Assembly (NCBI GenBank): GCA_945903265.1 | Contig: CAMDNQ010000002.1 | Coordinates: 1 to 64,000, forward strand | Source of the DNA: Candidatus Sulfopaludibacter sp. SbA3 | GTDB lineage: Bacteria; Acidobacteriota; Vicinamibacteria; Vicinamibacterales; UBA2999 | DNA: 64,000 bases | Reading direction: 5' to 3' | Shown here: positions 1 to 64,000 of the stretch, piece by piece | How the letters are laid out: the number at the start of each line of letters is the position of its first letter | Position numbering within the stretch: the stretch's first letter is position 1 | Notes under the pieces: generated by a model | Databases searched by the model: none | Told to the model about the DNA's origin: nothing | What the model saw: the letters and a program-made list of their open reading frames with translations, nothing else | Translations under genes and position numbers: made by a program

Positions 1-222
1 CCGCAAAGCCGACTGCCAGTTGAGCTCTCGGCTCTCGAGGTTGGCGTCTCTGCCGCTACAAGAACCGCGCCGCTTACGTGCGAGCTCGACCGTTAACGTG
101 AGGCGCGAATTCCCTTACTTAATCAGCGAGGGGCGGGAAGGAAGCAAAAAGGGGGGGACCGCTTTCAGCGGCGGGAGTCATCTTTCTCGTTTTTGAGAAG
201 CTTGAGGGACTGGTGAGGGAAT
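1..222. other. non-coding left edge
   Basis: No convincing coding frame or RNA gene is visible here. The stretch contains short inverted repeats of the GAGCTC/CTCGAG type and a purine-rich tract. It lies downstream of the minus-strand tRNA-Ser, and its right half may hold that gene's terminator, listed separately. Confidence 0.4.
146..171 (-). terminator. possible terminator after tRNA-Ser
   Basis: Read on the minus strand, a small hairpin (CCGCT, loop GAA, AGCGG, positions 159-171) is followed by a run of C and then five T (146-150). It lies about 50 bases past the tRNA 3' end. The C-run separates stem and T-tract, so this is only a weak candidate. Confidence 0.3.
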
Positions 223-312
223 TGGCGGAGAGGGTGAGATTCGAACTCACGGTAGCCTTTCGACTACAACAGTTTTCGAGACTGCCGCCTTCAACCGCTC
301 GGCCACCTCTCC
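223..312 (-). tRNA. tRNA-Ser (anticodon CGA)
   Basis: The minus strand folds as a class II tRNA. The acceptor stem pairs GGAGAGG with CCTCTCC, the D-arm has the type GGCCGAGCGGTTGAAGGC, and the anticodon loop CTCGAAA gives anticodon CGA, which reads UCG. A long variable arm is followed by a T-arm containing GTTCGAATC. The long variable arm and a G discriminator at 226 are typical of serine tRNA. The 3' CCA is encoded at 223-225. It lies just downstream of tadA on the same strand, a neighbourhood common in bacteria. Confidence 0.95.
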
Positions 313-323
313 GAAACACGCCA

Positions 324-791
324 TTATAACCCGCGGGATTCAGCCCGTTTCTGGCGAAAGAACGTCTGGATGAGTTCGCGACACTCATTCTCGAGCACTC
401 CGGCAAAGACGTCGAATCGGTGGTTCAAACCGGGAACGTCCAGCGCCCGCACCGTCGATACAAGCGCGCCCGTTTTGGGCTCCGGGGCGCCATACACAAC
501 GTGCGCGACGCGCGCGTGCACGAGCGCGCCGACGCACATCAGGCAGGGTTCAACAGTGACGTACAGGGTCGCGCCCGTGAGGCGGTAGTTGCCGAGTCGC
601 TGAGCGGCCTCACGCAGCACGAGAACCTCGGCATGAGCGGTGGGATCGACGGCACCAATCGGCTGATTGAACGCGCGCGCCACAATCTGTCCGTCAACGG
701 CAAGCACGGCACCGATCGGCACTTCCCCGGCAGCGAGACCGCGGCGCGCCTCATCAAGCGCGGCCAGCATGAAGGTCTCGTGCTCAGCCAA
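324..791 (-). CDS. tadA: tRNA-specific adenosine deaminase TadA
   Basis: Cytidine/deoxycytidylate deaminase-fold enzyme that converts A34 to inosine in the tRNA anticodon wobble position. The zinc site is intact: HAE (His53, Glu55) and PCLMC (Cys83, Cys86). I place the start at a TTG (791) overlapping the ilvA stop, because the residues HETFML that follow match the conserved TadA N-terminus. An ATG at 770 would remove them. About 155 aa, normal for the family. Neither start has a clear Shine-Dalgarno sequence, so translational coupling to ilvA is likely. Confidence 0.9.
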
Positions 792-2295
792 GAAAGAAGG
801 AGTACGCGGGATTATCCTGCTCGGACGTGTACGGATACCCGAGGGCGTCCAGGAACGCGCGGAACTGCGGCAGATCGGCATCCTGCACTTCGAACCCGGC
901 CAGGACGCGGCCGAAATCGGCGCCGTGATTGCGGTAGTGGAACAGACTGATGTTCCAGCGGCCGCCCAGCTTGTCGAGAAACTCCATCAGCGCCCCCGGC
1001 CGCTCCGGGAACTCGAAGCGGCACAACCGCTCATGCCGGACGTCCGGCGCACGCCCGCCGACCATGTGGCGCACGTGCAGCTTCGCCATCTCGTTGTCGG
1101 TGAGATCGACGGTCTCGTAGCCGCGCGCCTTGAGCGCCGCCTCCAGCGCCTTGCCGTCCTGCTTCGACTGCGTGGCGACGCCGACGAAGATGTGCGCCTT
1201 GTCGCGCCCGCTGAGCCGGTAGTTGAACTCAGTGACGACGCGGCGGCCGACGATGGTGCAGAAATCGCGGAAGGCGCCTGCCCGCTCAGGAATGGTGACG
1301 GCGAGCAGCGACTCGCGCGCCTCGCCGACTTCCGCGCGCTCCGCTACGAACCGGAGCCGATCGAAGTTCATGTTCGCGCCGCTCAGGACCGCGACGAGCG
1401 ACTGATCCTTGATGCCTTCCCGTTCGACCCAGGCCTTCAGCCCCGCCACCGACAGCGCGCCGGCCGGCTCCATGACGGTCCGTGTGTCGTCGAACACGTC
1501 CTTGATGGCCGCGCAGATCTCGTCGTTACTGACGAGGACGATCTCGTCAACGGCCTGCTGCACGATGGGGAACGTCAGCTCCCCCACTTCGCGCACCGCC
1601 ACTCCGTCGGCGAAGATGCCCACCTGGTCGAGGCGGACACGCCGCCCGGCGGCGAGTGACCGGTACATCGCGTCGGCCTCGAACGGCTCGACGCCGATGA
1701 CCTTCACGTCCGGACGAAGAATCTTGAGGTATCCGGCAATGCCGGCAATCAGCCCGCCCCCGCCCACAGGCACGAAGACCGCCGACAGACGGTCCTGGCT
1801 GTGACGCAGGATCTCGGCGCCGATCGTGCCCTGCCCCGCAATGACGAGCGGGTCGTCGAACGGATGGATGAACGCCATCTTCGTTTCGGCGACCAGCTGA
1901 TCGCAGTGGGCCTTGGCGTCCGCATAGCTGTCGCCCCGGAGCACGACCTCGGCGCCCATCGCACGCACCGCATCGACCTTGATCTGCGGCGTCGTCTGCG
2001 GCATCACGATCGTCGCCCGCAGGCCCAGTTTCCGCGCCGAAAAGGCGACGCCCTGGGAATGATTGCCGGCGCTGGCGGTGATGATGCCGCGGGACCATTC
2101 CTCTTCGGACAGGTGCGCAATCTTGTTGTAGGCCCCCCGGATCTTGAAGCTGAAGACCGGCTGGAGATCCTCGCGCTTGAACAGCACCTCGTTCGACAGC
2201 CGCTTCGACAGCCGCGGCGCGACATCGAGCGCGGTCTCGCGCGCCACGTCGTACACACGGCTCTTGAGAATGTCGTGGAGGAGCTGGGTGAGCAT
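784..2295 (-). CDS. ilvA: threonine ammonia-lyase (threonine deaminase)
   Basis: PLP enzyme converting threonine to 2-oxobutanoate, the entry step of isoleucine synthesis. The PLP lysine lies in [12 protein letters not shown] (Lys51), the glycine-rich phosphate loop is GGGGLIAG, and the C-terminal ~170 residues form two ACT-like regulatory repeats. This makes it the long, allosteric biosynthetic form (503 aa, like E. coli IlvA) rather than the short catabolic one. It starts at ATG 16 bases after the PHP gene and overlaps tadA by 8 bases. It shares a strand with a branched-chain amino-acid-type ABC transporter. Confidence 0.95.
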
Positions 2296-2311
2296 CGGGC
2301 TCCCCAGAGTA

Positions 2312-3025
2312 CTACACGGTTGCTGGAGCGGCGGGAGCTGCGAATGCCCGGCGGGGCCAGGCCGACGCGGTCACCATTCCCGTGAACGTGCGGATGGCGA
2401 ACGGCCAGGTCAGGGGACGTGTCACGAGGCGCACACGCCCGGCGGCGATGGCCGCGCAGATCGACGCCGGCGAGCGTTCGGCGTCCACGAGCGAGTACGT
2501 CGTGCCGAGCTGCGCGAGACGATGAACGTCGCCGTTGCCGACGATCGGCTTACCGTGGGCATGCGCCCATCGTTCAGCCGCCAGATTGAAGTTCAGCGAC
2601 GGCGTATACATCGCGTTGTATTCGACGGCGTCAAACAGGTCTGCGTGCCTGTCGAGATTCGTGCCGAGGCTGTGGACCGGAAAGAACGCGTGCGGCGCGA
2701 CCACCAGGCCAGGCTCACGGGCCTTCAGCCGCGCGAGGCCCTCGAAGTCCTCGACGGATTCAGCGCCACGTGAAAAATTCAGCAGCAGGACGTGGCATCC
2801 CTGGATGGAGCGCTCCACGCCGGGGATGAGCACCAGGCCGCGTTCCATGGCATAGGAGACGTACGGAGCGATGTCCAGCTGCTCTTCGTGCAGCGTGATC
2901 GCCAGCGCGTCGTAATTGAGGGCAGCGGCACGATCGATAAGGTCACGCGTGGAATACGGAATCCGGTCGAGGGGGTCGTCCCCAGAATGGGTATGAAGGT
3001 CGACTTTCAGCACACAGCTCGACAA
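2312..3025 (-). CDS. PHP-domain metal-dependent phosphoesterase-like protein
   Basis: Polymerase and histidinol phosphatase (PHP) fold, 237 aa. Metal-binding motifs are visible: HTH (His11, His13), GVE (Glu71), PHA (His112) and GDVH (Asp166, His168). Stand-alone PHP proteins hydrolyse phosphoesters such as 3',5'-nucleoside phosphates; the substrate here is unknown. The frame opens with TTG one base after the livF stop, with a GTG four codons in (3013) as alternative. The position suggests translation coupled to livF. Confidence 0.75.
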   Translation of the reverse strand: MSSCVLKVDLHTHSGDDPLDRIPYSTRDLIDRAAALNYDALAITLHEEQLDIAPYVSYAMERGLVLIPGVERSIQGCHVLLLNFSRGAESVEDFEGLARLKAREPGLVVAPHAFFPVHSLGTNLDRHADLFDAVEYNAMYTPSLNFNLAAERWAHAHGKPIVGNGDVHRLAQLGTTYSLVDAERSPASICAAIAAGRVRLVTRPLTWPFAIRTFTGMVTASAWPRRAFAAPAAPATV

Positions 3026-3026
3026 T

Positions 3027-3761
3027 TCAAGTTCCGGGCCGTGTGTTCGGCGGCGAAACCGCGGCCGGTACGCCCAGAAGCTGGGTCTTTACTTCCTCAT
3101 TCTGCCAAAGGGCGACCGGATCAGTGGAATGCACGACCACCCCCTTGGACATCACATGGACGTAGTCGGCGACTTTCACGGCGAAGGCGGCATTCTGCTC
3201 GGCGAGCAGGATCGACGTCCCTTCGTCCTTGAGGCGTCGAATCACACCAGCCACTTCGGCGACGAGCATCGGCGACAGCCCCTCGGTCGGCTCGTCCAGG
3301 ATCAGAAACGTCGGACGCGCGACGAGCGCCCGCGCGATCGCCAGCATCTGCTGTTCCCCGCCGCTTAACTCGTTGCCGCGGTTCTGGCGGCGCTCGGCCA
3401 GCCTGGGGAACACAGCGAAGACCTTCTGCAGGTCCCAGCCCTGGGAGCGCGTCGTGTTCACCGCGATGGCCATGTTCTCCTGCACCGTGAGAGAGGGGAA
3501 GATGCGCCGGCCCTGCGGCACAAGACTGATGCCGAGATCGTGAATCCGGTACGGCGGCGTGCGGGTGATGTCGTTGCCATCGAAGACGACGGCCCCCGCG
3601 CGTGCGGGAGTCAGGCCGGCAATCGACCGACAGAGCGTGGTCTTGCCGACGCCGTTGCGTCCCAGCACCGCCGTCACGGTCCCGCGGGCAGCCGCCAGCG
3701 TGACGCCCTGCAGGACGTGGCTTTCGCCGTAATAGGTGTGCAGGTCAGTGATCTGCAGCAT
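3027..3761 (-). CDS. livF: branched-chain amino-acid-type ABC transporter ATPase LivF
   Basis: Second ATPase of a HAAT-family importer, 244 aa from the ATG at 3761. Walker A is GRNGVGKT (34-41), the signature LSGGEQQM, and Walker B FLILDEP. It overlaps livG by 17 bases. It should pair with LivG on the cytoplasmic side of LivH/LivM. The substrate class (branched-chain or other hydrophobic amino acids, amides, or aromatic acids) cannot be decided from the ATPase. Confidence 0.9.
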   Translation of the reverse strand: MLQITDLHTYYGESHVLQGVTLAAARGTVTAVLGRNGVGKTTLCRSIAGLTPARAGAVVFDGNDITRTPPYRIHDLGISLVPQGRRIFPSLTVQENMAIAVNTTRSQGWDLQKVFAVFPRLAERRQNRGNELSGGEQQMLAIARALVARPTFLILDEPTEGLSPMLVAEVAGVIRRLKDEGTSILLAEQNAAFAVKVADYVHVMSKGVVVHSTDPVALWQNEEVKTQLLGVPAAVSPPNTRPGT

Positions 3762-4509
3762 CGCCAAGATAAATCTGCTGGACGCTGCGATTCGCGCTTA
3801 CTTCGTCGCAGCTGCCTTCGGTCAGCACGCGGCCATGATGAAGGACGGTGACGCGGTTCGCGAAGGCAAACGCGACGTCCATGTCGTGTTCGATGAGCAG
3901 GACCGCAATCGAGCGATCGAGCCTGTCGATCAGCTCGTGCATCGAACGGCTCTCGCCGGCCGACAATCCCGCCATCGGCTCGTCGAGCAGCAGGAGGCGC
4001 GGCCGGCCCGCCATCGAGAGCGCGACTTCCAGCTTGCGCTGATCGCCGTACGACAGGTTCTTCGCCGTTTCGGCCGCATGCGGCAGCAGGCCGAAGGACT
4101 CCAGCAGCCGGTCGGCAGCGTCCCGCAGGTCGGTACAGGACGCGACGGTCCGGTGCATCGCGAGCCGCCGGCGGTCGAGCGCGGTGCAGGCCACGAGCAC
4201 GTTTTCGCGAACCGTCAGTGCGGGAAACAGCTTGGTGATCTGGAACGTCCTGGCAATACCGAGCGCCGCGCGTTTATACGCCGGCACCTTTGTGACGTCC
4301 GCGCCGAACAACTCGACACGGCCCGATGTCGGCGGAAACTCCCCGCTGATCAGATTGAACAGCGTGGTCTTGCCGGCACCGTTCGGGCCGATGAGCGCGT
4401 GCCGCTCACCAGGCTGCACGGTGAGGCTCACGCCATCGACAGCCTTGAGCCCGCCGAAGTGCCGGGAGACCTGTTCGAGCTTGAGGGCGGCTGTTGAAGA
4501 CGCTGTCAT
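3745..4509 (-). CDS. livG: branched-chain amino-acid-type ABC transporter ATPase LivG
   Basis: First ATPase of the importer, 254 aa. Walker A is GPNGAGKT (41-48), Walker B LLLLDEP, with a degenerate signature LSYGDQRK as is usual in LivG. The open frame extends upstream, but the real start is the ATG at 4509, which overlaps the stop of the binding-protein gene (ATGA). The upstream part is out-of-frame binding-protein sequence. The C-terminus has the LivG-type IYLG motif just before the end. Confidence 0.92.
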   Translation of the reverse strand: MTASSTAALKLEQVSRHFGGLKAVDGVSLTVQPGERHALIGPNGAGKTTLFNLISGEFPPTSGRVELFGADVTKVPAYKRAALGIARTFQITKLFPALTVRENVLVACTALDRRRLAMHRTVASCTDLRDAADRLLESFGLLPHAAETAKNLSYGDQRKLEVALSMAGRPRLLLLDEPMAGLSAGESRSMHELIDRLDRSIAVLLIEHDMDVAFAFANRVTVLHHGRVLTEGSCDEVSANRSVQQIYLGDAADH

Positions 4510-5711
4510 CGCGCGTACAGGGGCTGCTTCAGATAGTCCACCGGGTTGTACTTCCAGAACTGCGACACGTTCGGGAGTGTCGCAATGACCGTGTTCTGGA
4601 GCACGCCGTTGACGCGCTCGACGCGGCGCACGTAGATGTTCTCGACCGGATTGCCATACTCGTCGATCGTCACAGGACCGCGCGGGAGGCCCGTCGGCTG
4701 CGCCTGTCGAATGGCGTCGAGAAGAACGTCCCGATTCTCGACGTTGCCTTTCAGTGCCTCGATAGCCGTCAGCAGCCACTTGCCGCCGCTGTACATGCTC
4801 TCCGAGTAATAGCTGGGCACGCGCTTGAAGCGAGCCCGGTAGGCCGCGGAGAAAGTCCTGTTGGCCGGGGTGTCGAGGGCGCCGCTGTAATGGAGCGCGG
4901 TCGTGACGCCAATCGCTTCATCCCCCATCGCCGGCAGGACGTGTTCGTCGGTCGTCGTGCCCATGCCGATCACCGGCACACGATCCTTGAGCCCGTACTC
5001 CTGGTACTGCCGCAGGAACTGCAGGGCGGTGCGCCCGATGAACAGGACGTACACGGCGTCGAGATCGCGCGAGACCTGCGCGAGATACGGCGCGAAATCG
5101 TGGACGGAGAGCGGCACCCAGAGCTTCTTGGTGATCTGGCCGCCCTGTTCGAGGAACGTCCGCTCGAATCCGCCTACCGACTCCCAGCCGAACGCGTAGT
5201 CGAGCGCGATCGTTGCAATCCTGCGGTGACCGAGCGTGTGGTACGCATATTCGCCAAACGGGTGATTGGGCTGACTGCTCGTGTAGCCGGTGCGCACGAT
5301 CCATTTGCTCCGGCGGCGCTGCGTCAGGTCGTCGCCCGATGCCACCGGATACACCATGGGAATCTGCTGCGCGTGGATGTAGGGCGCGATGGCATAGGCC
5401 GAGGACGCCAGCAGCGGTCCGCCCATCATGTGCACCTGGTCGCGTTCGACCAGTTTTCGCGCCTTCGTCAGCCCAACCGCCGGAATGCCCTCGTCGTCTT
5501 CGACGATGAGCTGGATGCGTCGGCCCCCGGCCTGATATCCGGCCTCTTCGAGCAGCAGCAGGAAGCCGTTGAGAATGTCGCGGCCGTTCTGCGCGTTGGC
5601 GCCTGAGAGCGGCACCATGAAGCCGATCTTGATCGGCGGACGCTCAGGAGTCTGTGCGAACGCAATCGCGGCCGCGCAGACCAGGGCGATTGCAAGGATG
5701 GTGCGCTTCAT
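4506..5711 (-). CDS. ABC transporter substrate-binding protein, Peripla_BP_6/LivK type
   Basis: Periplasmic binding protein of 401 aa. A signal peptide (MKRTILAI...FAQ) is followed by IKIGFMVPLSG and a two-lobed type I binding fold. It opens at the ATG at 5711, because upstream codons fall in a palindromic element. It lies between livM and livG, an arrangement typical of importers for amino acids, urea/amides or aromatic acids. The ligand-binding residues are not recognisable to me, so the substrate stays open. Confidence 0.85.
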   Translation of the reverse strand: MKRTILAIALVCAAAIAFAQTPERPPIKIGFMVPLSGANAQNGRDILNGFLLLLEEAGYQAGGRRIQLIVEDDEGIPAVGLTKARKLVERDQVHMMGGPLLASSAYAIAPYIHAQQIPMVYPVASGDDLTQRRRSKWIVRTGYTSSQPNHPFGEYAYHTLGHRRIATIALDYAFGWESVGGFERTFLEQGGQITKKLWVPLSVHDFAPYLAQVSRDLDAVYVLFIGRTALQFLRQYQEYGLKDRVPVIGMGTTTDEHVLPAMGDEAIGVTTALHYSGALDTPANRTFSAAYRARFKRVPSYYSESMYSGGKWLLTAIEALKGNVENRDVLLDAIRQAQPTGLPRGPVTIDEYGNPVENIYVRRVERVNGVLQNTVIATLPNVSQFWKYNPVDYLKQPLYAR

Positions 5712-5722
5712 TCGTACGTAGT

Positions 5723-5740
5723 GTCCGCCTTCAGGCGGAC
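5723..5740. repeat. palindrome GTCCGCCT-TC-AGGCGGAC
   Basis: A perfect 8-bp inverted repeat with loop TC contains the livM stop codon (5731-5733) and fills the livM/binding-protein junction. Its core CCTTCAGG also occurs in the hairpins at 17266 and 27091. It may be a REP-like intergenic element or a site for processing or translational control between the two genes. Confidence 0.6.
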
Positions 5741-6657
5741 CTCCGTGATCCAAGGTTCCACACGCCCTTCGGCGCGGTCAGGATGGCCACGATGTACACG
5801 GTCCCCAGAATGAGCAGCCACCGGGCCGTGTAGGCGCTCATGACGTTCTTCAGCAGCACGATCATCCCGGCACCGAGAACTGGTCCCACCAGCGTGGCTG
5901 GTCCTCCAAGGGTTACCATCAGGAACAGCTCCGATGACGCGGTGAGATCGAGATACGTCGGGCTCACGAACCCGTTGTAATACGCCCACATCACGCCGGC
6001 GACGCTCGCAAAAAATCCGGACACGATGAAGCTCAGGTAGCAGTGCAGCCAGGTATTGAAGCCCAGGCTCTTCATGCGTCCTTCGTTCTCGCGAATCCCC
6101 CGCAATGTCAGCCCGAACGGCGACCGCACGAGCAGCACCATGGCGCCCGCCGAGAGCGCGAATACCACGAGCGTCACGTAGTAGAACGCCGTCGGTCCCG
6201 CGAACGGCAGCCCCGCATGGACCTCCAGCGACGGAATGCCGCTCAACCCGTTGTCGCCGCCGGTGACCGGAATCCACCGATAGCTCAGGCCCCAGAGCAC
6301 CATGCCGATGGCCAGCGTAATCATCAGGAAATAGACGTCCCTGACGTGCGACACGATCAGTCCGATGACCGCGCTCGCGAGCGTGCCGACCACCAGGCCC
6401 GCGAACACGCAGGTCCAGAAGTTCATGCCGTACCGGGTCGACAGGAGCGCCACGGCGTACGCGGCGACGCCAAACAGCGACGCGTGCCCGAGCGATGGAA
6501 GGCCCGTGTAGCCGAGCAGGACGTCGAGGCTCATCGCGAGGATCGCCAGGATCGCCACCTCGGTCAGGAGGCCCACCCAGTACGAGGACAGCACGAACGG
6601 CGCGGCGATGACGAGGAGCGCCAGGACGACGAGGAGCGTCAGCCTACGCGCGCCCAT
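5731..6657 (-). CDS. livM: branched-chain amino-acid-type ABC transporter permease LivM
   Basis: Inner-membrane permease, 308 aa, with about nine hydrophobic segments and the family motif GYTGLPSLGHASLFGVAAY near residues 50-68. It pairs with LivH. The start overlaps the livH end by 14 bases. The last codons (GSRRSA) and the stop run into a palindromic element, so the native C-terminus may have been replaced or trimmed by it. Confidence 0.9.
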   Translation of the reverse strand: MGARRLTLLVVLALLVIAAPFVLSSYWVGLLTEVAILAILAMSLDVLLGYTGLPSLGHASLFGVAAYAVALLSTRYGMNFWTCVFAGLVVGTLASAVIGLIVSHVRDVYFLMITLAIGMVLWGLSYRWIPVTGGDNGLSGIPSLEVHAGLPFAGPTAFYYVTLVVFALSAGAMVLLVRSPFGLTLRGIRENEGRMKSLGFNTWLHCYLSFIVSGFFASVAGVMWAYYNGFVSPTYLDLTASSELFLMVTLGGPATLVGPVLGAGMIVLLKNVMSAYTARWLLILGTVYIVAILTAPKGVWNLGSRRSA

Positions 6658-7498
6658 ACAACCCCGTCGGCTTCAGCGCGAGCACCAGAATCATCGGCGC
6701 GAAGAGCGTGAAATACGACAGCTCGGGCACGAGCGCCTTGCCGTAGTTGTCGATCATGCCGACCACGAGGCTGCCGACGAACGCCCCCTTCAGGCTCCCC
6801 ATCCCGCCCACGATGACGACGACGAAGGCGAGCGGCAGCAAATCGAAGTCGAGGCCGGCGTAGCCGCCAAGAATGGGACCGCCCATCACACCGCCGAACG
6901 CGGCAAGCCCGGCGCCGGCCGCGAACACCAGGCCCGACAGCAGCGTGACGTTGATGCCCATGGCCGACGCCATTTCCGGGTCGTCCACGGTGGCCCGCAG
7001 ACGCGCGCCCAGAAGCGTCTTCTCGTTGATCGCCCACAGCGCGACACCGACGAGTGCCGCCACGACGATGACGAACAGGCGGTAGTACGGGAAGACGACG
7101 TCGCCGGCTTCCATCGAGCCGCGCAGCCACCCCGGATACTGCAGCGTGAACGGATCCCCGCCCCAGATCATCAGCGTCGCATCCCTGAACAGCAGCGCAA
7201 ACCCCATCGTCATCATCATCTGCGCGAGGGGATCGTTCCCGAACCGGCGCAGGAAGAAGCGCTGCATGACGAACCCGAGCGCCGAGACGACGACAATCGC
7301 CGCCGCCGCGCCCAGGAGCAGGCTCTGCGTCCGGAGGATGACGGTGTACGCGATGTAGACGCCCAGCATGTAGAACGAGCCGTGGGCGATGTTGACGATC
7401 TTCATGACGCCAAACGCGAGCGTCAGGCCGCTCGCGATGAGGAACAGCAGCGCGGCCGAGAAGAGGCCGTTCAGCGTCTGGGTAATCAGGTAGGTCAT
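6644..7498 (-). CDS. livH: branched-chain amino-acid-type ABC transporter permease LivH
   Basis: Inner-membrane permease, 284 aa, with the LivH hallmark NGLFSAALLFLIASGLTLAF at residues 10-29 and GVMKIVNIAHGSFYMLG after it. The ATG at 7498 is chosen. An in-frame TTG at 7519 would lie inside the upstream terminator hairpin. There is no good Shine-Dalgarno sequence, because the leader is essentially the T-tract of that terminator. First gene of the liv-ilvA-tadA run. Confidence 0.9.
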   Translation of the reverse strand: MTYLITQTLNGLFSAALLFLIASGLTLAFGVMKIVNIAHGSFYMLGVYIAYTVILRTQSLLLGAAAAIVVVSALGFVMQRFFLRRFGNDPLAQMMMTMGFALLFRDATLMIWGGDPFTLQYPGWLRGSMEAGDVVFPYYRLFVIVVAALVGVALWAINEKTLLGARLRATVDDPEMASAMGINVTLLSGLVFAAGAGLAAFGGVMGGPILGGYAGLDFDLLPLAFVVVIVGGMGSLKGAFVGSLVVGMIDNYGKALVPELSYFTLFAPMILVLALKPTGLYGRA

Positions 7499-7506
7499 CA
7501 AAGAAA

Positions 7507-7533
7507 AGGGCGGGTCCAAAAAGGACCCGCCCT
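7507..7533 (-). terminator. strong intrinsic terminator upstream of livH
   Basis: Perfect 11-bp stem AGGGCGGGTCC/GGACCCGCCCT with a five-base loop. On the minus strand it is followed by TTTTCTTT and then directly by the livH ATG. It should end transcripts from the glcG-like gene, so liv expression would depend on read-through or on a promoter overlapping this hairpin. An attenuation role is possible but unproven. Confidence 0.8.
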
Positions 7534-7560
7534 ACTTTACTGGACCCCGGCGCCCGCCGG

Positions 7561-8145
7561 TTATGGCTTCGCGGTCGGAGGCGGAGGCTGGATGCCGAGC
7601 ACCTTGGTGAGCGCGTGGTACGCGCACGGCTCGTCCATGTTGCCGCCGCCGATGCCGATGGCGCCGATCAGCTGGTTCTCCAGCACGATCGGGACGCCGC
7701 CCGGCACGAAGTAGTACGAGAGGCCCGTCTCGCGTCCGAGGTCGGTGCGGATCAGGCGGCCCTCGACGGTCGGGAACCGCTCCGCCACCGCGCGCGACGG
7801 CGAGCGGGCGTAGAGCGCGGTCTTGGCCTTCATGAGGCCGGTTTCCACGCCGATCGGCACGACGCCGTCCATCACGTGCGCGTCGATGATGTCGCCGTTG
7901 GGCGCGACGATGAAGATGGCGTAATTGCCGGGACCGTTCGGCTGCGTGCGCGCGAAGTCGACGCACGCATCGACAATGGCCCGCGCGGTCTGCGCGTTAA
8001 TCTGGTACTTGAAGAGCGTGCGCGCCGCCACTTCGTTCGAGACAACCGCCTTGGCCAGCGGCATGGGCGTCGCGCCCTGCGCGGACGCGGCGGACGGGAG
8101 AGCCAGAACTGCCGCGACGACTGCGATTCCGAGAATCTTCTGCAT
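7561..8145 (-). CDS. secreted GlcG/HbpS-family protein
   Basis: 194 aa with a cleavable signal peptide (MQKILGIAV...ASAQG) and a GlcG/HbpS (DUF336) domain. The domain is recognised from the pattern of a long central helix, GGVPIVLENQLIGAIGIGGG and a C-terminal helix. Members bind heme or small ligands, or are of unknown role next to glycolate or dehydrogenase genes. AGGAG lies ahead of the ATG. It follows the alcohol dehydrogenase by 8 bases, so it is the last gene of that unit before the terminator. Confidence 0.75.
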   Translation of the reverse strand: MQKILGIAVVAAVLALPSAASAQGATPMPLAKAVVSNEVAARTLFKYQINAQTARAIVDACVDFARTQPNGPGNYAIFIVAPNGDIIDAHVMDGVVPIGVETGLMKAKTALYARSPSRAVAERFPTVEGRLIRTDLGRETGLSYYFVPGGVPIVLENQLIGAIGIGGGNMDEPCAYHALTKVLGIQPPPPTAKP

Positions 8146-8153
8146 ATGTACTC

Positions 8154-9167
8154 CTACTGATGTTCCAGGACGATTTTCATCCGCTGCGCGCCGCCATCGG
8201 AACCGAGCAGGCCGATGGCCGCCTTGAGATCACCCAGTGACATCACGTCGCTGATGAGCGGCTCGAGCCGCACCTGTCCGCGCTGCACGAGGTCGATGGA
8301 GCCCGGATAGTCTTCGCTCTTCGCCACCCGCGCGTTGATGAGCGACAGTTCCTTGTAATAGAGGTCGTAGAACGGCAACGCGCCTTCCTTGGCGGTGATG
8401 ATCCCGAACATCAGGATCCGCCCGCCGGACCGCACCATGTTGACCGCCGACGCGAGCTGCTGCACCACGCCGGTCGTTTCGATGACGACATCCGGGCCGC
8501 GTCCCTCGGTGGCCTCGCGGACCCGCTCGACCGTGTGCTCGTCGCCCGGAATCGTAAGGTCCGCGCCCAGCGTTTCCGCCAGCGCGCGCTTGTCGGCGCT
8601 GCGCGTCACGCCGATGACCGTGGCGCCGCGCGCCTTGGCGAGCTGCACGTGCAGCTGGCCCGTCACCCCGAGTCCCAGCACGACGGCGTATTCGCCGGGG
8701 AAGATATTGACCTGCCGCTGCGCGTGCAGACACGTGGTCAGCACCTGAATCATTGGCGCCGAGCGCGGGTCCACATCGTCGGGCAGCGGAAAGACGTTGG
8801 TGGCGGGCGCCGAGAGAAACTCCGCAAATCCGCCGTTGGCGTCGCGGCCGAGGAGCGATCCCTTCGGACAGAGGTGCGTCTGGCCGATCCGGCAATGGAA
8901 ACAGAGGCCGCACCAGAGCTCGGGGTCGATGATGACGCGATCGCCAGGCTTGAACGGCGCGTCGCCGGCGTCCACCACTTCGCCGGCCATCTCGTGGCCC
9001 ATGATCCGCGGATAGCGGACCGGAATCGAGCCGTTGAAAATCTTGTAGTCGGTGCCGCAGATTCCGCTGTGGGTCACGCGGACGAGAACGTCTCTCGATC
9101 CGCGTGCGGGCTTCGCGACGTCTTCGAGGACGAGCTCACCTGGCGCGGTGAGCACCATCGCTTTCAT
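8154..9167 (-). CDS. zinc-dependent alcohol dehydrogenase (MDR superfamily)
   Basis: 337 aa medium-chain dehydrogenase. Catalytic zinc ligands are Cys37 (CGTD) and His58-Glu59 (GHE). The structural zinc site is complete (Cys86, 89, 92, 100), and the NAD(P)-binding Rossmann motif is GLGVTGQLHVQLA. It would oxidise a secondary alcohol or polyol, or reduce the ketone; the closest general types are sorbitol/threonine dehydrogenase-like. It sits 5 bases after the hydroxyacid dehydrogenase, so the two probably act on consecutive metabolites. Confidence 0.85.
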   Translation of the reverse strand: MKAMVLTAPGELVLEDVAKPARGSRDVLVRVTHSGICGTDYKIFNGSIPVRYPRIMGHEMAGEVVDAGDAPFKPGDRVIIDPELWCGLCFHCRIGQTHLCPKGSLLGRDANGGFAEFLSAPATNVFPLPDDVDPRSAPMIQVLTTCLHAQRQVNIFPGEYAVVLGLGVTGQLHVQLAKARGATVIGVTRSADKRALAETLGADLTIPGDEHTVERVREATEGRGPDVVIETTGVVQQLASAVNMVRSGGRILMFGIITAKEGALPFYDLYYKELSLINARVAKSEDYPGSIDLVQRGQVRLEPLISDVMSLGDLKAAIGLLGSDGGAQRMKIVLEHQ

Positions 9168-9172
9168 GCGTC

Positions 9173-10150
9173 TTATTTCTTGGCCGCCAGAGCATCCGGG
9201 TTGACCGGATTGCGCGGCGCCTGGCCGCTCAGCACGGCGACCACTTCCTGCGCCGCCTTGGTCTGCAGGTCAACCAGCGCCTCGTCCGAATAGAAGCTGG
9301 TGTGCGGCGTGATGATCACGTTCTCGCGGCCGAACAGCTTGTGCGTCGCGCCGGGAGGCTCGGTCACCATCACATCGAGCGCCGCGCCGGCAATCTCACC
9401 GGCATCCAGCGCCTCCGCCAGCGCGTCCTCGTCGATGATGGGACCGCGCGCCGTGTTCACCACGTAGGCGGTCTTCTTCATCTTCCTGAACGCGTCGGCG
9501 TTGAACAGGTTCTTCGTCTCCGGTACTAGAGGACTGTGAATGGAGACGTAGTCCGACGTCTTGAGCAGGGTGTCGAAATCGACGCCCTCAACGCCGGCGG
9601 CGAGGAACACGTCCTTCGGGACGAAGGGGTCGTAGGCGAGGACCTTCATCCCGAACGCCTTCGCCTTCGGCACGACGAGCTGGGGAATGCGGCCGAAGCC
9701 CACCAGTCCGAGCGTGCTGCCGCGGAGCCGCTTGATCGGCACGACGTTCGGCATCTTCCAGGTACCGCTGTGCACCTGCTTGCTGATCATCGGAATCTTG
9801 CGAACGGCGGCCAGCAGCAGCGCCATCGTGTGGTCCGACACTTCGTCGATGCAGTAGTCGGGAACCTTCGTGACGACGATGTTCTTCTTGGTCGCTTCGG
9901 CGATATCCACGTTGTCCACGCCGATCCCGAAGCGCGAGATGATGCGGCACTTCTTGAGGTCCCGGATCATCTCGCCGGTGATCTTGGCGTAGGTCACCAG
10001 GATGGCGTCCGCGTCCTTCGCGATCGCCATGATCGCCTCCGGCGTGGCCGCCGAGGCGAGTTCGAGCTGAGCGCCGACCCGCGAGAGCACCTCGCGGGCC
10101 GGGTCGAGATTGGGAAATACGGAGTCCGCGACGGCGACCTTGAAGGCCAT
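9173..10150 (-). CDS. D-2-hydroxyacid dehydrogenase (NAD-binding)
   Basis: 325 aa member of the phosphoglycerate dehydrogenase/C-terminal-binding-protein family. Motifs seen are the nucleotide loop GLVGFGRIPQ, the active-site arginine in NTARGPIIDEDAL, the glutamate in VTEPP and the histidine in ITPHTSF. It interconverts a 2-oxoacid and a D-2-hydroxyacid. No serine-pathway neighbour is present, so a catabolic role is more likely than SerA. Its ATG abuts the M24 stop (TAGATG). Confidence 0.85.
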   Translation of the reverse strand: MAFKVAVADSVFPNLDPAREVLSRVGAQLELASAATPEAIMAIAKDADAILVTYAKITGEMIRDLKKCRIISRFGIGVDNVDIAEATKKNIVVTKVPDYCIDEVSDHTMALLLAAVRKIPMISKQVHSGTWKMPNVVPIKRLRGSTLGLVGFGRIPQLVVPKAKAFGMKVLAYDPFVPKDVFLAAGVEGVDFDTLLKTSDYVSIHSPLVPETKNLFNADAFRKMKKTAYVVNTARGPIIDEDALAEALDAGEIAGAALDVMVTEPPGATHKLFGRENVIITPHTSFYSDEALVDLQTKAAQEVVAVLSGQAPRNPVNPDALAAKK

Positions 10151-11449
10151 CTACTTGGCCATCGCCTCTTCCATGTGCTCCATGCGCGTGAAGACCACGG
10201 GGCCGTTTGCGCTGACGAGCACGTTCTCCTCCAGGCGGGCGGTCTGCTCGAGACCGGGGTGCCCGGCGAACGTCTCGATCGCGAAGTACATGTTCTCCTT
10301 GATCTCCGCCGGGAACTTCATCGAGTAGGCGCGCGAGATCCACATGCCTTCGTAGAGGGTGATGCCGATGCTGTGCGCGAACTGCTGCAGCGTCACCGTG
10401 CCGTAGGTGTCGTCGTCGTACTTCGGGAACTGCTTGGCGACGTCGGCGGAGGTATTGCCCGGCTTCAGTTGTGCGAGAGCGGCGTACATCGAATCGTACA
10501 CCTCTCGATACAGGTCGATCTCCTTGCCCGTCATCTTCGTGCCGTACGGGCCGCCGCACTTGAAGCAGCGCACGAAGTCGATGAAGTAGCCGGAGGGGCC
10601 AACCGCGTTGATGTCGACGATCACCAGGTCGCCCTGGCGAATGAGCTTGTCGGTCGCCCACCGGCGGTACGGGCTGGTGTTGCCGCCCGACGCGACGATG
10701 ATGTCGTAAATGATTTCGCAGCCGCGCTCGAGCATGAACTCGTGCACCTTGGCTTCGATCTCACGCTCGCGGACGCCCGGCTTGAGCCACTCGTACTTGA
10801 TCTTCCACATCGCGGCGTCGCCGATGCTCGACGCCTGCTTGAGCAGCTCGATCTCGTCGCGCGTCTTCACCACGCGCGCGCGCGACACCGCCGGCCAGCC
10901 GTTGACGATGGTCAGCCCCGCCTTCTGGAAGGCCTCGTAGGCCGGCATGTCGAGGTTGTCGATGCCGATCTTTTCTTTCATCACACCGTGCTCTTTGAGC
11001 ACTTCGACGACGCTGTCGGCCATCCGGGCGGCCATGTACGGAACGGCACCCTCCGCCCACTGCCACGTAATGGCGGGACGAATGCGGCCTTCCATCCACG
11101 GGAGGTCGATCTTCGCGCACTGAAGGTCGGAGCCGGCCGTCTCGAACAGCGTCGGCTTTCCTTCGGCGGGAACCACCGCGTAGCGGATGTTGATGTTGTA
11201 TTTCCAGTTGCCCTGGTAGGAGGCGGTGGCGTAGCGGATGTTGGCGCCCGCGAAGAGCACCAGCGCGCCGATCTGCTCGGCCTTCATTTCGGCCTGCAGT
11301 TTGACCAGCCGTTCCTTGCGCAGCCGGTCGAAATCGACGCGGTACTGCCAGTCGGCGCCTGTCTGGCTGTACAGCCGGCCCGGATCGTATTCGTGGGGCT
11401 TGCCGAGCCAGCTCAGGTCCATTCCGTTGCTCTTCTTCTGGTCACTCAT
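10151..11449 (-). CDS. M24 metallopeptidase-fold protein (aminopeptidase P/creatinase/DddP-like)
   Basis: 432 aa pita-bread-fold protein. An N-terminal creatinase-like domain is followed by the M24 domain with all five metal ligands: Asp279, Asp291, His359, Glu392 and Glu408. The family includes proline aminopeptidases, creatinase, ectoine hydrolase and the DMSP lyase DddP. Genes around it encode dehydrogenases and an importer rather than peptide metabolism, so a hydrolase or lyase for a small nitrogen or sulfur compound is as plausible as a peptidase. AGGAG precedes the ATG. Confidence 0.8.
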   Translation of the reverse strand: MSDQKKSNGMDLSWLGKPHEYDPGRLYSQTGADWQYRVDFDRLRKERLVKLQAEMKAEQIGALVLFAGANIRYATASYQGNWKYNINIRYAVVPAEGKPTLFETAGSDLQCAKIDLPWMEGRIRPAITWQWAEGAVPYMAARMADSVVEVLKEHGVMKEKIGIDNLDMPAYEAFQKAGLTIVNGWPAVSRARVVKTRDEIELLKQASSIGDAAMWKIKYEWLKPGVREREIEAKVHEFMLERGCEIIYDIIVASGGNTSPYRRWATDKLIRQGDLVIVDINAVGPSGYFIDFVRCFKCGGPYGTKMTGKEIDLYREVYDSMYAALAQLKPGNTSADVAKQFPKYDDDTYGTVTLQQFAHSIGITLYEGMWISRAYSMKFPAEIKENMYFAIETFAGHPGLEQTARLEENVLVSANGPVVFTRMEHMEEAMAK

Positions 11450-11514
11450 CGACGTGCTACTCCTCTAGGAACAGTCTGCGTGGAAGTCAAAAAGACTCCC
11501 CACTATATAAAAAA

Positions 11515-13005
11515 CTACTGCGTTTCGTCGCGATCCCCCGTGTACTCGAGCACGAAGAGGCCGGTTCCCACACGGTCTGTGGCATATGCCAGCCCGCGGT
11601 GGTCGATCGTCACGTCGTTGATCTGAATCTGGACCGCCTGGCCTTCCGCCGAACGGTGGGACCGCTCGTTCGTCTTCGGAATGTAATAGCCGAGCTCTTT
11701 CATGTTGTAGGGATCCGACAGATCGAGGACCCGCACCCCGGCATTGAAGTAGGCGAGCCACGCGATCCGGTTCTCATGCCGGTTGAGACGCCCGTTCACG
11801 AACTCCGCGTGCTGGTGGACGCCGAAACGCCCGCCCTTCGTGCAGAAATCGCCGACCGGCACCTCCCACTGCGACACCTGCGTCGGGCGGCTCTCGCCGG
11901 TGACGTCGAACATGTACGCCCTGGTGCGGACGCCGCTCGTGCACGGCGCCGAGTCCTCCGGACCAGCCGCTTCGTCCGTCATGAAGAGGTACGTCCGCGG
12001 GAGCGCATCGCCGTGGAAGTTGGGCAATTGCTGATAGACGATCGGCGTCAGCGTGTGCGGCCCGCGGTTGGGCGGCTTGGTGTCGTACGACCAGAGCAGC
12101 TTCGGATTCGCGCGATCGACGATGTCCCAGGCGCCCATGAGTCCGCTGGTGTTCCTGAAGCCGATGTACATCCGGTTGTTGGCCTCGTCGACCGTCGGAT
12201 GGTGCACGTACTGGCCCTGATAGAGCGCCTTGTCCTCGGTGTCCTTCATTCCCGGCAGCCAGGTCCGTCCGACGAACTTCGGCGTCTTCGGATCCTTCAG
12301 ATCCCAGATGTGCAGCAGGGTATTGCGGAAACCGGGCTCTCCGGAGGCGGTGTAGTAATAGCCCGATTCCTCCGACCAGAAGCCTTTGTGCGCGCGGGTG
12401 ATGAACGGCCCGCCGCACCCAGGCCCGCAGGAATTCGGCGGCGTCCCGGTGATCTCCGAGACCAGCGTGATCGCCTTCGGGTTGGTACCTCGATCGGTGA
12501 TGTCGAAGATCTGGAAACGGAATTCCTTGCCGGTGTCCGAGCTGCGGACGAGATAGTCGCGGCCGCTCGTGTCGTGCTTGTAGTCGTACACGACTGACAC
12601 GCCGCGGTGGTTCGCGCCCGAGATCCCCGGAATGTGCCACCTGGTCGTCGGCTTGGCCGGATCCGTGATGTCGATGATCGACGTCCCGTTAATCTCGGCC
12701 TGCCCCGTAATCGGATTCATCTGCGGCTCTTCGTCGTCCGGCCGGTCGTTTGGCTGATGGCCGACGTAGACCCAGTTGCCGTTTGCCGCATCCGATCGGG
12801 CAATCAGTTGCAGCGACTGGCGGCCCTGCAGATCGTTGTAGCCGACCTGCCGGACGTTCTGCGCATCCTCGGCGTTCGCGTCGGCTCCTGCCGCCTGCGC
12901 CGCCGCAGGCGCCGATTCGGGCGTGCGGCACGCGTAGACCGCCGTCAGCACGACCGTAACCGCCAACACGAGCACCCGCGTACTGGGATGAACCAAGCGT
13001 GTCAT
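11515..13005 (-). CDS. secreted LVIVD-repeat protein
   Basis: 496 aa from the ATG at 13005, which has AGGAGA ahead of it; codons further upstream belong to the preceding gene in another frame. The N-terminus is hydrophobic and ends in VYACRTPES, an imperfect lipobox, so it may be a lipoprotein. The body shows repeated LVIVD-like blades (IIDITDPAKP, WDLKDPKTP, VLDLSDPYN) that fold as a beta-propeller. Function unknown; it probably binds or scaffolds in the periplasm. It follows the molybdoenzyme by 22 bases. Confidence 0.75.
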   Translation of the reverse strand: MTRLVHPSTRVLVLAVTVVLTAVYACRTPESAPAAAQAAGADANAEDAQNVRQVGYNDLQGRQSLQLIARSDAANGNWVYVGHQPNDRPDDEEPQMNPITGQAEINGTSIIDITDPAKPTTRWHIPGISGANHRGVSVVYDYKHDTSGRDYLVRSSDTGKEFRFQIFDITDRGTNPKAITLVSEITGTPPNSCGPGCGGPFITRAHKGFWSEESGYYYTASGEPGFRNTLLHIWDLKDPKTPKFVGRTWLPGMKDTEDKALYQGQYVHHPTVDEANNRMYIGFRNTSGLMGAWDIVDRANPKLLWSYDTKPPNRGPHTLTPIVYQQLPNFHGDALPRTYLFMTDEAAGPEDSAPCTSGVRTRAYMFDVTGESRPTQVSQWEVPVGDFCTKGGRFGVHQHAEFVNGRLNRHENRIAWLAYFNAGVRVLDLSDPYNMKELGYYIPKTNERSHRSAEGQAVQIQINDVTIDHRGLAYATDRVGTGLFVLEYTGDRDETQ

Positions 13006-13027
13006 GGTGATCTCCTGAAAGAGAGAA

Positions 13028-15784
13028 CTATGCGTGCACGCCGACGACGGGCGCCGCCGCGGAGCGCGGCTTCGGCCCGGGAGCGATCTTTTTCCGGTTC
13101 TTCGACAACATCGGCTCGGCCGCCTTCGCGTCCTGCATCGGCATGCTGAACCGGCGCACCTGATCGTACGAGTGCAGCGCGGCGGCAACGGCGGGCGCGG
13201 TGGCCACGCAGCCGATTTCGCCGACACCCTTGGCTCCGTACCCGCCGATTTCATCGGGCACTTCGATCAGGATGACGTCGACGGTGGGCATGTGCTTCGC
13301 CGGCACGATGCCAAAGTCGCGGAGCGCCAGCGAGTCGGGTATCCCGTTCGTGGACGGGAAGTCTTCCGACAGCGCGTAACCGAGCCCCATGTGCACGCCG
13401 CCCTCCATCTGCTCGGCGCACAGCCGGGGATTGATGGCACGGCCCACGTCATTGGCCACGACGACGCGATCGACTTTCCCCTCGTCGTTCAGGATGACGA
13501 CCTGCGTGGCATAGCTGAACGTGAGGTGAGTGGTGGGATTCGTGACCGCTTCAGGAGTGCCGGGGCGCGTCGTGAAGTTATAGACGCACTCGTCGTAGTA
13601 CTCCTTGCCGGCGAGCTCCTGAAGGGTCTTGGTCTTCAGATCGGCGGTCAGCTGCTGCGCGCACTTCTGCGCGGCGGCGCAGCTGAGGGTCGTGGCGCGC
13701 GACGCCCACGTCTCGCCGCACTTCTCGCCGAGGTCCTTGTCCCACTTGACCGTCATGAGAGAGACGGGCAACCCCGTCTCTTCAGAAACCGCCTGGGCGG
13801 TCGCGGTGAAGACGCCCTGGCCCATCTCCGTGTAGCCGTTGAAGATCTCGAGCTTCCCACCTTCAACGACCTTGATCTTGATGTAGCCGCCCTCGATCGT
13901 GCCGTTGCCGAGGCCGGTGCTCTTGATGCCGCAGGCAATGCCCTTGTACTTTGCCTTCTTGTACACGTCCTTGACGGCGTCGAGCGCCACGCGGGCGCCG
14001 CGGACGCTGTCGCGCATCACCTGGCCAGTGCCGAACTTGTCGCCGGGATTCAGGAGGTTCCGGTCGCGCATGTCCCAGCCGTCGATGCCGACCCGCTCGG
14101 CGACCAGATCAAGCATCCCTTCCACGGCGAACTGCGCCTGGTTGCTGCCGAAGCCGCGCATGGCGCCGGCGTTCGGGTTGTTCGTGTACACCGCCATCGA
14201 TTCCACGGCGACGTTCGGTATCCGATAGACGCCGGCCTGGTGGCACGCCGCGCGGAGCGCACACTTCGCGCTCGTCGTGTGGTACCCGCCGGCGTCCGCG
14301 ACGATGCTCGACCGCAGCGCGGTGAGGTGGCCCTCGGCGTCGGCGCCGACCGTCAGTGTGATCGTCATCTTGTGACGCTTGACGTGATGCTGGCTCGACT
14401 GCTCGCGCGTGAGGACGGTCTTCACCGGCTTGCCAAGGAGCAGCGCGGCAACCGCAGTCTGTGCCTGGATCGACAGTTCTTCCTTGGCGCCGAACGCCCC
14501 GCCGCTCGCGTGAAGCTCGATGGCGACGTCCTTCGGGTCGAGCGCCAGCACCTTGGCGATCTGCGCGTGGTCGTAGAGCGATCCCTGGCTGTCGGTATGC
14601 ACGACGACGCTCTTCCCCGTCGGGATGACGAGACACGCCTCGGGCTCGAGGAACGCAATGTCAATCGGCTGCGTCTCAAACGTGGCCGAGATGACGTGCG
14701 TCGACGTCTTCAGCGCCGCGTCGACGTCGCCGCGGGTGAACGCGGTCTTCGGCTCGAGGATGTTCGACGGCCTGGGCGCGAACGTCTGGTCCGAGTGCAC
14801 GAGCGGCGCACCCGGCTTCATCGCTTCGAACGGATCGGTGAGCGGCGTCAGGACGTCGTAGTCGACCTTGACCTTCGCCGCCGCCTGCCGCGCGTGGAAC
14901 TGGGTGTCCGCCACGACCATCGCCAGGAAGTCCGAGACGCAGCAGGTGAGCTCGCCTTCCTTGACGAAGATCGGAAGGTCCGCGTCGTTCATCCCCGTGC
15001 CGCGGAATCCGGGCACGTCTTCGGCCTTGAGGATTCGCACGACGCCGGGCATCGCGGCCGCTTCCGACGTATCGATCTTGAGCACTTTTGCGCGCGCGTG
15101 TTCGGTCAGGACCATGGCGCCGTGGAGCATCCCGGGGACGCGGAGGTCGTCGACGAAGGGCTTGTCGCCCAGCGACTGTGCCATGCCCCCCTGGCGGGCG
15201 ACCGACTTTCCGATTCCGTTGCCGTTGCCATTGGTCTTCGCGAACGCGGGGTTCCGCTGGAGGCCGAATTCTTCGCCGAAGAACAGGTGCCGCCGGGGCT
15301 TGTCGGGCAGCACGCCGCCGCTCTTCGCCGCCTCGCCGGCAGTCTGGATCGCATCGATGATGCGGCCGTAGCCGGTGCACCGGCACAGATGGCCATCCAG
15401 CGCTTTCCGGATCACATCGCGGTCGCCTGTCTTGTCGTGCTCGATTAATGACGCCGTTCGGACCACGATGCCCGGAATGCAGAAGCCGCACTGCACGCCG
15501 CCTTCGAGGACGAATGCCTCGCCGATGATCCGGCGCGTCTCCTCGGGGACCCCCTCGAGCGTCACGATGTCGTGGCCGTCCATCTGTTCGGGCTTGCGCA
15601 GGCACGAGAGCGCGGGGCGCCCGTCGATCATCACCAGGCAGCAGCCGCAGGCGCCTTCCGGCGCGCAGCCATTCTTGGCCGACACGATGCCGCACTCCTC
15701 GCGGAGCACCTCGAGGAGGTGCATCCCGGGTTCGTAGCTGGCTTCGGTGGGTTTTCCGTTCAGATTGAAACGAATTTTTGCCAT
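13028..15784 (-). CDS. xanthine dehydrogenase-family oxidoreductase, 2Fe-2S plus molybdopterin fusion
   Basis: 918 aa. The N-terminal plant-type ferredoxin domain has cysteines around 40-61, followed by the second 2Fe-2S domain with CGFC and CRCTGYG. The two molybdopterin-binding lobes then carry GGAFGAKEE, MRGFGSNQAQ and the catalytic glutamate in KGVGEIGC. The layout resembles Desulfovibrio aldehyde oxidoreductase (about 907 aa): one polypeptide and no FAD domain. No FAD subunit gene is nearby. It oxidises an aldehyde or N-heterocycle. It heads the minus-strand unit and diverges from the HMGL-like gene. Confidence 0.88.
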   Translation of the reverse strand: MAKIRFNLNGKPTEASYEPGMHLLEVLREECGIVSAKNGCAPEGACGCCLVMIDGRPALSCLRKPEQMDGHDIVTLEGVPEETRRIIGEAFVLEGGVQCGFCIPGIVVRTASLIEHDKTGDRDVIRKALDGHLCRCTGYGRIIDAIQTAGEAAKSGGVLPDKPRRHLFFGEEFGLQRNPAFAKTNGNGNGIGKSVARQGGMAQSLGDKPFVDDLRVPGMLHGAMVLTEHARAKVLKIDTSEAAAMPGVVRILKAEDVPGFRGTGMNDADLPIFVKEGELTCCVSDFLAMVVADTQFHARQAAAKVKVDYDVLTPLTDPFEAMKPGAPLVHSDQTFAPRPSNILEPKTAFTRGDVDAALKTSTHVISATFETQPIDIAFLEPEACLVIPTGKSVVVHTDSQGSLYDHAQIAKVLALDPKDVAIELHASGGAFGAKEELSIQAQTAVAALLLGKPVKTVLTREQSSQHHVKRHKMTITLTVGADAEGHLTALRSSIVADAGGYHTTSAKCALRAACHQAGVYRIPNVAVESMAVYTNNPNAGAMRGFGSNQAQFAVEGMLDLVAERVGIDGWDMRDRNLLNPGDKFGTGQVMRDSVRGARVALDAVKDVYKKAKYKGIACGIKSTGLGNGTIEGGYIKIKVVEGGKLEIFNGYTEMGQGVFTATAQAVSEETGLPVSLMTVKWDKDLGEKCGETWASRATTLSCAAAQKCAQQLTADLKTKTLQELAGKEYYDECVYNFTTRPGTPEAVTNPTTHLTFSYATQVVILNDEGKVDRVVVANDVGRAINPRLCAEQMEGGVHMGLGYALSEDFPSTNGIPDSLALRDFGIVPAKHMPTVDVILIEVPDEIGGYGAKGVGEIGCVATAPAVAAALHSYDQVRRFSMPMQDAKAAEPMLSKNRKKIAPGPKPRSAAAPVVGVHA

Positions 15785-16002
15785 CAGGGATCCGGTAAAT
15801 CGTATCAGATCAGGGTCTTACCCTTGCCCACCCATCTGGGCTGAAGGTAGCATTAGGGGTTCGCCTCAACTGGTGTACTGCCCCATACGACAGCCCTTCG
15901 ACGGCGGTGCCGCTGGCCGCGACGACGGCGCGGCCAGTCCAGTGTTGGGAGAGACACACCATTGAAGGTTCGCCCGTCCCGGAAACTTACGTCGGAGGCT
16001 AC
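15785..16002. other. divergent intergenic region
   Basis: These 218 bases separate the molybdoenzyme gene (minus) from the HMGL-like gene (plus), and both promoters must lie here. A short palindrome, CCCATCTGGG, is visible near 15830. A CGGAGG at 15993-15998 is the likely Shine-Dalgarno of the plus-strand gene. I cannot assign -35/-10 boxes with confidence. Confidence 0.45.
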
Positions 16003-17238
16003 ATGCAGGAACCCTGGAAAACGGACAAGTGGTTCACGAGCCCGTGGAACTACCTTCCCGAGCTGACGAAGAACTACGCGTTCCCCTCAAACATCAAGAT
16101 TCATGACGTCACCCTGCGTGACGGCGAGCAGCAGACCGCCGTCGTCTTCCGCCGCGAAGAGAAGGTGGCGATCGCCAAGAAGCTCGATTCGCTCGGCATT
16201 CACCGCATCGAGGCGGGCATGCCCGCCGTGTCCGCCCAGGACAAGGCGGCGATTTCCGACATCGCGGCGCTCGGCCTCAAGGCGGAGATCTTCGGGTTTG
16301 CGCGCTGCATCCCGTCCGAAGTGAAGGTGATCAAGGAGTGCGGCTGTAAGGGCATCGTCATCGAGATTCCGGCCAGCGACCACATGATCAAGTACGGCTA
16401 CGGCTGGCCGATCGAGCGCGCGATGAAAGCGTCGATCGAAACCACCCTGGCCGCCAAGGAAGCCGGCCTCTACACCGTCTTCTTCACCATCGACTCCACC
16501 CGCACCGAGCTCAACCGCTTTCTCGACATCGTCGACCAGGTGGCCACCGAAGGGCACATGGACGCGCTGTCGATGGCCGACACGATGGGCGTGACGACGC
16601 CTGACGCGTACGCACACGTCGTCAAGAAGGTCATCGAGCGGCTGAAGAAGCCGGTCGAAGCGCACTGCCACATGGATTTTGGTCTCGGCATCGCCAACAC
16701 GATTGCGGCGCTGCAGGCGGGCGCATCGGTGGCGCACACCACGGTGACCGGTCTCGGCGAACGCGCCGGCAACGTGCCGACCGAAGAAGTCGTGATGTCG
16801 CTCCTGGCGCTTTACGGCAAGGACATCGGCATCAAGACCGAGAAGTTCGTCGAGGTCTCCAAGTTCGTCATGGACCTCGCGAAGGTCACGCAGCCGCCCA
16901 ACCGTCCGATCGTCGGCGACAAGCTGTACGACATCGAGTCGGGGATCATCGCCGGCTGGTTCCGCATGGCGCGCAAGGAGCATCCGCTCGAATACATTCC
17001 GTTCACGCCTGAGCTCGTGGGCCAGAAGCCGGTCAACATCGTGCTCGGCAAGAACAGCGGCCCGCCGTCGATGGACGAATGGTGCGAGAAGCTTGGCATC
17101 ACCGCCACCGACGAAGAGAAGATGGCGATCCTGCAGGGCGTCAAGGCGAAGTCGTTCGAGAAGAAAGACCTGCTCACCACCGACGAGTTCAAAGTCGTCG
17201 TCGCGAGCGTGATGCAGAAGGCGAAGGCGACGGTTTAG
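16003..17238 (+). CDS. HMGL-like / isopropylmalate synthase-family enzyme (DRE-TIM)
   Basis: 411 aa TIM-barrel enzyme. The hallmark HDVTLRDGEQ lies near residue 35, the metal-binding HCHMDFG further on, and TGLGERAGN later; the tail has LGKNSGPPS, reminiscent of LeuA/homocitrate synthase. It condenses acetyl-CoA with a 2-oxoacid, or cleaves a 3-hydroxyacyl-CoA. Length and tail favour the synthase branch without the LeuA allosteric domain. The start is the ATG at 16003, 4 bases after CGGAGG. It is divergent from the molybdoenzyme, and the substrate is not identifiable. Confidence 0.8.
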   Translation: MQEPWKTDKWFTSPWNYLPELTKNYAFPSNIKIHDVTLRDGEQQTAVVFRREEKVAIAKKLDSLGIHRIEAGMPAVSAQDKAAISDIAALGLKAEIFGFARCIPSEVKVIKECGCKGIVIEIPASDHMIKYGYGWPIERAMKASIETTLAAKEAGLYTVFFTIDSTRTELNRFLDIVDQVATEGHMDALSMADTMGVTTPDAYAHVVKKVIERLKKPVEAHCHMDFGLGIANTIAALQAGASVAHTTVTGLGERAGNVPTEEVVMSLLALYGKDIGIKTEKFVEVSKFVMDLAKVTQPPNRPIVGDKLYDIESGIIAGWFRMARKEHPLEYIPFTPELVGQKPVNIVLGKNSGPPSMDEWCEKLGITATDEEKMAILQGVKAKSFEKKDLLTTDEFKVVVASVMQKAKATV

Positions 17239-17241
17239 GAA

Positions 17242-17262
17242 GTCTCTCGTCTCTAGTCTCTC
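17242..17262 (+). repeat. three GTCTCT(A/C) heptamers
   Basis: Tandem GTCTCTC-GTCTCTA-GTCTCTC begins three bases after the HMGL-like gene stop and runs straight into a terminator hairpin. The same heptamer array plus hairpin occurs at 27062-27124, and two heptamers in the other orientation at 30159-30172. Confidence 0.75.
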
Positions 17263-17265
17263 GTA

Positions 17266-17295
17266 GGGGCCGCCCTTTCAGGTCGGCCCCTTTTT
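17266..17295 (+). terminator. intrinsic terminator after the HMGL-like gene
   Basis: GGGGCCG pairs with CGGCCCC, extended by CC/GG after one mismatch, with a five-base loop TTTCA and a T5 tail. It is nearly identical to the hairpin at 27091. Confidence 0.8.
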
Positions 17296-17311
17296 CTTGT
17301 ACGCAGATAGG

Positions 17312-17317
17312 TATAAT
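17312..17317 (+). promoter_or_regulatory. candidate -10 box TATAAT
   Basis: A perfect TATAAT lies 24 bases before the ATG of the SMP-30-like gene, just after a terminator. No convincing -35 is found at 16-18 bases, since that position lies in the terminator T-tract. The predicted leader is about 18 bases and contains GGAGGAC. Confidence 0.45.
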
Positions 17318-17341
17318 CCCGACACTTCCTGGAGGACAGAT

Positions 17342-18340
17342 ATGCGAAGAACTGCTGCGTTACTGCTCGTGACCGGCCTGGCGTTCGCGGGGTCCTCCGT
17401 GGCGCAGGATCAAGGCCCGTATCCGCGCCTCCCTGCTCCTGCCGTCAAGTCCCCGCCCAACACGATCGCACCGGACATCCCTGGAGTGGTGGCCGGCGGC
17501 ACCGAAGTTCGCCTGATTCGTGATCTGTTCCGCAGCACCGAGGGACCGATCGCGATGCCGGACGGGAGCCTGCTCTTCACCGAGCAGGATGCCGGTGACG
17601 GACAGCTCGTGCGGATCGACAAGGACGACAAGATCTCGACATTCCTCGAGATGACGAACCGCACCATTGGTTTGGCCTACGACCCGAAAGGCCGGCTGAT
17701 TGGCGCACAGTCGAACCAGCCGCGCGTCGCCGTGCTGCATCCGGAGCGCCGCATCCTCGCCGACTCATTCGAGGGCGTGCCGCTCGCCAATCCGAACGAT
17801 CTCGTCATCGACAGACGCGGCGGGATCTACTTCACCGATCAGCTCGGCGGACGGTTCAGGCCGCCGCCGAAAGAGCGGACGCGGCCCATCCTCTTCTACA
17901 TCCGCCCCGAAGACGGGAAGTTGATCAAGGTCAGCGACGAAGTCGACAATCCGAACGGCATCACGCTGAGTCCCGACGAGAAGGTGCTCTACGCGGCCAA
18001 CGGCGCGACCATTGCCGCCTTCGACGTGCAGCCCGACGGGACACTCCGCAACTTCCGGACGTTCGCCACGTTGGTGAAGCCTCGCAACGCGCAGGGCGCA
18101 GAGGTGCAGGTCGGCGGCGACAGCATGTGCGTGGACGAGGCGGGGCGGGTGTACGTCGCCGCCGGCGGCGTCCAGGTGTTCAGTCCGCAGGGACAGCACC
18201 TCGGGACGATTCCGACGCCGTTGCGGGCCCAGGCGCCGGCCTTTGCGGGACCGGACAAGAAAACTCTCTACGTCGTCGGGGCGGGCGCGGTCTATAAGGT
18301 AGCGATGCTGACCCGGGGCGTTCAGGGGCGCGCGAAATAG
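17342..18340 (+). CDS. secreted SMP-30/gluconolactonase-like beta-propeller
   Basis: 332 aa with a signal peptide (MRRTAALLL...VAQ) and a six-bladed propeller pattern. Metal/active-site-type segments EGPIAMPDG, NPNDLVIDRRGGIYFTD and NPNGITLSPDE match the SMP-30/gluconolactonase family. It probably hydrolyses a lactone or binds a ligand in the periplasm. The ATG at 17342 has GGAGGAC 6 bases upstream. The stop codon overlaps the proposed start of the RapA-like gene. Confidence 0.8.
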   Translation: MRRTAALLLVTGLAFAGSSVAQDQGPYPRLPAPAVKSPPNTIAPDIPGVVAGGTEVRLIRDLFRSTEGPIAMPDGSLLFTEQDAGDGQLVRIDKDDKISTFLEMTNRTIGLAYDPKGRLIGAQSNQPRVAVLHPERRILADSFEGVPLANPNDLVIDRRGGIYFTDQLGGRFRPPPKERTRPILFYIRPEDGKLIKVSDEVDNPNGITLSPDEKVLYAANGATIAAFDVQPDGTLRNFRTFATLVKPRNAQGAEVQVGGDSMCVDEAGRVYVAAGGVQVFSPQGQHLGTIPTPLRAQAPAFAGPDKKTLYVVGAGAVYKVAMLTRGVQGRAK

Positions 18341-20868
18341 CGGCCTGGGCCGCAGGGCACTACCTCACCCACCGCTTCAATCCCGAACTGGGAATCGGAC
18401 GCGTCACGGCCCTCGAGGGCCGTGCGATCGTCGTCCAATTTCCACACTCGGGAACAACGCTGCGGCTGGCGGCCGACACCGACGCCCTGATCCCGGTTGA
18501 TTTGAGTCCGGGCCGCCCTGTCCGCCTCATCGCCACGCAGGAGGACACGACGATCGCGGCGCGGCTGCCCGACGGGACGCTGCAGCTCGCGAACGGACGC
18601 GCGGCGGCATCCGACGAGCTCTGGCCGCTGGCGCTCGAAGGCGCGCTGCTCGAGCGCCTCGCACTCGGCGATCTCGACGAGGTCGAGGATTTCGTCACAC
18701 GCCTGGATGTCCTGCACCTCCTGGCGCTTCGCGAAGCCGACGGCCTCGGTTCGTTTCTTGGCGGACGCATCCGCCTCTTCCCTCACCAGCTTCACGTCGC
18801 GGAACGGGCCACCGCCACCGATCCCGTGCGCTGGCTGCTCGCCGACGAAGTCGGCCTCGGCAAGACGATCGAAGCCTCGCTCATCCTGAATCGGCTCGTC
18901 CACGCCGGGAAAGTCGATCGCTGCCTCGTCGTTGCGCCGGACACGCTCACGGTCCAGTGGCTCGGCGAGCTCTGGCGCAAGTATCACCAGGTGTTCACGC
19001 TCCTCGATGCCCCGCGCCTTGCCGACGTGGCGCGCGACTTCGGCCCCGACTTCAACCCGTTCGACACGCATCACCGCGCCGTGATTGCGCTGGAGATGCT
19101 GACGGAGCGCCCGCACCTCACCGATCAGGCGGTGAAAGCGGGAATCGACCTGCTCGTCGTCGATGAAGCGCAGCGCCTCCGCCGCCCTCCGGGCCACCCA
19201 GGCGAGCCGGCCTGGCGGGCCGTCGCGCCGATCGTGGGGCTCGGCCGCCACGTACTCCTCCTGAGCGCGACGCCGCTCGAAGATGACGCCCACGGATTCT
19301 TCCGGCTGCTGCAACTGCTTCGCCCGCAGGAATTTCCGGAGGATGTGAGCTTCGAGGCGCGCCTGGCCAGCGGCACGCCTCTGCCTCCCTGCACCAGTTC
19401 CACGCGCCGCGCCGACATCGGCGGCCTGCCGCCGCGCGTGGCCATTCCTGTCGGGCCCGCAAAGCCGGATGGCTGGCAGCTGCGCGAGGCGATCGAGGCG
19501 ACGGTCAGAAGCGTGGTGGCGCCACATGCTGTCGCGCGGCGGCAGAAGATCGATCGCGTCCGGCGCGGGCTCGCGTCAGGCGCCGCCCTCAGTGCGGTGC
19601 TCGGCTCTGACGAAGCGGCGCTCCGTCTCCAGGCTGACGCGATGGACGCGGGCGACCCCCGCCTCGAATGGCTGGTCGCGCAGGCGCCCCGCTGGCGGGA
19701 CGCGGGCGAGAAGACACTGGTCTTCGTCGCGCACCGCGAGACGCTCGAAATGCTCCGTGCGGCGCTCAGCCAGCGTGCGCAGCTGGCGAGCGGCGTGTTC
19801 CACGAAGAGCTCTCCCCGGCGCGCCGCGATACAGAGGTCGCCAGGTTTCGCGAATCCGGCGGCCCGAGCCTGCTCGTGTCCACCGAAAGCGGCGGCGAGG
19901 GCCGCAATTTCGAATTCTGCCGGCGCCTTGTGCTCTACGACCTTCCGTGGAAGCCATCGGTCGTCGAACAGCGCATCGGCCGGCTCGATCGGATCGGCCG
20001 CCGCATCCCGGTGGACGTCGTCTACTTTCGTCCGCCTCGGGGCATCGGCGCCGATGTCGTTCGGCTCTTCGAGACGCTCGGCCTGTTCAGCGAACCACTG
20101 GCCGGACTCGAACCGCAGCTGGCGCATATCGAAGGCGCCATCGAAGACGTGGCGCTCGATCCGCAGGCATCGCTCTCGGACGAGCGGCTGGACGCGCTGG
20201 TCCGCGAAGCCCACGCGGCGCGGACGCGTATCCGCGAAGCGGCGTACCACCAGCTCCATCGCGACCCGTATCGATCCGAAATGGGCGCCGGCATCCTCGC
20301 GCGTGTGCCACGCGAGCTCGACGCGCTCAATGAGGAGGTCATCGTCACGGCGTGCATCGGCCTCGGGTTCACCATCGAGCGCCCGCGCGGGCGGCGGATC
20401 TTCGCCATCGAGCTCGGGAACGGAGCGCTCGTCGACGGTCTCCCGGGCGTTCCCGGCGGGTCGGGCTATGTCGGCACGTTCGATCGCGAAGAGGCGCTGG
20501 AGGAGGAGACGCTCGACTTTTTCGCGTCGGGGCATCCGCTGGTCGAAGGGATCCTCGCCCACGTCGAGGAGAGCGACATGGGACGCGTGGCGCGGTTCGA
20601 AGTCGCCATCGACGACGAGCAGGGGGAGGGACTCGTGGCCCTGTACAAGGAAACGGCAGGGTTCGACGTGGTCGTCATCGACTCCTCCGGACGCGCGCGG
20701 CCTGACTGGGCGGCGGCGTTCCGACAGCGGCCGCTCAGCGCCCGCCCCCTGGCTCACGATCCGTCCGGCCCCGACTGGATGAACATGGTTCGCCGCCTTG
20801 GTCCGCAGCTCGATCCGGCTCGCCCGCCACACGCTCTCGCCGCCATCATCGTGCGGCCGGTTCGATAA
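18337..20868 (+). CDS. rapA: RapA-type SNF2 ATPase (RNA polymerase-associated)
   Basis: SNF2/helicase-fold ATPase that in E. coli recycles RNA polymerase. Homology to the RapA N-terminal Tudor-like domain (GHYLTHRFNPELGIGRV...) begins near 18355, then come HQL, Walker A DEVGLGKT (Lys near 176 in this numbering), DEAQ in place of DEAH near 270, and the helicase C-domain with GGEGRNFEF and QRIGRLDRIGR. About 843 aa against 968 in E. coli, shorter at the C-terminus. No ATG/GTG/TTG exists between the stop at 18295 and the TTG at 18502, which would delete the Tudor domain. I annotate from the ATA at 18337, which overlaps the upstream TAG. Confidence 0.75.
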   Translation: MAAWAAGHYLTHRFNPELGIGRVTALEGRAIVVQFPHSGTTLRLAADTDALIPVDLSPGRPVRLIATQEDTTIAARLPDGTLQLANGRAAASDELWPLALEGALLERLALGDLDEVEDFVTRLDVLHLLALREADGLGSFLGGRIRLFPHQLHVAERATATDPVRWLLADEVGLGKTIEASLILNRLVHAGKVDRCLVVAPDTLTVQWLGELWRKYHQVFTLLDAPRLADVARDFGPDFNPFDTHHRAVIALEMLTERPHLTDQAVKAGIDLLVVDEAQRLRRPPGHPGEPAWRAVAPIVGLGRHVLLLSATPLEDDAHGFFRLLQLLRPQEFPEDVSFEARLASGTPLPPCTSSTRRADIGGLPPRVAIPVGPAKPDGWQLREAIEATVRSVVAPHAVARRQKIDRVRRGLASGAALSAVLGSDEAALRLQADAMDAGDPRLEWLVAQAPRWRDAGEKTLVFVAHRETLEMLRAALSQRAQLASGVFHEELSPARRDTEVARFRESGGPSLLVSTESGGEGRNFEFCRRLVLYDLPWKPSVVEQRIGRLDRIGRRIPVDVVYFRPPRGIGADVVRLFETLGLFSEPLAGLEPQLAHIEGAIEDVALDPQASLSDERLDALVREAHAARTRIREAAYHQLHRDPYRSEMGAGILARVPRELDALNEEVIVTACIGLGFTIERPRGRRIFAIELGNGALVDGLPGVPGGSGYVGTFDREEALEEETLDFFASGHPLVEGILAHVEESDMGRVARFEVAIDDEQGEGLVALYKETAGFDVVVIDSSGRARPDWAAAFRQRPLSARPLAHDPSGPDWMNMVRRLGPQLDPARPPHALAAIIVRPVR

Positions 20869-20909
20869 CTCTCGCTCACGGTTGAGCTAACTGTTGCAGG
20901 TACGGCATT

Positions 20910-20915
20910 TACAAT
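20910..20915 (+). promoter_or_regulatory. possible -10 box TACAAT, leaderless start
   Basis: TACAAT lies 8 bases before the histidine kinase ATG at 20924. If used, transcription would begin at or next to the start codon, which fits the absence of a Shine-Dalgarno sequence there. No good -35 box is seen. Confidence 0.25.
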
Positions 20916-20923
20916 GGCGTGAC

Positions 20924-23296
20924 ATGAGTGGCGCTGCGCTCCCGGCTTCGGACGATACAGGGCTCGCGGCACGCGTCGATGAAGAACTGAAGCGCTGTCT
21001 GGACAATGCGGCGGAGGCGCTGCACTGGGTGGGGCCGGACGGCACCATCCTCTGGGCCAACCAGACTGAGCTCGAGTTCCTCGGCTACTCGCGCGGGGAG
21101 TACATCGGGCACAACATCACCGAGTTCCACGTCGACCAGCCTGTCATCGAGGACATCCTGGCGCGGCTCTCCAGGGGGGAGACGCTGCTTGCCTACGAGG
21201 CCCGCCTGCGTCACCGAGACGGATCCACCCGGTTCGTCCAGATCAATTCCAACGTTCGTTGGGAGGACGATCGGTTCCTGCACACGCGCTGCTTCACGCG
21301 CGACGTCACCTCCCGCAGGCGCATCGAGGCGCAGGACCGGTTCCTGGTCGAGCTCGACGATCTGGTGCGCCCGCTTTCGGATCCGGAAGAAATCACGTCC
21401 TCGGCCGCCCGGATGCTCGGCCAGCTCCTGGCCGTGAACCGGTGCGCCTATGCAACCGTCGAAGACGACGAGGGGACGGTCGTCCTGGCCGGGTGCTACG
21501 TCGATGGTGTCTCGAATGTCGTCGGGCGCTACCGTCTCCAGCAGTTCGGCGAAGCCTGCGCGCGGTTGCTCCGTGCCGGCGAGGCGTTCGTCGTGACCGA
21601 CGCCTGGTCGGATCCCCGCATCGCCAGCACCGACCGGTCCGCCTACGATGCGCTGGACACGCGGGCCACGATTACCGTCCCTATCCACAAGCAAGGGCGG
21701 CTCCTGGCGGTCATGGCGGTTCACTCGCGCGACCCACGCGCGTGGGAGGCGACCGAAGTCGATCTGGTGCGCCGCGTGGCCGGCCGCTGCTGGGAATCGA
21801 TCGAGCGGGCGCGCGTGACGCAGCACCTGCTCGACAGCGAGCAGCAGTTCCGGGACCTCGCCAACTCGATCGCCAACCTCGCGTGGATGGCCAATCCCGA
21901 TGGCTGGATCTACTGGTACAACGACCAGTGGTACGCCTACACGGGGACGACGCCGGCCGACATGGAAGGATGGGGATGGCAGCGCGTGCACGATCCGGCG
22001 GTGCTGCCGAATGTCATGGAGCAATGGACGGCCTCGATTGCCACCGGTGAGCCATTTGACATGGTGTTTCCGCTGCGCTCAGCGAGCGGGGAGTTCCGCC
22101 GGTTTCTGACGCGCATCAACCCCGTGCGCGACTCCCAGGGGCGCGTGGTCCGGTGGTTCGGCACCAACACCGACGTGGAAACAGAGCGGCGCGCGACCGA
22201 GGCGAAGGACGAGTTCCTGGCCATGCTGGGCCACGAGCTGCGCAATCCGCTCTCACCAATCCTGACCGCACTGCAGCTGATGAAGCTGCGCGGCGACGAT
22301 GGCTCGGCTCGCGAGCGCACGGTGATCGAACGTCAGGTCAACCATCTCACGCGCCTCGTCGACGACCTGCTCGACGTGTCGCGCATTGCGCGCGGCAAGG
22401 TCGAACTGAAGGAGGAAGTCGTCGAGATCGCGGAGGTGGTCGCCCGCGCGGTCGAGATGACAAGCCCGCTGCTCGAAGAACGCAGGCACACACTGACGCT
22501 GGAGGTGCCGAGGCGCGGCCTCGCGGTGTGCGGCGATTCGACGCGGCTCAGTCAGGTGTTCGCCAACCTGCTGACGAACGCGGCCCGTTACACGGGGCCC
22601 GGCGGCAGCGTTACCGTCACCGGGGCGCTTGAAGGCGCAGAGGCCGTCGTGCGCGTCCGCGACACCGGCGTCGGCATCGCGGCGGACGTGCTCCCACGCA
22701 TTTTTGACCTGTTCGTCCAGGAGCGGCAGGCGATCCATCGCGAGCACGGGGGACTGGGGCTGGGGCTCGCCATCGTCCGGAGCCTCGTGGAGCGCCACGG
22801 GGGCACGGTCACGGCGCGGAGCGCCGGATCCGGGCGTGGTGCGGAGTTCACGGTCCGCCTGCCTCTCGCCGAAAGCCAGCCCACAATTCAGGCGCCCCCC
22901 GCAGCACTCTCTCTGGAGGCCGAGCGCGACGGGATCCGGATCCTGGTGGTCGACGACAACACCGATGCGGCGGACATGCTCGCGGAATCGCTGGGCGTGC
23001 ACGGCTATTCCGTCCGCACGGCGCACGACGGCCCCAGCGCGCTGCGGGAGGCCGCCGACTTCCTTCCGCACGCGGCGTTCGTGGATATCGGGCTCCCCGT
23101 GATGGACGGGTACGAGCTGGCGGGGCATCTGCTCGCCCGCCAGACGCGGCCTAGCCTTCACCTCTTCGCCGTGACGGGCTACGGGCAGGAGTCGGATCGC
23201 GCGCGCGCCCTGGAGGCGGGGTTCGAGCGCCACCTCGTAAAGCCGGTCGGCTGGGAGCAGGTCGCCGCAGCGCTCGAATCCGTCGTCCCGGACTAG
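20924..23296 (+). CDS. hybrid histidine kinase, PAS-GAF-PAS-HisKA-HATPase-REC
   Basis: 790 aa soluble sensor kinase with no membrane segment. Order: PAS (about 20-135), GAF (about 140-290), PAS (about 300-420), HisKA with phospho-acceptor His437 in GHELRNP, HATPase with N-box FANLLTNA, DTGVGIA and GLGLGLAIV, then a receiver domain with Asp721 in VDIGLPVMDGYEL. The internal receiver implies a phosphorelay or self-regulation. No cognate regulator is adjacent. The PAS domains suggest a redox or small-ligand input. Confidence 0.9.
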   Translation: MSGAALPASDDTGLAARVDEELKRCLDNAAEALHWVGPDGTILWANQTELEFLGYSRGEYIGHNITEFHVDQPVIEDILARLSRGETLLAYEARLRHRDGSTRFVQINSNVRWEDDRFLHTRCFTRDVTSRRRIEAQDRFLVELDDLVRPLSDPEEITSSAARMLGQLLAVNRCAYATVEDDEGTVVLAGCYVDGVSNVVGRYRLQQFGEACARLLRAGEAFVVTDAWSDPRIASTDRSAYDALDTRATITVPIHKQGRLLAVMAVHSRDPRAWEATEVDLVRRVAGRCWESIERARVTQHLLDSEQQFRDLANSIANLAWMANPDGWIYWYNDQWYAYTGTTPADMEGWGWQRVHDPAVLPNVMEQWTASIATGEPFDMVFPLRSASGEFRRFLTRINPVRDSQGRVVRWFGTNTDVETERRATEAKDEFLAMLGHELRNPLSPILTALQLMKLRGDDGSARERTVIERQVNHLTRLVDDLLDVSRIARGKVELKEEVVEIAEVVARAVEMTSPLLEERRHTLTLEVPRRGLAVCGDSTRLSQVFANLLTNAARYTGPGGSVTVTGALEGAEAVVRVRDTGVGIAADVLPRIFDLFVQERQAIHREHGGLGLGLAIVRSLVERHGGTVTARSAGSGRGAEFTVRLPLAESQPTIQAPPAALSLEAERDGIRILVVDDNTDAADMLAESLGVHGYSVRTAHDGPSALREAADFLPHAAFVDIGLPVMDGYELAGHLLARQTRPSLHLFAVTGYGQESDRARALEAGFERHLVKPVGWEQVAAALESVVPD

Positions 23297-23323
23297 CGTG
23301 CCGCGAGCTCCCGCGAACCGGCG

Positions 23324-24031
23324 TTAGTCCTTCGGATTGGTTGCGAACACGGTCAGTTCGGTAATGAACCCCCGGTCGTCCATCTCGAGTGCCGACTGGA
23401 CGGCGTGCGCGATGTCGTCGCCGTGCAGCTTGGTCGGGTTCTCCGCCGCCTGCGGCAGGCCGGCCGTTGCGTAGAAATCAGTGAGCACCTCGCTGGGGTT
23501 CACGAGGATCACGCGCACGTTGAAGGGCCGCAGCTCGGCGCGCCAGCACTCCGTCATCCCCCGCAGCGCGAACTTGCTGCCGTAGTACGCGGTGCCCTTC
23601 GCGGCGCCGCGCACCGCGGCCGTCGACCCGATATTGACAATGTTGCCGCTCTTCCGCTCGATGAAGTGCCGTGCGGCTTCCCGCGCCATGAGCATCGCCC
23701 CGGTCACGTTGGTTGCGAAGACCCGCTCGAAGCTGGCGAGCTCCATCTCGACGAGCGGCGCGATCACGCCGAAGCCGGCGTTGTTGACCAGGATGTCGAG
23801 GTGGTCGAACTGCTGAAACAGCTCCCTGTACGAACGGAGGACGTCCGGCTCCTTCGAGACGTCCGCGAGAATGGGATGCGCGCCGAGCGCCTGGCTGGCG
23901 GCGGCGAGTCTCTTCTGATCGCGGCCCGTGATCGCTACGTTCGCGCCGGCGGCCATCAGGCCATTCGCAATGGCGAAGCCGATTCCGCTCGAGCCCCCTG
24001 TGACCAACGCTGTTGCACCCTTCAGATCCAT
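23324..24031 (-). CDS. short-chain dehydrogenase/reductase
   Basis: 235 aa classical SDR. It has the cofactor motif TGGSSGIG, NNAGFG, and the catalytic YxxxK in YYGSKFAL. An Arg at GRDQKR after beta-2 suggests NADPH preference. It opens at the ATG at 24031; the longer open frame is out-of-frame sequence of the next gene. Convergent with the kinase and downstream of the secreted hydrolase-like gene; substrate unknown. Confidence 0.85.
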   Translation of the reverse strand: MDLKGATALVTGGSSGIGFAIANGLMAAGANVAITGRDQKRLAAASQALGAHPILADVSKEPDVLRSYRELFQQFDHLDILVNNAGFGVIAPLVEMELASFERVFATNVTGAMLMAREAARHFIERKSGNIVNIGSTAAVRGAAKGTAYYGSKFALRGMTECWRAELRPFNVRVILVNPSEVLTDFYATAGLPQAAENPTKLHGDDIAHAVQSALEMDDRGFITELTVFATNPKD

Positions 24032-24059
24032 TGTTCGCTCCCTGATTGAGGGTTCGGCG

Positions 24060-25385
24060 CTAGTCGAAAAAGCCGGACTCGATATAGCGCAACCACACCG
24101 TCCCGACGACTTTGATGCTGTCCTGCGTAAACAGATAGTGGTGCAGGCCCTCGATCCGTCCCACTCTGAACGTGCGCGCGTACGGCTCCATGACGGTCCG
24201 GTTCGCGTCGACCGTAGCCGGCGGCAACGTCTCGTCGTTGGTGCCATTGAGATCGAGCACGGCAATGCGGCGGAGCGCCGCGGGTGGAAGACTGGTCTCG
24301 AACATCGCCTGCATGAATCCGGCAAAGCCCATGGCGCGATCGGCGGCCGGCAGGATATCCGACTGCCAGAGGCGGAACCCGTGTTCCGCCAGCGCGCCGG
24401 CGGCGAAGTACATCGCCGCATCCTCGGTGCTCTTGAAGCGTGGCGACCGGAGAGCGGCGTCCCACCATCTCGCACGCGTGCGCGGATCGATGGTCTTTGT
24501 GTAGAACTCGAAATCATCCAGCCCGCGTTCCCGCACGCGGAGCGCCATCGGCTCGTAGATGTTGCTCGTGTTGCCCTGACCCGTCGTATTGTTCGCGTGC
24601 GCAAGGCCCGTGGAACTCGTCCCCCATCCCAGATAGCCATCAGGGGCGTAGTACTTCGCCAGCGGATACAGGCTTGCGCCTCCCGTGGACATTCCCCAGA
24701 ACAGCACAAACGCGCGGGCGCGATCGGTGACCACGTTCTCAAGCGCCAGCCGGTAACCCTCGACGAAGACGCGGGGGGTGGCCGCAAGCATCTGCTTTTC
24801 CAGCTCGGTGCCCCTCCGGGGAAAGCGATACACGGGACTCATGTTCGCGGACGTCACTGTCGACACGCCTGAACGGCGCACCTCATAGTCGCGTTCCGTC
24901 CAATGCGCCTTCTGTGCGCGGCTGAAGATCGGCATGCGCTGTCCGAGGGGCACGGTCGCCCACGACCCATCGCCGGCAGGCGCGAGAAAGTTCCAGCGGC
25001 CGACGCGCGTCAGCGCGATGAAGGTGACGCCGCGCCGGGCGAGCCAGATGCCCGGCCCCTCCTGCCGCTCGACGGTGGACAGGAAATCCATCCCGTACTC
25101 GCTTCCCGGCTCGGCGCCGACGACCACCAGCCGCCGTCCGCGATGGAGCCGAGGGATGTCAGGCGTCAGCGTCACAACGACCTGCGTGAAACTCCGGCCA
25201 TTGGCGGAAAAGTCGATGAACTCCGTGCGCTGGGTATAGGCGCTGGTCGCCGGGTAATCGTCGGCGGCGAGAATGTCCAGGACTTCCCGCGCGCTCAGAG
25301 TCCCGTTATCGGGCGGGATTTCCCATGCCGCCACTGGAAGACCCAGAAGGAGGGCGAAGCCGAGCGCGAGACTCACACGTGGCAT
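24060..25385 (-). CDS. secreted alpha/beta-hydrolase-like protein
   Basis: 441 aa with a signal peptide (MPRVSLALGF...VAA). The segment FVLFWGMSTGGAS has the nucleophile elbow GxSxG with Ser233. Later LDLNGTNDETLPP and GLHHYLF offer an Asp/Glu and a His for a triad. I do not recognise a named family; a serine esterase or tannase-like role is possible. It diverges from the metallo-beta-lactamase-fold gene with 77 bases between. Calling it a hydrolase rests only on these motifs. Confidence 0.55.
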   Translation of the reverse strand: MPRVSLALGFALLLGLPVAAWEIPPDNGTLSAREVLDILAADDYPATSAYTQRTEFIDFSANGRSFTQVVVTLTPDIPRLHRGRRLVVVGAEPGSEYGMDFLSTVERQEGPGIWLARRGVTFIALTRVGRWNFLAPAGDGSWATVPLGQRMPIFSRAQKAHWTERDYEVRRSGVSTVTSANMSPVYRFPRRGTELEKQMLAATPRVFVEGYRLALENVVTDRARAFVLFWGMSTGGASLYPLAKYYAPDGYLGWGTSSTGLAHANNTTGQGNTSNIYEPMALRVRERGLDDFEFYTKTIDPRTRARWWDAALRSPRFKSTEDAAMYFAAGALAEHGFRLWQSDILPAADRAMGFAGFMQAMFETSLPPAALRRIAVLDLNGTNDETLPPATVDANRTVMEPYARTFRVGRIEGLHHYLFTQDSIKVVGTVWLRYIESGFFD

Positions 25386-25462
25386 GTCGCGAATGATAAT
25401 GCGGCCTCAAGGGAGGCTGTATACTCGCCGCCCATCATTCACTCGCGAGGGAAGGAGCCGAC

Positions 25463-27058
25463 ATGGCGCGCAGACTGAGTTTTTTCGTCGTCGTTGTTCT
25501 CGTGGCGCTGATGCGCGCGGGGGGCACTGCCCAGGAGCCTGACGCCCGCACCGTCCTGCAGGCCGCGCTCAAGGCCATGGGCGGTGAGAACCTGCGAAGC
25601 ATCACGTACTCCGGAAACGAGGGGTATGTGGCCGCCGTGGGCCAGAATTACAATCCGGCGAACGACTGGCCGGCGCCGCTGATCACGACCTACACGCGGA
25701 CGATCGACTACGAGGCGCGATCCTCCCGCGAAGAGTACGGGCTCACCACCGAGCGCCCCGCGCAGTACGGGCCGGTCGGCGGGGGCAACTCGCCCGTCAT
25801 CACGACGCCCATCATCGGCGAGCAGCGCCGGAACTGGTTCGTCAGGGACGCGGCCGCGTGGAACGTCGACGGCACGAACGTCGTCCCGCAGCCGGCGGTC
25901 GCGGAGCTTCGGCAGCTCGACATCTGGCTGACGCCGCACGGCTGCCTCAAGGCGGCGCTCATGCCCGGCGCCAATCCGATCGCGATCGAGCGCACCGAAC
26001 AGAACAAGGGCCGCATCACCGCGGTCTCGTTTCTGGCGCTCGGGAAGTACCGGGTGCAGTGCGCGATGAACAGCAAGAACCTCGTCGAGCGCGTGCAGAC
26101 CTACCTGCCGAACCCGGTCGTCGGCGACCTGTATCACGAGTTCGTCTACGGTGATTACAAGGACTTCAACGGGGTGATGTTCCCCACCGACTTCCACGCG
26201 CACCACGATCTCGACGACGACCTGGAAGGACAGGGGGTGAACGTCAGCGGCGGCCACAACTCGTTCGGCCTCACCGTCTCGAGCGTGCAGGTGAACGTGG
26301 CGAACGCCGCGCCGGCAATCCCCGAGGCGGCGCGCACGGCGACGGTCCCTCAGGTCGTCGTCCAGGCGCAGAAGATCGGGAACGGCCTCTTCTACATGGG
26401 CGGCGGGACGCACGCCAGCGTCGCCGTCGAGTTCCGCGATCACATCACGGTGTTCGACGCGCCGCTGAATGAGGCGCGTTCACTGGCTGTGATCCGCGAG
26501 ATCAAGCGCGTGATTCCGAACAAGCCGATCAAGTACGTGGTCAGCTCACACCATCACTGGGATCATCTCGGCGGCCTCCGCGCGTACGTCGCGTCCGAGA
26601 ACGTGACCGTCGTCGTGCAGCAGAACAACCTGCCGTACTACGCCGAGGTGCTCTGGATCCGCCCGTGGACGCTGCAGCCGGATCGGCTGGCGCTCTTCCC
26701 GCCCGAAGAAGTGTCCGAGGGCTACACGTTCGAAACGGTCGGCCAGAAGCACGTGCTGAGCGACGGCACGCGCACGATGGAGATCTACAACGTGCAGGGC
26801 CTCCAGCACGCGCAGGGCATGCTGATCGCCTACCTGCCGCAGGAGAAGATGGTGCTCGAGGCGGATCTGTTCACGCCGCCGGCAGCGAATGCGCCGATGC
26901 CGGCTCTGGTGACGGCGTCGCACCGGACGTTCGTGAACAACGTGCAGCGCCTGGGACTCGACGTGCAGACCATCGTCCCGATCCACGGCGGCCGCACGTT
27001 CCCGTGGGCGGAGTTCGCGAAGTTCGTAGCGAGCGGAAAGCCGGCGCCGGGGAACTGA
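25463..27058 (+). CDS. secreted metallo-beta-lactamase-fold hydrolase
   Basis: 531 aa with a signal peptide ending near TAQ. An N-terminal ~300-residue region resembles an outer-membrane-lipoprotein-like beta domain. The C-terminal MBL domain has an intact HxHxDH motif: His363, His365, Asp367, His368. Later ligands include the His in IYNVQGLQHAQGML, the Glu/Asp in EADLF and PIHGG. AAGGAG lies ahead of the ATG. Unlike the two MBL-fold paralogues near 51 and 57 kb, this one should be a competent metal enzyme. The substrate is unknown. Confidence 0.8.
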   Translation: MARRLSFFVVVVLVALMRAGGTAQEPDARTVLQAALKAMGGENLRSITYSGNEGYVAAVGQNYNPANDWPAPLITTYTRTIDYEARSSREEYGLTTERPAQYGPVGGGNSPVITTPIIGEQRRNWFVRDAAAWNVDGTNVVPQPAVAELRQLDIWLTPHGCLKAALMPGANPIAIERTEQNKGRITAVSFLALGKYRVQCAMNSKNLVERVQTYLPNPVVGDLYHEFVYGDYKDFNGVMFPTDFHAHHDLDDDLEGQGVNVSGGHNSFGLTVSSVQVNVANAAPAIPEAARTATVPQVVVQAQKIGNGLFYMGGGTHASVAVEFRDHITVFDAPLNEARSLAVIREIKRVIPNKPIKYVVSSHHHWDHLGGLRAYVASENVTVVVQQNNLPYYAEVLWIRPWTLQPDRLALFPPEEVSEGYTFETVGQKHVLSDGTRTMEIYNVQGLQHAQGMLIAYLPQEKMVLEADLFTPPAANAPMPALVTASHRTFVNNVQRLGLDVQTIVPIHGGRTFPWAEFAKFVASGKPAPGN

Positions 27059-27061
27059 GCC

Positions 27062-27089
27062 GTCTCTAGTCTCTGGTCTCTAGTCTCTA
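27062..27089 (+). repeat. four GTCTCT(A/G) heptamers
   Basis: GTCTCTA-GTCTCTG-GTCTCTA-GTCTCTA starts three bases after the MBL-fold gene stop and abuts a palindromic terminator. Compare 17242-17262, where the arrangement is the same. Confidence 0.8.
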
Positions 27090-27090
27090 G

Positions 27091-27124
27091 TAGGGGCCGA
27101 CCTTCAGGTCGGCCCCTATTTTTT
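27091..27124 (+). terminator. intrinsic terminator, 13-bp perfect palindrome
   Basis: TAGGGGCCGACCT pairs perfectly with AGGTCGGCCCCTA around a TC centre and is followed by six T. It ends the MBL-fold gene. The opposite gene (collagen-like) ends at 27134, so the symmetric stem could also serve convergent transcripts. Confidence 0.85.
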
Positions 27125-27133
27125 GGAGCAGCG

Positions 27134-28663
27134 CTATTCCTCCAGCCGTTCCGCCTTGATTGTCAGTTCGATCGTCGCCGGCGCCAGACCGTTCGACATG
27201 ATCAGCAACGGGTTGAAGGCGTTCACACGGATGGGAAACGCGTCGAAGTAGGTGCGTTGAAGCTGTGTCGTCACCGACGTCAGCTCCACGTCTCGCCGGG
27301 CGTCAGTACCATCAATCACGTCTGCAATCCACTGATACACGCCGACCGATGGCCAATCGAGCCTCGCGAAGAGCGGCGAGACCGTCCAGTGGCCAGGTGT
27401 GAACGTCTGAAACTGATCGGTGCCCAGACTGCTGTCGGCGTACTCGATCGCCTTGGACCCGCCCTGCACGAGCGTGGCTTCCGACACCGACGACCCCACC
27501 ACATAGTCATGGGTCCGGGGCGCAGGATTGTTCACAGTGCTGGCCAGCGGTCCCTGCGTGCCCTCAATCTCCGTCCTGCTGACCTTGATGACGAGCGTGC
27601 CGGAGTCGCGATCGAAGGAGATCGGCCAGCAGTCGAACAGTGCAATGGTGATGGCCGATTGTCCCGACTTCAATTCGAGGATCTCGATCGTCACGTCCCG
27701 CGGATCGGGGTAACCGTCCGCCACGCGGTCGAACCAGTCCTGCACGTCGTCCACCGCGCCTGAGGCAACGATGATCGTGACGTCGGGGACGGTCGCCCTG
27801 CCTGGCCGGTAGGTCCCCCACTGGGTGTCAAGTCCACTGGTGGTCTCGACGGTGGGAATGTCCACCCCGACGCGGGAGAGGCCGCGCGGCCTGAATGCGC
27901 CGCCGGCACCTCCGATCTCGACGCGGATATTGTCGGCGTAGCCAATGGCGTCGTCTTCGTCGACTACGGCGCCGCTGGCCGGACCGGCGGGGCCCATCGG
28001 GCCCGGCGCGCCCTGCGCGCCCGCGGGACCCTGTGCTCCGGTCGCACCCTGCGGACCTGCCGGACCGGCGGGCCCTTGAGCACCTGTCGCACCTGCAGGA
28101 CCCTGCGCACCTGGCGCACCCGCAGGACCTGCGGGCCCCTGAGCGCCGGTCGCACCCGTAAGACCCGTGGCACCCGTGGGACCTGTTGCGCCTGCGGGAC
28201 CAGCTGCACCCTGCGGACCGGCGGGACCTGCGGCGCCCGTCTCGCCCTGCGGGCCCGGTGCGCCGTCAGCGCCCGGGGCACCATCGGCTCCTCGCGCACC
28301 ATCGGCACCCGGCGCTCCGTCAGATCCTGTGGCACCTGTCTCGCCCGGCAGGCCACGCTCGCCCTGTGGGCCTTCTGCTCCCGGAGATCCCGGCGCGCCC
28401 GGGTCTCCCTGCGGGCCCTGTGAACCTGTGGCTCCCTGTGGTCCCGCTGGTCCCGCCTGCCCCTGGGGCCCTTCCGGGCCCACGGCGTTGAACCGAATCC
28501 GCGTTTCTCCAGGCCTGCATGCCTGGTTCGCGGCGACGACCCGCAATCCCCCGTTACCCGGGTTCAGGCAGGCGTCAATGGTCGCAGGGGTCTGGCCAAT
28601 AACGGACGCGGGCGTAATCAACAGACACAGGACGAGCGGTGCAAGCAGGGAGCGATACGACAC
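27134..28663 (-). CDS. secreted collagen-like protein with two tail-tube-like domains
   Basis: 509 aa from a GTG (28663) with GGAGG upstream. After a signal peptide and a short cysteine-containing segment come 56 uninterrupted G-X-Y triplets (residues 62-229), rich in GPA, GAT, GPQ and GAQ. The C-terminal 280 residues resemble the phage T4 gp19/contractile tail-tube fold twice. Repeat 1 has [19 protein letters not shown], a VADG turn, [10 protein letters not shown] and FDCWPISFD. Repeat 2 has [26 protein letters not shown] and YFDAFPIRV. Collagen-like stalks trimerise, and a trimeric fibre with ring-like heads is a reasonable model. The domain assignment is by eye. Confidence 0.7.
27977..28480 (-). 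repeat. (GXY)56 collagen-coding repeat
   Basis: 504 bases encode 56 consecutive glycine-X-Y triplets with no interruption. The nucleotide sequence is a degenerate 9-mer-like repeat rich in GGxCCxGCx, prone to slippage, so triplet number may vary between strains. Confidence 0.95.
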
Positions 28664-28731
28664 AGAGACCTCCAAAGTGTTCTCGTGGCTGATAACTGCC
28701 GCTACACTACGCGTGCTTCGGGAGGCGGTAA

Positions 28732-29718
28732 ATGAGGCAGATGCCCCACGGACTGAGCGAGTTGCTGCTGCGGTTGTATCGTCTGGGGCGCGAGGCCGAC
28801 GCGCCCGCGTTCAAGGAGCAGTCGTTCGCCCTGATCAAGGAATACCTGCCATTTGAGTCAGGCCTCTGGGGCGCGATGACCGTCATGTCCGCGGACCGGA
28901 CGCACGTGCACTGGGTCCACCTGGACAGCCAACCGCTCGAGTTGATCACGAACTGGCAGGAGTACAGCGAGTACGACGCGCTGCACCGCGACTGCATCGC
29001 GGAGTTCGGCCGGACGTGCATGCTGAACATGAAGGTGCCCCACCAGGCCGCCCGGTTTCACCCGAAGCTGGTGGAACACACGCACACGTATCAGATCTGC
29101 CAGGTGCTCGCGACGGTCACGCACGACCCGGTGCTCAACGTGAGGAATGCCATCTCGTTCTATCGAGGGTGGTCAGCCAGGCCCTTCACGGAAGATGACC
29201 GCCAGTTCAAGCAGGAGCTCGTGCCGCATCTGGCCGAGGCGTGGAACCTCTGCGTGATTCGTTACGTGGACCGTGAGCCCAACGCCGCCGGCGTGGTTGC
29301 GCGAGCCGTCACAGATCGAGCCGGCTCCATTCACAACGCGGAACCGGGGTTCACGGATCTGCTGCGGACCGAGTTTCCGGACTGGCTCGGACCGATGCTG
29401 CCTCCTGCGTGCGTGAGCCCGGATGCATCGGCCGACGGCCACGTCTTCAAGGGACGCGAGATCCTGCTGACAAACCTGAGGGGGATCACCGACGGCATGC
29501 GTCTGGTCGGCATCCAGCGCCTGGACGCGGGACGACGGTTGTCGCCGCGCGAGCTGGCCGTCGCCCGCGAGTTCGCCACGGGCCGCACGTACACGGAAAT
29601 TGCGGGTCGCCTCGGCGTCGCGCCGAAAACCGTGCGTAATCACTTGCAGTCGGTGTACGGCAAACTGGGCGTGAAGTCGAAGGTCGGGCTGGTGAAGCGG
29701 CTCGACGCCGAGCGCTAA
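28732..29718 (+). CDS. LuxR-family transcriptional regulator
   Basis: 328 aa. The N-terminal ~250 residues have no recognised sensor domain, though they contain paired histidines and aromatic residues. The C-terminal LuxR-type helix-turn-helix has [34 protein letters not shown] and [16 protein letters not shown] precedes the ATG. It is transcribed divergently from the collagen-like gene with only 68 bases between, so that gene is the first candidate target. The stop overlaps the convergent acetyltransferase stop. Confidence 0.85.
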
Positions 29719-30158
29719 CCGGCCACTGTCTTGCGGAAACAGACGAGGCGTTCGACTTCTTCGTAGCCGAGCGCACCGTGTGCGGCAATGCTCACGTCGT
29801 TGTCGATGAGTACGTCGCTCGCAATTTCGGCGTAGCCGCCCGCGCGCGCTGACGCTTCCGCGGCCTCGACCAGCGCGCGTCCGATGCCCCGTCCCTGAAA
29901 CGCAGCATCGACGTACCAGCCTTCGATGAACGGAACCGGAGACGACGTGCAACCTTCCGCGTACGGACGGTAACCGAGTTCCAGAAAGCCTACCAACCTG
30001 CTGTCGGCTTCTGCGACGAACACGACCATCGCTGGCTTCGAACTGGCAAAGTGCGCCAGCGTCTCCGCTTCGTGATCAGACAGCGACCCGGGCCACAGCG
30101 CGTCGCGCATGCGGACCCAGTCGGCTCGATCCGATTCGCGAATCGTTCGAATGGTCAC
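29715..30158 (-). CDS. GNAT acetyltransferase, AAC(6')-I-like
   Basis: 147 aa GNAT protein. Beyond the acetyl-CoA motif QGRGIGRAL, it carries the signature of aminoglycoside 6'-N-acetyltransferases: LWP near residue 22, YAEGC.SSPV, EGWYVD, ASD...DN..S and the C-terminal ALGYEE.ER.V.FRK. It could acetylate aminoglycosides or a related natural amine. It starts with GTG, and the 17 bases ahead of it are mostly a GTCTCTA repeat, so there is no Shine-Dalgarno. Chromosomal, with no mobile element seen nearby. Confidence 0.8.
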   Translation of the reverse strand: MTIRTIRESDRADWVRMRDALWPGSLSDHEAETLAHFASSKPAMVVFVAEADSRLVGFLELGYRPYAEGCTSSPVPFIEGWYVDAAFQGRGIGRALVEAAEASARAGGYAEIASDVLIDNDVSIAAHGALGYEEVERLVCFRKTVAG

Positions 30159-30172
30159 TAGAGACTAGAGAC
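30159..30172 (-). repeat. two GTCTCTA heptamers
   Basis: Two perfect heptamers, GTCTCTA on the minus strand, fill the gap between the DUF1330 stop and the acetyltransferase GTG. The same unit forms arrays at 17242 and 27062, but here there is no hairpin. Confidence 0.65.
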
Positions 30173-30175
30173 GTC

Positions 30176-30478
30176 CTACGTCGTCGCGTCGCCGCTTTCG
30201 ACGATGACGTTTTCTACGATGCCGCCGCCGCTCTTCCGGAATTGCGCGGCTTCCTGGTACTCGGGTGACTCGAAGCAGGCGACGCCCTGCTCCAGGGTGG
30301 GAAACTCGATGACGACGAAGCGGTGGAAGGTGTCGGGGCCCTCCATGATGCGGTACTTGCCCCCGCGCGCCAGAACCTTGCCGCCGTACTGCTTGAGGAT
30401 TCCGGGGATCCGGTCGGTGTACTTCTTGTACGCGACCGGATCCAGGATCTTCGAACGCGCGATCCAGTACGCCGGCAT
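30176..30478 (-). CDS. DUF1330-family protein
   Basis: 100 aa dimeric alpha-beta-barrel (ferredoxin-like) protein. Typical DUF1330 features are PAYWIARSKILDP, YTDRIPGILKQYGGKVLARGG (residues 19-39, split here by eye), FPTLEQGVACFESPEYQ and the Arg/Lys tail. Function unknown for the family; members sit beside many secondary or catabolic genes. It starts at ATG 3 bases after the VWA gene stop and is probably co-transcribed with it and the acetyltransferase. Confidence 0.85.
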   Translation of the reverse strand: MPAYWIARSKILDPVAYKKYTDRIPGILKQYGGKVLARGGKYRIMEGPDTFHRFVVIEFPTLEQGVACFESPEYQEAAQFRKSGGGIVENVIVESGDATT

Positions 30479-30481
30479 TCG

Positions 30482-32623
30482 TTATTTCACTTCGAAGAGC
30501 ACTTCGCGCTGCGCTGTGTGGCCCCCGAGCGTGGCGCTCGCCTGCACGCGGAGCACGTAGAGTCCTGGCCGCAGGTCGCGCAGCGGATAGTCGGTCGTGA
30601 ATCCGTGCCCCTGGCCCCGGCGCTGGACGACGCGGGTATCGCGCGCCTCGACGAGCATCCGGCCGTCGCGCGCGTCCTGAATCGTGCTCGTGAAGTTGAC
30701 GCCGTGCGGCTGGTCCGAGCTGTTGTCGTACACCTCGGTAAACCACGTGAGGGTCTCCGACGGGCTGAACACGCGGTTGGCGACCGGCGGCGACGGCAGC
30801 AGGCCGTTCCAGTCAGTCTCGGTACTCCCGGTCGCGTAGTTGTTCGCGAAGGACGAAGTGATGAACAGGCCGCTCATCGTAAACGGCGCCTTCGCGTAGT
30901 CGGGAATCTCGATGTCGTACGGCAGCGTACCGACCGCGCCGCCGGTCGATTCATGCGCGCCAATCCGGATCTGATAGCGACCCGGGGGGAGATCCACCTG
31001 CGAGATGAGCCGCACCCCGCCGCGATCGACGTTCGCCTTGGTGTCCGGCATCAGGTTCAGGTTGAACGTCTGGCGATCCCCACCCTGGACACGCGCCCGT
31101 TGATCGGCTGCCACGACGGACATCTCCACCGACTCGGTAAAGCGCCCGTCCTTCTCCAGGTACTTCAGCGACGGACCGTCCACTTCGACCGCGACCAGCA
31201 CCTGTCCAGTGTTCTTGGCCGAGCGCAGCGGACCCGCGAACGCGCGGAACGGGAGGTCGCCGACCGGGACCGGCTTGTCGAGGGCCGCGCGAAGCGCCGG
31301 GCTCGTCCCGTTCTTGAGATCCGCCTCGCGGGCGCGCTCGATGGCTCGCGTGTCTGGCGGCAGGTAGCCGTTGCGCGAGCGCACGGTCAGGCCGGGCCGC
31401 TTCACGCGCACCTGGATCTTCATGAACTTGTTCCGCGCCCAGCGCGACGAGTCGCTGTAATACCCGAGGAGGTAGTAGCGGCTGTTGTCGAGGACGATGC
31501 GTCCGAGTCCGCCCCGCAGGTCGTTTCGATTGACGATCGCGATGCCGCCCGTTTCCTCGGAGAGCGAAATCAGGCTCTCCTGTGCGAGCAGCAGCTCGCG
31601 GAGGTTGCCCCGGAAATTGCCGTACTCGAGCTGCGGGTAGTCCGATCGCGAGCTCACTTCCGCCATGTCGCCAAAGGCGTTCATGCCGCGCGGGTCAATG
31701 CCGTACACGTTGACGTTCGCGCGCTGCGCCGCCGCCACCGCCTCGCGCGCCTCGGTGATGATCAGGTCGCTGTTGCGGTTGATGAAGAACGGCTGGTAGA
31801 TGTCGTAGTCGAAGCCCTCGCTGAAGAGGAGCATCGCCTTGCGGCGTCCCTGCACGTCGCCGAGCCACCGCGATGTCAGTTCAACCGTGTCGAACGCCCG
31901 GCGTGCGTTCTGCGCGCGGATGTCGTCGTACGGGTCCTTGACCGAGTTGGCGCGCTGCAGTCCCTCGGCCGACCGGCCGACCTGGGCGCTTCCGGTTTCC
32001 GGGTCGGTGGCAAACGCCTCCTCGCGCAGGTGGAGGGCCAGCCGTTCGGCGCCCGCAGACGTCATCTTCTGCCCCTGGAACCGATCAATCGCCGCCTTGA
32101 GCAGCTGGCGGTTGTTCGTCAGCTCCTGGCCGGACTCCTGACGCCCGCTCGTGTACACCACCGCGGCGAGATCGTTCGTGCCCAGGTACTCGTCGATGAA
32201 CTGCTTGGCCAGCGTGCGGACGTTCTGCGTACGCTGCACGTTCGTGTGCAGGTCGTCCATCACGAACACGTAGAGGCGTCCGTCGAACGTGCGCGTCGTC
32301 GACTTCACATCAGGCTCGATCGGCGCGCCTGCGTTCAGCGGCGTGAACGGCGGCTCGATCGGCAGATCCACCATCGAGAAGACGACCGGCGCCTGGGGGC
32401 GCCCGTCCTCCAGCACCTCGAAGTCGGCGGCGGTCAGGTCCTTGACGAAGGCGCCCTTCTCGTCGGTGACGATGGCGTGGACCTCGACGAAGTTCGTCTC
32501 GGCCCGGAAGGTCACGGAAGGCTGCTGTCCCGCCGGGGTGGCGGGGGGCGTCGCGGGCTGCTGTGCGGCGGTTGTGACGGCGCCGAGCAGAACCGTTAAG
32601 AAAAGAAGCAGATTTCGGCGCAT
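30482..32623 (-). CDS. VWFA-related acidobacterial-type secreted protein
   Basis: 713 aa. A signal peptide is followed by the family entry segment FRAETNFVEVHAIVTDEKG, DFEVLEDG and a von Willebrand A domain. Its MIDAS-like motif reads DDLHTN instead of DxSxS, as is common in this family. The C-terminal half is all-beta with RFTESVEMSV-type repeats. The expansion of these proteins is characteristic of Acidobacteriota. Likely an extracellular or periplasmic adhesion or assembly protein; no specific role can be stated. Confidence 0.85.
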   Translation of the reverse strand: MRRNLLLFLTVLLGAVTTAAQQPATPPATPAGQQPSVTFRAETNFVEVHAIVTDEKGAFVKDLTAADFEVLEDGRPQAPVVFSMVDLPIEPPFTPLNAGAPIEPDVKSTTRTFDGRLYVFVMDDLHTNVQRTQNVRTLAKQFIDEYLGTNDLAAVVYTSGRQESGQELTNNRQLLKAAIDRFQGQKMTSAGAERLALHLREEAFATDPETGSAQVGRSAEGLQRANSVKDPYDDIRAQNARRAFDTVELTSRWLGDVQGRRKAMLLFSEGFDYDIYQPFFINRNSDLIITEAREAVAAAQRANVNVYGIDPRGMNAFGDMAEVSSRSDYPQLEYGNFRGNLRELLLAQESLISLSEETGGIAIVNRNDLRGGLGRIVLDNSRYYLLGYYSDSSRWARNKFMKIQVRVKRPGLTVRSRNGYLPPDTRAIERAREADLKNGTSPALRAALDKPVPVGDLPFRAFAGPLRSAKNTGQVLVAVEVDGPSLKYLEKDGRFTESVEMSVVAADQRARVQGGDRQTFNLNLMPDTKANVDRGGVRLISQVDLPPGRYQIRIGAHESTGGAVGTLPYDIEIPDYAKAPFTMSGLFITSSFANNYATGSTETDWNGLLPSPPVANRVFSPSETLTWFTEVYDNSSDQPHGVNFTSTIQDARDGRMLVEARDTRVVQRRGQGHGFTTDYPLRDLRPGLYVLRVQASATLGGHTAQREVLFEVK

Positions 32624-32683
32624 AGTGTTTTTAGTCTATAAGATCCGGCCAGGAACCCGACCCCCATTTCCGAGAGGATTTCG

Positions 32684-33994
32684 ATGCGTAACGCTGTGCT
32701 CGTCAGTGCCGCCACCCTCGCACTTTGCGCGGGATGGCTCGTCGCGGGAGATACCCTCGTCCAGGGCCAGAGTCAGGGCCAGACCCAGCCGAATACCGGC
32801 TTCGGGGCTGTTGCCGGTGAGAAGGGCGGCCTCGACCTTACAGGGCCCTACGAGGTCGTAGCCGACTGGCCGAAGCCGCTCGCGAGCCTGCCGGGCCACG
32901 AGAACTGGACGTGGGGCTCTGCGCAGGCGGTCTTCGCCGAGAGCCCGAACCGCGTCTTCTTCGTCCAGCGCGGCGAGCTGCCTCGCATCCAGCGGCCGGC
33001 CGCGCGCGCGTTGCCGGACGTCGGGCCCAGCCTGTCGTTCCCGGTCGGCCAGGCGCCGTTCCGCAACGCGTCGCAGGGACCCGCGTCGAGCCCGCCTGGC
33101 GCCGGCGGGCCCGGCGCCGATCCGGACGATCCCAAGCAGCAGTGGCAGGGCCGCATGGGCGTCGACGCCAGGTGGGAACACACCATCGTCGCCTTCAACG
33201 CCGCGGGCGACATCGTCGATCAGTGGACGCAGTACGACAAGATGATGCGGCGTCCGCACGGCGTCTACATCAGCCCGTACGACGCACAGAAGCACGTCTG
33301 GATCGTGGACGATCACAGCCACGCGATCTTCAAGTTCACCAACGACGGCAAGCAGCTCGTGCAGACGATCGGCACGCCGAACCAGAAGGGCGAAGACGCG
33401 ACGCACTTCAACCGGCCGACGTTCATGTCGTGGTTCGCCGACGGGAGCTTCGTGGTCGCCGACGGCTACAACGGCAACCGCGTGGCGAAGTTCGATCGGG
33501 ACGGCAAGTTCCTCTGGACCTCGGGACAGCCGGGGATGCCGGGCGGGCGAGAGATGCGGCTCGGGTACTTCAACACGGTCCACGGCATCGCGGTCGATCC
33601 GATGACACGGCGTGTCTACGTCAGCGACAGGTCCAATCGACGCATCCAGGTGCTCGACGGCGACAGCGGAAAGCCGCTGGACCAGTGGCCGGTCGGCGCG
33701 CAGACGAATCTGCAGTTCCTGCACATTCCGGCGGACCGATCCGGCGTGTGGGGCTTCACGGACACGGTCGCAAAGGTCGCGAAGTGGGACTTCAACGGCC
33801 GCCTGCTCTACTCGTGGGGCGTGCTGGGTGATTTCCCCGGCGCTTTCTTCAACATGCACGGGGCGAGCGTCGACCAGGAGGGCAACCTCTATATCGCGGA
33901 GGTCGGCGGCGGGCGCGTGCAGAAGTTCAGACCACGCCAGGGCGCGAATCCCGCGTACCTGGTGGGGCGGCCGGTTTACGCCGCCTGGAAATAA
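32684..33994 (+). CDS. secreted NHL-repeat beta-propeller
   Basis: 436 aa with a signal peptide, then NHL blades: PHGVYISPYDAQKHVWIVDD, FNRPTFMSWFADGSFVVADG, VHGIAVDPMTRRVYVSDRSN and MHGASVDQEGNLYIAEVGG. Related to peptidyl-alpha-hydroxyglycine amidating-lyase-like propellers, but I see no basis for assigning lyase activity. A Gly/Pro-rich insertion occurs near residues 125-150. Divergent from the VWA gene (60 bases between) and followed 11 bases later by the TRAP binding protein. Confidence 0.8.
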   Translation: MRNAVLVSAATLALCAGWLVAGDTLVQGQSQGQTQPNTGFGAVAGEKGGLDLTGPYEVVADWPKPLASLPGHENWTWGSAQAVFAESPNRVFFVQRGELPRIQRPAARALPDVGPSLSFPVGQAPFRNASQGPASSPPGAGGPGADPDDPKQQWQGRMGVDARWEHTIVAFNAAGDIVDQWTQYDKMMRRPHGVYISPYDAQKHVWIVDDHSHAIFKFTNDGKQLVQTIGTPNQKGEDATHFNRPTFMSWFADGSFVVADGYNGNRVAKFDRDGKFLWTSGQPGMPGGREMRLGYFNTVHGIAVDPMTRRVYVSDRSNRRIQVLDGDSGKPLDQWPVGAQTNLQFLHIPADRSGVWGFTDTVAKVAKWDFNGRLLYSWGVLGDFPGAFFNMHGASVDQEGNLYIAEVGGGRVQKFRPRQGANPAYLVGRPVYAAWK

Positions 33995-34005
33995 GATTGG
34001 ATCCC

Positions 34006-35016
34006 ATGCCTGTTTCCCGCCGCTCGTTTCTTTCGACCGTCGCTGCAGCGCCGCTGGTGCTCACCCACGCCCGGGCGCAGACACCGGAGTTCACGTTCGT
34101 CCAGTACCACAACCAGACGGCGGAGAGCTCGCTCCACCGCCGGATCAGCGAGATGTGGGCGGCGATCCAGAAGGAAACGAACGGCCGTGTGGCCGCCGAG
34201 GTCTTCCCGCTGAACAACAAGGTGCAGGGGAGCGATCCGGTCGCGCTCAAGATGCTGATGGCCGGGGAGATCCAGTTCTTCACCCTGATGGGAGGCGTGT
34301 TGAGTAACGCCGTCCCGGCCGGCGACGTGCAGCAGATCCCGTTCGTGTTCCGCTCGGCGCCGCACGCGCACGAGGCGATGGACGGCCCGCTGGGCGCGTA
34401 TATCCGCGAGGAAATGGCCGCCAAAGGCATCCACGGCTTCCCTGTCGGCGCCTTCGATAACGGCATCCGCCAGATGACGCTCGTAAATAAGCCGATCGCC
34501 ATGCCTGCCGATCTCAAGGGCATCCGGATGCGCGTCCCCGACGGGCAGCTGTTTCAGGACCTGTTCCGCACGCTCGGCGCCGAACCGATCGTCATCAACA
34601 GCATCGACATCTACTCCGCGCTGAAGTCGGGAAAGGCCGACGCGCAGGAGAACCCGCTGGCGCTGCTCGAGAACTTCAAGCTGTACGAAGTCGTCAAGTA
34701 CGTCAGCATGACGAACCACATGTGGTCCGGCTTCAACCAGATGGCGCATCGGCCGACCTGGCAGAAGCTTCCCGCGGACATTCGCACCATCATCGACCGC
34801 CACGTGACGCGCGCCGTCCGGCTGCAGCGCGCGGATCAGGAAGCGGCGAACGGCCGGCTGCGGGCGGAGCTGACCACGCGTGGGCTGATCTTCAACGACG
34901 TCAACCAGGCGCCGTTCCGGAAGGCGCTGACCGGCTTCTATGCCACGTGGAAGGAAAAGCTGGGAACGAAGTGTTGGCGTCTCCTCGAAGAAGCCACCAA
35001 CACCTCGCTGGCGTAA
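34006..35016 (+). CDS. TRAP transporter substrate-binding protein, DctP family
   Basis: 336 aa. The N-terminus SRRSFLSTVAAAP resembles a Tat signal. The mature part follows the DctP pattern: LHRRISEMWAAI, GEIQFFTLMGG, IRQMTLVNKPI, LKGIRMRVPD and the arginine and asparagine positions of the carboxylate clamp in QENPLALL. It should bind an organic acid in the periplasm. No dctQ/dctM membrane genes are present in the window, so it is an orphan or works with subunits elsewhere. Confidence 0.85.
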   Translation: MPVSRRSFLSTVAAAPLVLTHARAQTPEFTFVQYHNQTAESSLHRRISEMWAAIQKETNGRVAAEVFPLNNKVQGSDPVALKMLMAGEIQFFTLMGGVLSNAVPAGDVQQIPFVFRSAPHAHEAMDGPLGAYIREEMAAKGIHGFPVGAFDNGIRQMTLVNKPIAMPADLKGIRMRVPDGQLFQDLFRTLGAEPIVINSIDIYSALKSGKADAQENPLALLENFKLYEVVKYVSMTNHMWSGFNQMAHRPTWQKLPADIRTIIDRHVTRAVRLQRADQEAANGRLRAELTTRGLIFNDVNQAPFRKALTGFYATWKEKLGTKCWRLLEEATNTSLA

Positions 35017-35019
35017 CCG

Positions 35020-37965
35020 TTAGAACTGGAGCCTGAACCCGACCTGCGCCTGCCGGAACTGCGCCGACGTGCGCTGTCCGAAGTTCGCGGCGCTCTCCTG
35101 GGTGTTGACGCCCCAGTTCGGCCGGTTGAACGCGTTGAACACTTCCGCAATCACATCGAGCGACATGCGGCCGAGCGGCACGCGCTGCTGCACGCGGATG
35201 TCCGTCTTGTTCTGCGCCGGCTGGATGAAGTCGTTGCGCGGCACAATCGTTCCGTTCGGGCGGAGACGCGCGCTGCCGCCCGCGCCGGTCTGCCGCAGAT
35301 CGCCGCCGTAGCTGCCCGAGCTGCGGATGCCGGCGCCCAGGTAGTGGAGGCCGCTCACCTGGAAGCCCCTGCCCACCGCCCAGATCCCGTTGAACACCGC
35401 GCGGTGCCGCTGGTCGTCACCCGCAAGGGTCCACTCGTTACCCAGGTCGGGTTGCACCGTGAACGGCACGATGCTCAGGCCCTGGAACGGCTGATTCTCG
35501 GCGTTGTAGAACCAGGACATCGTGTACGTCGCCGAGCCCTGCCACCGGCTGCTCATCCGCTTGGTAAAGGCCGTCTGCAGCGACCGCAGCGATGAACGCG
35601 CGTTGTGCGGAATCATCGAGACGATCCCCATGTCGGGCCACGGGAAGCGCGAGCGGTTCGCGTTCGTATACGGAAGGTTGGTGCCGCTCGCCTGATCCCA
35701 CGCCATGTTGACGTTGTCGAGCGTATCCTTCTCGCCGCTGCCCTTGGTGTGGATGTAATCCATCTCGATCGCCATCGTGGCGCCGAACTGCCGCTGGAAG
35801 CCGATCGACGAGTTCCAGCTGCGCGCCTGCTTCATGTATTCCTCGGGCGCGGGCATCTCCTGCAGCGCGTTGAGGATGCAGGGCGCCGCGCCGGCAAACC
35901 CGCTTGCCTGCCAGCGCTGGAAGTTCGCCTGCTGGGCCGCGGAGTTACACAACAGTCCCTGCGCCGTGTCGTAGCTCGGGAGCGGCGCGCCATTCAGCGG
36001 GTCGGCCGCAAAGTTGGCACGGCCGTCATTCGTGTACTGAATGCGCAGCAGCTGCGTGTTGTACAACGGCCAGAAGGCGTCCACCGTCAGGGCATCGGCG
36101 AAATAGGTGCCGGATCCGCCGCGGATTACCGTGCGTTCGTTCATCTGGTACGCGAACCCGAGACGCGGCTGGATGTTGTTCGCATCGTTCGGCCGGTTCG
36201 CCGCATAGAACGGCGGCTGGCCGGCGCGGTACTCCAGACCCCGATCGTTCCCCCACGAGTTCCGGCTGAGGTCATAACGGACACCCAGGTTGAGGGTGAG
36301 CGCGTCGGTCAGCCGCCAGTCATCCTGCGCCCAGGCGCCGTACTTCGGCTGGTGATACTGGTTCGGGAACTCGCCGATGCCGATCGTATAGGTGCGCACC
36401 CAGGGGGAGATGGCGGCGAAATTCCAGGTGTCGGCATTCCATGGATCCGGGAACCACGCCTGCAGCTGGTCGCGCGATGGAATCACCGCGCCGCCGAACG
36501 TGCCGCGCGCATCGATGTTGCCGCCGCACTGGTTGCAGTTCAGGCTGTCTTCGAAGTGGTCGACGAACTCAACGCCCGCGCGCAGGTCGTGCCGCCCGCG
36601 CAACTCGTACGAGTACGTGAAGTCATCCCGGAGCTGCCACACCTTCTGGTCGCGATGCCGCGGGGCATTCGCGTTGGCGTTGATGGTGAAGCCGGTGAAC
36701 GTAATGCGCGGATAGCCATTCGTGATCCCGTTCGGCGCCTGCCAGTGCTTGGACCAGTTCACGAGCGTCTTGTTTTCGAAGCCGAAATGGCTCCAGCCGC
36801 CGCGAATCTCGTTGACGGCCCGGTTGCCGAGGACCTGCGTGAACGAACCGAGGTACTCGCGGTTGTGTTCGTCGACGTCGATCGTCGACGCGGGGTGAGA
36901 CGTCGACGATCCGGCGCCGAAGGGCTCGTAGCTGTTATGCCCTGAAATCTTTCCCATCAGCCGCGCGCTTGGCGTGAGCTGGTAGTCGAGCCGGACGCCC
37001 GCGAGCTTTCGCGTCACCTTGCCCGCAAGCTCGATGTTGAAGGCCGGATACGGCGTGTTCCAGATGCTGCTCCGCGGCTCGCGCTCGTACTCGAAATTGC
37101 CGAAGTAGTGCAGCTTGTCGGTGAGGATCGGGCCACCGATTGCCGTGCTGTACTGCTGGTTCTTTTGCGGGACCACGCGATTGAGCACCGGGTTCTCGGC
37201 GTTCATCCGGTCGTCGCGAAAGTTGCTGCGAAAGAGGCCCGAGAGCGCGTTGGTGCCGGACCGCGTGATGGCGTTGACCTGCACGCCGCTCGACCGTCCC
37301 TGCGTCGCGTCGAAGCGATTGGACACGAACTGGAACTCGGCAATCGCATCCTGACTGAAGCGCGGCTGCCCGCCTGTCCCGAGCTCGGACGAAATCTGCT
37401 GTCCATCGAGGTTCAACTGGAATTCCCGCGCCTCGCCGTTGTTGCGATCGGGCAGCGGAGCGCTGGCGTTGGTGGACGAGGTGCGGCTGCCAGGCGCGAG
37501 CAGCGCGAGCGCCATCCAGTTGCGGCCGGCCACCGGCAGTTCCTGCACCTGCTGCGGGTCGACGTTGCCGCCCAGGCTCGACGTCGACACATTGAGCAGC
37601 GCGGCCTCGGCCGTCACCGTCACCGTCTCCTGCACTGTCGAGGGCGCCATCTGTATGTTGACGTTCGCCGTCTGGCCCACGAGCAGCTGGATGCCGGTGC
37701 GCGCGACGGTCGAAAATCCAGAGAGCTCTCCGGTCAGCCGGTACCCGCCGACACGCGCCGGAAGCCGGTAGATGCCGCGTTCGTCGGTCACGGCGACGAA
37801 CGTATTGCCCGTCGCTTCGTGGACGGCGGTGACAGTGACACCCGGCAGCACGGCGCCGGTGGAATCACTCACGGTGCCGGTGAGCACCGCCTCCTGCGCC
37901 GACGCGTGCAGCGGCAGCAGCAGGACAAAGGACACGAGAAGCACCCGCTTCAGGACATCGGTCAT
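35020..37965 (-). CDS. Oar-like TonB-dependent receptor (copy 1)
   Basis: 981 aa from the ATG at 37965 with AGGAGG ahead. After the signal peptide comes a carboxypeptidase-regulatory-like domain (about 25-110: LTGTVSDSTGAVLPGVTVTA), then a plug region with QVQELPVAGRNWM, and a long beta-barrel ending in GFRLQF. The terminal Phe is the outer-membrane insertion signal. These receptors import or bind large or hydrophobic ligands. It is a close paralogue of the next gene, and the two are in tandem. Confidence 0.9.
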   Translation of the reverse strand: MTDVLKRVLLVSFVLLLPLHASAQEAVLTGTVSDSTGAVLPGVTVTAVHEATGNTFVAVTDERGIYRLPARVGGYRLTGELSGFSTVARTGIQLLVGQTANVNIQMAPSTVQETVTVTAEAALLNVSTSSLGGNVDPQQVQELPVAGRNWMALALLAPGSRTSSTNASAPLPDRNNGEAREFQLNLDGQQISSELGTGGQPRFSQDAIAEFQFVSNRFDATQGRSSGVQVNAITRSGTNALSGLFRSNFRDDRMNAENPVLNRVVPQKNQQYSTAIGGPILTDKLHYFGNFEYEREPRSSIWNTPYPAFNIELAGKVTRKLAGVRLDYQLTPSARLMGKISGHNSYEPFGAGSSTSHPASTIDVDEHNREYLGSFTQVLGNRAVNEIRGGWSHFGFENKTLVNWSKHWQAPNGITNGYPRITFTGFTINANANAPRHRDQKVWQLRDDFTYSYELRGRHDLRAGVEFVDHFEDSLNCNQCGGNIDARGTFGGAVIPSRDQLQAWFPDPWNADTWNFAAISPWVRTYTIGIGEFPNQYHQPKYGAWAQDDWRLTDALTLNLGVRYDLSRNSWGNDRGLEYRAGQPPFYAANRPNDANNIQPRLGFAYQMNERTVIRGGSGTYFADALTVDAFWPLYNTQLLRIQYTNDGRANFAADPLNGAPLPSYDTAQGLLCNSAAQQANFQRWQASGFAGAAPCILNALQEMPAPEEYMKQARSWNSSIGFQRQFGATMAIEMDYIHTKGSGEKDTLDNVNMAWDQASGTNLPYTNANRSRFPWPDMGIVSMIPHNARSSLRSLQTAFTKRMSSRWQGSATYTMSWFYNAENQPFQGLSIVPFTVQPDLGNEWTLAGDDQRHRAVFNGIWAVGRGFQVSGLHYLGAGIRSSGSYGGDLRQTGAGGSARLRPNGTIVPRNDFIQPAQNKTDIRVQQRVPLGRMSLDVIAEVFNAFNRPNWGVNTQESAANFGQRTSAQFRQAQVGFRLQF

Positions 37966-38096
37966 AGAACCTCCTGTATCGACGTGACGATAGCTTGGCG
38001 ACAGATCGCGACGAGGGAACGAAGAAGCCGACCGATGCGATGGGTTATGAAGGAAAGGAAACCGAGGGGAAGATAAGCGAAAACCCCCAAAACCAC

Positions 38097-38136
38097 AACT
38101 CCCAACTCCCAATCGCAAAATTGGGAGTTGGGAGCT
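38097..38136 (-). terminator. 17-bp hairpin between the two receptor genes
   Basis: Left arm AACTCCCAACTCCCAAT and right arm ATTGGGAGTTGGGAGCT pair at 16 of 17 positions around a six-base loop. On the minus strand it follows the second receptor gene, and GTGGTTTTGGGGG comes after it. The A+T-richer composition differs from the neighbourhood. The arms are themselves tandem TGGGAGT repeats. Confidence 0.6.
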
Positions 38137-38158
38137 GGGAATTGAGCGTTGTGGTGGT

Positions 38159-41050
38159 CTAGAACGTCACGCGGAAGCCGAACTGCATGCTCCGGAACTG
38201 CCCGTTCTCCGGCTGGTTGTAGTCCGCACGGCCCTCTTCCGTGACCAGGTTGAAGTTGGTCGCGTTGAAGACGTTGAACACTTCGGCGATCAGGTCGATG
38301 CCCGTACGGCCGCCGAGCGGCACGCGCTGCTGCAGTCGCAGGTCCATCCGGTTTTCATTCGGCTGGATGAAGCTGTTCTTCTCGACGATGGTCCCGTTCG
38401 GACGGAGCCGGCCGCTGAACGCCGCGCCGGTGGCGCGCAGGTCGCCGCCGTAGAACGTGTTGGCGCGGTTACCCGAGCCGTGATACACGAGACCGCTTAC
38501 CTGGAATCCGCGTCCCACTTCATAGATGCCGTTGAACACGAAGCGGTGACGCTGGTCTTCCGCGGAGAGCGCCCATTCGCCGCCGAGGTCTGCCGCGGTC
38601 GCGAAGGACACCGGCACGAACGTGTTCGTCGCCGGATCACCCGTGAAGGGCGGGGAGTCCGACTCCCACAGCCAGCCGAGCGTGTAGGTCGCCGACGCCT
38701 GCCACCGGTTCGCCATCCGCTTCGTGAAGCCGGTCTGGAGGCCGCGATATTCCGACTTGCCCTCGCGGGTCAACAGCGAGATGTTGCCCCAGGCCGGGAA
38801 CGGCCGGTTGGCGACGACGTTGAACGGGAGGTTCGCGCCGGTCGCCGGGTTGTACGAGAGGTTGACGTTGTCGATGATGTCCTTCTCGTTCATCCCCTTG
38901 TTGAACACGAAGTCCGCCTCGAGCGCCATCGTCGCACCGAACTGGTGCGCGAAGCCGATCGAGTTCTGGAAGCTGCTGCCCAGATCCGTCGAGAACCGCT
39001 CCGCCGAGACGAGCTCGTTCAGGGAGTTCTGGAGACAGCCCGCCCGGTTGCCGTTGTTGTGGCAGAAGAGCGACTGCGCCTCGGCAAACGTCGGCACCGG
39101 ACGGCCGTTGAACGGGTCGGCCGCGAAGTTCCACCGGCTGTCGTTGGCCACCTGGATCACAGCCACGAGGCTGTTGCCGACCGTCCAGAGCGTGTCCGAC
39201 GTGATCGGGTCGTAGTAGTAGAGACCCGAGCCGCCGCGCATGACCGTGCGATCGCTGAACTGATACGCGAAGCCGACACGCGGCTGGTAGTTGTCGGTGT
39301 CGTTGGGACGGCCGGCCGGCAGGAACGGCGGCACGGCAACGTCCTGCGCGCTCGAGTTCTTGCTGAGATCCCAGCGCACACCGAGGTTCAGCGTCAGGCG
39401 ATCGCTGATCTGCCAGTCGTCCTGCATCCAGACGCCCCACTTCGGCTGCACGTAGTCGAGGGTGAAGTCGCCGACGCCAATGCGGTACGTCCGCGTGATG
39501 GACGACAGTGCCGCGAAGTTCCACGTGTCGACGTTGAACGGATCCGGCAGGATCGCCTCGAGATTCGCCGGGCGCGGGCCGCCGCGCGCGTCGATCTCAC
39601 CCGCCGCGTTGCGGCGGTTGAAGCTGTTCTCGTCGCGGTGCAGGTACTCGACACCGGTGCGCACGTCGTGACGCCCTTTGGCTTCGTACGACAGCGTCAG
39701 GTCTTCACGGAAGCTGAACACGTCCTGCGCGCGGGTGCGCGGCCAGTTGGCGTTCGGCGTGATGTCGAAGCCGGTGAAGCGGATGCGCGGCGAGCCGGTC
39801 GTCGTCCCGTTGCGCGCGTCCCAGTGATTGGTCCACGACGTGAGACCGCCCTGGTCGAACCCGAACTCAGAGTAGCCGACCTTGAGCTCACTGACGATCG
39901 TGTTGTTGAACACCTGCGTCAGCTGACCGAGGACTTCGCGGCTCTTCTCGTCGGAGAACCCTGTGCCGGCCGGGTGATTGTTGTTCCCTACGCCGAATGG
40001 ATCGAAGCGGCGTCCCTCGTGCCACTTCGTCATGATGCGGTTGTTCGGCGACAGCTGATAGTCGAGACGGGCGCCACCCATCTTGATCGCTTCCTTGCCG
40101 CTCAGCGTCACGTTGAACGCCGGATACGGCGTGCGGAAGATGCTCGTCTTCGGCGCGCGCTCGTACTCGAAATTCCCGAAGTAGTGCAGACGATCGCGAA
40201 CGAGCGGTCCGCCGAGCGTGCCGCTCAGCTGCTGGTTGCTCATCGGCAGCACGACGCCCACGACCGGATCCTCGGCGTTGAACTTGTCATCGCGGAAGTT
40301 CGCGCGGAACAGCCCGTTCATCGTGTTCGAGCCGGACCGTGTAATGGCTTTTACCTGCACGCCCGAGGACCGGCCCATCGTCGCGTCGAACCGGTTCGAG
40401 ATGAACTGGAACTCGGCGATTGAGTCCTGGCTGTAACGCGGCTGCACGCCGGTGCCCAGGTCCTGCGTGATCTGCTGGCCGTCGATGTGGAGCTGGAACT
40501 CGCGCACCTCACCGCCGTTGCGATCCGGCAGCGGCTCGTTCTGCTCACCGGGGGTCGTGCGGCTGCCAGGCGCGAGCATCGCCAGGGCCATCCAGTTGCG
40601 GCCCTGCACGGGCAGCTCCTGAACCTGCGACGGGTCGATGTTGCCACCGAGGCTCGAGGTGTTCACTTCGATCAGCGGCGCTTCGGCCGTGACCGTCACG
40701 GTCTCCTGAATCGTCGAGGGCGCGAGCTGGAGGTTGACCCCGAGCGTCTCACCAACCAGCAGTCTGATGCCGGTCCGCTGGACGGTGGTGAACCCCTGCA
40801 ACTCCGCGGTGACGCGGTAGGCGCCAACACGAACCGGCATGCGGTACGAGCCGGTCCCGTCCGTGACCGCCACGAACGAGTTGCCGGTCGCTTCGTTGAC
40901 CGCTGTCACGGTGACGCCCGGCAGCACGCCGCCGGTGCTATCCGTCACGGTTCCGCTGAGCGCCGCATCCTGCGCGTAGGCCGCAACCGGCAACGCGGCA
41001 AGTGCCAAACAGAGAAGCAGGAGCACCCGCTTCACGAAACTACCTGTCAT
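38159..41050 (-). CDS. Oar-like TonB-dependent receptor (copy 2)
   Basis: 963 aa with the same layout as the neighbouring receptor: signal peptide, carboxypeptidase-regulatory-like domain (LSGTVTDSTGGVLPGVTVTA), plug with QVQELPVQGRNWM, beta-barrel, terminal GFRVTF. A good sigma-70-like promoter and AGGAGG precede the ATG at 41050. The high similarity of the first ~200 residues of the two copies, against more divergent barrels, points to duplication followed by ligand specialisation. Confidence 0.9.
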   Translation of the reverse strand: MTGSFVKRVLLLLCLALAALPVAAYAQDAALSGTVTDSTGGVLPGVTVTAVNEATGNSFVAVTDGTGSYRMPVRVGAYRVTAELQGFTTVQRTGIRLLVGETLGVNLQLAPSTIQETVTVTAEAPLIEVNTSSLGGNIDPSQVQELPVQGRNWMALAMLAPGSRTTPGEQNEPLPDRNGGEVREFQLHIDGQQITQDLGTGVQPRYSQDSIAEFQFISNRFDATMGRSSGVQVKAITRSGSNTMNGLFRANFRDDKFNAEDPVVGVVLPMSNQQLSGTLGGPLVRDRLHYFGNFEYERAPKTSIFRTPYPAFNVTLSGKEAIKMGGARLDYQLSPNNRIMTKWHEGRRFDPFGVGNNNHPAGTGFSDEKSREVLGQLTQVFNNTIVSELKVGYSEFGFDQGGLTSWTNHWDARNGTTTGSPRIRFTGFDITPNANWPRTRAQDVFSFREDLTLSYEAKGRHDVRTGVEYLHRDENSFNRRNAAGEIDARGGPRPANLEAILPDPFNVDTWNFAALSSITRTYRIGVGDFTLDYVQPKWGVWMQDDWQISDRLTLNLGVRWDLSKNSSAQDVAVPPFLPAGRPNDTDNYQPRVGFAYQFSDRTVMRGGSGLYYYDPITSDTLWTVGNSLVAVIQVANDSRWNFAADPFNGRPVPTFAEAQSLFCHNNGNRAGCLQNSLNELVSAERFSTDLGSSFQNSIGFAHQFGATMALEADFVFNKGMNEKDIIDNVNLSYNPATGANLPFNVVANRPFPAWGNISLLTREGKSEYRGLQTGFTKRMANRWQASATYTLGWLWESDSPPFTGDPATNTFVPVSFATAADLGGEWALSAEDQRHRFVFNGIYEVGRGFQVSGLVYHGSGNRANTFYGGDLRATGAAFSGRLRPNGTIVEKNSFIQPNENRMDLRLQQRVPLGGRTGIDLIAEVFNVFNATNFNLVTEEGRADYNQPENGQFRSMQFGFRVTF

Positions 41051-41086
41051 AAAAACCCTCCTGAAGAGTCATACGCCGAACGCAGC

Positions 41087-41115
41087 AAAGTAGGCTTTTT
41101 CCAAGATCCCGTCAA
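41087..41115 (-). promoter_or_regulatory. sigma-70-like promoter for receptor copy 2
   Basis: On the minus strand TTGACG (41110-41115) is separated by exactly 17 bases from TACTTT (41087-41092). The predicted start near 41080 gives a leader of about 30 bases that contains the AGGAGG of the receptor gene. This is the clearest housekeeping-type promoter in the window. Confidence 0.65.
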
Positions 41116-41241
41116 TAAGGAGTGCCCTTGATTTCGATGCGGGTATAGATGAATAGCGAGAGCCGTTCCGCTGCAGTTCCCTGAAATATCGAGCAAATCC
41201 GAGCCGGGACCGGGCCAATATCCATCCCGCCGTATCGGCGT

Positions 41242-43089
41242 CTACGGTAATCCGAATGCCAGCAACACGTTACCCGGGGTTCCGTTACCGAGCCCGACGT
41301 AGCCGGAACCCACGAAAAGCATGCCGCCGGCGACCGTGGGGCCTGGCGCACCCATCGATCCGCCCTTCCCCGGGACCTTGTTGACGGTCGGAAGCTCGCG
41401 GAGCGTATCGACGCTCCAGATCTCCTGTCCGGTCTCGGCGGCGTAGGCCCGCAGCACGCCGCTCTGGAACCCGGCGAAGACGACCCCGGGGATGGCCGTC
41501 AGCGCCGCCGTGATGCCGCGACGGGGGCCCGCCGGACGCGGCGGCAGGAACCACTTCCGCTGGCCGGTCACAGGATCGACCGCGGCCACCGTTCCGTTAT
41601 CGAGGCCGAAGTAGGCAGTCCGATCGTCGGCCGCACCGCCGAACAGGATTTCCGACTCGCCAATCTTTTCGACGAAGGTCGCTTTCCAGAGCAGCTTCCC
41701 GTTGTCGTCGGGATCGTGCGCGAATACCTGGCCGCTTTTGTTTCCCGCCAGCAGGACGCGACGCCCGTTCGGCAGGTTCATCAGGATCGGCGAGGCGCCG
41801 AAGTCGTAGTCGGGGCCAAGGTCCTTCGGGCAGTTCTCCGTCGGTTCCTGCGCGCACGCCACGAGCCAGACGTCGTCTTCGTAGTCCTGCACCGACCAGA
41901 GGATCTTGCCGGTGTCCATGTGCAGCGCCATCACGGCGTCGGTGTTCTTGTGCGCCGGCTCGGTGTACCCGTCGCCTGTTGCGACGTACACCGCGCGGTT
42001 CCGCGGATCGATCGTCGGGGCGTGCCAGATGGCGGCGCCAGATCCGGTCCATAGCTGCGTCCCCGTGGAGTTGCGGCGCGACGGTACCGGCGGTTCAGGG
42101 ATCGCATACGACTTCCAGATCTCTTTCCCGGTGGCCGCGTCGAGCGCGACGATGCTGCCGCGGAAGGTGCAGCAGGGATAGTTCAGGCTGCCCCCAGCCG
42201 CTTCCTCGCGCGACGACATCGGGACGTAGAGCCGGCCTTCGAAGAGCGTCGTCGATCCGGTGACCACGGCGAGGGGATGCGTGTCGCCCCACACCTTCCA
42301 TAGCTGCTGTCCGGTCTGGGCGTTTACGGCGTAGACCCGGCCGTGCATGTCGCCGAAGTACGCGGCGTACTGGCCAGGGGATCCGGGAATCGGCCCGATG
42401 TTGACCGCGTTGCGCACGCCGGTTTCGGCGAGGTAGGTCCAGTGGACGCAGCCGGTCGCCGCGTCGAGCGCATAGACGTACCCGGTGTCGACGCCGACAA
42501 ACACGCGGCCGCCGGCCACCGTGGGCTGGCCGTACACGGAGGACACGCCCGGGAAGCCGAACGCCCATTTCACGGTGAGGCGCGGCACATCGGCCGCGTT
42601 GATACCGCCCGCGCGCTGGAAGCGCGCATTCGTGGCGTCAGGACTCCAGCCGTTCCAGAGCGGCGCGTTCGCGATGTTCCCCAGCGGCGGACTCGCCACG
42701 CACCGGTTCGGCATCATCTTCGCCTCGCCGGCACCCAGCGGACTCAGCTTGCGCCCGCTGATGTATTCCGCCATCGCCCGCTTCACTTCGTCCGGGATGC
42801 CTTCGGCATGGACGCGCATCGCGCCGGTGGTGATCGCGCGGAGGATGGTGTCGGGCGCCATCTGCCGGAGCGTCGCGTACGTCGGCGCCCCTTCGACATC
42901 CGGCGTTCGTTTCGCGGCGTCGGCACCGATGCCCGTGTGGCAATTGGCGCAGCGCTGATCGATCTGGCGGATGACGCGCGACGGCGTCTGCGCGAGCGCC
43001 GGCGCGGGCCATGCCGCTGCCATCGCCGCCGCGAGGGTCACGTAGAGCGCAGGCTTCAGCCTGCGCGTCACAAAATGGCTACGCCGCAT
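41242..43089 (-). CDS. cytochrome c - PQQ propeller dehydrogenase
   Basis: 615 aa. The signal peptide is followed by a class I cytochrome c domain with heme motif CANCH (Cys47, Cys50, His51), then an eight-bladed PQQ-dehydrogenase-type propeller with tryptophan-docking repeats (WNGWSPDATNARFQ, VDTGYVYALDAATGCVHWT, AVNAQTGQQLWKVWG, ALDAATGKEIWKS). The cytochrome-first order is that of polyvinyl-alcohol dehydrogenase. It should oxidise an alcohol in the periplasm and pass electrons through its own heme. The ATG at 43089 has GGAG upstream. Last gene of a three-gene unit. Confidence 0.82.
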   Translation of the reverse strand: MRRSHFVTRRLKPALYVTLAAAMAAAWPAPALAQTPSRVIRQIDQRCANCHTGIGADAAKRTPDVEGAPTYATLRQMAPDTILRAITTGAMRVHAEGIPDEVKRAMAEYISGRKLSPLGAGEAKMMPNRCVASPPLGNIANAPLWNGWSPDATNARFQRAGGINAADVPRLTVKWAFGFPGVSSVYGQPTVAGGRVFVGVDTGYVYALDAATGCVHWTYLAETGVRNAVNIGPIPGSPGQYAAYFGDMHGRVYAVNAQTGQQLWKVWGDTHPLAVVTGSTTLFEGRLYVPMSSREEAAGGSLNYPCCTFRGSIVALDAATGKEIWKSYAIPEPPVPSRRNSTGTQLWTGSGAAIWHAPTIDPRNRAVYVATGDGYTEPAHKNTDAVMALHMDTGKILWSVQDYEDDVWLVACAQEPTENCPKDLGPDYDFGASPILMNLPNGRRVLLAGNKSGQVFAHDPDDNGKLLWKATFVEKIGESEILFGGAADDRTAYFGLDNGTVAAVDPVTGQRKWFLPPRPAGPRRGITAALTAIPGVVFAGFQSGVLRAYAAETGQEIWSVDTLRELPTVNKVPGKGGSMGAPGPTVAGGMLFVGSGYVGLGNGTPGNVLLAFGLP

Positions 43090-43108
43090 CAAAACTCCAG
43101 GAAAGGAA

Positions 43109-43210
43109 TCAGTCCGTGGTATCGGAGCTGCGGTTGATCAGGACGCCGGCCAGGCCGAGCAGGCCAAGCGTCACGATGACCACCAGGCTCACCATAATCG
43201 TCATTTCCAT
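43109..43210 (-). CDS. 33-residue single-span membrane protein
   Basis: This short frame begins MEMTIMVSLVVIVTLG and ends INRSSDTTD. One hydrophobic helix of about 20 residues with G and L faces is followed by a short polar tail. Its ATG follows the stop of the heme/helix-hairpin-helix gene by 2 bases, and its stop lies 19 bases before the PQQ-propeller gene. The position between two electron-transfer genes and the tight coupling support translation. A role as a small subunit or anchor of the dehydrogenase is inference; I know of no named family. Confidence 0.55.
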   Translation of the reverse strand: MEMTIMVSLVVIVTLGLLGLAGVLINRSSDTTD

Positions 43211-43212
43211 GG

Positions 43213-43698
43213 TCAGAAGGATAAGCGATCTTTCGCGGCGTCGACGCGGGCGGCGTCGAGCCCCGGCGCCTTCTTCAGATCGTCGATCGTCCTGAACCCG
43301 CCGGACTTCTCACGATGCGCGACGACGCTCGTGGCTGCCGAGGCATCGAGCAGGAAGAGCGCCGCAAAGTCGTCCGCGGACGCGCGATTGACATTCAGCG
43401 CTGCGAGGTTCGAGAAGACATACGTGTGGACCGTCGTCCACTCCTCGTCGGTGGCGACGGCGCCGAAACCCTTCATCAATTCGAGGGTCTCCCGCCAGAC
43501 GGGCAGGGTGCGCGCGGGAACGATCACCTCCGCACCGTGGCAACCCAGGCAAATGCGCTCGACGACGGCCTTGCCTGGCGCATCGGGAAGTACCGCGGGA
43601 GCCTGGAAAGGGCCGGTGGCACCCGCCGGATGCGACAGAATCACCAGGCACAAGCCGACGCTCAGGCCGCTGACGCCGCCCGCAAATAATCGTGGCAT
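43213..43698 (-). CDS. secreted heme c - helix-hairpin-helix protein
   Basis: 161 aa from the ATG at 43698, which has GAGG upstream. The signal peptide is followed by a small cytochrome-like segment with CLGCH and then a ComEA/PsbU-type helix-hairpin-helix domain (LNVNRASADDFAALFLL...VAHREKSGGF). No clear distal methionine ligand is seen. First gene of the unit with the 33-residue membrane protein and the PQQ propeller, so it is a likely electron acceptor or structural partner for that enzyme. Confidence 0.7.
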   Translation of the reverse strand: MPRLFAGGVSGLSVGLCLVILSHPAGATGPFQAPAVLPDAPGKAVVERICLGCHGAEVIVPARTLPVWRETLELMKGFGAVATDEEWTTVHTYVFSNLAALNVNRASADDFAALFLLDASAATSVVAHREKSGGFRTIDDLKKAPGLDAARVDAAKDRLSF

Positions 43699-43774
43699 AC
43701 ACCTCAATTATTCATATACTCCGCCCCGATCCGCTCGCCCGGTGCAACCATCACGTACATCACGAGGTGCGACC

Positions 43775-44233
43775 ATGTTGAACTCCCTGGACCGGCAACG
43801 CGATTCTGCGCTTCTTCTCCTCCGCGTGCTGCTTGGCTTGACGCTTGTGTTTGCTCACGGTCTCCCGAAGGTGCTGGCGCCGGATCGCTGGGAAGCGACG
43901 GGGCGCGCCATGCAGGCGATTGGGATCGGCTTCGCACCAGTCTTCTGGGGATTCATGGCGGGCGCGACGGAGCTGGCCGCCGGCGCGCTGTTCCTCGCCG
44001 GCTTCGCGGTGCGGCCCGCGGCGGCCGTCATGATCTTCGTGATGTTCGTCGCCGCCGCCCAGAGCCTGGCGACCGCCGGGACGCTCGGGGGCGGGCGGGC
44101 GCATCCGATCGACGCGGCGGCGGGTTACATCGTGCTGTTGATGCTGGGGGCGGGATGCTACAGCCTCGATCGCCGGCTGGGGTTCGATCGGCGGGGCGCC
44201 GCCGGCGCGCCACCGCCCGTGGTCAACGTCTAG
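43775..44233 (+). CDS. DoxX-family membrane protein
   Basis: 152 aa with four transmembrane helices, the first containing LLRVLLGLTLVFAHGLPKVL and the third GATELAAGALFLAGF, as in DoxX/DoxD-like proteins. DoxX relatives act with thiosulfate:quinone oxidoreductase or redox-protective complexes. Start is the ATG at 43775 with GAGGTG upstream. Divergent from the heme/HhH gene; 69 bases before the redoxin-DsbD gene, with which it may be co-transcribed. Confidence 0.8.
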   Translation: MLNSLDRQRDSALLLLRVLLGLTLVFAHGLPKVLAPDRWEATGRAMQAIGIGFAPVFWGFMAGATELAAGALFLAGFAVRPAAAVMIFVMFVAAAQSLATAGTLGGGRAHPIDAAAGYIVLLMLGAGCYSLDRRLGFDRRGAAGAPPPVVNV

Positions 44234-44302
44234 CTCGGGCAGTCGAGCGCAGCACGCCCTATTTACCTTGCAAGCGCGCCAGCGGCGGTCTACAACACCA
44301 GT

Positions 44303-45448
44303 ATGACGATGCGACTCGCCTTGACCGCCTTGCTCGTGTTCGCGGGCATCGCCGCTCCCGAAGCGCAGCAGCCGGCCGGTTCGGCCCGCCAGCGCATCAA
44401 CGTGTCGGCGCTCGGACCGCAGGTCGGGCAGCGCGTACCGGATTTCGCGCTGAGGGATCAGGACGGCCGCGAGCGAACCCTGCAATCGGTCATGGGGCCG
44501 CGGGGCGCGATGATCGTGTTCGTCAGGTCCGCCGACTGGTGCCCGTACTGCCGCACGCAGCTCGTGGAGCTGCAGGCCCAGGTCGAGGCGCTCCGCTCGC
44601 AGGGCCTTGGCGTGGCGGCCATCAGCTACGACGCGCCCGGCATTCTGGCGAGCTTCAGCCAGCGCCAGGGCATCACGTACCCGCTGCTGTCTGATCTGGG
44701 ATCGGCGACGATCAAGCGTTACGGCATCCTCAACACGGTCGTCGACGACGCGCTGGGGCCGAACGGCACGGATCCGGGCGTGGTCGCCGATCTCCGGCTC
44801 TATGCGACGGTGAACGCGCCGTCCGAGAACCTTCGCGGCATCCCGTTCCCGGGCACGTTCATCGTCGACCGCCAGGGCCGTGTCACCTCGCGCTTCTTCG
44901 AGGATTACTACCGGGAGCGCATCACGACGTCGGCCGTCATGCTCCGGACAGGGCTGACATCCGGCGCTGTTCGAGGCACGCAGGCTTCCACCGCACACCT
45001 CGACATCCGCACCTACCCGAGCGATCAGGTGATTGCCCTCGGCAACCGGTTCGCGCTCGCCCTCCAGATCACACCGAAGAAAGGCATGCACGTCTACGCG
45101 CCCGGCGCGAAGAACTACCGCGTCGTGACGCTCGACGTGGCGCCGCAGCTGTACCTCCGCGTGTTGCCTGCGAAGTACCCAGTGTCGGAGATCTACCACT
45201 TCAAGCCGCTGAACGAGCGGGTGGCGACCTACCAGAAGCCGTTCACGATTCTCGTGGAGGTGGTGCCGGAAGTGACACCCGAGGCGCAGAAGGCGTTCAG
45301 CGGACGGAAGGCGCTCGCCCTGAGCGGCACGCTCGAGTACCAGGCGTGCGACGACAAGATCTGCTACAACCCGGTGTCGCTGCCGCTGTCATGGACGGTG
45401 GACGTGCGGCCGAACGTGGCCGGAGCGCCCGCCCCGGCCACGCGGTAA
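44303..45448 (+). CDS. redoxin - DsbD-alpha-domain fusion
   Basis: 381 aa secreted protein. After the signal peptide, an AhpC/TSA-type thioredoxin fold (about 38-195) has a WCPYC active site (Cys80, Cys83). The C-terminal part (about 230-370) matches the periplasmic alpha domain of DsbD, including the YQACDDKICYNP motif (Cys349, Cys354). A single chain with both a thiol oxidoreductase and a DsbD-alpha partner would pass reducing equivalents within one protein. The usual DsbD membrane and gamma domains are absent. Probably maintains thiols or hemes in the periplasm. Confidence 0.8.
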   Translation: MTMRLALTALLVFAGIAAPEAQQPAGSARQRINVSALGPQVGQRVPDFALRDQDGRERTLQSVMGPRGAMIVFVRSADWCPYCRTQLVELQAQVEALRSQGLGVAAISYDAPGILASFSQRQGITYPLLSDLGSATIKRYGILNTVVDDALGPNGTDPGVVADLRLYATVNAPSENLRGIPFPGTFIVDRQGRVTSRFFEDYYRERITTSAVMLRTGLTSGAVRGTQASTAHLDIRTYPSDQVIALGNRFALALQITPKKGMHVYAPGAKNYRVVTLDVAPQLYLRVLPAKYPVSEIYHFKPLNERVATYQKPFTILVEVVPEVTPEAQKAFSGRKALALSGTLEYQACDDKICYNPVSLPLSWTVDVRPNVAGAPAPATR

Positions 45449-45453
45449 TCGCG

Positions 45454-47103
45454 CTACGGCGCTTCGTAGACGACGCGGCCGCCGACGATCGTCATCACCG
45501 ACTTGATGGTCTTGATCTGATCGGCGGGCACCGTCAGATAGTCGCGATCGAGCACCACCATGTCGGCCAGCTTGCCGGCCTGGATGGATCCGAGATTGTT
45601 CTCCTGCAGCACCTGGTAGGCGCTGCCCCGCGTGTGGGCGATCAGTGCGTCTTCGCGGCTCACCGGCTGCCGGTTCACGATCGCGCCGCCGACCATCCTC
45701 CCGGTGACCGCCATCTGCAGGGTGGTGAACGGCCGGTACTGATTCACCTCGAACGCGTCGGTGCCGAGGCCCCAGATGATCCCGCTGTCCTGAATCGTCC
45801 TGAACGACGGCATGCCGTACGCGCGGTCGCCGTGGGCGCGGTGATAGATGCCGCCCATGATCGTGGCGCGCGGCTGGATGCCGAGCGTCAGGCCAAGCCG
45901 CTTCATCCGCTCGATCTGGGCGGGCGTGACCTGCTCGCCGTGGATCAGCACCCAGCGCAGGTTGCGGACGGGGATCTCCTTGTTGATCTGCTCGATCTGC
46001 CCGAGGAAGCCGTCGAAGGTCTGTTCGAGCGTCGTATGCGAATGGAGCGGCAGGCCCGCCCTCGCGATTTCACGCGCGATGCGTCCCCACTGCTCGAAAT
46101 CCTCCGGCCGCTGCGTGCCGCGCGGCGCGACCATGCTGTCCCCGGCCGGGCCGTAGAGTCCTTCTCCGTACGCAAAATGATCGACCCAGTGATCGCCCTG
46201 AAACAGTTTGATCTCCGCAATCCGCGGTAGGTTCTTCGTCACCGCGTCAGCGTTGGCGCCCATCGGAAAGGAGACCAGGCAGAAGAACCGCTTGTTCAAC
46301 CGGTTTTCCGCAGCCCACTTCTGGAAGATCGGGACGAACTCCGCGGGACACGTCCCGCCCGACGCGGTGAGGCCGGCTGCGTTCAGCTCGCGGATCATCG
46401 CCATGCTGTTAGCTTCGACCTGGTTGATGGTCGGGCGCGGTATCGCGTCCGAAATCCCGGTCGCAGGACCGAAGTTCGCGCCGCCAGCGTTGAGCACGCC
46501 GGTTGGCTGACCGCCGGCGTCGCGGGTAATCCAGGGCTCCGTCCGCTTCGCGAGCCCCAGCACGTCCACGGCGCGGCTGTTCACATACGTTTCCGCGCGC
46601 GTGACCTGCAGCAGCACCGGATGATTCGGCGCCGCCGCGTCGAGCTCGGCCTTCGTCATCGGCCGCTTGTCGTCGGTAAATTGATCCGTCGACCACCCGC
46701 CGAGCGTGTACACCCACTGGCCTGCCGGCAGCGACGCCGCCTTGGCGCGAATCGCCTCCAGCGCCTGCTTTCGCGACTCGATGCCGTCGAGCCGCAGCTC
46801 CACGGTCCAGAGCACGCCTTCTTCCATGTAGTGCGCGTGGTTGTCGATCATGCCGGGGACGACCGAGCGACCGCGGAGATCGATCCGGCGCGTAGCCGGT
46901 CCGGCCAGCCGCGCGATCTCGGCGTTGGTGCCAACGGCGGCGATGCGCTCGCCGCGGATGGCGACCGCCTGCGCAATCTGAAACCGGTTGTCGACCGTGA
47001 TGATCTTGCCGTTGGTGAGCACGAGATCGGCCGGCGCCTGCCGGCCCGCGACCCCGACGGTCAGCGCGAGGAGCGCGACGGTGAGGAGTGTCCTAGAACG
47101 CAT
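45454..47103 (-). CDS. secreted amidohydrolase, YtcJ-like
   Basis: 549 aa with a signal peptide (MRSRTLLTVALLAL...). It has an N-terminal composite beta-sandwich segment (LVLTNGKIITVDN), the metal motif DNHAHYME (HxH), later histidines in LPLHSHTTLEQ and LIHGEQV, and the Asp of WGLGTDAFEVN, followed by SIQAGKLADMVVLDRD. YtcJ/amidohydrolase-3 proteins hydrolyse N-acyl or related bonds. The ATG overlaps the membrane-protein gene end by 11 bases, so it belongs to the cytochrome/membrane unit read from the right. Confidence 0.85.
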   Translation of the reverse strand: MRSRTLLTVALLALTVGVAGRQAPADLVLTNGKIITVDNRFQIAQAVAIRGERIAAVGTNAEIARLAGPATRRIDLRGRSVVPGMIDNHAHYMEEGVLWTVELRLDGIESRKQALEAIRAKAASLPAGQWVYTLGGWSTDQFTDDKRPMTKAELDAAAPNHPVLLQVTRAETYVNSRAVDVLGLAKRTEPWITRDAGGQPTGVLNAGGANFGPATGISDAIPRPTINQVEANSMAMIRELNAAGLTASGGTCPAEFVPIFQKWAAENRLNKRFFCLVSFPMGANADAVTKNLPRIAEIKLFQGDHWVDHFAYGEGLYGPAGDSMVAPRGTQRPEDFEQWGRIAREIARAGLPLHSHTTLEQTFDGFLGQIEQINKEIPVRNLRWVLIHGEQVTPAQIERMKRLGLTLGIQPRATIMGGIYHRAHGDRAYGMPSFRTIQDSGIIWGLGTDAFEVNQYRPFTTLQMAVTGRMVGGAIVNRQPVSREDALIAHTRGSAYQVLQENNLGSIQAGKLADMVVLDRDYLTVPADQIKTIKSVMTIVGGRVVYEAP

Positions 47104-48034
47104 TACCGATGAACGGAAGCATCCGGCCCCAGTAGATCACGCCGACCCAAGATGCAATCGCGACCGCCGCCACGGCCTTCTGGAACATGCCCGCGTTCTC
47201 GCCGGCCTTGAGCGTCCACGTGGTGTCGAGCACTGTCAGATAGAGGAAATGGGCGCCGGCGATCCCGAGGAACAGCACCTTCCAGAAAAAGGCCACGTTG
47301 TCGGTGTACTGCGTCGACGCGGCGATAAAGAACATCATGCCGGTGACGAGATTCATCGCCAGCCCGAGAATGCCCCAGGGCAGCAGCCGATGGAGCGCGG
47401 CAAACGAGAGCCCCTTCATCATCCCCAGGATCCGGAGATTGATCGCCAGCAGAATGCCGAACGTGAGCGCCAGGCCGAGGAAATGCAGACACTCCGCCGC
47501 CGGCCAGACCCACGGATACGTCGTGGTGACGTGCGCGATGTTCGCCGGAGTGAACCAGCCGGTGGGCACGCCGACCGCGATCGCCTCGGGATTGATCTCG
47601 GGATGGCGGATTTCACCGCCGATCGTCGCGGCGCGCGCCATCATCGCCATCGTCAGCACCGAGAGCAGCAGGACGACGCCCACGCTCTTCCGGGGCGGGC
47701 GCGGCGCGCGACGGCTCTGCCAGAGCGCCACCCACGCGGCGAGGCCGGTGAACTGCATCGCGACAAACGCCCAGAGCGCGGCGAGCTCGTGCGCCTTGAT
47801 GGCCGGTACGGCGACGCCGTCCATGTCTTCAATCGCCTGTTCCGCAGCCGAACCCGTGAGGTAGACCGGCAGCGTCAGCAGCGCGATGGCAAACAGCACC
47901 TCGCAGCTCGCGCGGAGCAGATCGTCGTTCTTCCGGATGAGCGCCAGCACCAGCAGACCCAGGCCGGCGGCCAGGCCGACCGTCGGGACGTGGTTCAGCA
48001 GCAGGTGCAGATGAGCGGTGTTGATCGATTCCAT
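47093..48034 (-). CDS. polytopic membrane protein, possible quinone/heme partner
   Basis: 313 aa with about eight hydrophobic segments. It begins MESINTAHLHLLLNHVPTVG, with clustered histidines in the first segment, as in DUF2231-like proteins. Its C-terminal half (LHFLGLALTFGILLAINLRI, then LGLAMNLVTGMMFF) is homologous to the neighbouring 153-aa protein. Conserved membrane histidines would allow b-heme binding, but that is inference. It lies between the diheme cytochrome unit and the amidohydrolase. Confidence 0.65.
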   Translation of the reverse strand: MESINTAHLHLLLNHVPTVGLAAGLGLLVLALIRKNDDLLRASCEVLFAIALLTLPVYLTGSAAEQAIEDMDGVAVPAIKAHELAALWAFVAMQFTGLAAWVALWQSRRAPRPPRKSVGVVLLLSVLTMAMMARAATIGGEIRHPEINPEAIAVGVPTGWFTPANIAHVTTTYPWVWPAAECLHFLGLALTFGILLAINLRILGMMKGLSFAALHRLLPWGILGLAMNLVTGMMFFIAASTQYTDNVAFFWKVLFLGIAGAHFLYLTVLDTTWTLKAGENAGMFQKAVAAVAIASWVGVIYWGRMLPFIGNAF

Positions 48035-48054
48035 CGTGGTTTGGAGAGCCCTTC

Positions 48055-48516
48055 CTACACGTACGCGAGCAAGCGGCCCGCGGTGATGGCGGCGGTCCAC
48101 GCGACCAGCGAGACCATCGCGAGCGCGCGCCCGGGAGCGGTCGCGTCCGGCGTCCCGTCAAACACGCGGCGCTTGATGAGCAGCGTCGATGCCACGCCAA
48201 TCGCCACGAACAGCATCTTCGCCAGGAAGAACAGGGACGTGCCACGATTGGTCGCCTGCGCCATGAAGAGCATCGTTCCGGTGATGGCGTTCAGCCAGAA
48301 CCCGATCCACATCACGGTGAAGAGCGACCTGAACGCCGCGATTGGGGCGCGCCAGCCGATGCCGAGCAGCCGCAGGTTCACGACCGCGGCCGCGCCGACG
48401 AGCATGCCGAGACCGAACGTATGCAGAGTCAGGATCGTCGGGAATGCCAGGAGGGATTCGCCTTCGCGAACCCAGGTCGCAATTGATGTCGCCTCGAGCC
48501 AGGTAAATAGATCCAT
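48055..48516 (-). CDS. four-helix membrane protein (DUF6644-like)
   Basis: 153 aa and four to five membrane segments. The core PTILTLHTFGLGMLVGAAAV, NLRLLG and FWLNAITGTMLFMAQA aligns with the C-terminal half of the next gene. A conserved histidine lies in segment two. It starts 8 bases after the diheme cytochrome stop. Probably forms a membrane module with the 313-aa protein and accepts electrons from the cytochrome; this is inference from context. Confidence 0.65.
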   Translation of the reverse strand: MDLFTWLEATSIATWVREGESLLAFPTILTLHTFGLGMLVGAAAVVNLRLLGIGWRAPIAAFRSLFTVMWIGFWLNAITGTMLFMAQATNRGTSLFFLAKMLFVAIGVASTLLIKRRVFDGTPDATAPGRALAMVSLVAWTAAITAGRLLAYV

Positions 48517-48524
48517 TGATGGGT

Positions 48525-49625
48525 TTACACGCCCCCCCGACCGCCTCGGCCCCCCGGGCCCGCGAGCGCGAATTCGATCTCGCCGTCGGCCTTCACCGCC
48601 GGCTTCGCCCAGGTCATAGTGCCCTTGAGCGTGCTCGCCGGAGCCGAGAGCGTCACGGTGAAGACCTGCCGATCGCCGGCCACCAGGCTCGGAATCTTCC
48701 AGGCCGCCACGTCCGCCTTGGCTTCTTCGCTGTGATGGACACCCTGGTATCCGTTGCCGGTGGCGCTCACGAGCGTCACTCCAGCCGGAAGCGCCACCTG
48801 CACCGTGATGCCTTCAGTCGTAATGCCCTTGCCCTTGACCGCGGTGTTGATCACTTCGACGGTGTACGCGCGAGCCGCAGGTGTCGGCTCGGCCGGCGTG
48901 ATGCGTCCCCGCAGGACGGGCAGGTACAGCCCGATATCGTTCATCCAGGCCCACATTTCCTTCAGCGTCGCCTCCGGCAGCCGCGAGGGCGAGTAATTGC
49001 CCATGCGGATGCGGTTCCGGCCGGGAGGCCCCGACGGGAGGGGCGTCAGCGGCTGCAGCGATCGGTCGATCTGCGCCCAGTGCTCGCGCATCGCGTTTGT
49101 GTGGTCATAGACCTGACGCTTGAACCAGTCAAAGTCGCCGCTGACTTCCGCGGCGCCGTGGCGCGGCGTCTCGAACGTCGCGCCGTGGCACTGCGCGCAG
49201 CCCACAATCGAAATGGCCAGCTGCTGGCCACGGGGCGCGCCCTCGGGGAGCGGCGTGCGCCAGGCCAGCGGTTTGGCGCCCGCCGGAATGGTCGCGAAGT
49301 ACGCCACCATGTCCGCGATTTCCTGGTCGGTCAGCTCCGACTCCGGATACGCCGGCATGCGAGCCAGGGGATTGCGCACGTAGGCCCGGAACCGCTCGAA
49401 CGTCAGCCGGCCACCCGCGAGCGCCGGGCCGAACGCCCCTTGGCCTTCGACGCCGTGGCAGTTCGTGCAGGATGTGTTGCCAAAGGTGTAGTGCAGCTTG
49501 CCCGCTGCCGCATCACCCGCGGGCGCCGTCGCGCCCTGAGGAGCGGTCTGCCCTGCGCCGACCCCCGTCTGCGCGATCGCCGTCACCGCCACAAACACGC
49601 CGACGCCGAGCATGACTCTGCGCAT
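48525..49625 (-). CDS. secreted diheme cytochrome c with C-terminal beta domain
   Basis: 366 aa. The signal peptide is followed by two c-type domains with heme motifs CTNCH and CAQCH. A beta-sandwich-like C-terminal domain (TVEVINTAVKGKGITTEGIT...) of DUF1775/YcnI-like appearance then ends in a Gly/Arg-rich tail. AGGAG stands 8 bases before the ATG at 49625; an earlier ATG at 49631 is too close to it. It lies between the C-family gene and the membrane proteins, so it is the natural electron shuttle of this cluster. Confidence 0.8.
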   Translation of the reverse strand: MRRVMLGVGVFVAVTAIAQTGVGAGQTAPQGATAPAGDAAAGKLHYTFGNTSCTNCHGVEGQGAFGPALAGGRLTFERFRAYVRNPLARMPAYPESELTDQEIADMVAYFATIPAGAKPLAWRTPLPEGAPRGQQLAISIVGCAQCHGATFETPRHGAAEVSGDFDWFKRQVYDHTNAMREHWAQIDRSLQPLTPLPSGPPGRNRIRMGNYSPSRLPEATLKEMWAWMNDIGLYLPVLRGRITPAEPTPAARAYTVEVINTAVKGKGITTEGITVQVALPAGVTLVSATGNGYQGVHHSEEAKADVAAWKIPSLVAGDRQVFTVTLSAPASTLKGTMTWAKPAVKADGEIEFALAGPGGRGGRGGV

Positions 49626-49640
49626 TCGCATCACTCCTGC

Positions 49641-50420
49641 TTATCTCGGTTCATCGGCGCGGCACGGGGTCGGGTCCCATCCCGCGCGATCGCCGATCTT
49701 CTTGAAGGGATAGGTCGTGGCGTACGGTTGTGTGAGGTACCGCGGATCCGTCACGATCGACGTGACCACCAGCCACGAGTCGCCGCTCGGCTCGGTAAAG
49801 GTTTCGAAGAACTCCTCGAGGCGCGCGTTCTCGCTGTACGGGACGCCGTTCTTGCGGAGGTACCCCGGCCGCATGTTGGTGGTCACCACGCGAAGCTGAC
49901 CGGTCGCGCGTCCGCCGCCGCGGCCGCCGAGACCTTGCCACTGCGCGACAGACCGCCCCTGCCAGTCGCTCGCCGCCCCAGCCGGTGCCGTCGCGCCGGC
50001 GGCGCCGAAGCGCAGCAGACGCGTCTGCGTTCCCGAGTCCGTATCAAGTTGCAGTGTGTTGTCATCCGCCCAGTGGATGCGCAGCCGGCCGGGAATGCGC
50101 ATGACACCGGCGGCGCCGTACGCCCGGCACTCGGCCCCCTCGGCCTTGTCTTTTGCCGGATCCCAGGCATCGGCCGTCTTCCGCCCGTCGGGGGTGAGCG
50201 GCAGCATCGCGTAGTCCCCTTTGGGCGGCATCATCATGCGCAGATGCCAGTGCTCGGTCACGACCGCCACCCAGTACCCGGCGAAGTCTCTCGGCGCCGC
50301 GGCACGGGCGCTGGCGGGAGCGGTCCCGCCGCGGCCCTGCGCGTCCGCGTCAGTCTGAACGAGCAGCGCGGCCGCGAGCAGCGCGGCCGCCCAGCGGCCC
50401 GAGAAGGGTACGCGAGCCAA
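49641..50420 (-). CDS. secreted protein of unknown family C (copy 1)
   Basis: 259 aa with a signal peptide. It opens with TTG that follows directly on the family-A stop (TAATTG). Shared with the paralogue at 58280: GYWVAVV.EHW, a PPKGDY/PSKGDF segment, AWDPAKD, CRAYGA.GVMR.P.RLRI, DNTLQLDTD.G.QTRL.RFG and GYLRKNGVPYS with WDPTPC near the end. One conserved CRAYG cysteine and one C-terminal cysteine could form a disulfide. A GGRGGG linker splits the two halves. Function unknown; periplasmic and all-beta in appearance. Confidence 0.75.
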   Translation of the reverse strand: MARVPFSGRWAAALLAAALLVQTDADAQGRGGTAPASARAAAPRDFAGYWVAVVTEHWHLRMMMPPKGDYAMLPLTPDGRKTADAWDPAKDKAEGAECRAYGAAGVMRIPGRLRIHWADDNTLQLDTDSGTQTRLLRFGAAGATAPAGAASDWQGRSVAQWQGLGGRGGGRATGQLRVVTTNMRPGYLRKNGVPYSENARLEEFFETFTEPSGDSWLVVTSIVTDPRYLTQPYATTYPFKKIGDRAGWDPTPCRADEPR

Positions 50421-50807
50421 TTACTCGACCCGGCCCTGCCATGACCAGCCGTCGGCAGGCCGTTTCATGCTGACAATCAGGAGACGGGGCGACGACTGAT
50501 CACGCGCCGGTTCGCCTGAGATGACGAGCTTGTCTCCGGGTCGGAGCGTCGTGCGTGTCAGGTTCGCGCTCGCGAGCTGGTTGATGGAGCCCCATTCGAG
50601 CGCCCACGTCTTCGTCACTCCGTCCTTCTCCGTCACGTCGACGCGCAGAAACGAATGCGGATTGCGCCAGACGAACTCCTTGACCACGCCCTCGATCTGC
50701 ACCTTCTTCGAGGAGTCATAGGTCGCGCCGAACGAGTGGTGCGCGACGGCGCGTCCGGTCCCCGCCAGCACCAGGCCGGCCGCGAGCAACAGGACCATGC
50801 GTTTCAT
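50421..50807 (-). CDS. DUF6152-like secreted protein, family A (copy 1)
   Basis: 128 aa with a signal peptide that ends at AHHSF, the family hallmark. The small beta-barrel reads ATYDSSKKVQIEGVVKEFVW, NPHSFLRVDV, WALEWGSINQLAS, TLRPGDKLVISGEPARD. It resembles an OB-fold. Paralogues are at 56198 and 61700. Starts at the ATG at 50807 with AGGAGA; the stop abuts the C gene and the start follows the B gene. The HH at the mature N-terminus could bind copper or another metal, which is inference. Confidence 0.82.
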   Translation of the reverse strand: MKRMVLLLAAGLVLAGTGRAVAHHSFGATYDSSKKVQIEGVVKEFVWRNPHSFLRVDVTEKDGVTKTWALEWGSINQLASANLTRTTLRPGDKLVISGEPARDQSSPRLLIVSMKRPADGWSWQGRVE

Positions 50808-50821
50808 CAGACGGTCTCCTT

Positions 50822-51850
50822 TCAGGACTTGCCGAGACTGCGGAAGACGGCGTCCACGAACATCTCCGTCGTCCACGTCCCCGTCGTGCTTCCGTACCGC
50901 TTATCGTACTCCCGCGTCGGCCGCGCCGCCTTGACCTGGGCCAGCGTCATCCCCTTCCTGGCCATGGCCGCAACCCGGTCCCGGATGATCGTGATCATGT
51001 CGCGGTAGTAGACGACTTCGGCATGATCCGCGATGCGGCCGTGGGCCGGTATGACCAGTGTCCCGCCCTCGGCATTCCTCGCCGGGACGGTGACGTCGAT
51101 CAGCCCGTTGAGGGAGTCGACGAGTGTCTCGATGCTGCCGCCCGCCGCGGTGTCGATCCGAGGGTATCCCGTCAAATCGAGGAGCGCGCCGGCGCTCACC
51201 ACGTCCGAGCGGCGGAACAGCACGATGCTGTTGCCATCTGTGTTCGACGGGCGGTGAATGACGACGACGGGCTCGTCGTTGAAATAGAGGCGCTTCTGAG
51301 GAATCGAGAACGTGTTGTCGGGCCACCCGAGCTCGGGGATCTTCGGGGTCCCGCCCGTCGGGCCTGCGAGCCGATGGAACATCGTGTAGTACGCGATGAC
51401 CGACGCCTTCGTGATGTCGAGCGCCCCCTGCGGTCCCGCGGTGTAGTTCGGCTCGCGGAACGGAATGATCTCGCCGGTGTCGGCAATCGCCGCGTTGCCA
51501 CCGACGTGGTCCTCGAATTCGGTGGTGTTGACGATGTAGCGCAGCGGGCGCGTCGAAATCGTCTTCATCGCCTCGAGCACCTTGCCGCTCATCGCGGCGG
51601 TGCCCGTATCGACGAGCAGGATGCCGTCCGTCCCCGACTGGACGGTGATGTTCGCCCCGGCGCCGATGATGACGTGGACGTTGCCGCGCACCGGCAGCAC
51701 CTGAAGGTCGCCGGGCGCGGGGCCCTGGATGCGCGGCGGCCAGACCGCCTGGCGGCCGGCGGCCGGACCTTGCGAGAAGACCACATGCGACGAACCCAGG
51801 AGGCCGGCGAGAAGGACGCCGGCGACGGCGGCAATCCGCAGGGAGCTCAC
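50822..51850 (-). CDS. metallo-beta-lactamase-fold protein with eroded metal site, family B (copy 1)
   Basis: 342 aa, signal peptide, GTG start overlapping the D-family stop (GTGA). The MBL fold is clear (ILLVDTGTAAMS, then the NTTEFEDHVGGN loop), but the HxHxDH motif reads T110-E-F112-E-D114-H115. The next histidine is Asn203 in PSNTDGN, the following aspartate is replaced in SAGALLD, and the last histidine (His270, PAHGR) is kept. At most three ligands remain, so it is probably non-catalytic or uses another chemistry. The conserved tail has GTWTTEMFVDAVF. Confidence 0.75.
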   Translation of the reverse strand: MSSLRIAAVAGVLLAGLLGSSHVVFSQGPAAGRQAVWPPRIQGPAPGDLQVLPVRGNVHVIIGAGANITVQSGTDGILLVDTGTAAMSGKVLEAMKTISTRPLRYIVNTTEFEDHVGGNAAIADTGEIIPFREPNYTAGPQGALDITKASVIAYYTMFHRLAGPTGGTPKIPELGWPDNTFSIPQKRLYFNDEPVVVIHRPSNTDGNSIVLFRRSDVVSAGALLDLTGYPRIDTAAGGSIETLVDSLNGLIDVTVPARNAEGGTLVIPAHGRIADHAEVVYYRDMITIIRDRVAAMARKGMTLAQVKAARPTREYDKRYGSTTGTWTTEMFVDAVFRSLGKS

Positions 51851-52767
51851 TCCACCGACCCCGGAGGCGCCGGCACCGTCGGCTTGGGCATCCCCTTCAT
51901 CTTCGTGACGAATTCCGGATACATCGTCTGCGCGCCCCCGAGGCGCGCGTCGTACGGCGTCGCGTAGCCGTCGGCCAGCTTGGGATTCAGGCCGGGCAGC
52001 GGACTCTCACCCGGGAGGAAATGCGGCACCGTGCCACGCGGCACCGCCGTCTCGGTCGCTTCCTCGCAGGGATAGGGCGCCATCGCCATGTTGGGATCGT
52101 TGATCCACATCATCGTGGTACGGATGTACGGCTCCGCCAGATAGACCGGGTCGTACAGGATGCTCGTCGCCTGGAGGTAATCGCCCATCCGGCGCCACCG
52201 CGTCCGCACGACCGACTGATCGCTGCGCATGAGCCCGCCGCGCCGGATGTAGGCCTCCTTGAGATGCGTGGTCGTGACCACCAGCGTGTCGCCGTCCCAT
52301 TCGCCGGTCGAGAAGCCGCTCCAGGTGTGGAGCGTATTCGCCGGTGGGTGCGGGCGTCCGTCCATCCAGATGGTCGTTTCCTGCTCCATCATGTTGACGT
52401 GCCCGCGGTAGGCGACGATCTTCTGCGTGTTGCGATCGATCTCGGGCCACAAGCGGAGCGGCGACAGCGGCCCTTCGAGGGAGTAATCCCACGCGTGGGG
52501 ACGGCAGACGAACTCCGCGACGTCGAAGTCATCCGGCGACCAGCTGTCGGCGCGCCACCGGCCTTCCTGGCTCACGGGGACGCCGGCCGTATCACCGGTC
52601 ATCCCGCTGCCGTCCTGATTGCGCGGAAGCGGGCGCCACGATCCCGAGAGCTCGACCTGCGCGGCGGCCGGCGGCACGGCGCACGCCAGCACCAGCGCGG
52701 CGATTGCCGAAATGCGCCGGGCGCCCGTACGCCCCCGAACCGCTCCCCCTGAATCCATGGCGCCCAT
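51847..52767 (-). CDS. secreted protein of unknown family D (copy 1)
   Basis: 306 aa with an N-terminal signal peptide after a short charged stretch (ATG at 52767, alternative ATG 52758). The family signature is IWMDGRPHPPANTLHTWSGF, then STGEWDGDTLVVTTTHLKEA, then YIRRGG and DPVYLAEPYI. Paralogues are at 59063 and 60885. Mostly beta, with conserved tryptophans, Asp and His; no known catalytic motif. First gene of the D-B-A-C-cytochrome run, coupled to B by a 4-base overlap and following the TonB receptor stop by three bases. Confidence 0.75.
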   Translation of the reverse strand: MGAMDSGGAVRGRTGARRISAIAALVLACAVPPAAAQVELSGSWRPLPRNQDGSGMTGDTAGVPVSQEGRWRADSWSPDDFDVAEFVCRPHAWDYSLEGPLSPLRLWPEIDRNTQKIVAYRGHVNMMEQETTIWMDGRPHPPANTLHTWSGFSTGEWDGDTLVVTTTHLKEAYIRRGGLMRSDQSVVRTRWRRMGDYLQATSILYDPVYLAEPYIRTTMMWINDPNMAMAPYPCEEATETAVPRGTVPHFLPGESPLPGLNPKLADGYATPYDARLGGAQTMYPEFVTKMKGMPKPTVPAPPGSVE

Positions 52768-52770
52768 ATT

Positions 52771-55700
52771 CTAGAACGAGTACTTCAGCGCGAACTGCAT
52801 GATTCGCGGATCGTCGGCCGTGAGGTACCTGCCGAAATTCGCGTCGCTGTAGTTCGTGACGGGCGACTGATTGTTCCCCGGCAGCGGCCGGAACCAGTTG
52901 AAGGTGTTGAACGCCTCGACGCGCGCCTCGATCCGGTGCGTGCCCAGGAAGCCGAACCCGCGCACGAGCGAGAAATCCAGCTGCCTCCGGGCCATCCCGA
53001 GGAACGCGTTGCGGCCGGAGTTGCCGTGGGTGCCGAGCGCCGGCTGCGCGAACGCCGCGGGGTTGAACCAGCTGTTGATCGTCTTCTCTCCGAACGGATT
53101 GTCGAGGATCTGGTTCACGCGCTGGGCGGTCGCCTGCACCCCGGTGAGCGCGCGATCGGCCCCGGTGCTGATGGTGAGCCAGTCTCCCGACGCCGCGCGG
53201 AAGATGCCCGACAGTCTCCACCCGGACGCGATCATGCGGACCGCGGTGTTGCTGAACTCCGGTGACGCCACGGTCGCCGTCATGTTGAAAATATGCGTCG
53301 GCGAACTGGCGCAGTGCCCCTCGTCCTGATCGAAGATCGCCTGCATGTCGGCCGGCGGGTTGATGAGGGACACCGGAATCATGTACCCCGTCCCGACGTT
53401 CAGCGGGGTCCCGCCCTGGTTGATGAGGCCGCGACAGGTGGACCAGGTGTAGTTCGCGTTGGTGCTGAGGCCGCTGACCGACCGGCGCTGAAACGACAGT
53501 TGCAGGCCGTGGTACCGCTGCCAGCCGGCGTCGGTCACCCAGTCGAGATACCCGATGTACTGGCCGACGGCCGGATTGTTCTGGGTGATCTCGCGGCGCA
53601 CGTCGAGCGGAGCCGCCGAGCAGTTCGGATACGTCTGCGTGCCCCCGGGCGCCGCAGGATTGCGCAGCGTGCACGGACCGGTCGGCGATACTCCTGCCGG
53701 AATGGTGCCGGGGTTGCCGGTGACGTCGCCCCACACGTTCATCAGATAGTTGCCGAGGTAGTTGGCGGACACGCCGATGTTGTCGCCGATCTGATGCTGA
53801 ACACCGACGTTCCAGCTGTGCACGCGCGTCGTTTCCAGATCCTTGGGCGCCTGGATGAGGAGCGCGTACGACGGGAACGCGGAGGTGGCGCTGGGCGAGT
53901 ACGGGTACGGGTTGGTCCGCCCCGCCGCGCGCCAGGGATCATCAAGCGCGTTCGGTCCCAGATTGATCAACCGCTGCTCGAGGCCGAAGGGCGGCGCCTG
54001 CGCGGCGTCAAAGTAGAACTCACCGGCAATGAAGTTGCTGTTCATGCCGTAGCCGGCGCGCACCGACGTGCGGCCGTCGCCCTCCGGATCCCACGACATC
54101 CCTACGCGCGGCTGGACGTTCGTCCATTCGGTGTACATCCCGGCCTGAGTCGGGAAATCCGCGTCGCCCGGATAGGTGAATCCGGGAGGCGCCTGCTGGA
54201 ACACCTGGCTGCGCTGCCCTGCCACGTAGCGATCGCGGTCGAAGTTGTAGATCGCGCCGTTCTGGTGCTGCTGCGGGAACCAGGGCTCCCATCGAAGTCC
54301 ATAGTTCACCGTCACGTTCGGCGACATCCGCCAGGTATCCTGGGCGTAGAGGCCGAAGTACTTCTGCTTGATGTCGAGCTTGAAAGGCGGTGCCTGGCGG
54401 AACTCGAACACACGGCCGGTCATGAAATCGGCCATCGCAAGCCCCGTCGCAAAGCCATTGAAGCTGAAGGAGCCGGGGGAACGCACGTTCGAGTTGGTCT
54501 TCCAGTCGTTGAGCGCCACCGATCCCCCGATCCCCCACTGGTGGTTTCCGCGCACCAGCGTCAGATCGTCGGAGAACGCGTAGGTGTTCGGCCGGTACCA
54601 CGAATCGGTCTCGGTGTTGGTGTTGACGGAAAAGCCCCCCGTCACGCTGATCAGCATGATTTCAGGGACGTGCGTATGGATATTGACGCCGACGTCCTCG
54701 GGCCCGAACATGTCGGCGTGCGTGCGGTGCACGTCGGTGCGATTCGCCGTAAAGCGGATGTTGTTGACGACGGTGTTGCTCAACACCATCGTGTCACCGA
54801 CCACCAGCGAGTTCGAGCCGCTGTCGCGCCCACCGGCACCCAGGCCGGACGCGGACAGCACGTTGCCGTCACCATTGAGGAACGCCGGATCCCAGAACGT
54901 CGTCGTCCGGAAGTAGCGCGCGAAGAGCGAGTGGTTCTGCGTGATCTGGTAGTCGATGCGCCCGATCAGCTGTGACTCCTCCGGCTTGGTCTGCCGCGAG
55001 AACGTGATGCGGCCGCACGGATCGGTCGTCGTGGGCAGGCGCCGCGCAATGGCGATGGCCGCCGGACTGAGCTGCGAAGGCGCGATGCGGTTGTCGGCGA
55101 ACGGCGCCGGGAGATTCAGGTTGCCCTGGGCGCGGCAGGCGGCAGACGCCACCTGCGTGAAATCACCGGCCAGCATCGCCGCTGTGGGGACGAATGTAAT
55201 CTGGTCGGCCGGCGTCTGCGTGGCGCGCGTCCCCTGATAGGCACCGAAGAAAAAGATGCGGTCCTGCGCAATCGGGCCGCCGAGCGTGCCGCCGAACTGA
55301 TTGCGGACGAGACCGTCGCTGCGCCGCTTGCCCGTGGCGGGGTTGACCCCGGCAAACCGGCTCGTGGCGTTGAACCGGTGGTGGCGCGCGAACTCGAACA
55401 GATCGCCGTGCAACAGGTTGGTCCCGGCCTTGGTGACGACGTTCACCGTGCCGCTCCCCTGGCGGCCGTTCTGCGCGTTCTGCGAGCTGGTCTCCACGCG
55501 GAATTCCTGCAGCGCGTCGGGAAACGGCAGCGGCAGCCCCAGTCCGTCGAGGACGTTGTTGTGCATGGCGCCGTCAAGGAGGTAGCTGACGGCGAACGGC
55601 TGCCCCCCGGTGATCGCGATGCCGCGGCTGGTGGTCATGCTGCGGCTCGTCGGCGCGCCGGTATCCGCGGCCGCGCCGGCCATGACGATGAGCATGACCG

Positions 55701-56157
55701 GATTGCGCCCCTCGAGCGGCAGGGCTTCCACCTGCTCGTTGTCGATCACCGACCCAATCGCGGGATTGCGCGTCTCGACGAGAGGCGCGGCGGCTTCGAC
55801 CGACACCGTTTCCTGGAGGCTTCCGAGCTCCAGCCTCACCGGAATGACCGGGTTGCTGTTCACCTGCAGCACGATGCCGGTTTGCGCGTAGCTGCGGAAG
55901 CCCGCAAGCGAAGCCTCGAGCCGGTAGGGACCGAGCGGAAGATTGAGCAGCGAGTACGCGCCCGCGGCGTCGCTGACGACCTCCCGCCGCGCGCCGGTAT
56001 CTATCTGCGTGGCCACGATCGTCACGCCAGGGAGGACGGCCCCGCTCGAATCGGCGACCGTGCCGTTGATTTGTGCTGTCGCCTGGGCCCACGCCGGGGA
56101 ACTCCCCAGAAGTATCGTCAGGACGACGCCGGCGAACCCGCGCAAGACGCGCTTCAT
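52771..56157 (-). CDS. Oar-like TonB-dependent receptor (copy 3)
   Basis: 1128 aa, larger than the other two receptors. Signal peptide, carboxypeptidase-regulatory-like domain (INGTVADSSGAVLPGVTIVA), plug with QVEALPLEGRNPVML, long beta-barrel ending ALKYSF. AGGAGG precedes the ATG at 56157. It is the head of the D-B-A-C-cytochrome unit and directly follows the A'-gene. It is therefore the best candidate for the outer-membrane uptake component of the cassette. Confidence 0.9.
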   Translation of the reverse strand: MKRVLRGFAGVVLTILLGSSPAWAQATAQINGTVADSSGAVLPGVTIVATQIDTGARREVVSDAAGAYSLLNLPLGPYRLEASLAGFRSYAQTGIVLQVNSNPVIPVRLELGSLQETVSVEAAAPLVETRNPAIGSVIDNEQVEALPLEGRNPVMLIVMAGAAADTGAPTSRSMTTSRGIAITGGQPFAVSYLLDGAMHNNVLDGLGLPLPFPDALQEFRVETSSQNAQNGRQGSGTVNVVTKAGTNLLHGDLFEFARHHRFNATSRFAGVNPATGKRRSDGLVRNQFGGTLGGPIAQDRIFFFGAYQGTRATQTPADQITFVPTAAMLAGDFTQVASAACRAQGNLNLPAPFADNRIAPSQLSPAAIAIARRLPTTTDPCGRITFSRQTKPEESQLIGRIDYQITQNHSLFARYFRTTTFWDPAFLNGDGNVLSASGLGAGGRDSGSNSLVVGDTMVLSNTVVNNIRFTANRTDVHRTHADMFGPEDVGVNIHTHVPEIMLISVTGGFSVNTNTETDSWYRPNTYAFSDDLTLVRGNHQWGIGGSVALNDWKTNSNVRSPGSFSFNGFATGLAMADFMTGRVFEFRQAPPFKLDIKQKYFGLYAQDTWRMSPNVTVNYGLRWEPWFPQQHQNGAIYNFDRDRYVAGQRSQVFQQAPPGFTYPGDADFPTQAGMYTEWTNVQPRVGMSWDPEGDGRTSVRAGYGMNSNFIAGEFYFDAAQAPPFGLEQRLINLGPNALDDPWRAAGRTNPYPYSPSATSAFPSYALLIQAPKDLETTRVHSWNVGVQHQIGDNIGVSANYLGNYLMNVWGDVTGNPGTIPAGVSPTGPCTLRNPAAPGGTQTYPNCSAAPLDVRREITQNNPAVGQYIGYLDWVTDAGWQRYHGLQLSFQRRSVSGLSTNANYTWSTCRGLINQGGTPLNVGTGYMIPVSLINPPADMQAIFDQDEGHCASSPTHIFNMTATVASPEFSNTAVRMIASGWRLSGIFRAASGDWLTISTGADRALTGVQATAQRVNQILDNPFGEKTINSWFNPAAFAQPALGTHGNSGRNAFLGMARRQLDFSLVRGFGFLGTHRIEARVEAFNTFNWFRPLPGNNQSPVTNYSDANFGRYLTADDPRIMQFALKYSF

Positions 56158-56197
56158 TCCTAGCCTCCTCGCAAGAGAACCCTGGGTCAGATTTTCT

Positions 56198-56590
56198 TCA
56201 GTCGAATTTTTCGTCGGCGAGCATGCCCCAGCTCCAGCCGTCGGCCGGTCGCTTGAACGTGAGCAGGCGGACGCGGTGATCCGCGGTGTTGCGTCCCGGA
56301 TTGCCGCTGATCACGACCTTGTCCCCCGCCTTGAGCGTGTCGCGCGAGACGCGTCCGCTCAGCTGCGACGGGGATCCCCACTCCACGACGTACCGCACCT
56401 TGGTCCCGTCGGGCTGGGCGACCATGACGTGCACGAATGAGTGGGGGCTGCGCAGCAGGAACTGCACGATCTCCCCTTCAATCGTCACGGACTTGTCTTC
56501 CAGGTAGGTCGCGGCGAACGAGTGATGCGCCAGCGGCGCCGCCCCCGTGAGCGTCGCGATCATGAGCGCCGCACAGAAAGCAATTTTCAT
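56198..56590 (-). CDS. DUF6152-like secreted protein, family A (copy 2)
   Basis: 130 aa. The signal peptide ends in LAHHSF, followed by ATYLEDKSVTIEGEIVQFLL, SPHSFVHVMV, VEWGSPSQLSG and TLKAGDKVVISGNPGRN; the end KRPADGWSWG matches copy 1. The ATG shares its A with the stop of the PEBP gene (TGATG), so the two are translationally coupled. The stop lies 41 bases before the TonB receptor start. Confidence 0.8.
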   Translation of the reverse strand: MKIAFCAALMIATLTGAAPLAHHSFAATYLEDKSVTIEGEIVQFLLRSPHSFVHVMVAQPDGTKVRYVVEWGSPSQLSGRVSRDTLKAGDKVVISGNPGRNTADHRVRLLTFKRPADGWSWGMLADEKFD

Positions 56591-57192
56591 CAGAACACCG
56601 CCCATCCCTGATTCGGCAGCCGCTCGAGCACCGCGTAGTAGGTGCTGGTGCCGATGATGTGTCCATCCATGGCCTTGAAGACATCGGGCCGCGTCGCGGC
56701 CGCCGGTAGCGCGAGCAAGGTGTCGAGCGCGTAAATCTTGAACTGGTAGTGGAGCGGGCCCGCGCCTGGCGGCGCGCAGGGAGGCCGGTATCCCACGATG
56801 CCTCGGCCGCCCGTCACCTGCCGGCTTCCGTCCGGCAGCTCCGCGCCAAGCGGGGCACTGGCCGGTAGTGAAGTCGTGGTCGGCGGGAGATTCCACCGGA
56901 CCCAGAAGAACTCGTCGGCCAGGCCGCGCATCGGGTGGTTGTCCGGCCCGTTCACCATCAGGACAAAGCTGACGGTCTCCTTCGGCGCGTTGGCCCACTG
57001 CAGCGGAGGGGACCCCCACTTCGCCCCGTCCGCATAGCAGGACGACCCGGCGGGCAGACGGGCGCCATCGGCAAACGCGCTACTCGAGAGGCGCAGCCGG
57101 GGCGATTCCGGAGGACGGGGAGCCTGCTGCGCAGCGGCAACGGCCAGCGTGAGAACGAACGGAGAGACAACCGCGAGCCAACGTACGCGCAT
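56590..57192 (-). CDS. secreted YbhB/YbcL-family PEBP-like protein
   Basis: 200 aa with a signal peptide ([20 protein letters not shown]). Phosphatidylethanolamine-binding-protein fold motifs: [20 protein letters not shown] and FFWVRWNLP, and [20 protein letters not shown] followed by YALD. Bacterial members bind small anionic ligands; catalysis is not established. The presence of a signal peptide puts it in the periplasm. It diverges from the B'-C'-D' run with 86 bases between. Confidence 0.82.
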
Positions 57193-57278
57193 CTGCACTC
57201 CTGTCTGCCGCCGTTTGGGCAGCGCGAATCTACCACAACTGCCTGCCACCGGCGGAACTGGGTTATCCTCTCGCGACG

Positions 57279-58280
57279 ATGACTTCCCGGCTCGCCCGGC
57301 GCCTCTCGCCGCGATGGATGGCGATGGCCGCGCTCCTCGCTGCGGCCACGCAGGTACAGCCCGCCGCGGCGCAGCGTCCCACGGACGCGGCGGTGTTCGA
57401 AACGCTCCAGATCCGCTCCAACGTCTTCGTCATCTTCGGCGCCGGCGGGAACATCACCGTCCATGTCGGCGAGGATGGCCTGGTCCTGGTCGACAGCGGA
57501 TCCGCATCGCGCGGGAGCGACGTGCTGGCAGCGGTGCGGCGCATCAGCGGACGGCCGATCCGCTACATCATCAACACGGGCCCGGACGAAGACCATGTCG
57601 GCGGCAATGAGACGCTGGCGCGCGCCGGCGCGTCGCTCATGGATGACACCTTCGCCGACGATCCGCGCGCGGCCGTCGTCTCACACGAGAACGTGCTGCT
57701 GCGCCTGAGCGGGGCGACCGGTCCCGCGGCGCTGCCGTCGGGCGCGTGGCCGAGCGAGACATTCACCTCCCGGTACCGGTCGCTTTACGTCAATGACGAC
57801 CCCATCCAGATCATCCGGCAGCTCGGCGCGCACTCGGACGGTGACGCGATGGTGCATTTCCGGCGCGCCGACGTGATTGCCACCGGCGACGTGCTCGATC
57901 TGCGGCATTTTCCCGTGATCGATCCCACCCGAGGCGGATCTATCCAGGGCGAGCTGGCCGCGTTGAACCGGCTGCTCGATCTCGTCGTTCCCGCCATGCC
58001 GCTCGTCCTGAAGGATGCGCGGACGCTGGTGGTGCCCGGCCACGGACGCGTCGCGGATTACGCGGAACTGGTCGACTACCGCGACACGCTAACCGTCATC
58101 CGCAACATCATCGCGGACCAGATCCAGAAGGGGATGACGCTGGAACAGGTCAGGAACGCCAACCCCGCGGCCGGCTACCGCGCCCGCTGGGGGCGTGACT
58201 CGGGGCCGTGGACCACCGACATGTTCGTCGAGGCCGTCTACAACGGGTTGAAGAATCCGCCCGCGGGATCGGAGCCGTGA
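57279..58280 (+). CDS. metallo-beta-lactamase-fold protein, half metal site, family B (copy 2)
   Basis: 333 aa, signal peptide. Compared with canonical HxHxDH, the loop reads G101-P-D103-E-D105-H106, so the first two histidines are gone. His185 (AHSDGD), Asp204 (TGDVLD) and His255 (PGHGR) remain, which leaves one complete site of the Zn2 type. Copy 1 has lost more. The tail [13 protein letters not shown] is shared with copy 1. It starts the plus-strand B'-C'-D' operon, and its stop overlaps the next ATG (TGATG). Confidence 0.78.
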
Positions 58281-59062
58281 TGCGCGCACCTGTCCTTCGT
58301 GCCGTCGTCCGCACCGTCGTCTGGCTCGGGCTCCTCTGGGCGGCGGCCGGCCCCGACGCGGCGCTGGCCCAGGGCCGCGCCGCGGGCCCGGCTCCACAGA
58401 CCCCAAAAGCCACAGCGCCGATCGACCTCACCGGCAACTGGGTGGCCGTCATTTCCGAGGACTGGCGCTGGCGGATGGTGACGCCGTCAAAGGGAGATTT
58501 CCCCAGCATCCCGCTGAACATGAAGGGGCAGGATGTCGCTGAAGCGTGGGACCCGGCAAAGGATGAATCGGCCGGCGAGCAGTGCCGCGCGTACGGCGCG
58601 CCCGGCGTGATGCGGGGACCGACGCGCCTGCGCATCAGCTGGCAGGATGACACCACCCTGAAGCTCGAGACCGACTACGGCATGCAGACCCGTCTCTTCC
58701 GCTTCGGCGCGACCGCCCCGGCGGCGGCGCAGCGAAGCTGGCAGGGCACGTCGCGCGCCGAATGGATCGCGACGACCGGCGGGCGTGGAGGCGGCGCCCG
58801 GCGCTTCGGTTACATGAAATCGGTCACCACGAACCTGCGGCCGGGATACCTGCGCAAGAACGGCGTCCCGTACAGCGCGTCCGCCGTCTTCACCGAACAG
58901 TGGGACGTGCACACGCGTGCCAACGGCATGCGCTACCTGGTCATCACGAACATCGTCGACGATCCGGTCTACCTCCAGTCGCCCTGGATCACCGCGCTCC
59001 ACTTCGAGCCGGAACGCGACGCGAGCAAGTGGGACCCGACGCCGTGTGATGCGAGGTTTTAG
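58280..59062 (+). CDS. secreted protein of unknown family C (copy 2)
   Basis: 260 aa with a signal peptide ([17 protein letters not shown]...ALAQG). It aligns along its length with the 259-aa protein at 49641: NWVAVISEDW, SKGDFPSIPL, AWDPAKDES, CRAYGAPGVMRGPTRLRI, DYGMQTRLFRFG, GYLRKNGVPYS, WDPTPC. The ATG shares one base with the B' stop, and the stop directly abuts the D' ATG. Function unknown. Confidence 0.78.
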   Translation: MRAPVLRAVVRTVVWLGLLWAAAGPDAALAQGRAAGPAPQTPKATAPIDLTGNWVAVISEDWRWRMVTPSKGDFPSIPLNMKGQDVAEAWDPAKDESAGEQCRAYGAPGVMRGPTRLRISWQDDTTLKLETDYGMQTRLFRFGATAPAAAQRSWQGTSRAEWIATTGGRGGGARRFGYMKSVTTNLRPGYLRKNGVPYSASAVFTEQWDVHTRANGMRYLVITNIVDDPVYLQSPWITALHFEPERDASKWDPTPCDARF

Positions 59063-60064
59063 ATGAGATACATCTGTGCGGTCCTGGGCGTGCTCCTCCT
59101 GTCCGCGGCTCCCGCTTCCGCGCAAGCGGAGCTGAGCGGCACCTATATCCCGCTGATGCACGAGGACTACATCGAGCGTGGTCCAGGGTCGTTTCTTGGC
59201 GATTACACCGGGGTGCCGCTGACCGACGAGGGTCGCGCCAAGGCTCTCCTCTACACGTCGAACCAGCCGTCACAGTACGAGCGCCAGTGCCTCGCCCAGT
59301 CGGCCGGCATCTTCCAGTATCGTCCGGTCGCCATCCGGTTCTTCAAGGAATGGAATGACGAGGGACGCGTGACCGCCTGGGTACTCGGCGGCGACAACCT
59401 GCGCGGCGACATCCGCATCTGGATGGACGGACGGCCGCACCCGTCACCGAACGCCCAGCACACCGAGGGCGGGTTTGCCACCGGTGCTTGGGAAGGCGAT
59501 ACGCTGGTCGCGCACGTGACGCACCTGAAGACGGCGTGGATCCGCCGCGGGGTCGGCATCCCGGCGAGCGATCACACCACGATCGACATGTACTTCACGC
59601 GCCGTGAGAACCTGCTGACCATCACGACGATTCAGGAAGATCCGTATTACCTGACGCAGCCGCACGTCGTCAGCCGCGTCTTCGAGTGGAATCCGCGCGC
59701 GGCCGACGTGACGCGCCAGACGTGCAACACCGCCAACGAGATTCCCTCGCTCGAGGACACCGGCCAGGTGCCGCACAACATGCCGGGACAGAACCCCGAA
59801 GCGGATTACATGGTGCGGACGTTCAACCTGCCGAAGGACGCGGCGATGGGATTCGCGGAGACGCTCTATCCGGAGTACCGCAGGAAGATTCGCAGCCTCT
59901 ACACCCTGCCCGTGGCGTGCGATGAGCGGGCGCCCGGTTACTGCTGCGGCTGGATCGAACGGCAGGGACTGCCGGGCGGGGCCCCCAGCCTGACCTGCAA
60001 CGACGGCGGGTTCGGCGGCCTTGGCCCGCGCGGCCGCCGGACTCCCGCCGCCACAGAACGATAG
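59063..60064 (+). CDS. secreted protein of unknown family D (copy 2)
   Basis: 333 aa with a signal peptide ending ASAQAE. The signature IWMDGRPHPSPNAQHTEGGF is followed by ATGAWEGDTLVAHVTHLKTA, WIRRG and DPYYLTQPHVV. Six or more cysteines, including a C-terminal CC pair in GYCCGW, are absent from copy 1, so this copy is probably disulfide-rich. A Gly/Arg-rich tail ends it. Third gene of the B'-C'-D' run; its stop touches the convergent methyltransferase stop. Confidence 0.78.
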   Translation: MRYICAVLGVLLLSAAPASAQAELSGTYIPLMHEDYIERGPGSFLGDYTGVPLTDEGRAKALLYTSNQPSQYERQCLAQSAGIFQYRPVAIRFFKEWNDEGRVTAWVLGGDNLRGDIRIWMDGRPHPSPNAQHTEGGFATGAWEGDTLVAHVTHLKTAWIRRGVGIPASDHTTIDMYFTRRENLLTITTIQEDPYYLTQPHVVSRVFEWNPRAADVTRQTCNTANEIPSLEDTGQVPHNMPGQNPEADYMVRTFNLPKDAAMGFAETLYPEYRRKIRSLYTLPVACDERAPGYCCGWIERQGLPGGAPSLTCNDGGFGGLGPRGRRTPAATER

Positions 60065-60874
60065 CTACCGGGTTGCGGTGAACGTCCCGCCGCTCCCGCC
60101 CTTGACCGTTCCCTTGATGGCGTTTCCGTCGACGCGCCCGCTGTAGACCGCGTTGCCGACGGTGAAGGTGATCTCGTTGCCGCGGAGGCGGCCGGACGAG
60201 ACGTCGGCGCCGCCAAGCGAGCCGGTCAGCATCTGAAACCGCTGTTTCAACACCAGCTGCTGGTTTCCCATCTTCCACGCGCCGTCGACCTTTGCCGGCA
60301 CGATCCAGAGGAGCGCGGTGCACCACGCCGAGCAGTCGCCTTCGACGCGCTGCGTCTCGTCGGCTTCCCAGTCGTCCATCGTGAACGTGTTCGCCACGAT
60401 GCGCGTGCCGGGGCGCAGGTTGAGGATCGACGGCCGGAGCTTCATGTTGATCGACGGCAGCAGGAACATCGTGATGACGTCGGCCTTCGAGAGATCCGTC
60501 TTGAACAGGTCCGAGTTCTCGAACGTGGCCCGTGCCGTGACGCCGGCGTCCTGCGCGTTCTTCCGCGAGAGCGCGACCATGTCGGGGTTGTACTCGATGC
60601 CGACGGCCCGCGCGCCGAGCTTCGCCGCCGAGATCACCGTGCGGCCGTCGCCAGAGCCAAGGTCCATCACGAAGTCATTCTTCGTGACCTTCGCCATCTC
60701 GAGCATCTTGTCGACGAGCGCCTGCGGCGTCGGCACCCAGACGACGTCCTTGCCCGCCTGACCGACCTGCGGCTCAAACGGTTTTTGCGTCGCGGTCTGC
60801 TGCGCCTGAGCGGGATGTGCGAGAAGAAGTGCGGTTGCGAGAATGAGGAATGAGGACGCGTAACGTTGTGTCAT
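60065..60874 (-). CDS. methyltransferase-fold protein with signal peptide
   Basis: 269 aa. The N-terminus MTQRYASSFLILATALLLAH is a clear signal peptide (cleavage near AQA). The body is a class I SAM-methyltransferase: VWVPTPQALVDKMLEMAKV, MDLGSGDGRTVI as motif I and GIEYNPDM as motif II. The C-terminal ~90 residues form a separate small beta domain (GRLRGNEITFTVGNAVYSGR). SAM is not known in the periplasm, so either export is not as predicted or the fold has another role. Convergent with D'. Confidence 0.75.
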   Translation of the reverse strand: MTQRYASSFLILATALLLAHPAQAQQTATQKPFEPQVGQAGKDVVWVPTPQALVDKMLEMAKVTKNDFVMDLGSGDGRTVISAAKLGARAVGIEYNPDMVALSRKNAQDAGVTARATFENSDLFKTDLSKADVITMFLLPSINMKLRPSILNLRPGTRIVANTFTMDDWEADETQRVEGDCSAWCTALLWIVPAKVDGAWKMGNQQLVLKQRFQMLTGSLGGADVSSGRLRGNEITFTVGNAVYSGRVDGNAIKGTVKGGSGGTFTATR

Positions 60875-60884
60875 AGGTGATTGA

Positions 60885-61703
60885 TTATCTGGGCAATCCG
60901 CCAAATGTGGGACCCCGGTATTCCGGAATTGTCTGAACTCCGTACTGGTTGTTCTCCTGGCAGATGTACTCCAGCAGTTCATCCCCAGGCGTCGTCGTCG
61001 CCATGAACGTGACGGTGAACGGACGCGTATAGGCGCCCGGATCGTCGATCGTGACCTTGTTCTCCATCTGGCCGAGATTCAGCCGCGTCCACCGTTCGAC
61101 GGTGTGCAGCTGTTCGCTGTGCGGGTGCCCGCGCCGATCGAACCAGAATTTGTCGTTGTAGCCGACCGTATCGATGACCAGCGTGTCCTTCTCCCACCAG
61201 CCGATCGAGTGGCCGTACCACGTCGGGTCGAGTTCCGCCGGATGCTTGCGGCCGTCCATGAAGATCTGCCGGAAGCTGTGAATGTTCCCTTCCTGGAGGA
61301 TGAACATGTGCGTCGGCGGCTTGTGCGTGTAGTTCTGGACGAAACGGTACGGGAACGGCGTCACGCGCGGCACGCCCATCGGGAGGCAGGCGTTGTGCGG
61401 TTCCTGCGTCTCGTCTCGCGTGGCCATGAGTGCTCTGGCCCAGGGCAGCAGGATCTCCTGGAGCTCGCCCTTCCGGAGCCCGCCCTGCGCTTCGATGTCC
61501 TGAACCGGACCGCCGCCGACCCACGTGGCATCCATCAGGTCGACCATGCCGTTCGGCAGACGCGGCACCGGACCCTTGGGCGGGCCTTCGCGCGTCACCG
61601 CGGCAATCGGCTTCTGCGAGGGGTCGTACTGCGTCGCCGCGGGCTGCACCAGCAGCGGGGCGATCAGTGCGGCCGCGCCGACCGCCACTCTGCAACGCGT
61701 CAT
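60885..61703 (-). CDS. secreted protein of unknown family D (copy 3, divergent)
   Basis: 272 aa with a signal peptide. The core IFMDGRKHPAELDPTWYGHS is followed by IGWWEKDTLVIDTVGYNDKF, then RRGHPHSEQLHTVERW. It keeps the MDGR.HP, TW.G.S.G.W and DTLV positions of the family but is otherwise the most diverged copy. Its ATG overlaps the A'' stop (ATGA), so an A-D pair is translated together. Ends 10 bases before the methyltransferase start. Confidence 0.72.
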   Translation of the reverse strand: MTRCRVAVGAAALIAPLLVQPAATQYDPSQKPIAAVTREGPPKGPVPRLPNGMVDLMDATWVGGGPVQDIEAQGGLRKGELQEILLPWARALMATRDETQEPHNACLPMGVPRVTPFPYRFVQNYTHKPPTHMFILQEGNIHSFRQIFMDGRKHPAELDPTWYGHSIGWWEKDTLVIDTVGYNDKFWFDRRGHPHSEQLHTVERWTRLNLGQMENKVTIDDPGAYTRPFTVTFMATTTPGDELLEYICQENNQYGVQTIPEYRGPTFGGLPR

Positions 61704-62089
61704 GGCTCTTCGTTGATCCCGGACAGCACCTTCCGTCCGTCGGCGAGCGTGACCGAGCGCGCGTTCGCCCCCGCGACGTTGGTCCTGGCGCCAATGCCTT
61801 CGATCGTGACGACGTCGCCGGCTTTCACCGTGCGGCCGGTCCACCCCTGACGAACCAGCGCGCTGCGCGCGGTCAGCTCGAGGTTCCAGTTCACGACGCT
61901 GCCGTCGGGCTGCCTGACATCGACGTACAGGCGCGAATGCGGATTGGTCCACTCGACCCTGGTGACGGTTCCGGTGATCGTGATCGGCCTGGCGGGATCG
62001 TATTCAGCGGTGACGGAGTGATGCGCCGCCAGTGAACCGGCGCCGACGAGAACGACGCCGGCCAGTACCGCCCCGAGCTTCATTCCCAT
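61700..62089 (-). CDS. DUF6152-like secreted protein, family A (copy 3)
   Basis: 129 aa with GGAGG five bases before the ATG at 62089. The signal peptide ends in LAAHHSV; then AEYDPARPITITGTVTRVEW, NPHSRLYVDV, WNLELTARSALVRQGW and TVKAGDVVTIEG. This copy is nearest to the consensus of the family. Translationally coupled to the D'' gene by ATGA. Confidence 0.83.
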   Translation of the reverse strand: MGMKLGAVLAGVVLVGAGSLAAHHSVTAEYDPARPITITGTVTRVEWTNPHSRLYVDVRQPDGSVVNWNLELTARSALVRQGWTGRTVKAGDVVTIEGIGARTNVAGANARSVTLADGRKVLSGINEEP

Positions 62090-62148
62090 GACATCCTCCA
62101 CGAGAAAACGAGCGCCCATGATGGCGACGGGCTGCTGCTTTTGTCAAG

Positions 62149-63624
62149 CTAACGAGTGACCTCGAACGCGAATCGCAGCGCCGGAATTTTGTTCCCCGGA
62201 TGATCCTCCGCGTACGTGAGCTGCGGCAGCCGGTACAGCAGCTGCGGCTCCGTGGCCGGCCCCTGATAGATGCCAGGATACAGATCGATAAGGTGGATGC
62301 CCGGTTCGCCCGACGCCGTGAAGTTGATGACCACGTCGCCGTTGGTGTTGAAGCCGCACGCGTAGCCCATATAGGCATTGTCGTAGGTGGCGACATAGAT
62401 GTTGTCGTACTCCGTCCATCCGACGCCCTTGAGGTGGATCGTCACCGGCGTGCCGGCAGGACCGGAAGCGGGCGTCATGCCGACGATGCTCGTCTCGATG
62501 ACGAAGTAGGTCTGCGCGAGCGTCCGGTCGCCGTCGCGCAGCACCAGTCCATGGAGGCCGCCGAGATCGTCTGGAATCGACACCGGGGCGTCGATGCGGC
62601 CGTCGGCGCCAGCCGCCACGGTGCCGATCTCCCGCTCCTGCGGCTCGAATCCGTTGCCACTCACCCGGCTCCCCACGTATGTCTGCCAGATCAGCCGCAG
62701 GGACGCGTTCCGCGGAAATCCGGCTCCGCGCAGTGTCGCCTTCGTCTGGACCGGGCCCTGCGTCGGGCTGAGTAAGAACGCCGCGCCGTCGATGGCGACG
62801 GTCGTCGCGGGCACCGGCTGCCGCTGATACGGCTCCGCGTACGCCGCGTTGGGCGCCGGCCCAGGCGTCGTCTCGAACGTGAATTGCGGGCGCGGCAGGT
62901 AGCTGTTGGGCGCCTGTTCGTGATTCAGATACCCCTGACCCTGGTAGCCGGTCAGCACATGAACGATGTGCTTTCCGGCGGGGCCGGTGGCGCGGAACCG
63001 CGCGATCGCGGATCCCTTCGATGACGCTGCCGACACGAATCCCAGTAGCGTGTTGTCCCAGTTCACGACCCAGGTGCTTTCCATCGTGCGCCACCCGAGA
63101 CCCGTGACTCGCAGCTGGATGGGCGTCCCGAGGGGACCCGATGCCGGGCTCATCTCGAAACTCTGCGTGACTTCGATGCCGTTCTGTGCGACGGCCACGC
63201 CGCCGATCGTGGCGACGACGTCGTGCACGCCGCCGAAGTCCTCAGGGACTGCGAAGCGGGCGTTGAGCGCTCCGTTCGCGTCCACGGTGAACCGGCCCAG
63301 GGAGACCGACGTCTCCGAGTACTTCTTGCCGCGGAAATGGTAGTAGTCCTCGATCACCCAGCCGCCCGAGACGGTGAGCCACTGCAGGTCGACTTCCCTC
63401 CCCGCGGGCAGGCCTTTCGCTGAGACGGCGACGTCGGTCCCGACGACCGCGGGCTTCCGGTATGTGAGCGTCAGCAAGTGGATGGCGGACGACTCGCCGC
63501 CGGTCATCGCGACGCCATCGGCGGCCGCGTCCTGCGTGCGTTCGGGTGGTGGGGAATTGTTCGTGCACGCGACCGCCGCGCCAACCGCCACCACGACCAG
63601 CAATGAGGCGATCTGGCGGCGCAC
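62149..63624 (-). CDS. putative lipoprotein with IPT/TIG-like domains
   Basis: 491 aa from a GTG at 63624. It begins with RRQIASLLVVVAVGAAVAC, whose final cysteine fits a lipobox, followed by a Pro/Asp linker. The mature part has repeated immunoglobulin-like beta units: FEMSPASGPLGTPIQLRV, GMTPASGPAGTPVTIHL and DDLGGLHGLVL-type turns. No enzyme motif. The GTG lacks a good Shine-Dalgarno sequence and lies 30 bases from the divergent cytochrome gene. Probably an envelope-anchored binding or structural protein. Confidence 0.65.
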   Translation of the reverse strand: MRRQIASLLVVVAVGAAVACTNNSPPPERTQDAAADGVAMTGGESSAIHLLTLTYRKPAVVGTDVAVSAKGLPAGREVDLQWLTVSGGWVIEDYYHFRGKKYSETSVSLGRFTVDANGALNARFAVPEDFGGVHDVVATIGGVAVAQNGIEVTQSFEMSPASGPLGTPIQLRVTGLGWRTMESTWVVNWDNTLLGFVSAASSKGSAIARFRATGPAGKHIVHVLTGYQGQGYLNHEQAPNSYLPRPQFTFETTPGPAPNAAYAEPYQRQPVPATTVAIDGAAFLLSPTQGPVQTKATLRGAGFPRNASLRLIWQTYVGSRVSGNGFEPQEREIGTVAAGADGRIDAPVSIPDDLGGLHGLVLRDGDRTLAQTYFVIETSIVGMTPASGPAGTPVTIHLKGVGWTEYDNIYVATYDNAYMGYACGFNTNGDVVINFTASGEPGIHLIDLYPGIYQGPATEPQLLYRLPQLTYAEDHPGNKIPALRFAFEVTR

Positions 63625-63654
63625 GGGCGTAAAGTAACATACACGGACAATCCG

Positions 63655-64000
63655 ATGAGGGTCGACACACGATCCGCGCGCGTCGCGATGATCACGGCAG
63701 CCGCGTGTCTGTTGGCGGCGGTCTCGCTCCGCGGTCAGGCGGATCCCGCGCCGGCGATGGCCGAGACGGTGTTCAAGAACATCCAGGTGCTGAAGGGCAT
63801 TCCTGCTGACGAGTTCATGGACACGATGGGCATGTTCTCCGCCTCGCTGGGCTACGACTGCGTGAGCTGTCACTCCGACCAGATCTACACGGATCGGAGC
63901 GCATTCGCGATCACCACGCCGCTGATCCAGCGCGCGCGCCAGATGGTCGTGATGATGAACACGATCAACCGCACCTTCTTCGGCGCGCAGGCGCGCGTGA
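63655..64000 (+). CDS. cytochrome c, reaction-centre cytochrome-subunit-like (partial)
   Basis: The first 115 residues are present and the frame runs off the window. An N-terminal hydrophobic export segment is followed by FKNIQVLKGIPADEFMDTM, FSASLGYDCVSCHSD (heme motif CVSCH) and MMNTINRTFFG. This matches the pattern of acidobacterial proteins related to the photosynthetic reaction-centre cytochrome c subunit, which are widespread in non-phototrophs. A second CxxCH is expected just beyond the edge. Divergent from the lipoprotein gene. Confidence 0.75.
   Translation, partial: MRVDTRSARVAMITAAACLLAAVSLRGQADPAPAMAETVFKNIQVLKGIPADEFMDTMGMFSASLGYDCVSCHSDQIYTDRSAFAITTPLIQRARQMVVMMNTINRTFFGAQARV

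Follow-up and report, generated by a model that had tools for sequence, protein, structure and literature searches.

A Widely Conserved Set of Secreted-Protein Genes, Present Twice at an Outer-Membrane Receptor, and a Putative Histidine-Brace-Type Site in DUF6152

Organization of the Locus

The window, i.e., the whole 64,000-nucleotide stretch of Candidatus Sulfopaludibacter sp. SbA3 DNA that was analysed, contains two copies of a widely conserved cassette in which secreted proteins are encoded around an outer-membrane receptor. The family letters refer to DUF6152 (A), an MBL-fold protein (B), and two branches of a single superfamily (C and D). The features are as follows.

47093–48516, minus strand: two small membrane proteins, DUF6644/DUF2231-like
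48525–49634, minus strand: diheme cytochrome c with a DUF11-like C-terminus, next in the left operon, not a conserved module member
49641–50420, minus strand: C, secreted, C/D superfamily, TTG start abutting the stop of A
50421–50807, minus strand: A, DUF6152, OB fold, predicted mature start HHSFGATYD at 50741
50822–51850, minus strand: B, secreted MBL-fold protein (Pfam), GTGA overlap with D
51847–52767, minus strand: D, secreted, C/D superfamily (iterated profile), GxW start
52771–56157, minus strand: TonB-dependent-type outer-membrane receptor, CarboxypepD_reg and OMP_b-brl_4 (Pfam), head of the left operon
56198–56590, minus strand: A′, DUF6152, predicted mature start HHSFAATYLED, follows the PEBP gene
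56590–57249, minus strand: secreted phosphatidylethanolamine-binding-protein (PEBP)-family protein, PF01161 (Pfam), upstream of A′
57279–58280, plus strand: B′, MBL-fold protein (Pfam), variant ligand set
58280–59062, plus strand: C′, secreted, C/D superfamily, TGATG overlap with B′
59063–60064, plus strand: D′, secreted, C/D superfamily
60885–61703, minus strand: D′′, C/D superfamily, A-paired branch, ATGA overlap with A′′
61700–62083, minus strand: A′′, DUF6152, predicted mature start HHSVTAEYD

The gene inventory drawn up in an earlier note on this DNA is borne out in part; the genes lie at the stated places, with corrections. The three A genes all belong to DUF6152 (PF19649; E 1e-26, 3e-17, and 1e-25; 93.1, 62.9, and 89.6 bits against a gathering cut-off of 27), B and C each occur twice (43% identity between B and B′, 52% between C and C′), and the TonB receptor placed in the cassette matches PF25183 (E 5e-169) and PF13620 (E 1e-18), corresponding to an outer-membrane β-barrel and a CarboxypepD_reg domain. 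A plausible Sec-type signal peptide is visible in each member read, and the junctions are as tight as had been described, with the three overlaps listed above, a TAA-TTG abutment between A and C, and a gap of 14 nt between B and A. By contrast, the count of three D genes holds for D and D′ (34% identity) but not for D′′, which is not a close third copy: D′′ is 19–27% identical to C, D, and D′, versus 49–66% to its tandem neighbors at C2:64.8–68.3 kb, outside the window. Furthermore, C and D had been taken as separate families, whereas an iterated profile started from D′′ gathers C, D, and D′′ into one superfamily, in which sequence comparison places D′′ on a sister branch whose members are paired with A. 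Beyond the window, the tandem array begun by A′′ and D′′ continues to about C2:68.8 kb.

Conservation of the D-B-C Operon

The neighborhoods of C were compared in named genomes, mostly of Acidobacteriota, and 45 loci had 3.5 kb or more of sequence to either side. The possibility that C is usually found singly, on which the earlier note had staked the cassette idea, failed, since B lies within 3.5 kb of C in all 45 loci, D in 43, and both together in 43. The co-occurrence spans Acidobacteriota and reaches records labeled Gammaproteobacteria; for both D-B-C and A-D it is beyond chance. The orders around C are D-B-C (31), B-C-D (13), D-B-A-C (9), and C-D-B (4), and D-B fusions recur (14 fused reading frames). 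A third D-B-C set in the same genome, at C6:148–151 kb, has D and B fused in one frame of 653 amino acids (C6:148138–150096). The repeated occurrence in different orders had been read as a functional set and not one inherited operon; the set stands, but on the C tree like gene orders group together strongly, with about five changes versus 20 in shuffles, so that the operons are old and inherited and have been rearranged a few times. C′ shares 72% identity with genes of other genomes but only 52% with C; the two modules in the window thus belong, on sequence identity, to different old branches. A is an optional member of the set, lying between B and C in 12 of 80 scorable C genes.

A similar TonB-type receptor is found within 6 kb of C in 24 of 80 loci, and TonB-type receptor families are the commonest Pfam families among the genes flanking C as well as near A. 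The proposed association with a receptor is therefore frequent, whereas that with a PQQ propeller and cytochromes is not upheld: the PQQ propeller, diheme cytochrome, and membrane genes of this window, as well as redoxin and amidohydrolase genes, were rejected as module members, being present within 6 kb in 0–4 of 80 C loci. PQQ propellers are thus no constant partner of the cassette, although a separate cluster, typed PQQ dehydrogenase, accompanies C in 12 of 80 loci and makes an occasional PQQ link possible. Possible hints of a substrate near C are tannase, FAA hydrolase, and dienelactone hydrolase genes, at two to three genes per family among about 200.

The MBL-Fold Protein B

B and B′ score 28.3 and 51.4 bits against the Lactamase_B profile (Pfam cut-off 22.7). 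The seven metal ligands of the MBL fold (HxHxDH, H, D, H) are complete in neither: B reads T-F-D-H-N-A-H, so that most ligands have been lost, and B′ reads G-D-D-H-H-D-H. The C6 D-B fusion retains all seven, which are present in only 27 of 79 B proteins, and the view of B as an ordinary zinc hydrolase is weakened accordingly. Intact ligands show no clear dependence on the presence of A (3/12 versus 23/64, small numbers). The nearest NCBIfam models to both proteins are quinoprotein relay system zinc metallohydrolases 1 and 2 (TIGR04558/TIGR04559), although B (44.6 bits) and B′ (77.6 bits) lie below the NCBIfam cut-offs of 280–300.

The C/D Superfamily and its Pairing with A

D has no match in Pfam or NCBIfam, and the C/D superfamily is absent from both. 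The genome encodes 50 C/D-type domains, and a GxW motif, characteristic of lipocalins and calycins, is found near the mature N-terminus, with G50 and W52 conserved to at least 90% across 50 sequences. In the D′′ model, eight strands are predicted at residues 110–228, from which D is likewise expected to have an eight-stranded calycin-like core. Calycin-type PDB hits of this model are weak (E 0.04–0.5); no PDB match reached E < 0.001, and the target-normalized TM was at most 0.48 among the calycin hits listed. No convincing sequence relatives of the D superfamily or of A were found in the PDB.

Across the genome, A forms pairs of its own with members of the wider D superfamily. In this genome, 27 of 43 A genes lie within 1 kb of a C/D-type domain (1.8 expected), as do 33 of 46 in a second genome, G187 (2.7 expected), and natural A-D fusions occur in two genomes, one of them at G000 C10:35803–36945. 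The distances of A and D correlate in a mirror-tree comparison of 26 paralogue pairs (Mantel r 0.39, p 0.005), which is suggestive but not decisive. Within 3 kb of A in this genome are nine of ten CytoC_RC diheme cytochromes, a proximity by which periplasmic redox work fits A better, and six of nine DUF6644 genes. A cytochrome partner was nevertheless rejected as a general rule since the link is not repeated in G187, where none of three CytoC_RC genes lies within 3 kb of A; the proximity may be an effect of whole-operon duplication. Copper transporters and resistance genes are not represented in the 25 Pfam families most often found around A.

A Putative Metal Site in DUF6152

Three A genes within 13.6 kb are nothing peculiar to this locus, since the genome carries 43 DUF6152 copies and G187 46. 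H1, H2, and H29 are the sole three invariant columns among the 43 paralogues. Among 147 distinct sequences of DUF6152, the three histidines are either all present (145) or all absent (2), and partial sets do not occur. The His-His start coincides with the predicted signal-peptidase site in 145 of 147, and the internal His is mostly found as Pro-His. The −3,−1 rule is satisfied by a cut at A|HH in 96 of 102 sequences (−3 mostly A or V, −2 free), versus 14 for X|AHH, and an ATCUN site, which would require the latter cut, was rejected on this basis. The modeled fold of A is an OB fold (AF2 model, pLDDT 94; OB-fold PDB hits).

A thus carries two features of the copper histidine brace, i.e., a His that is predicted to be first in the mature chain and a further conserved His, H29. 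From sequence and model, A very probably binds a metal via His1-His2, in what looks like a histidine-brace-type site. The metal is perhaps copper, and nickel, zinc, or cobalt may take its place. The signature is indicative of a family of envelope metalloproteins, so far uncharacterised, with tens of copies per genome. In the literature searched, no paper mentions DUF6152 and none joins "histidine brace" with "OB-fold"; the modeled OB fold therefore looks like one unreported there for such a site.

Proposed Mechanism and Alternative Explanations

It is possible, if short of probable, that the cassette handles a substrate in the envelope and is built of two linked layers, the D-B-C operon and A with its partner. 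In the first layer, D, B, and C form the conserved operon, with D-B sometimes one protein and commonly beside a TonB-type receptor, which would import a small hydrophobic or aromatic compound to the periplasm. The predicted barrels of C and D would bind this compound, and B, docked on D, would hydrolyse it where its ligands are intact and merely bind it where they are altered. In the second layer, the signal-peptidase cut would expose His1-His2 of A, which together with His29 would form one metal site holding copper in histidine-brace fashion. Each A would act as a redox centre alongside one ligand-binding partner of the C/D type, so that the many A-D pairs may serve different ligands, and c-type cytochromes would exchange electrons with A. 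We infer the identity of the metal as copper, the redox activity, and the substrate. In its furthest-reaching form, the proposal would make DUF6152 a new copper oxidoreductase family with an OB fold and a brace from His1, His2, and His29. Each A would have its own lipocalin-like substrate carrier (C/D), and some Acidobacteriota would thereby possess more than 40 LPMO-like periplasmic copper enzymes for small hydrophobic or aromatic compounds; in this form the proposal is unlikely.

A might instead be a carrier or buffer of copper or another metal, similar to CusF or CopC, that supplies neighbors or cytochromes without redox activity and has D as its delivery partner. The OB fold that A shares with the copper chaperone CusF is consistent with this role, and for the brace-like sites of CopC, PmoF1, and YcnI the usual link is to copper transport (PMC10952591). 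However, 43–46 paralogues per genome, mostly D-partnered, far exceed the expected need for metal delivery, and copper transport and resistance families are missing from the 25 commonest Pfam neighbors of A, so that we consider such a role rather unlikely. It is equally doubtful that C/D and A capture ligands for TonB-type receptors in a SusD-like role, with the histidines of A forming a structural or zinc site and B being a pseudo-enzyme. Such receptors are indeed the commonest neighbors of C and A, two thirds of the B copies have lost or altered metal ligands while keeping the fold, and the number of paralogues resembles a receptor expansion; yet a structural site needs neither a free N-terminus nor strict placement at the signal peptide, and 27 of 79 B proteins keep all catalytic ligands. 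Passive local duplication without functional meaning would account for the tandem A-D arrays just past the window (C2:64.8–68.8 kb) and for the 27 of 50 D domains that have another D within 1 kb. It is very improbable and was rejected on neighborhood conservation and the order on the C tree, given that the window modules derive from different old branches, D-B-C is kept from Acidobacteriota into records labeled Gammaproteobacteria, and D-B and A-D fusions recur.

Mature N-terminal histidine sites mark some of the most reactive copper proteins. DUF6152, a family of "unknown function", has the sequence hallmarks of such a site in 145 of 147 members, on an OB fold; a genome may hold as many as 46 copies, and partner proteins unnamed by Pfam and NCBIfam have expanded to match. 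If copper binding is true, a testable function would be gained for a large part of the envelope proteome that is now unexplained in abundant soil bacteria. The D-B-C operon and the natural D-B and A-D fusions provide ready protein pairs for structural and biochemical work.

Comparison with Known Systems

The cassette resembles SusC/TonB-dependent transport operons in that a TonB-type receptor is accompanied by adjacent, probably co-transcribed genes for secreted proteins, but no SusD is seen here and the partners are the C/D superfamily, the MBL-fold protein, and DUF6152. B differs from the quinoprotein relay zinc metallohydrolases in the ligand set, which is altered in most copies. The C/D superfamily shares with lipocalin/FABP (calycin) barrels the GxW near the start and, in the D′′ model, an eight-stranded all-β core whose PDB hits include UnaG, CRABP, NanoLuc, and lipocalin-like proteins (none significant); it differs in that helix and loop, about 55 residues in all, separate GxW from the barrel, and neither its structural nor its sequence matches to calycins are significant.

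A was compared with the copper histidine-brace proteins, i.e., LPMO, pMMO site B, CopC, PmoF1, X325/Bim1, and YcnI/DUF1775. Similar to these, A is secreted and has a mature chain predicted to begin with His and a second conserved His downstream, and the large paralogue sets of LPMOs recur in DUF6152. The site of A is a predicted one, and A differs in its His-His start, in its OB fold instead of the β-sandwich of LPMOs, and in having no LPMO-type or CopC-type sequence match (for LPMOs, in Pfam and NCBIfam). A also resembles the periplasmic copper chaperones CusF/SilF in being small and secreted, in its OB fold, and in the copper site proposed for it. CusF binds copper through His/Met/Met and Trp of the barrel. 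No CusF profile match was found for A, and its invariant residues include no such Met/His/Trp site; DUF6152 would use the N-terminal His-His together with His29.

Gene Organization in the Window

The window covers positions 1-64000 of contig C2 of the studied genome (G000; 3.52 Mb, 45 contigs). Gene calls and Pfam searches confirmed the presence of every gene listed in an earlier note on this DNA, namely the DUF6152 (PF19649) genes A, A′, and A″, the MBL-fold genes B and B′, the C and D genes, and their neighbors:

52771-56157, minus: TonB-type receptor, first in translation order of the left set
51847-52767, minus: D, after the receptor
50822-51850, minus: B, after D
50421-50807, minus: A, after B
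49641-50420, minus: C, after A
48525-49634, minus: diheme cytochrome, after C
48055-48516 and 47093-48100, minus: two DUF6644-like membrane proteins, after the cytochrome
56198-56590, minus: A′, behind a PEBP gene
57279-58280, plus: B′
58280-59062, plus: C′
59063-60064, plus: D′
61700-62083, minus: A″, followed by D″
60885-61703, minus: D″, downstream of A″

The cassette proteins carry secretion signals, and the junctions overlap or abut as previously described, except at B/A, where the two genes are separated by 14 nt and there is an AAGGAG site. The nearest named relatives of the window C genes belong to Acidobacteriota, several of them labelled gp6. Between D′ and D″ (60065-60982) lies a protein that resembles SAM methyltransferases, has additional sequence at its C-terminus, and carries a signal peptide; it is of an unusual type among secreted proteins.

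The D-B-C Cassette Across Genomes

The C alignment was scanned against about 85,000 species genomes and 80 loci were retained, mostly from Acidobacteriota, alongside a small number of records annotated as Gammaproteobacteria and a single MAG annotated as Acidimicrobiia; seeded with C-like sequences, the scan covers the C branch of the C/D proteins. Where at least 3.5 kb was available on both sides, B was found within 3.5 kb of C in 45/45 loci and D in 43/45, and C homologues are therefore not usually single. The contiguous orders were D-B-C (31), B-C-D (13), D-B-A-C (9), and C-D-B (4); D-B-C, B-C-D, and C-D-B are cyclic permutations of each other. Furthermore, D and B share one reading frame in 14 cases in the scanned loci, and are also fused in the third D-B-C copy of G000 (contig C6:148138-150096). 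The D-B-C cassette is thus a conserved operon, accompanied by fusions. The earlier note had proposed a functional set rather than an inherited operon; the co-occurrence is real (43/45 loci with both B and D), but when mapped on a tree built from 94 C proteins, gene order requires 5 changes against a shuffled mean of 20, and the presence of A between B and C likewise requires 5. The arrangement has therefore mostly been passed down by descent, with a handful of rearrangements, and A has been gained or lost several times. C′ has its closest relatives in other genomes (72% identity), and the two window modules are, judged by sequence, old paralogues.

Among 202 module-adjacent genes, the commonest families were OMP_b-brl_4/CarboxypepD_reg receptors (PF25183, 24/202); PQQ dehydrogenases, two-component systems, tannase, FAA hydrolase, and dienelactone hydrolase occurred in small numbers. 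The PQQ, cytochrome, and membrane genes of the window, which the earlier note mentioned alongside the cassette, are not conserved near C in the 80 loci.

All seven MBL ligands are kept in 27 of 79 B proteins (scanned loci and G000) and altered in two thirds. The commonest variant reads S-x-D-x-D-H for H-x-H-x-D-H (first His to Ser, second to Asp), which perhaps reflects an altered kind of metal site instead of plain loss. The window B looks inactive as a metallohydrolase from its residues; B′ has a variant ligand site, and the C6 D-B fusion retains an intact set. The nearest NCBIfam models to B are quinoprotein-relay metallohydrolases, at scores far under cut-off.

The C/D Superfamily and Its Pairing with A

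Neither C nor D had an above-cut-off match in Pfam or NCBIfam. An iterated profile seeded with D″ recovered C, C′, D, D′, and about 45 more genome copies, indicating that a single secreted superfamily includes both C and D as branches, and that they are not separate families as proposed. Nor is D″ simply a third copy of D: it is nearer to the D genes (49-66% identity) in a tandem A/D″ array immediately past the window end (contig C2:64.8-68.8 kb) than to D itself. The D″ model (pLDDT 85.6) comprises a GxW near the start, then helices, then eight strands; every PDB match had E > 0.001, the recurring calycin barrels being UnaG, CRABP, NanoLuc, and lipocalin-like proteins. With low-to-moderate confidence, the C/D proteins can be read as calycin-like ligand binders; ligand binding itself is about an even prospect, and a hydrophobic or aromatic substrate is a more tentative suggestion.

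A genes tend to sit beside members of the wider D superfamily. In G000 (43 A and 50 D-type domains), 27/43 A have a D no more than 1 kb away against 1.8 expected (binomial p about 1e-26), and in G187, a genome from another family of the phylum (46 A, about 87 D), 33 A lie near a D against 2.7 expected, although tandem duplication inflates these p-values. The link is nevertheless supported by natural A-D fusions, one in G000 and three in G187, one of the latter having lost all three of the histidines described below. A-A distances also track those of partner D's (Mantel r 0.39, p 0.005; r 0.36, p 0.01 after removing same-cluster pairs). With roughly 87 C/D-superfamily domains in its 4.3 Mb, G187 shows how greatly this unnamed family can expand.

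Redox Neighbors of A

In G000, 9/10 CytoC_RC-type cytochromes (p about 2e-10) and 6/9 DUF6644 membrane proteins (p 6e-6) have an A gene less than 3 kb away. G187 has only three CytoC_RC cytochromes, none within 3 kb of A; the link is hence a property of the G000 lineage, in which whole-operon duplication possibly lies behind it. These cytochromes combine two CxxCH motifs with a long C-terminal domain, by eye like LolA-type lipid carriers; Pfam gave one weak DUF6544 match to these domains and nothing else. The start of one such diheme cytochrome occupies positions 63607-64000, and the gene runs on past the window end to C2:64779. On contig C7 (139.6-141.8 kb; locus L058:5655-7778), near an A-D-D cluster, a cytochrome b/b6 is fused to a CytoC_RC diheme unit and its C-terminal domain.

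A Putative Metal Site in DUF6152

DUF6152 is patchily distributed in the phylum (39/297 genomes, one to about 46 copies). Among 43 G000 paralogues (31% mean column identity), the only invariant columns are His1, His2, and His29, numbered along the predicted mature chain, with His-His directly following the signal peptide. Of 102 sequences, 96 obey the -3,-1 rule when cut at Ala|His-His, against 14 when cut one residue earlier; position -2 is unconstrained (Y, W, Q, D, H all occur), whereas Ala or Val predominates at -3, as is classically seen for cleavage exactly before His-His. In G000 and other genomes, all three histidines occur in 145/147 distinct sequences and none in two, with no intermediates, and such joint loss is expected of one shared site. 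The only two copies without the His-His start, L186 (G187:C16:14163-15332) and L228 (G187:C21), are also devoid of the internal Pro-His; in L186, which adjoins another A-D pair, A is fused to D. The AF2 model of A is an OB fold (pLDDT 94, pTM 0.85) with His29 in the turn joining the first two strands.

These residues very probably constitute a metal site, for which copper is the somewhat favored metal; redox catalysis rather than transport is a tentative suggestion. A literature search found no paper naming DUF6152 or joining a histidine brace with an OB fold. The point of comparison is the histidine brace, in which an N-terminal His, through its amino group and its side chain, binds copper together with a further His, as in LPMOs, pMMO, CopC, PmoF1, and X325 (PMC10952591).

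Follow-up and report, generated by a model that had tools for sequence, protein, structure and literature searches.

The window, the 64,000-nucleotide stretch of DNA analysed here, encodes an exported metallo-beta-lactamase (MBL)-fold protein of 342 amino acids, MBL1, in which the metal-1 half of the binuclear site is dismantled and the metal-2 residues Asp114, His115 and His270 are whole. Judging by its residues and those of its relatives, we hold the chances evenly balanced that MBL1 is a one-metal, metal-2-site protein of a module with two further proteins, A and B, and not a metal-free pseudoenzyme. The MBL cassette is a large, repeatedly duplicated gene set of soil and groundwater bacteria, and loss of the metal-1 half is common in its MBL family.

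Metal ligands and fold of MBL1

MBL1 is encoded on the minus strand (50822..51850), its reading frame running 51850..50822 from a GTG start codon, and its N-terminus, read by eye, resembles a Sec signal peptide; a periplasmic location seems probable. The Pfam model Lactamase_B (PF00753) scored 28.3 bits against a cut-off of 22.7, which places the protein in the MBL fold. An AlphaFold2 model made from 40 input sequences had a mean pLDDT of 85.6, and a Foldseek search of the PDB with this model returned 550 matches at E <= 0.001, those listed being MBL-fold proteins, as were all of the matches listed when VIA-align compared the model with 999 chains.

Dinuclear MBL metallohydrolases carry His116, His118, Asp120, His121, His196, Asp221 and His263, of which Asp221 is the bridging ligand in other MBL hydrolases. 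Ligand columns are given here in BBL numbering, with the beta-lactamase ligand numbers of Table 1 in PMC2422870. MBL1 has three of the seven. At the HxHxDH position (51506..51523, minus strand) it reads T110-E-F112-E-D114-H115, so that the metal-1 histidines are gone and the metal-2 Asp and His are retained; N203 (51242..51244, minus strand) stands for His196, A222 (51185..51187, minus strand) for Asp221, and His263 is kept as H270 (51041..51043, minus strand). A preliminary description of the gene had listed these residues correctly (T110, F112, D114, H115, N203, A222 and H270) and had concluded that most metal ligands were lost. The losses are real, but that wording masks their pattern: they comprise the entire metal-1 site plus position 221, and the equivalents of Asp120, His121 and His263 all remain.

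A sequencing error at the motif, which the same description had named as a possible objection, was rejected because independent assemblies carry TEFEDH too (L011/L157 and L012/L156), with TEFDDH in L013/L158. The A222 codon, GCG, is two base changes away from an Asp codon, and a single miscalled base therefore cannot explain it.

Ligand loss across the MBL family

Relatives at E <= 1e-30 were found in 14 of 43 genomes of the window's GTDB family. A phylum-wide draw, in which the five best candidates per genome were scored, gave relatives at E <= 1e-40 in 6 of 396 genomes, four of them of the same family, and a scan of named genomes, from which the best 80 of 280 relatives were taken, added Acidobacteriota and some metagenome-assembled genomes (MAGs) labelled as Gammaproteobacteria. 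An A-MBL-DUF6152-B cassette also turned up in a MAG record titled Klebsiella pneumoniae (L221), a label that probably stems from misbinning or misnaming. Over all loci, 262 open reading frames (ORFs) matched the family profile, 206 were non-redundant, and the 194 scoring at least 280 bits were counted; five of the 12 non-redundant ORFs outside the counts, all five with seven ligands, served as the tree outgroup. Four of the 194 members have a gap at a ligand column, leaving 190 that could be scored.

All seven ligands are present in 50 of these 190 members. In 75 the full metal-1 set is missing and Asp120, His121, Asp221 and His263 are kept, in 59 both sets are altered, and in six metal-1 is kept with an altered metal-2 quartet; because sampling began from a degenerate query, the share of degenerate copies is no census. 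Residue by residue, the metal-1 ligands are retained in 63/193, 67/192 and 138/193 members, compared with 158-167/194 for those of metal-2. His116 and His118 vanish jointly (both present in 56 members, neither in 117, one only in 17). Copies with seven ligands make up 20/135 of the same-family set and 30/59 of the other loci. Other parts of the scaffold are more conserved than the metal site: the ligand columns rank from 75th to 222nd by entropy among 286 columns, and F212, P230, G238, T264 and G271 are invariant in 194/194 members. The commonest replacement of HxHxDH family-wide is SxDxDH, with Asp118 in 36 of the 70 members that have Ser116, a specific rather than a random change.

Copies per genome reach 28 after curation. 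These 28, from 30 search matches, lie in a single 4.2-Mb genome (G026), and three of them have all seven ligands. G018 and G023, two of the 14 genomes in which the family has copies, yielded no fully intact one, and in a third, G035, the sole candidate has a gap at a ligand column. Together with the loss of metal-1 in the sibling MBL2 (below), and within the limits of incomplete MAGs, this means that the data do not call for an intact catalytic partner.

Evolution of the MBL1 clade

A FastTree phylogeny was built with the ligand columns left out (74 of its 196 inner branches starred, 51 open). On this tree at least 14 changes separate seven ligands from fewer, or 25 if only losses are allowed, and MBL1 sits in an 18-member clade with support 100. 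The preliminary description had proposed aligning homologues to see whether the ligand losses are conserved, and at metal-1 they are: His116 is kept in none of the 18, His118 in three and His196 in none, its place being taken by Asn in 16 and Thr in two. At metal-2, Asp120 is kept in 10 members with Glu in seven more, His121 in 13, Asp221 in 14 and His263 in 15. The same alignment contradicts the idea that a missing bridging aspartate is a family trait, as none of the other 17 members has Ala at 222 and three of them have Pro. The metal-1 losses are thus old and conserved, and A222 is private to MBL1.

The binding of two metals by MBL1 through substitute side chains is a further reading, to which we attach very little probability. 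In its favour, many paralogues show [S/T/N/G/Q]-x-D-x-D-H, in which the carboxylate at 118 could be a ligand, but the metal-1 positions of MBL1 are Thr, Phe and Asn, Phe112 cannot bind metal, and the 18-member clade has no conserved replacement ligand at the metal-1 columns.

The gene is under purifying selection, as had been claimed for it from its length and conserved C-terminus: dN/dS (Nei-Gojobori) is 0.18-0.21 against the five nearest relatives, inside the range of four pairs of intact copies (0.045-0.30), and simple decay of the gene is disfavoured on these values. MBL1 has nonetheless gathered 10 substitutions of its own, versus 2-5 in each of the other seven members of its eight-member subclade, and two of the 10, D222A and G269A (the latter adjoining H270), lie at the metal-2 site, where they may have reduced or changed the metal binding of this copy. 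Across the family, moreover, metal-2 is altered in 59/134 members without the full metal-1 set versus 6/56 with it (Fisher p 4.5e-6, a test that ignores phylogeny), which indicates that the metal-2 site is not sacred. Both observations fit a stepwise decay, in which an ancestral loss of metal-1 would now be followed by erosion of metal-2 in the MBL1 lineage under relaxed constraint. We regard this as unlikely, given the low dN/dS, the full-length frame and the retained operon. The same 59/134 also counts against the one-metal reading, as do the G269A change next to H270 and the loss of Asp221, which leaves MBL1 with three protein ligands.

Gene neighbourhood

MBL1 lies in a minus-strand gene order of PEBP, DUF6152, TonB-type receptor, A, MBL1, DUF6152, B and cytochrome c, next to a divergent plus-strand set of MBL2, B and A. 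Upstream of MBL1 are A (51847..52767), a TonB-dependent, Oar-type outer-membrane receptor with OMP_b-brl_4 and carboxypeptidase-regulatory domains (52771..56157), a second DUF6152 protein (56228..56584, the limits being those of the profile match) and a PEBP/YbhB-like protein (56590..57249). Downstream follow a DUF6152 protein (PF19649, E 1.2e-26; 50421..50807, start inferred, the listed ORF beginning at 50876), B (49641..50420) and a cytochrome c + DUF11 protein (48525..49634), the synteny of which is shared with several members of the MBL1 clade. All of these are on the minus strand. On the plus strand are MBL2, a sibling of MBL1 (57279..58280), and the B (58277..59062, start inferred, the listed ORF beginning at 58208) and A (59063..60064) proteins of the divergent cassette. 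Two more TonB-type receptor regions, each in two profile matches, lie at 35746-41023 in the window, and a weak A-like ORF at 60885-61952 (profile match 60921-61433), which has no Pfam match, adjoins a DUF6152 match at 61778-62077.

A and B form one homologous family (profile E about 1e-58). Within 5 kb of the MBL gene, A occurs in 178/194 and B in 139/194 loci, counting loci with contig ends or short flanks, and in 34/194 loci the A homologue is joined to the MBL N-terminus. By sequence, the A family had no PDB match to E 1 and the B family one, at an unconvincing E of 0.5, and comparison of A and B with Pfam gave just stray matches to single members. The model of A (pLDDT 81) resembles FABP, retinol-binding and SAHS barrels, with a best Foldseek E of 2.4e-4 (5z4g) and a best VIA-align Z of 9.2 over 112 residues, tied with many others, at a TM of about 0.28 by query length. 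From this model we propose, with moderate confidence, that A is a small-molecule-binding barrel of the calycin (FABP/lipocalin-like) type. With the A3 profile, the window's own genome gave 39 matches to the A/B barrels, many of them far from any MBL copy, indicating that the barrel family is larger than the cassette. Literature searches on DUF6152, MBL pseudoenzymes in Acidobacteria, MBL loss-of-metal paralogues and Acidobacteriota MBL with TonB found no paper on the cassette, and the part of the Solibacter paralogues paper (PMC3174227) that was covered has no word beginning with "lactamase".

Linkage of MBL1 and MBL2

The preliminary description had taken MBL1 for a possible pseudoenzyme partner of MBL2, which it called the better-preserved copy. 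MBL2 does keep His196, Asp221 and the metal-2 triad (ligand state GDDHHDH), but it reads GPDEDH at the motif, with both histidines of HxH gone. The partnership is supported as linkage: all 8 genomes with the MBL1 clade carry the MBL2 clade as well, versus 1/6 of the remaining genomes that have the family (p 0.003 over these 14, ignoring phylogeny and with clade counts assembled by hand), G034 (L044) has the same two-MBL locus as the window, and MBLs of both types also share a locus in G023 (L039) and in one more MAG (L166). MBL2 is, however, no intact catalytic partner.

This linkage bears on the chief rival reading, that MBL1 is a true pseudoenzyme that catalyses nothing, its role being to bind or scaffold its partners, either the A/B barrels or an MBL2-type paralogue. 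We think this improbable, though a serious contender. It would account for the loss of every metal-1 ligand and of Asp221 and for the co-occurrence of the two clades, and precedents for MBL-fold pseudoenzymes with an active partner are given in passages on INTS9 (PMC7980224) and on the cyanobacterial Flv1/Flv2 (PMC4390876). Set against it are the intact metal-2 triad, the Asp or Glu at 120 in 17/18 and the His at 263 in 15/18 clade members, the absence of metal-1 in the proposed partner itself, and a co-occurrence test that takes no account of phylogeny. As a default the pseudoenzyme is also hard to maintain when the retained residues are those that bind Zn2 in B3 beta-lactamases and also three of the four that hold the metal of mononuclear chlorothalonil dehalogenase (Chd). 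The reading is most plausible for the MBL1 allele itself, where position 221 is also lost.

A putative one-metal module

Under the one-metal reading that we prefer, D114, H115 and H270 would most likely hold a single metal ion, by analogy with Chd and the B3 Zn2 site. MBL1 would be a periplasmic protein, the MBL component of an A-MBL-B module in which A and B, as predicted small-molecule-binding barrels of the calycin type, would be supplied by the adjoining TonB-dependent receptor, and the MBL member might hydrolyse the ligand or hold it.

More tentatively, and leaning somewhat towards doubt, we suggest that some acidobacterial genomes encode combinatorial periplasmic small-molecule modules (a TonB receptor, paired A/B calycin barrels and an MBL) whose MBL component would have a metal site free to evolve, from a dinuclear ancestor repeatedly down to a single metal at metal-2 and at times further to no metal, so that one cell could carry many paralogues that differ in chemistry or only bind. 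MBL ligand loss is usually met protein by protein; this family instead contains copies, many of them in the same genome, that grade from seven ligands down to none while the scaffold stays well conserved, and natural paralogues can therefore be compared to test whether half a binuclear site still makes an enzyme. The family also ties the MBL fold to the uncharacterised A/B barrels.

Comparison with known MBL-fold proteins

Membership of MBL1 in known groups was not supported by NCBIfam models. The beta-lactamase models that it matched gave 19-22 bits against cut-offs of 100-660 (bla_class_B_core 22 against 100), and those for quinoprotein relay metallohydrolase/SoxH-like proteins (TIGR04558 and TIGR04559) gave 44.6 bits each against 300 and 280. 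Subclass B2 beta-lactamases, entries that we take to be CphA and Sfh-I, rank near the top of the sequence-profile matches of MBL1. CphA is mono-zinc, according to the parts of PMC2422870 used here, and Table 1 of that paper gives Asp120, His121 and His263 as the Zn2 ligands of the B3 enzymes, exactly the triad that MBL1 retains. Unlike the B2 and B3 enzymes, MBL1 has a C-terminal helical extension.

The best structural match of the MBL1 model among those listed by VIA-align (999 chains) is Chd (6UXU; Z 28.2 over 265 residues, 3.0 A, 18% identity). Chd has the MBL fold and, in the sections of PMC12784990 consulted, one catalytic zinc on Asp116, His117, Asn216 and His257, which a profile alignment matches to D114, H115, A222 and H270 of MBL1; the index of the 6UXU chain, counted by eye, equals the published numbers minus 27 at Asp116, Asn216 and His257 alike. 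Its single zinc sits at metal-2, and its metal-1 positions read Ser/His/Gln, with Ser at His116 and Gln at His196. MBL1 thus matches the mononuclear metal-2 site of Chd at Asp120, His121 and His263; at position 221, where Chd keeps Asn as a fourth ligand and most of the MBL1 clade has Asp, it has Ala. Chd further differs in being a homodimer with an interface zinc. Chd, with one zinc and a partial metal-1 site, thus shows that enzyme activity in an MBL protein does not depend on a complete metal-1 site.

Second to 6UXU at Z 27.4, a tie by the VIA-align rule, is 8D2Z, an MBL-superfamily protein of Burkholderia cenocepacia that is of similar length and the PDB chain closest to MBL1 by sequence profile (E 2e-17). 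It retains HxH and has Val-Arg for Asp120/His121, making it a mirror-image half-site. INTS9/CPSF100 and Flv1/Flv2 resemble MBL1 as MBL-fold paralogues without canonical ligands, and in the material cited above they pair with a canonical paralogue. They belong to other subfamilies, whereas MBL1 keeps its metal-2 triad and is linked to a paralogue that likewise lacks metal-1.
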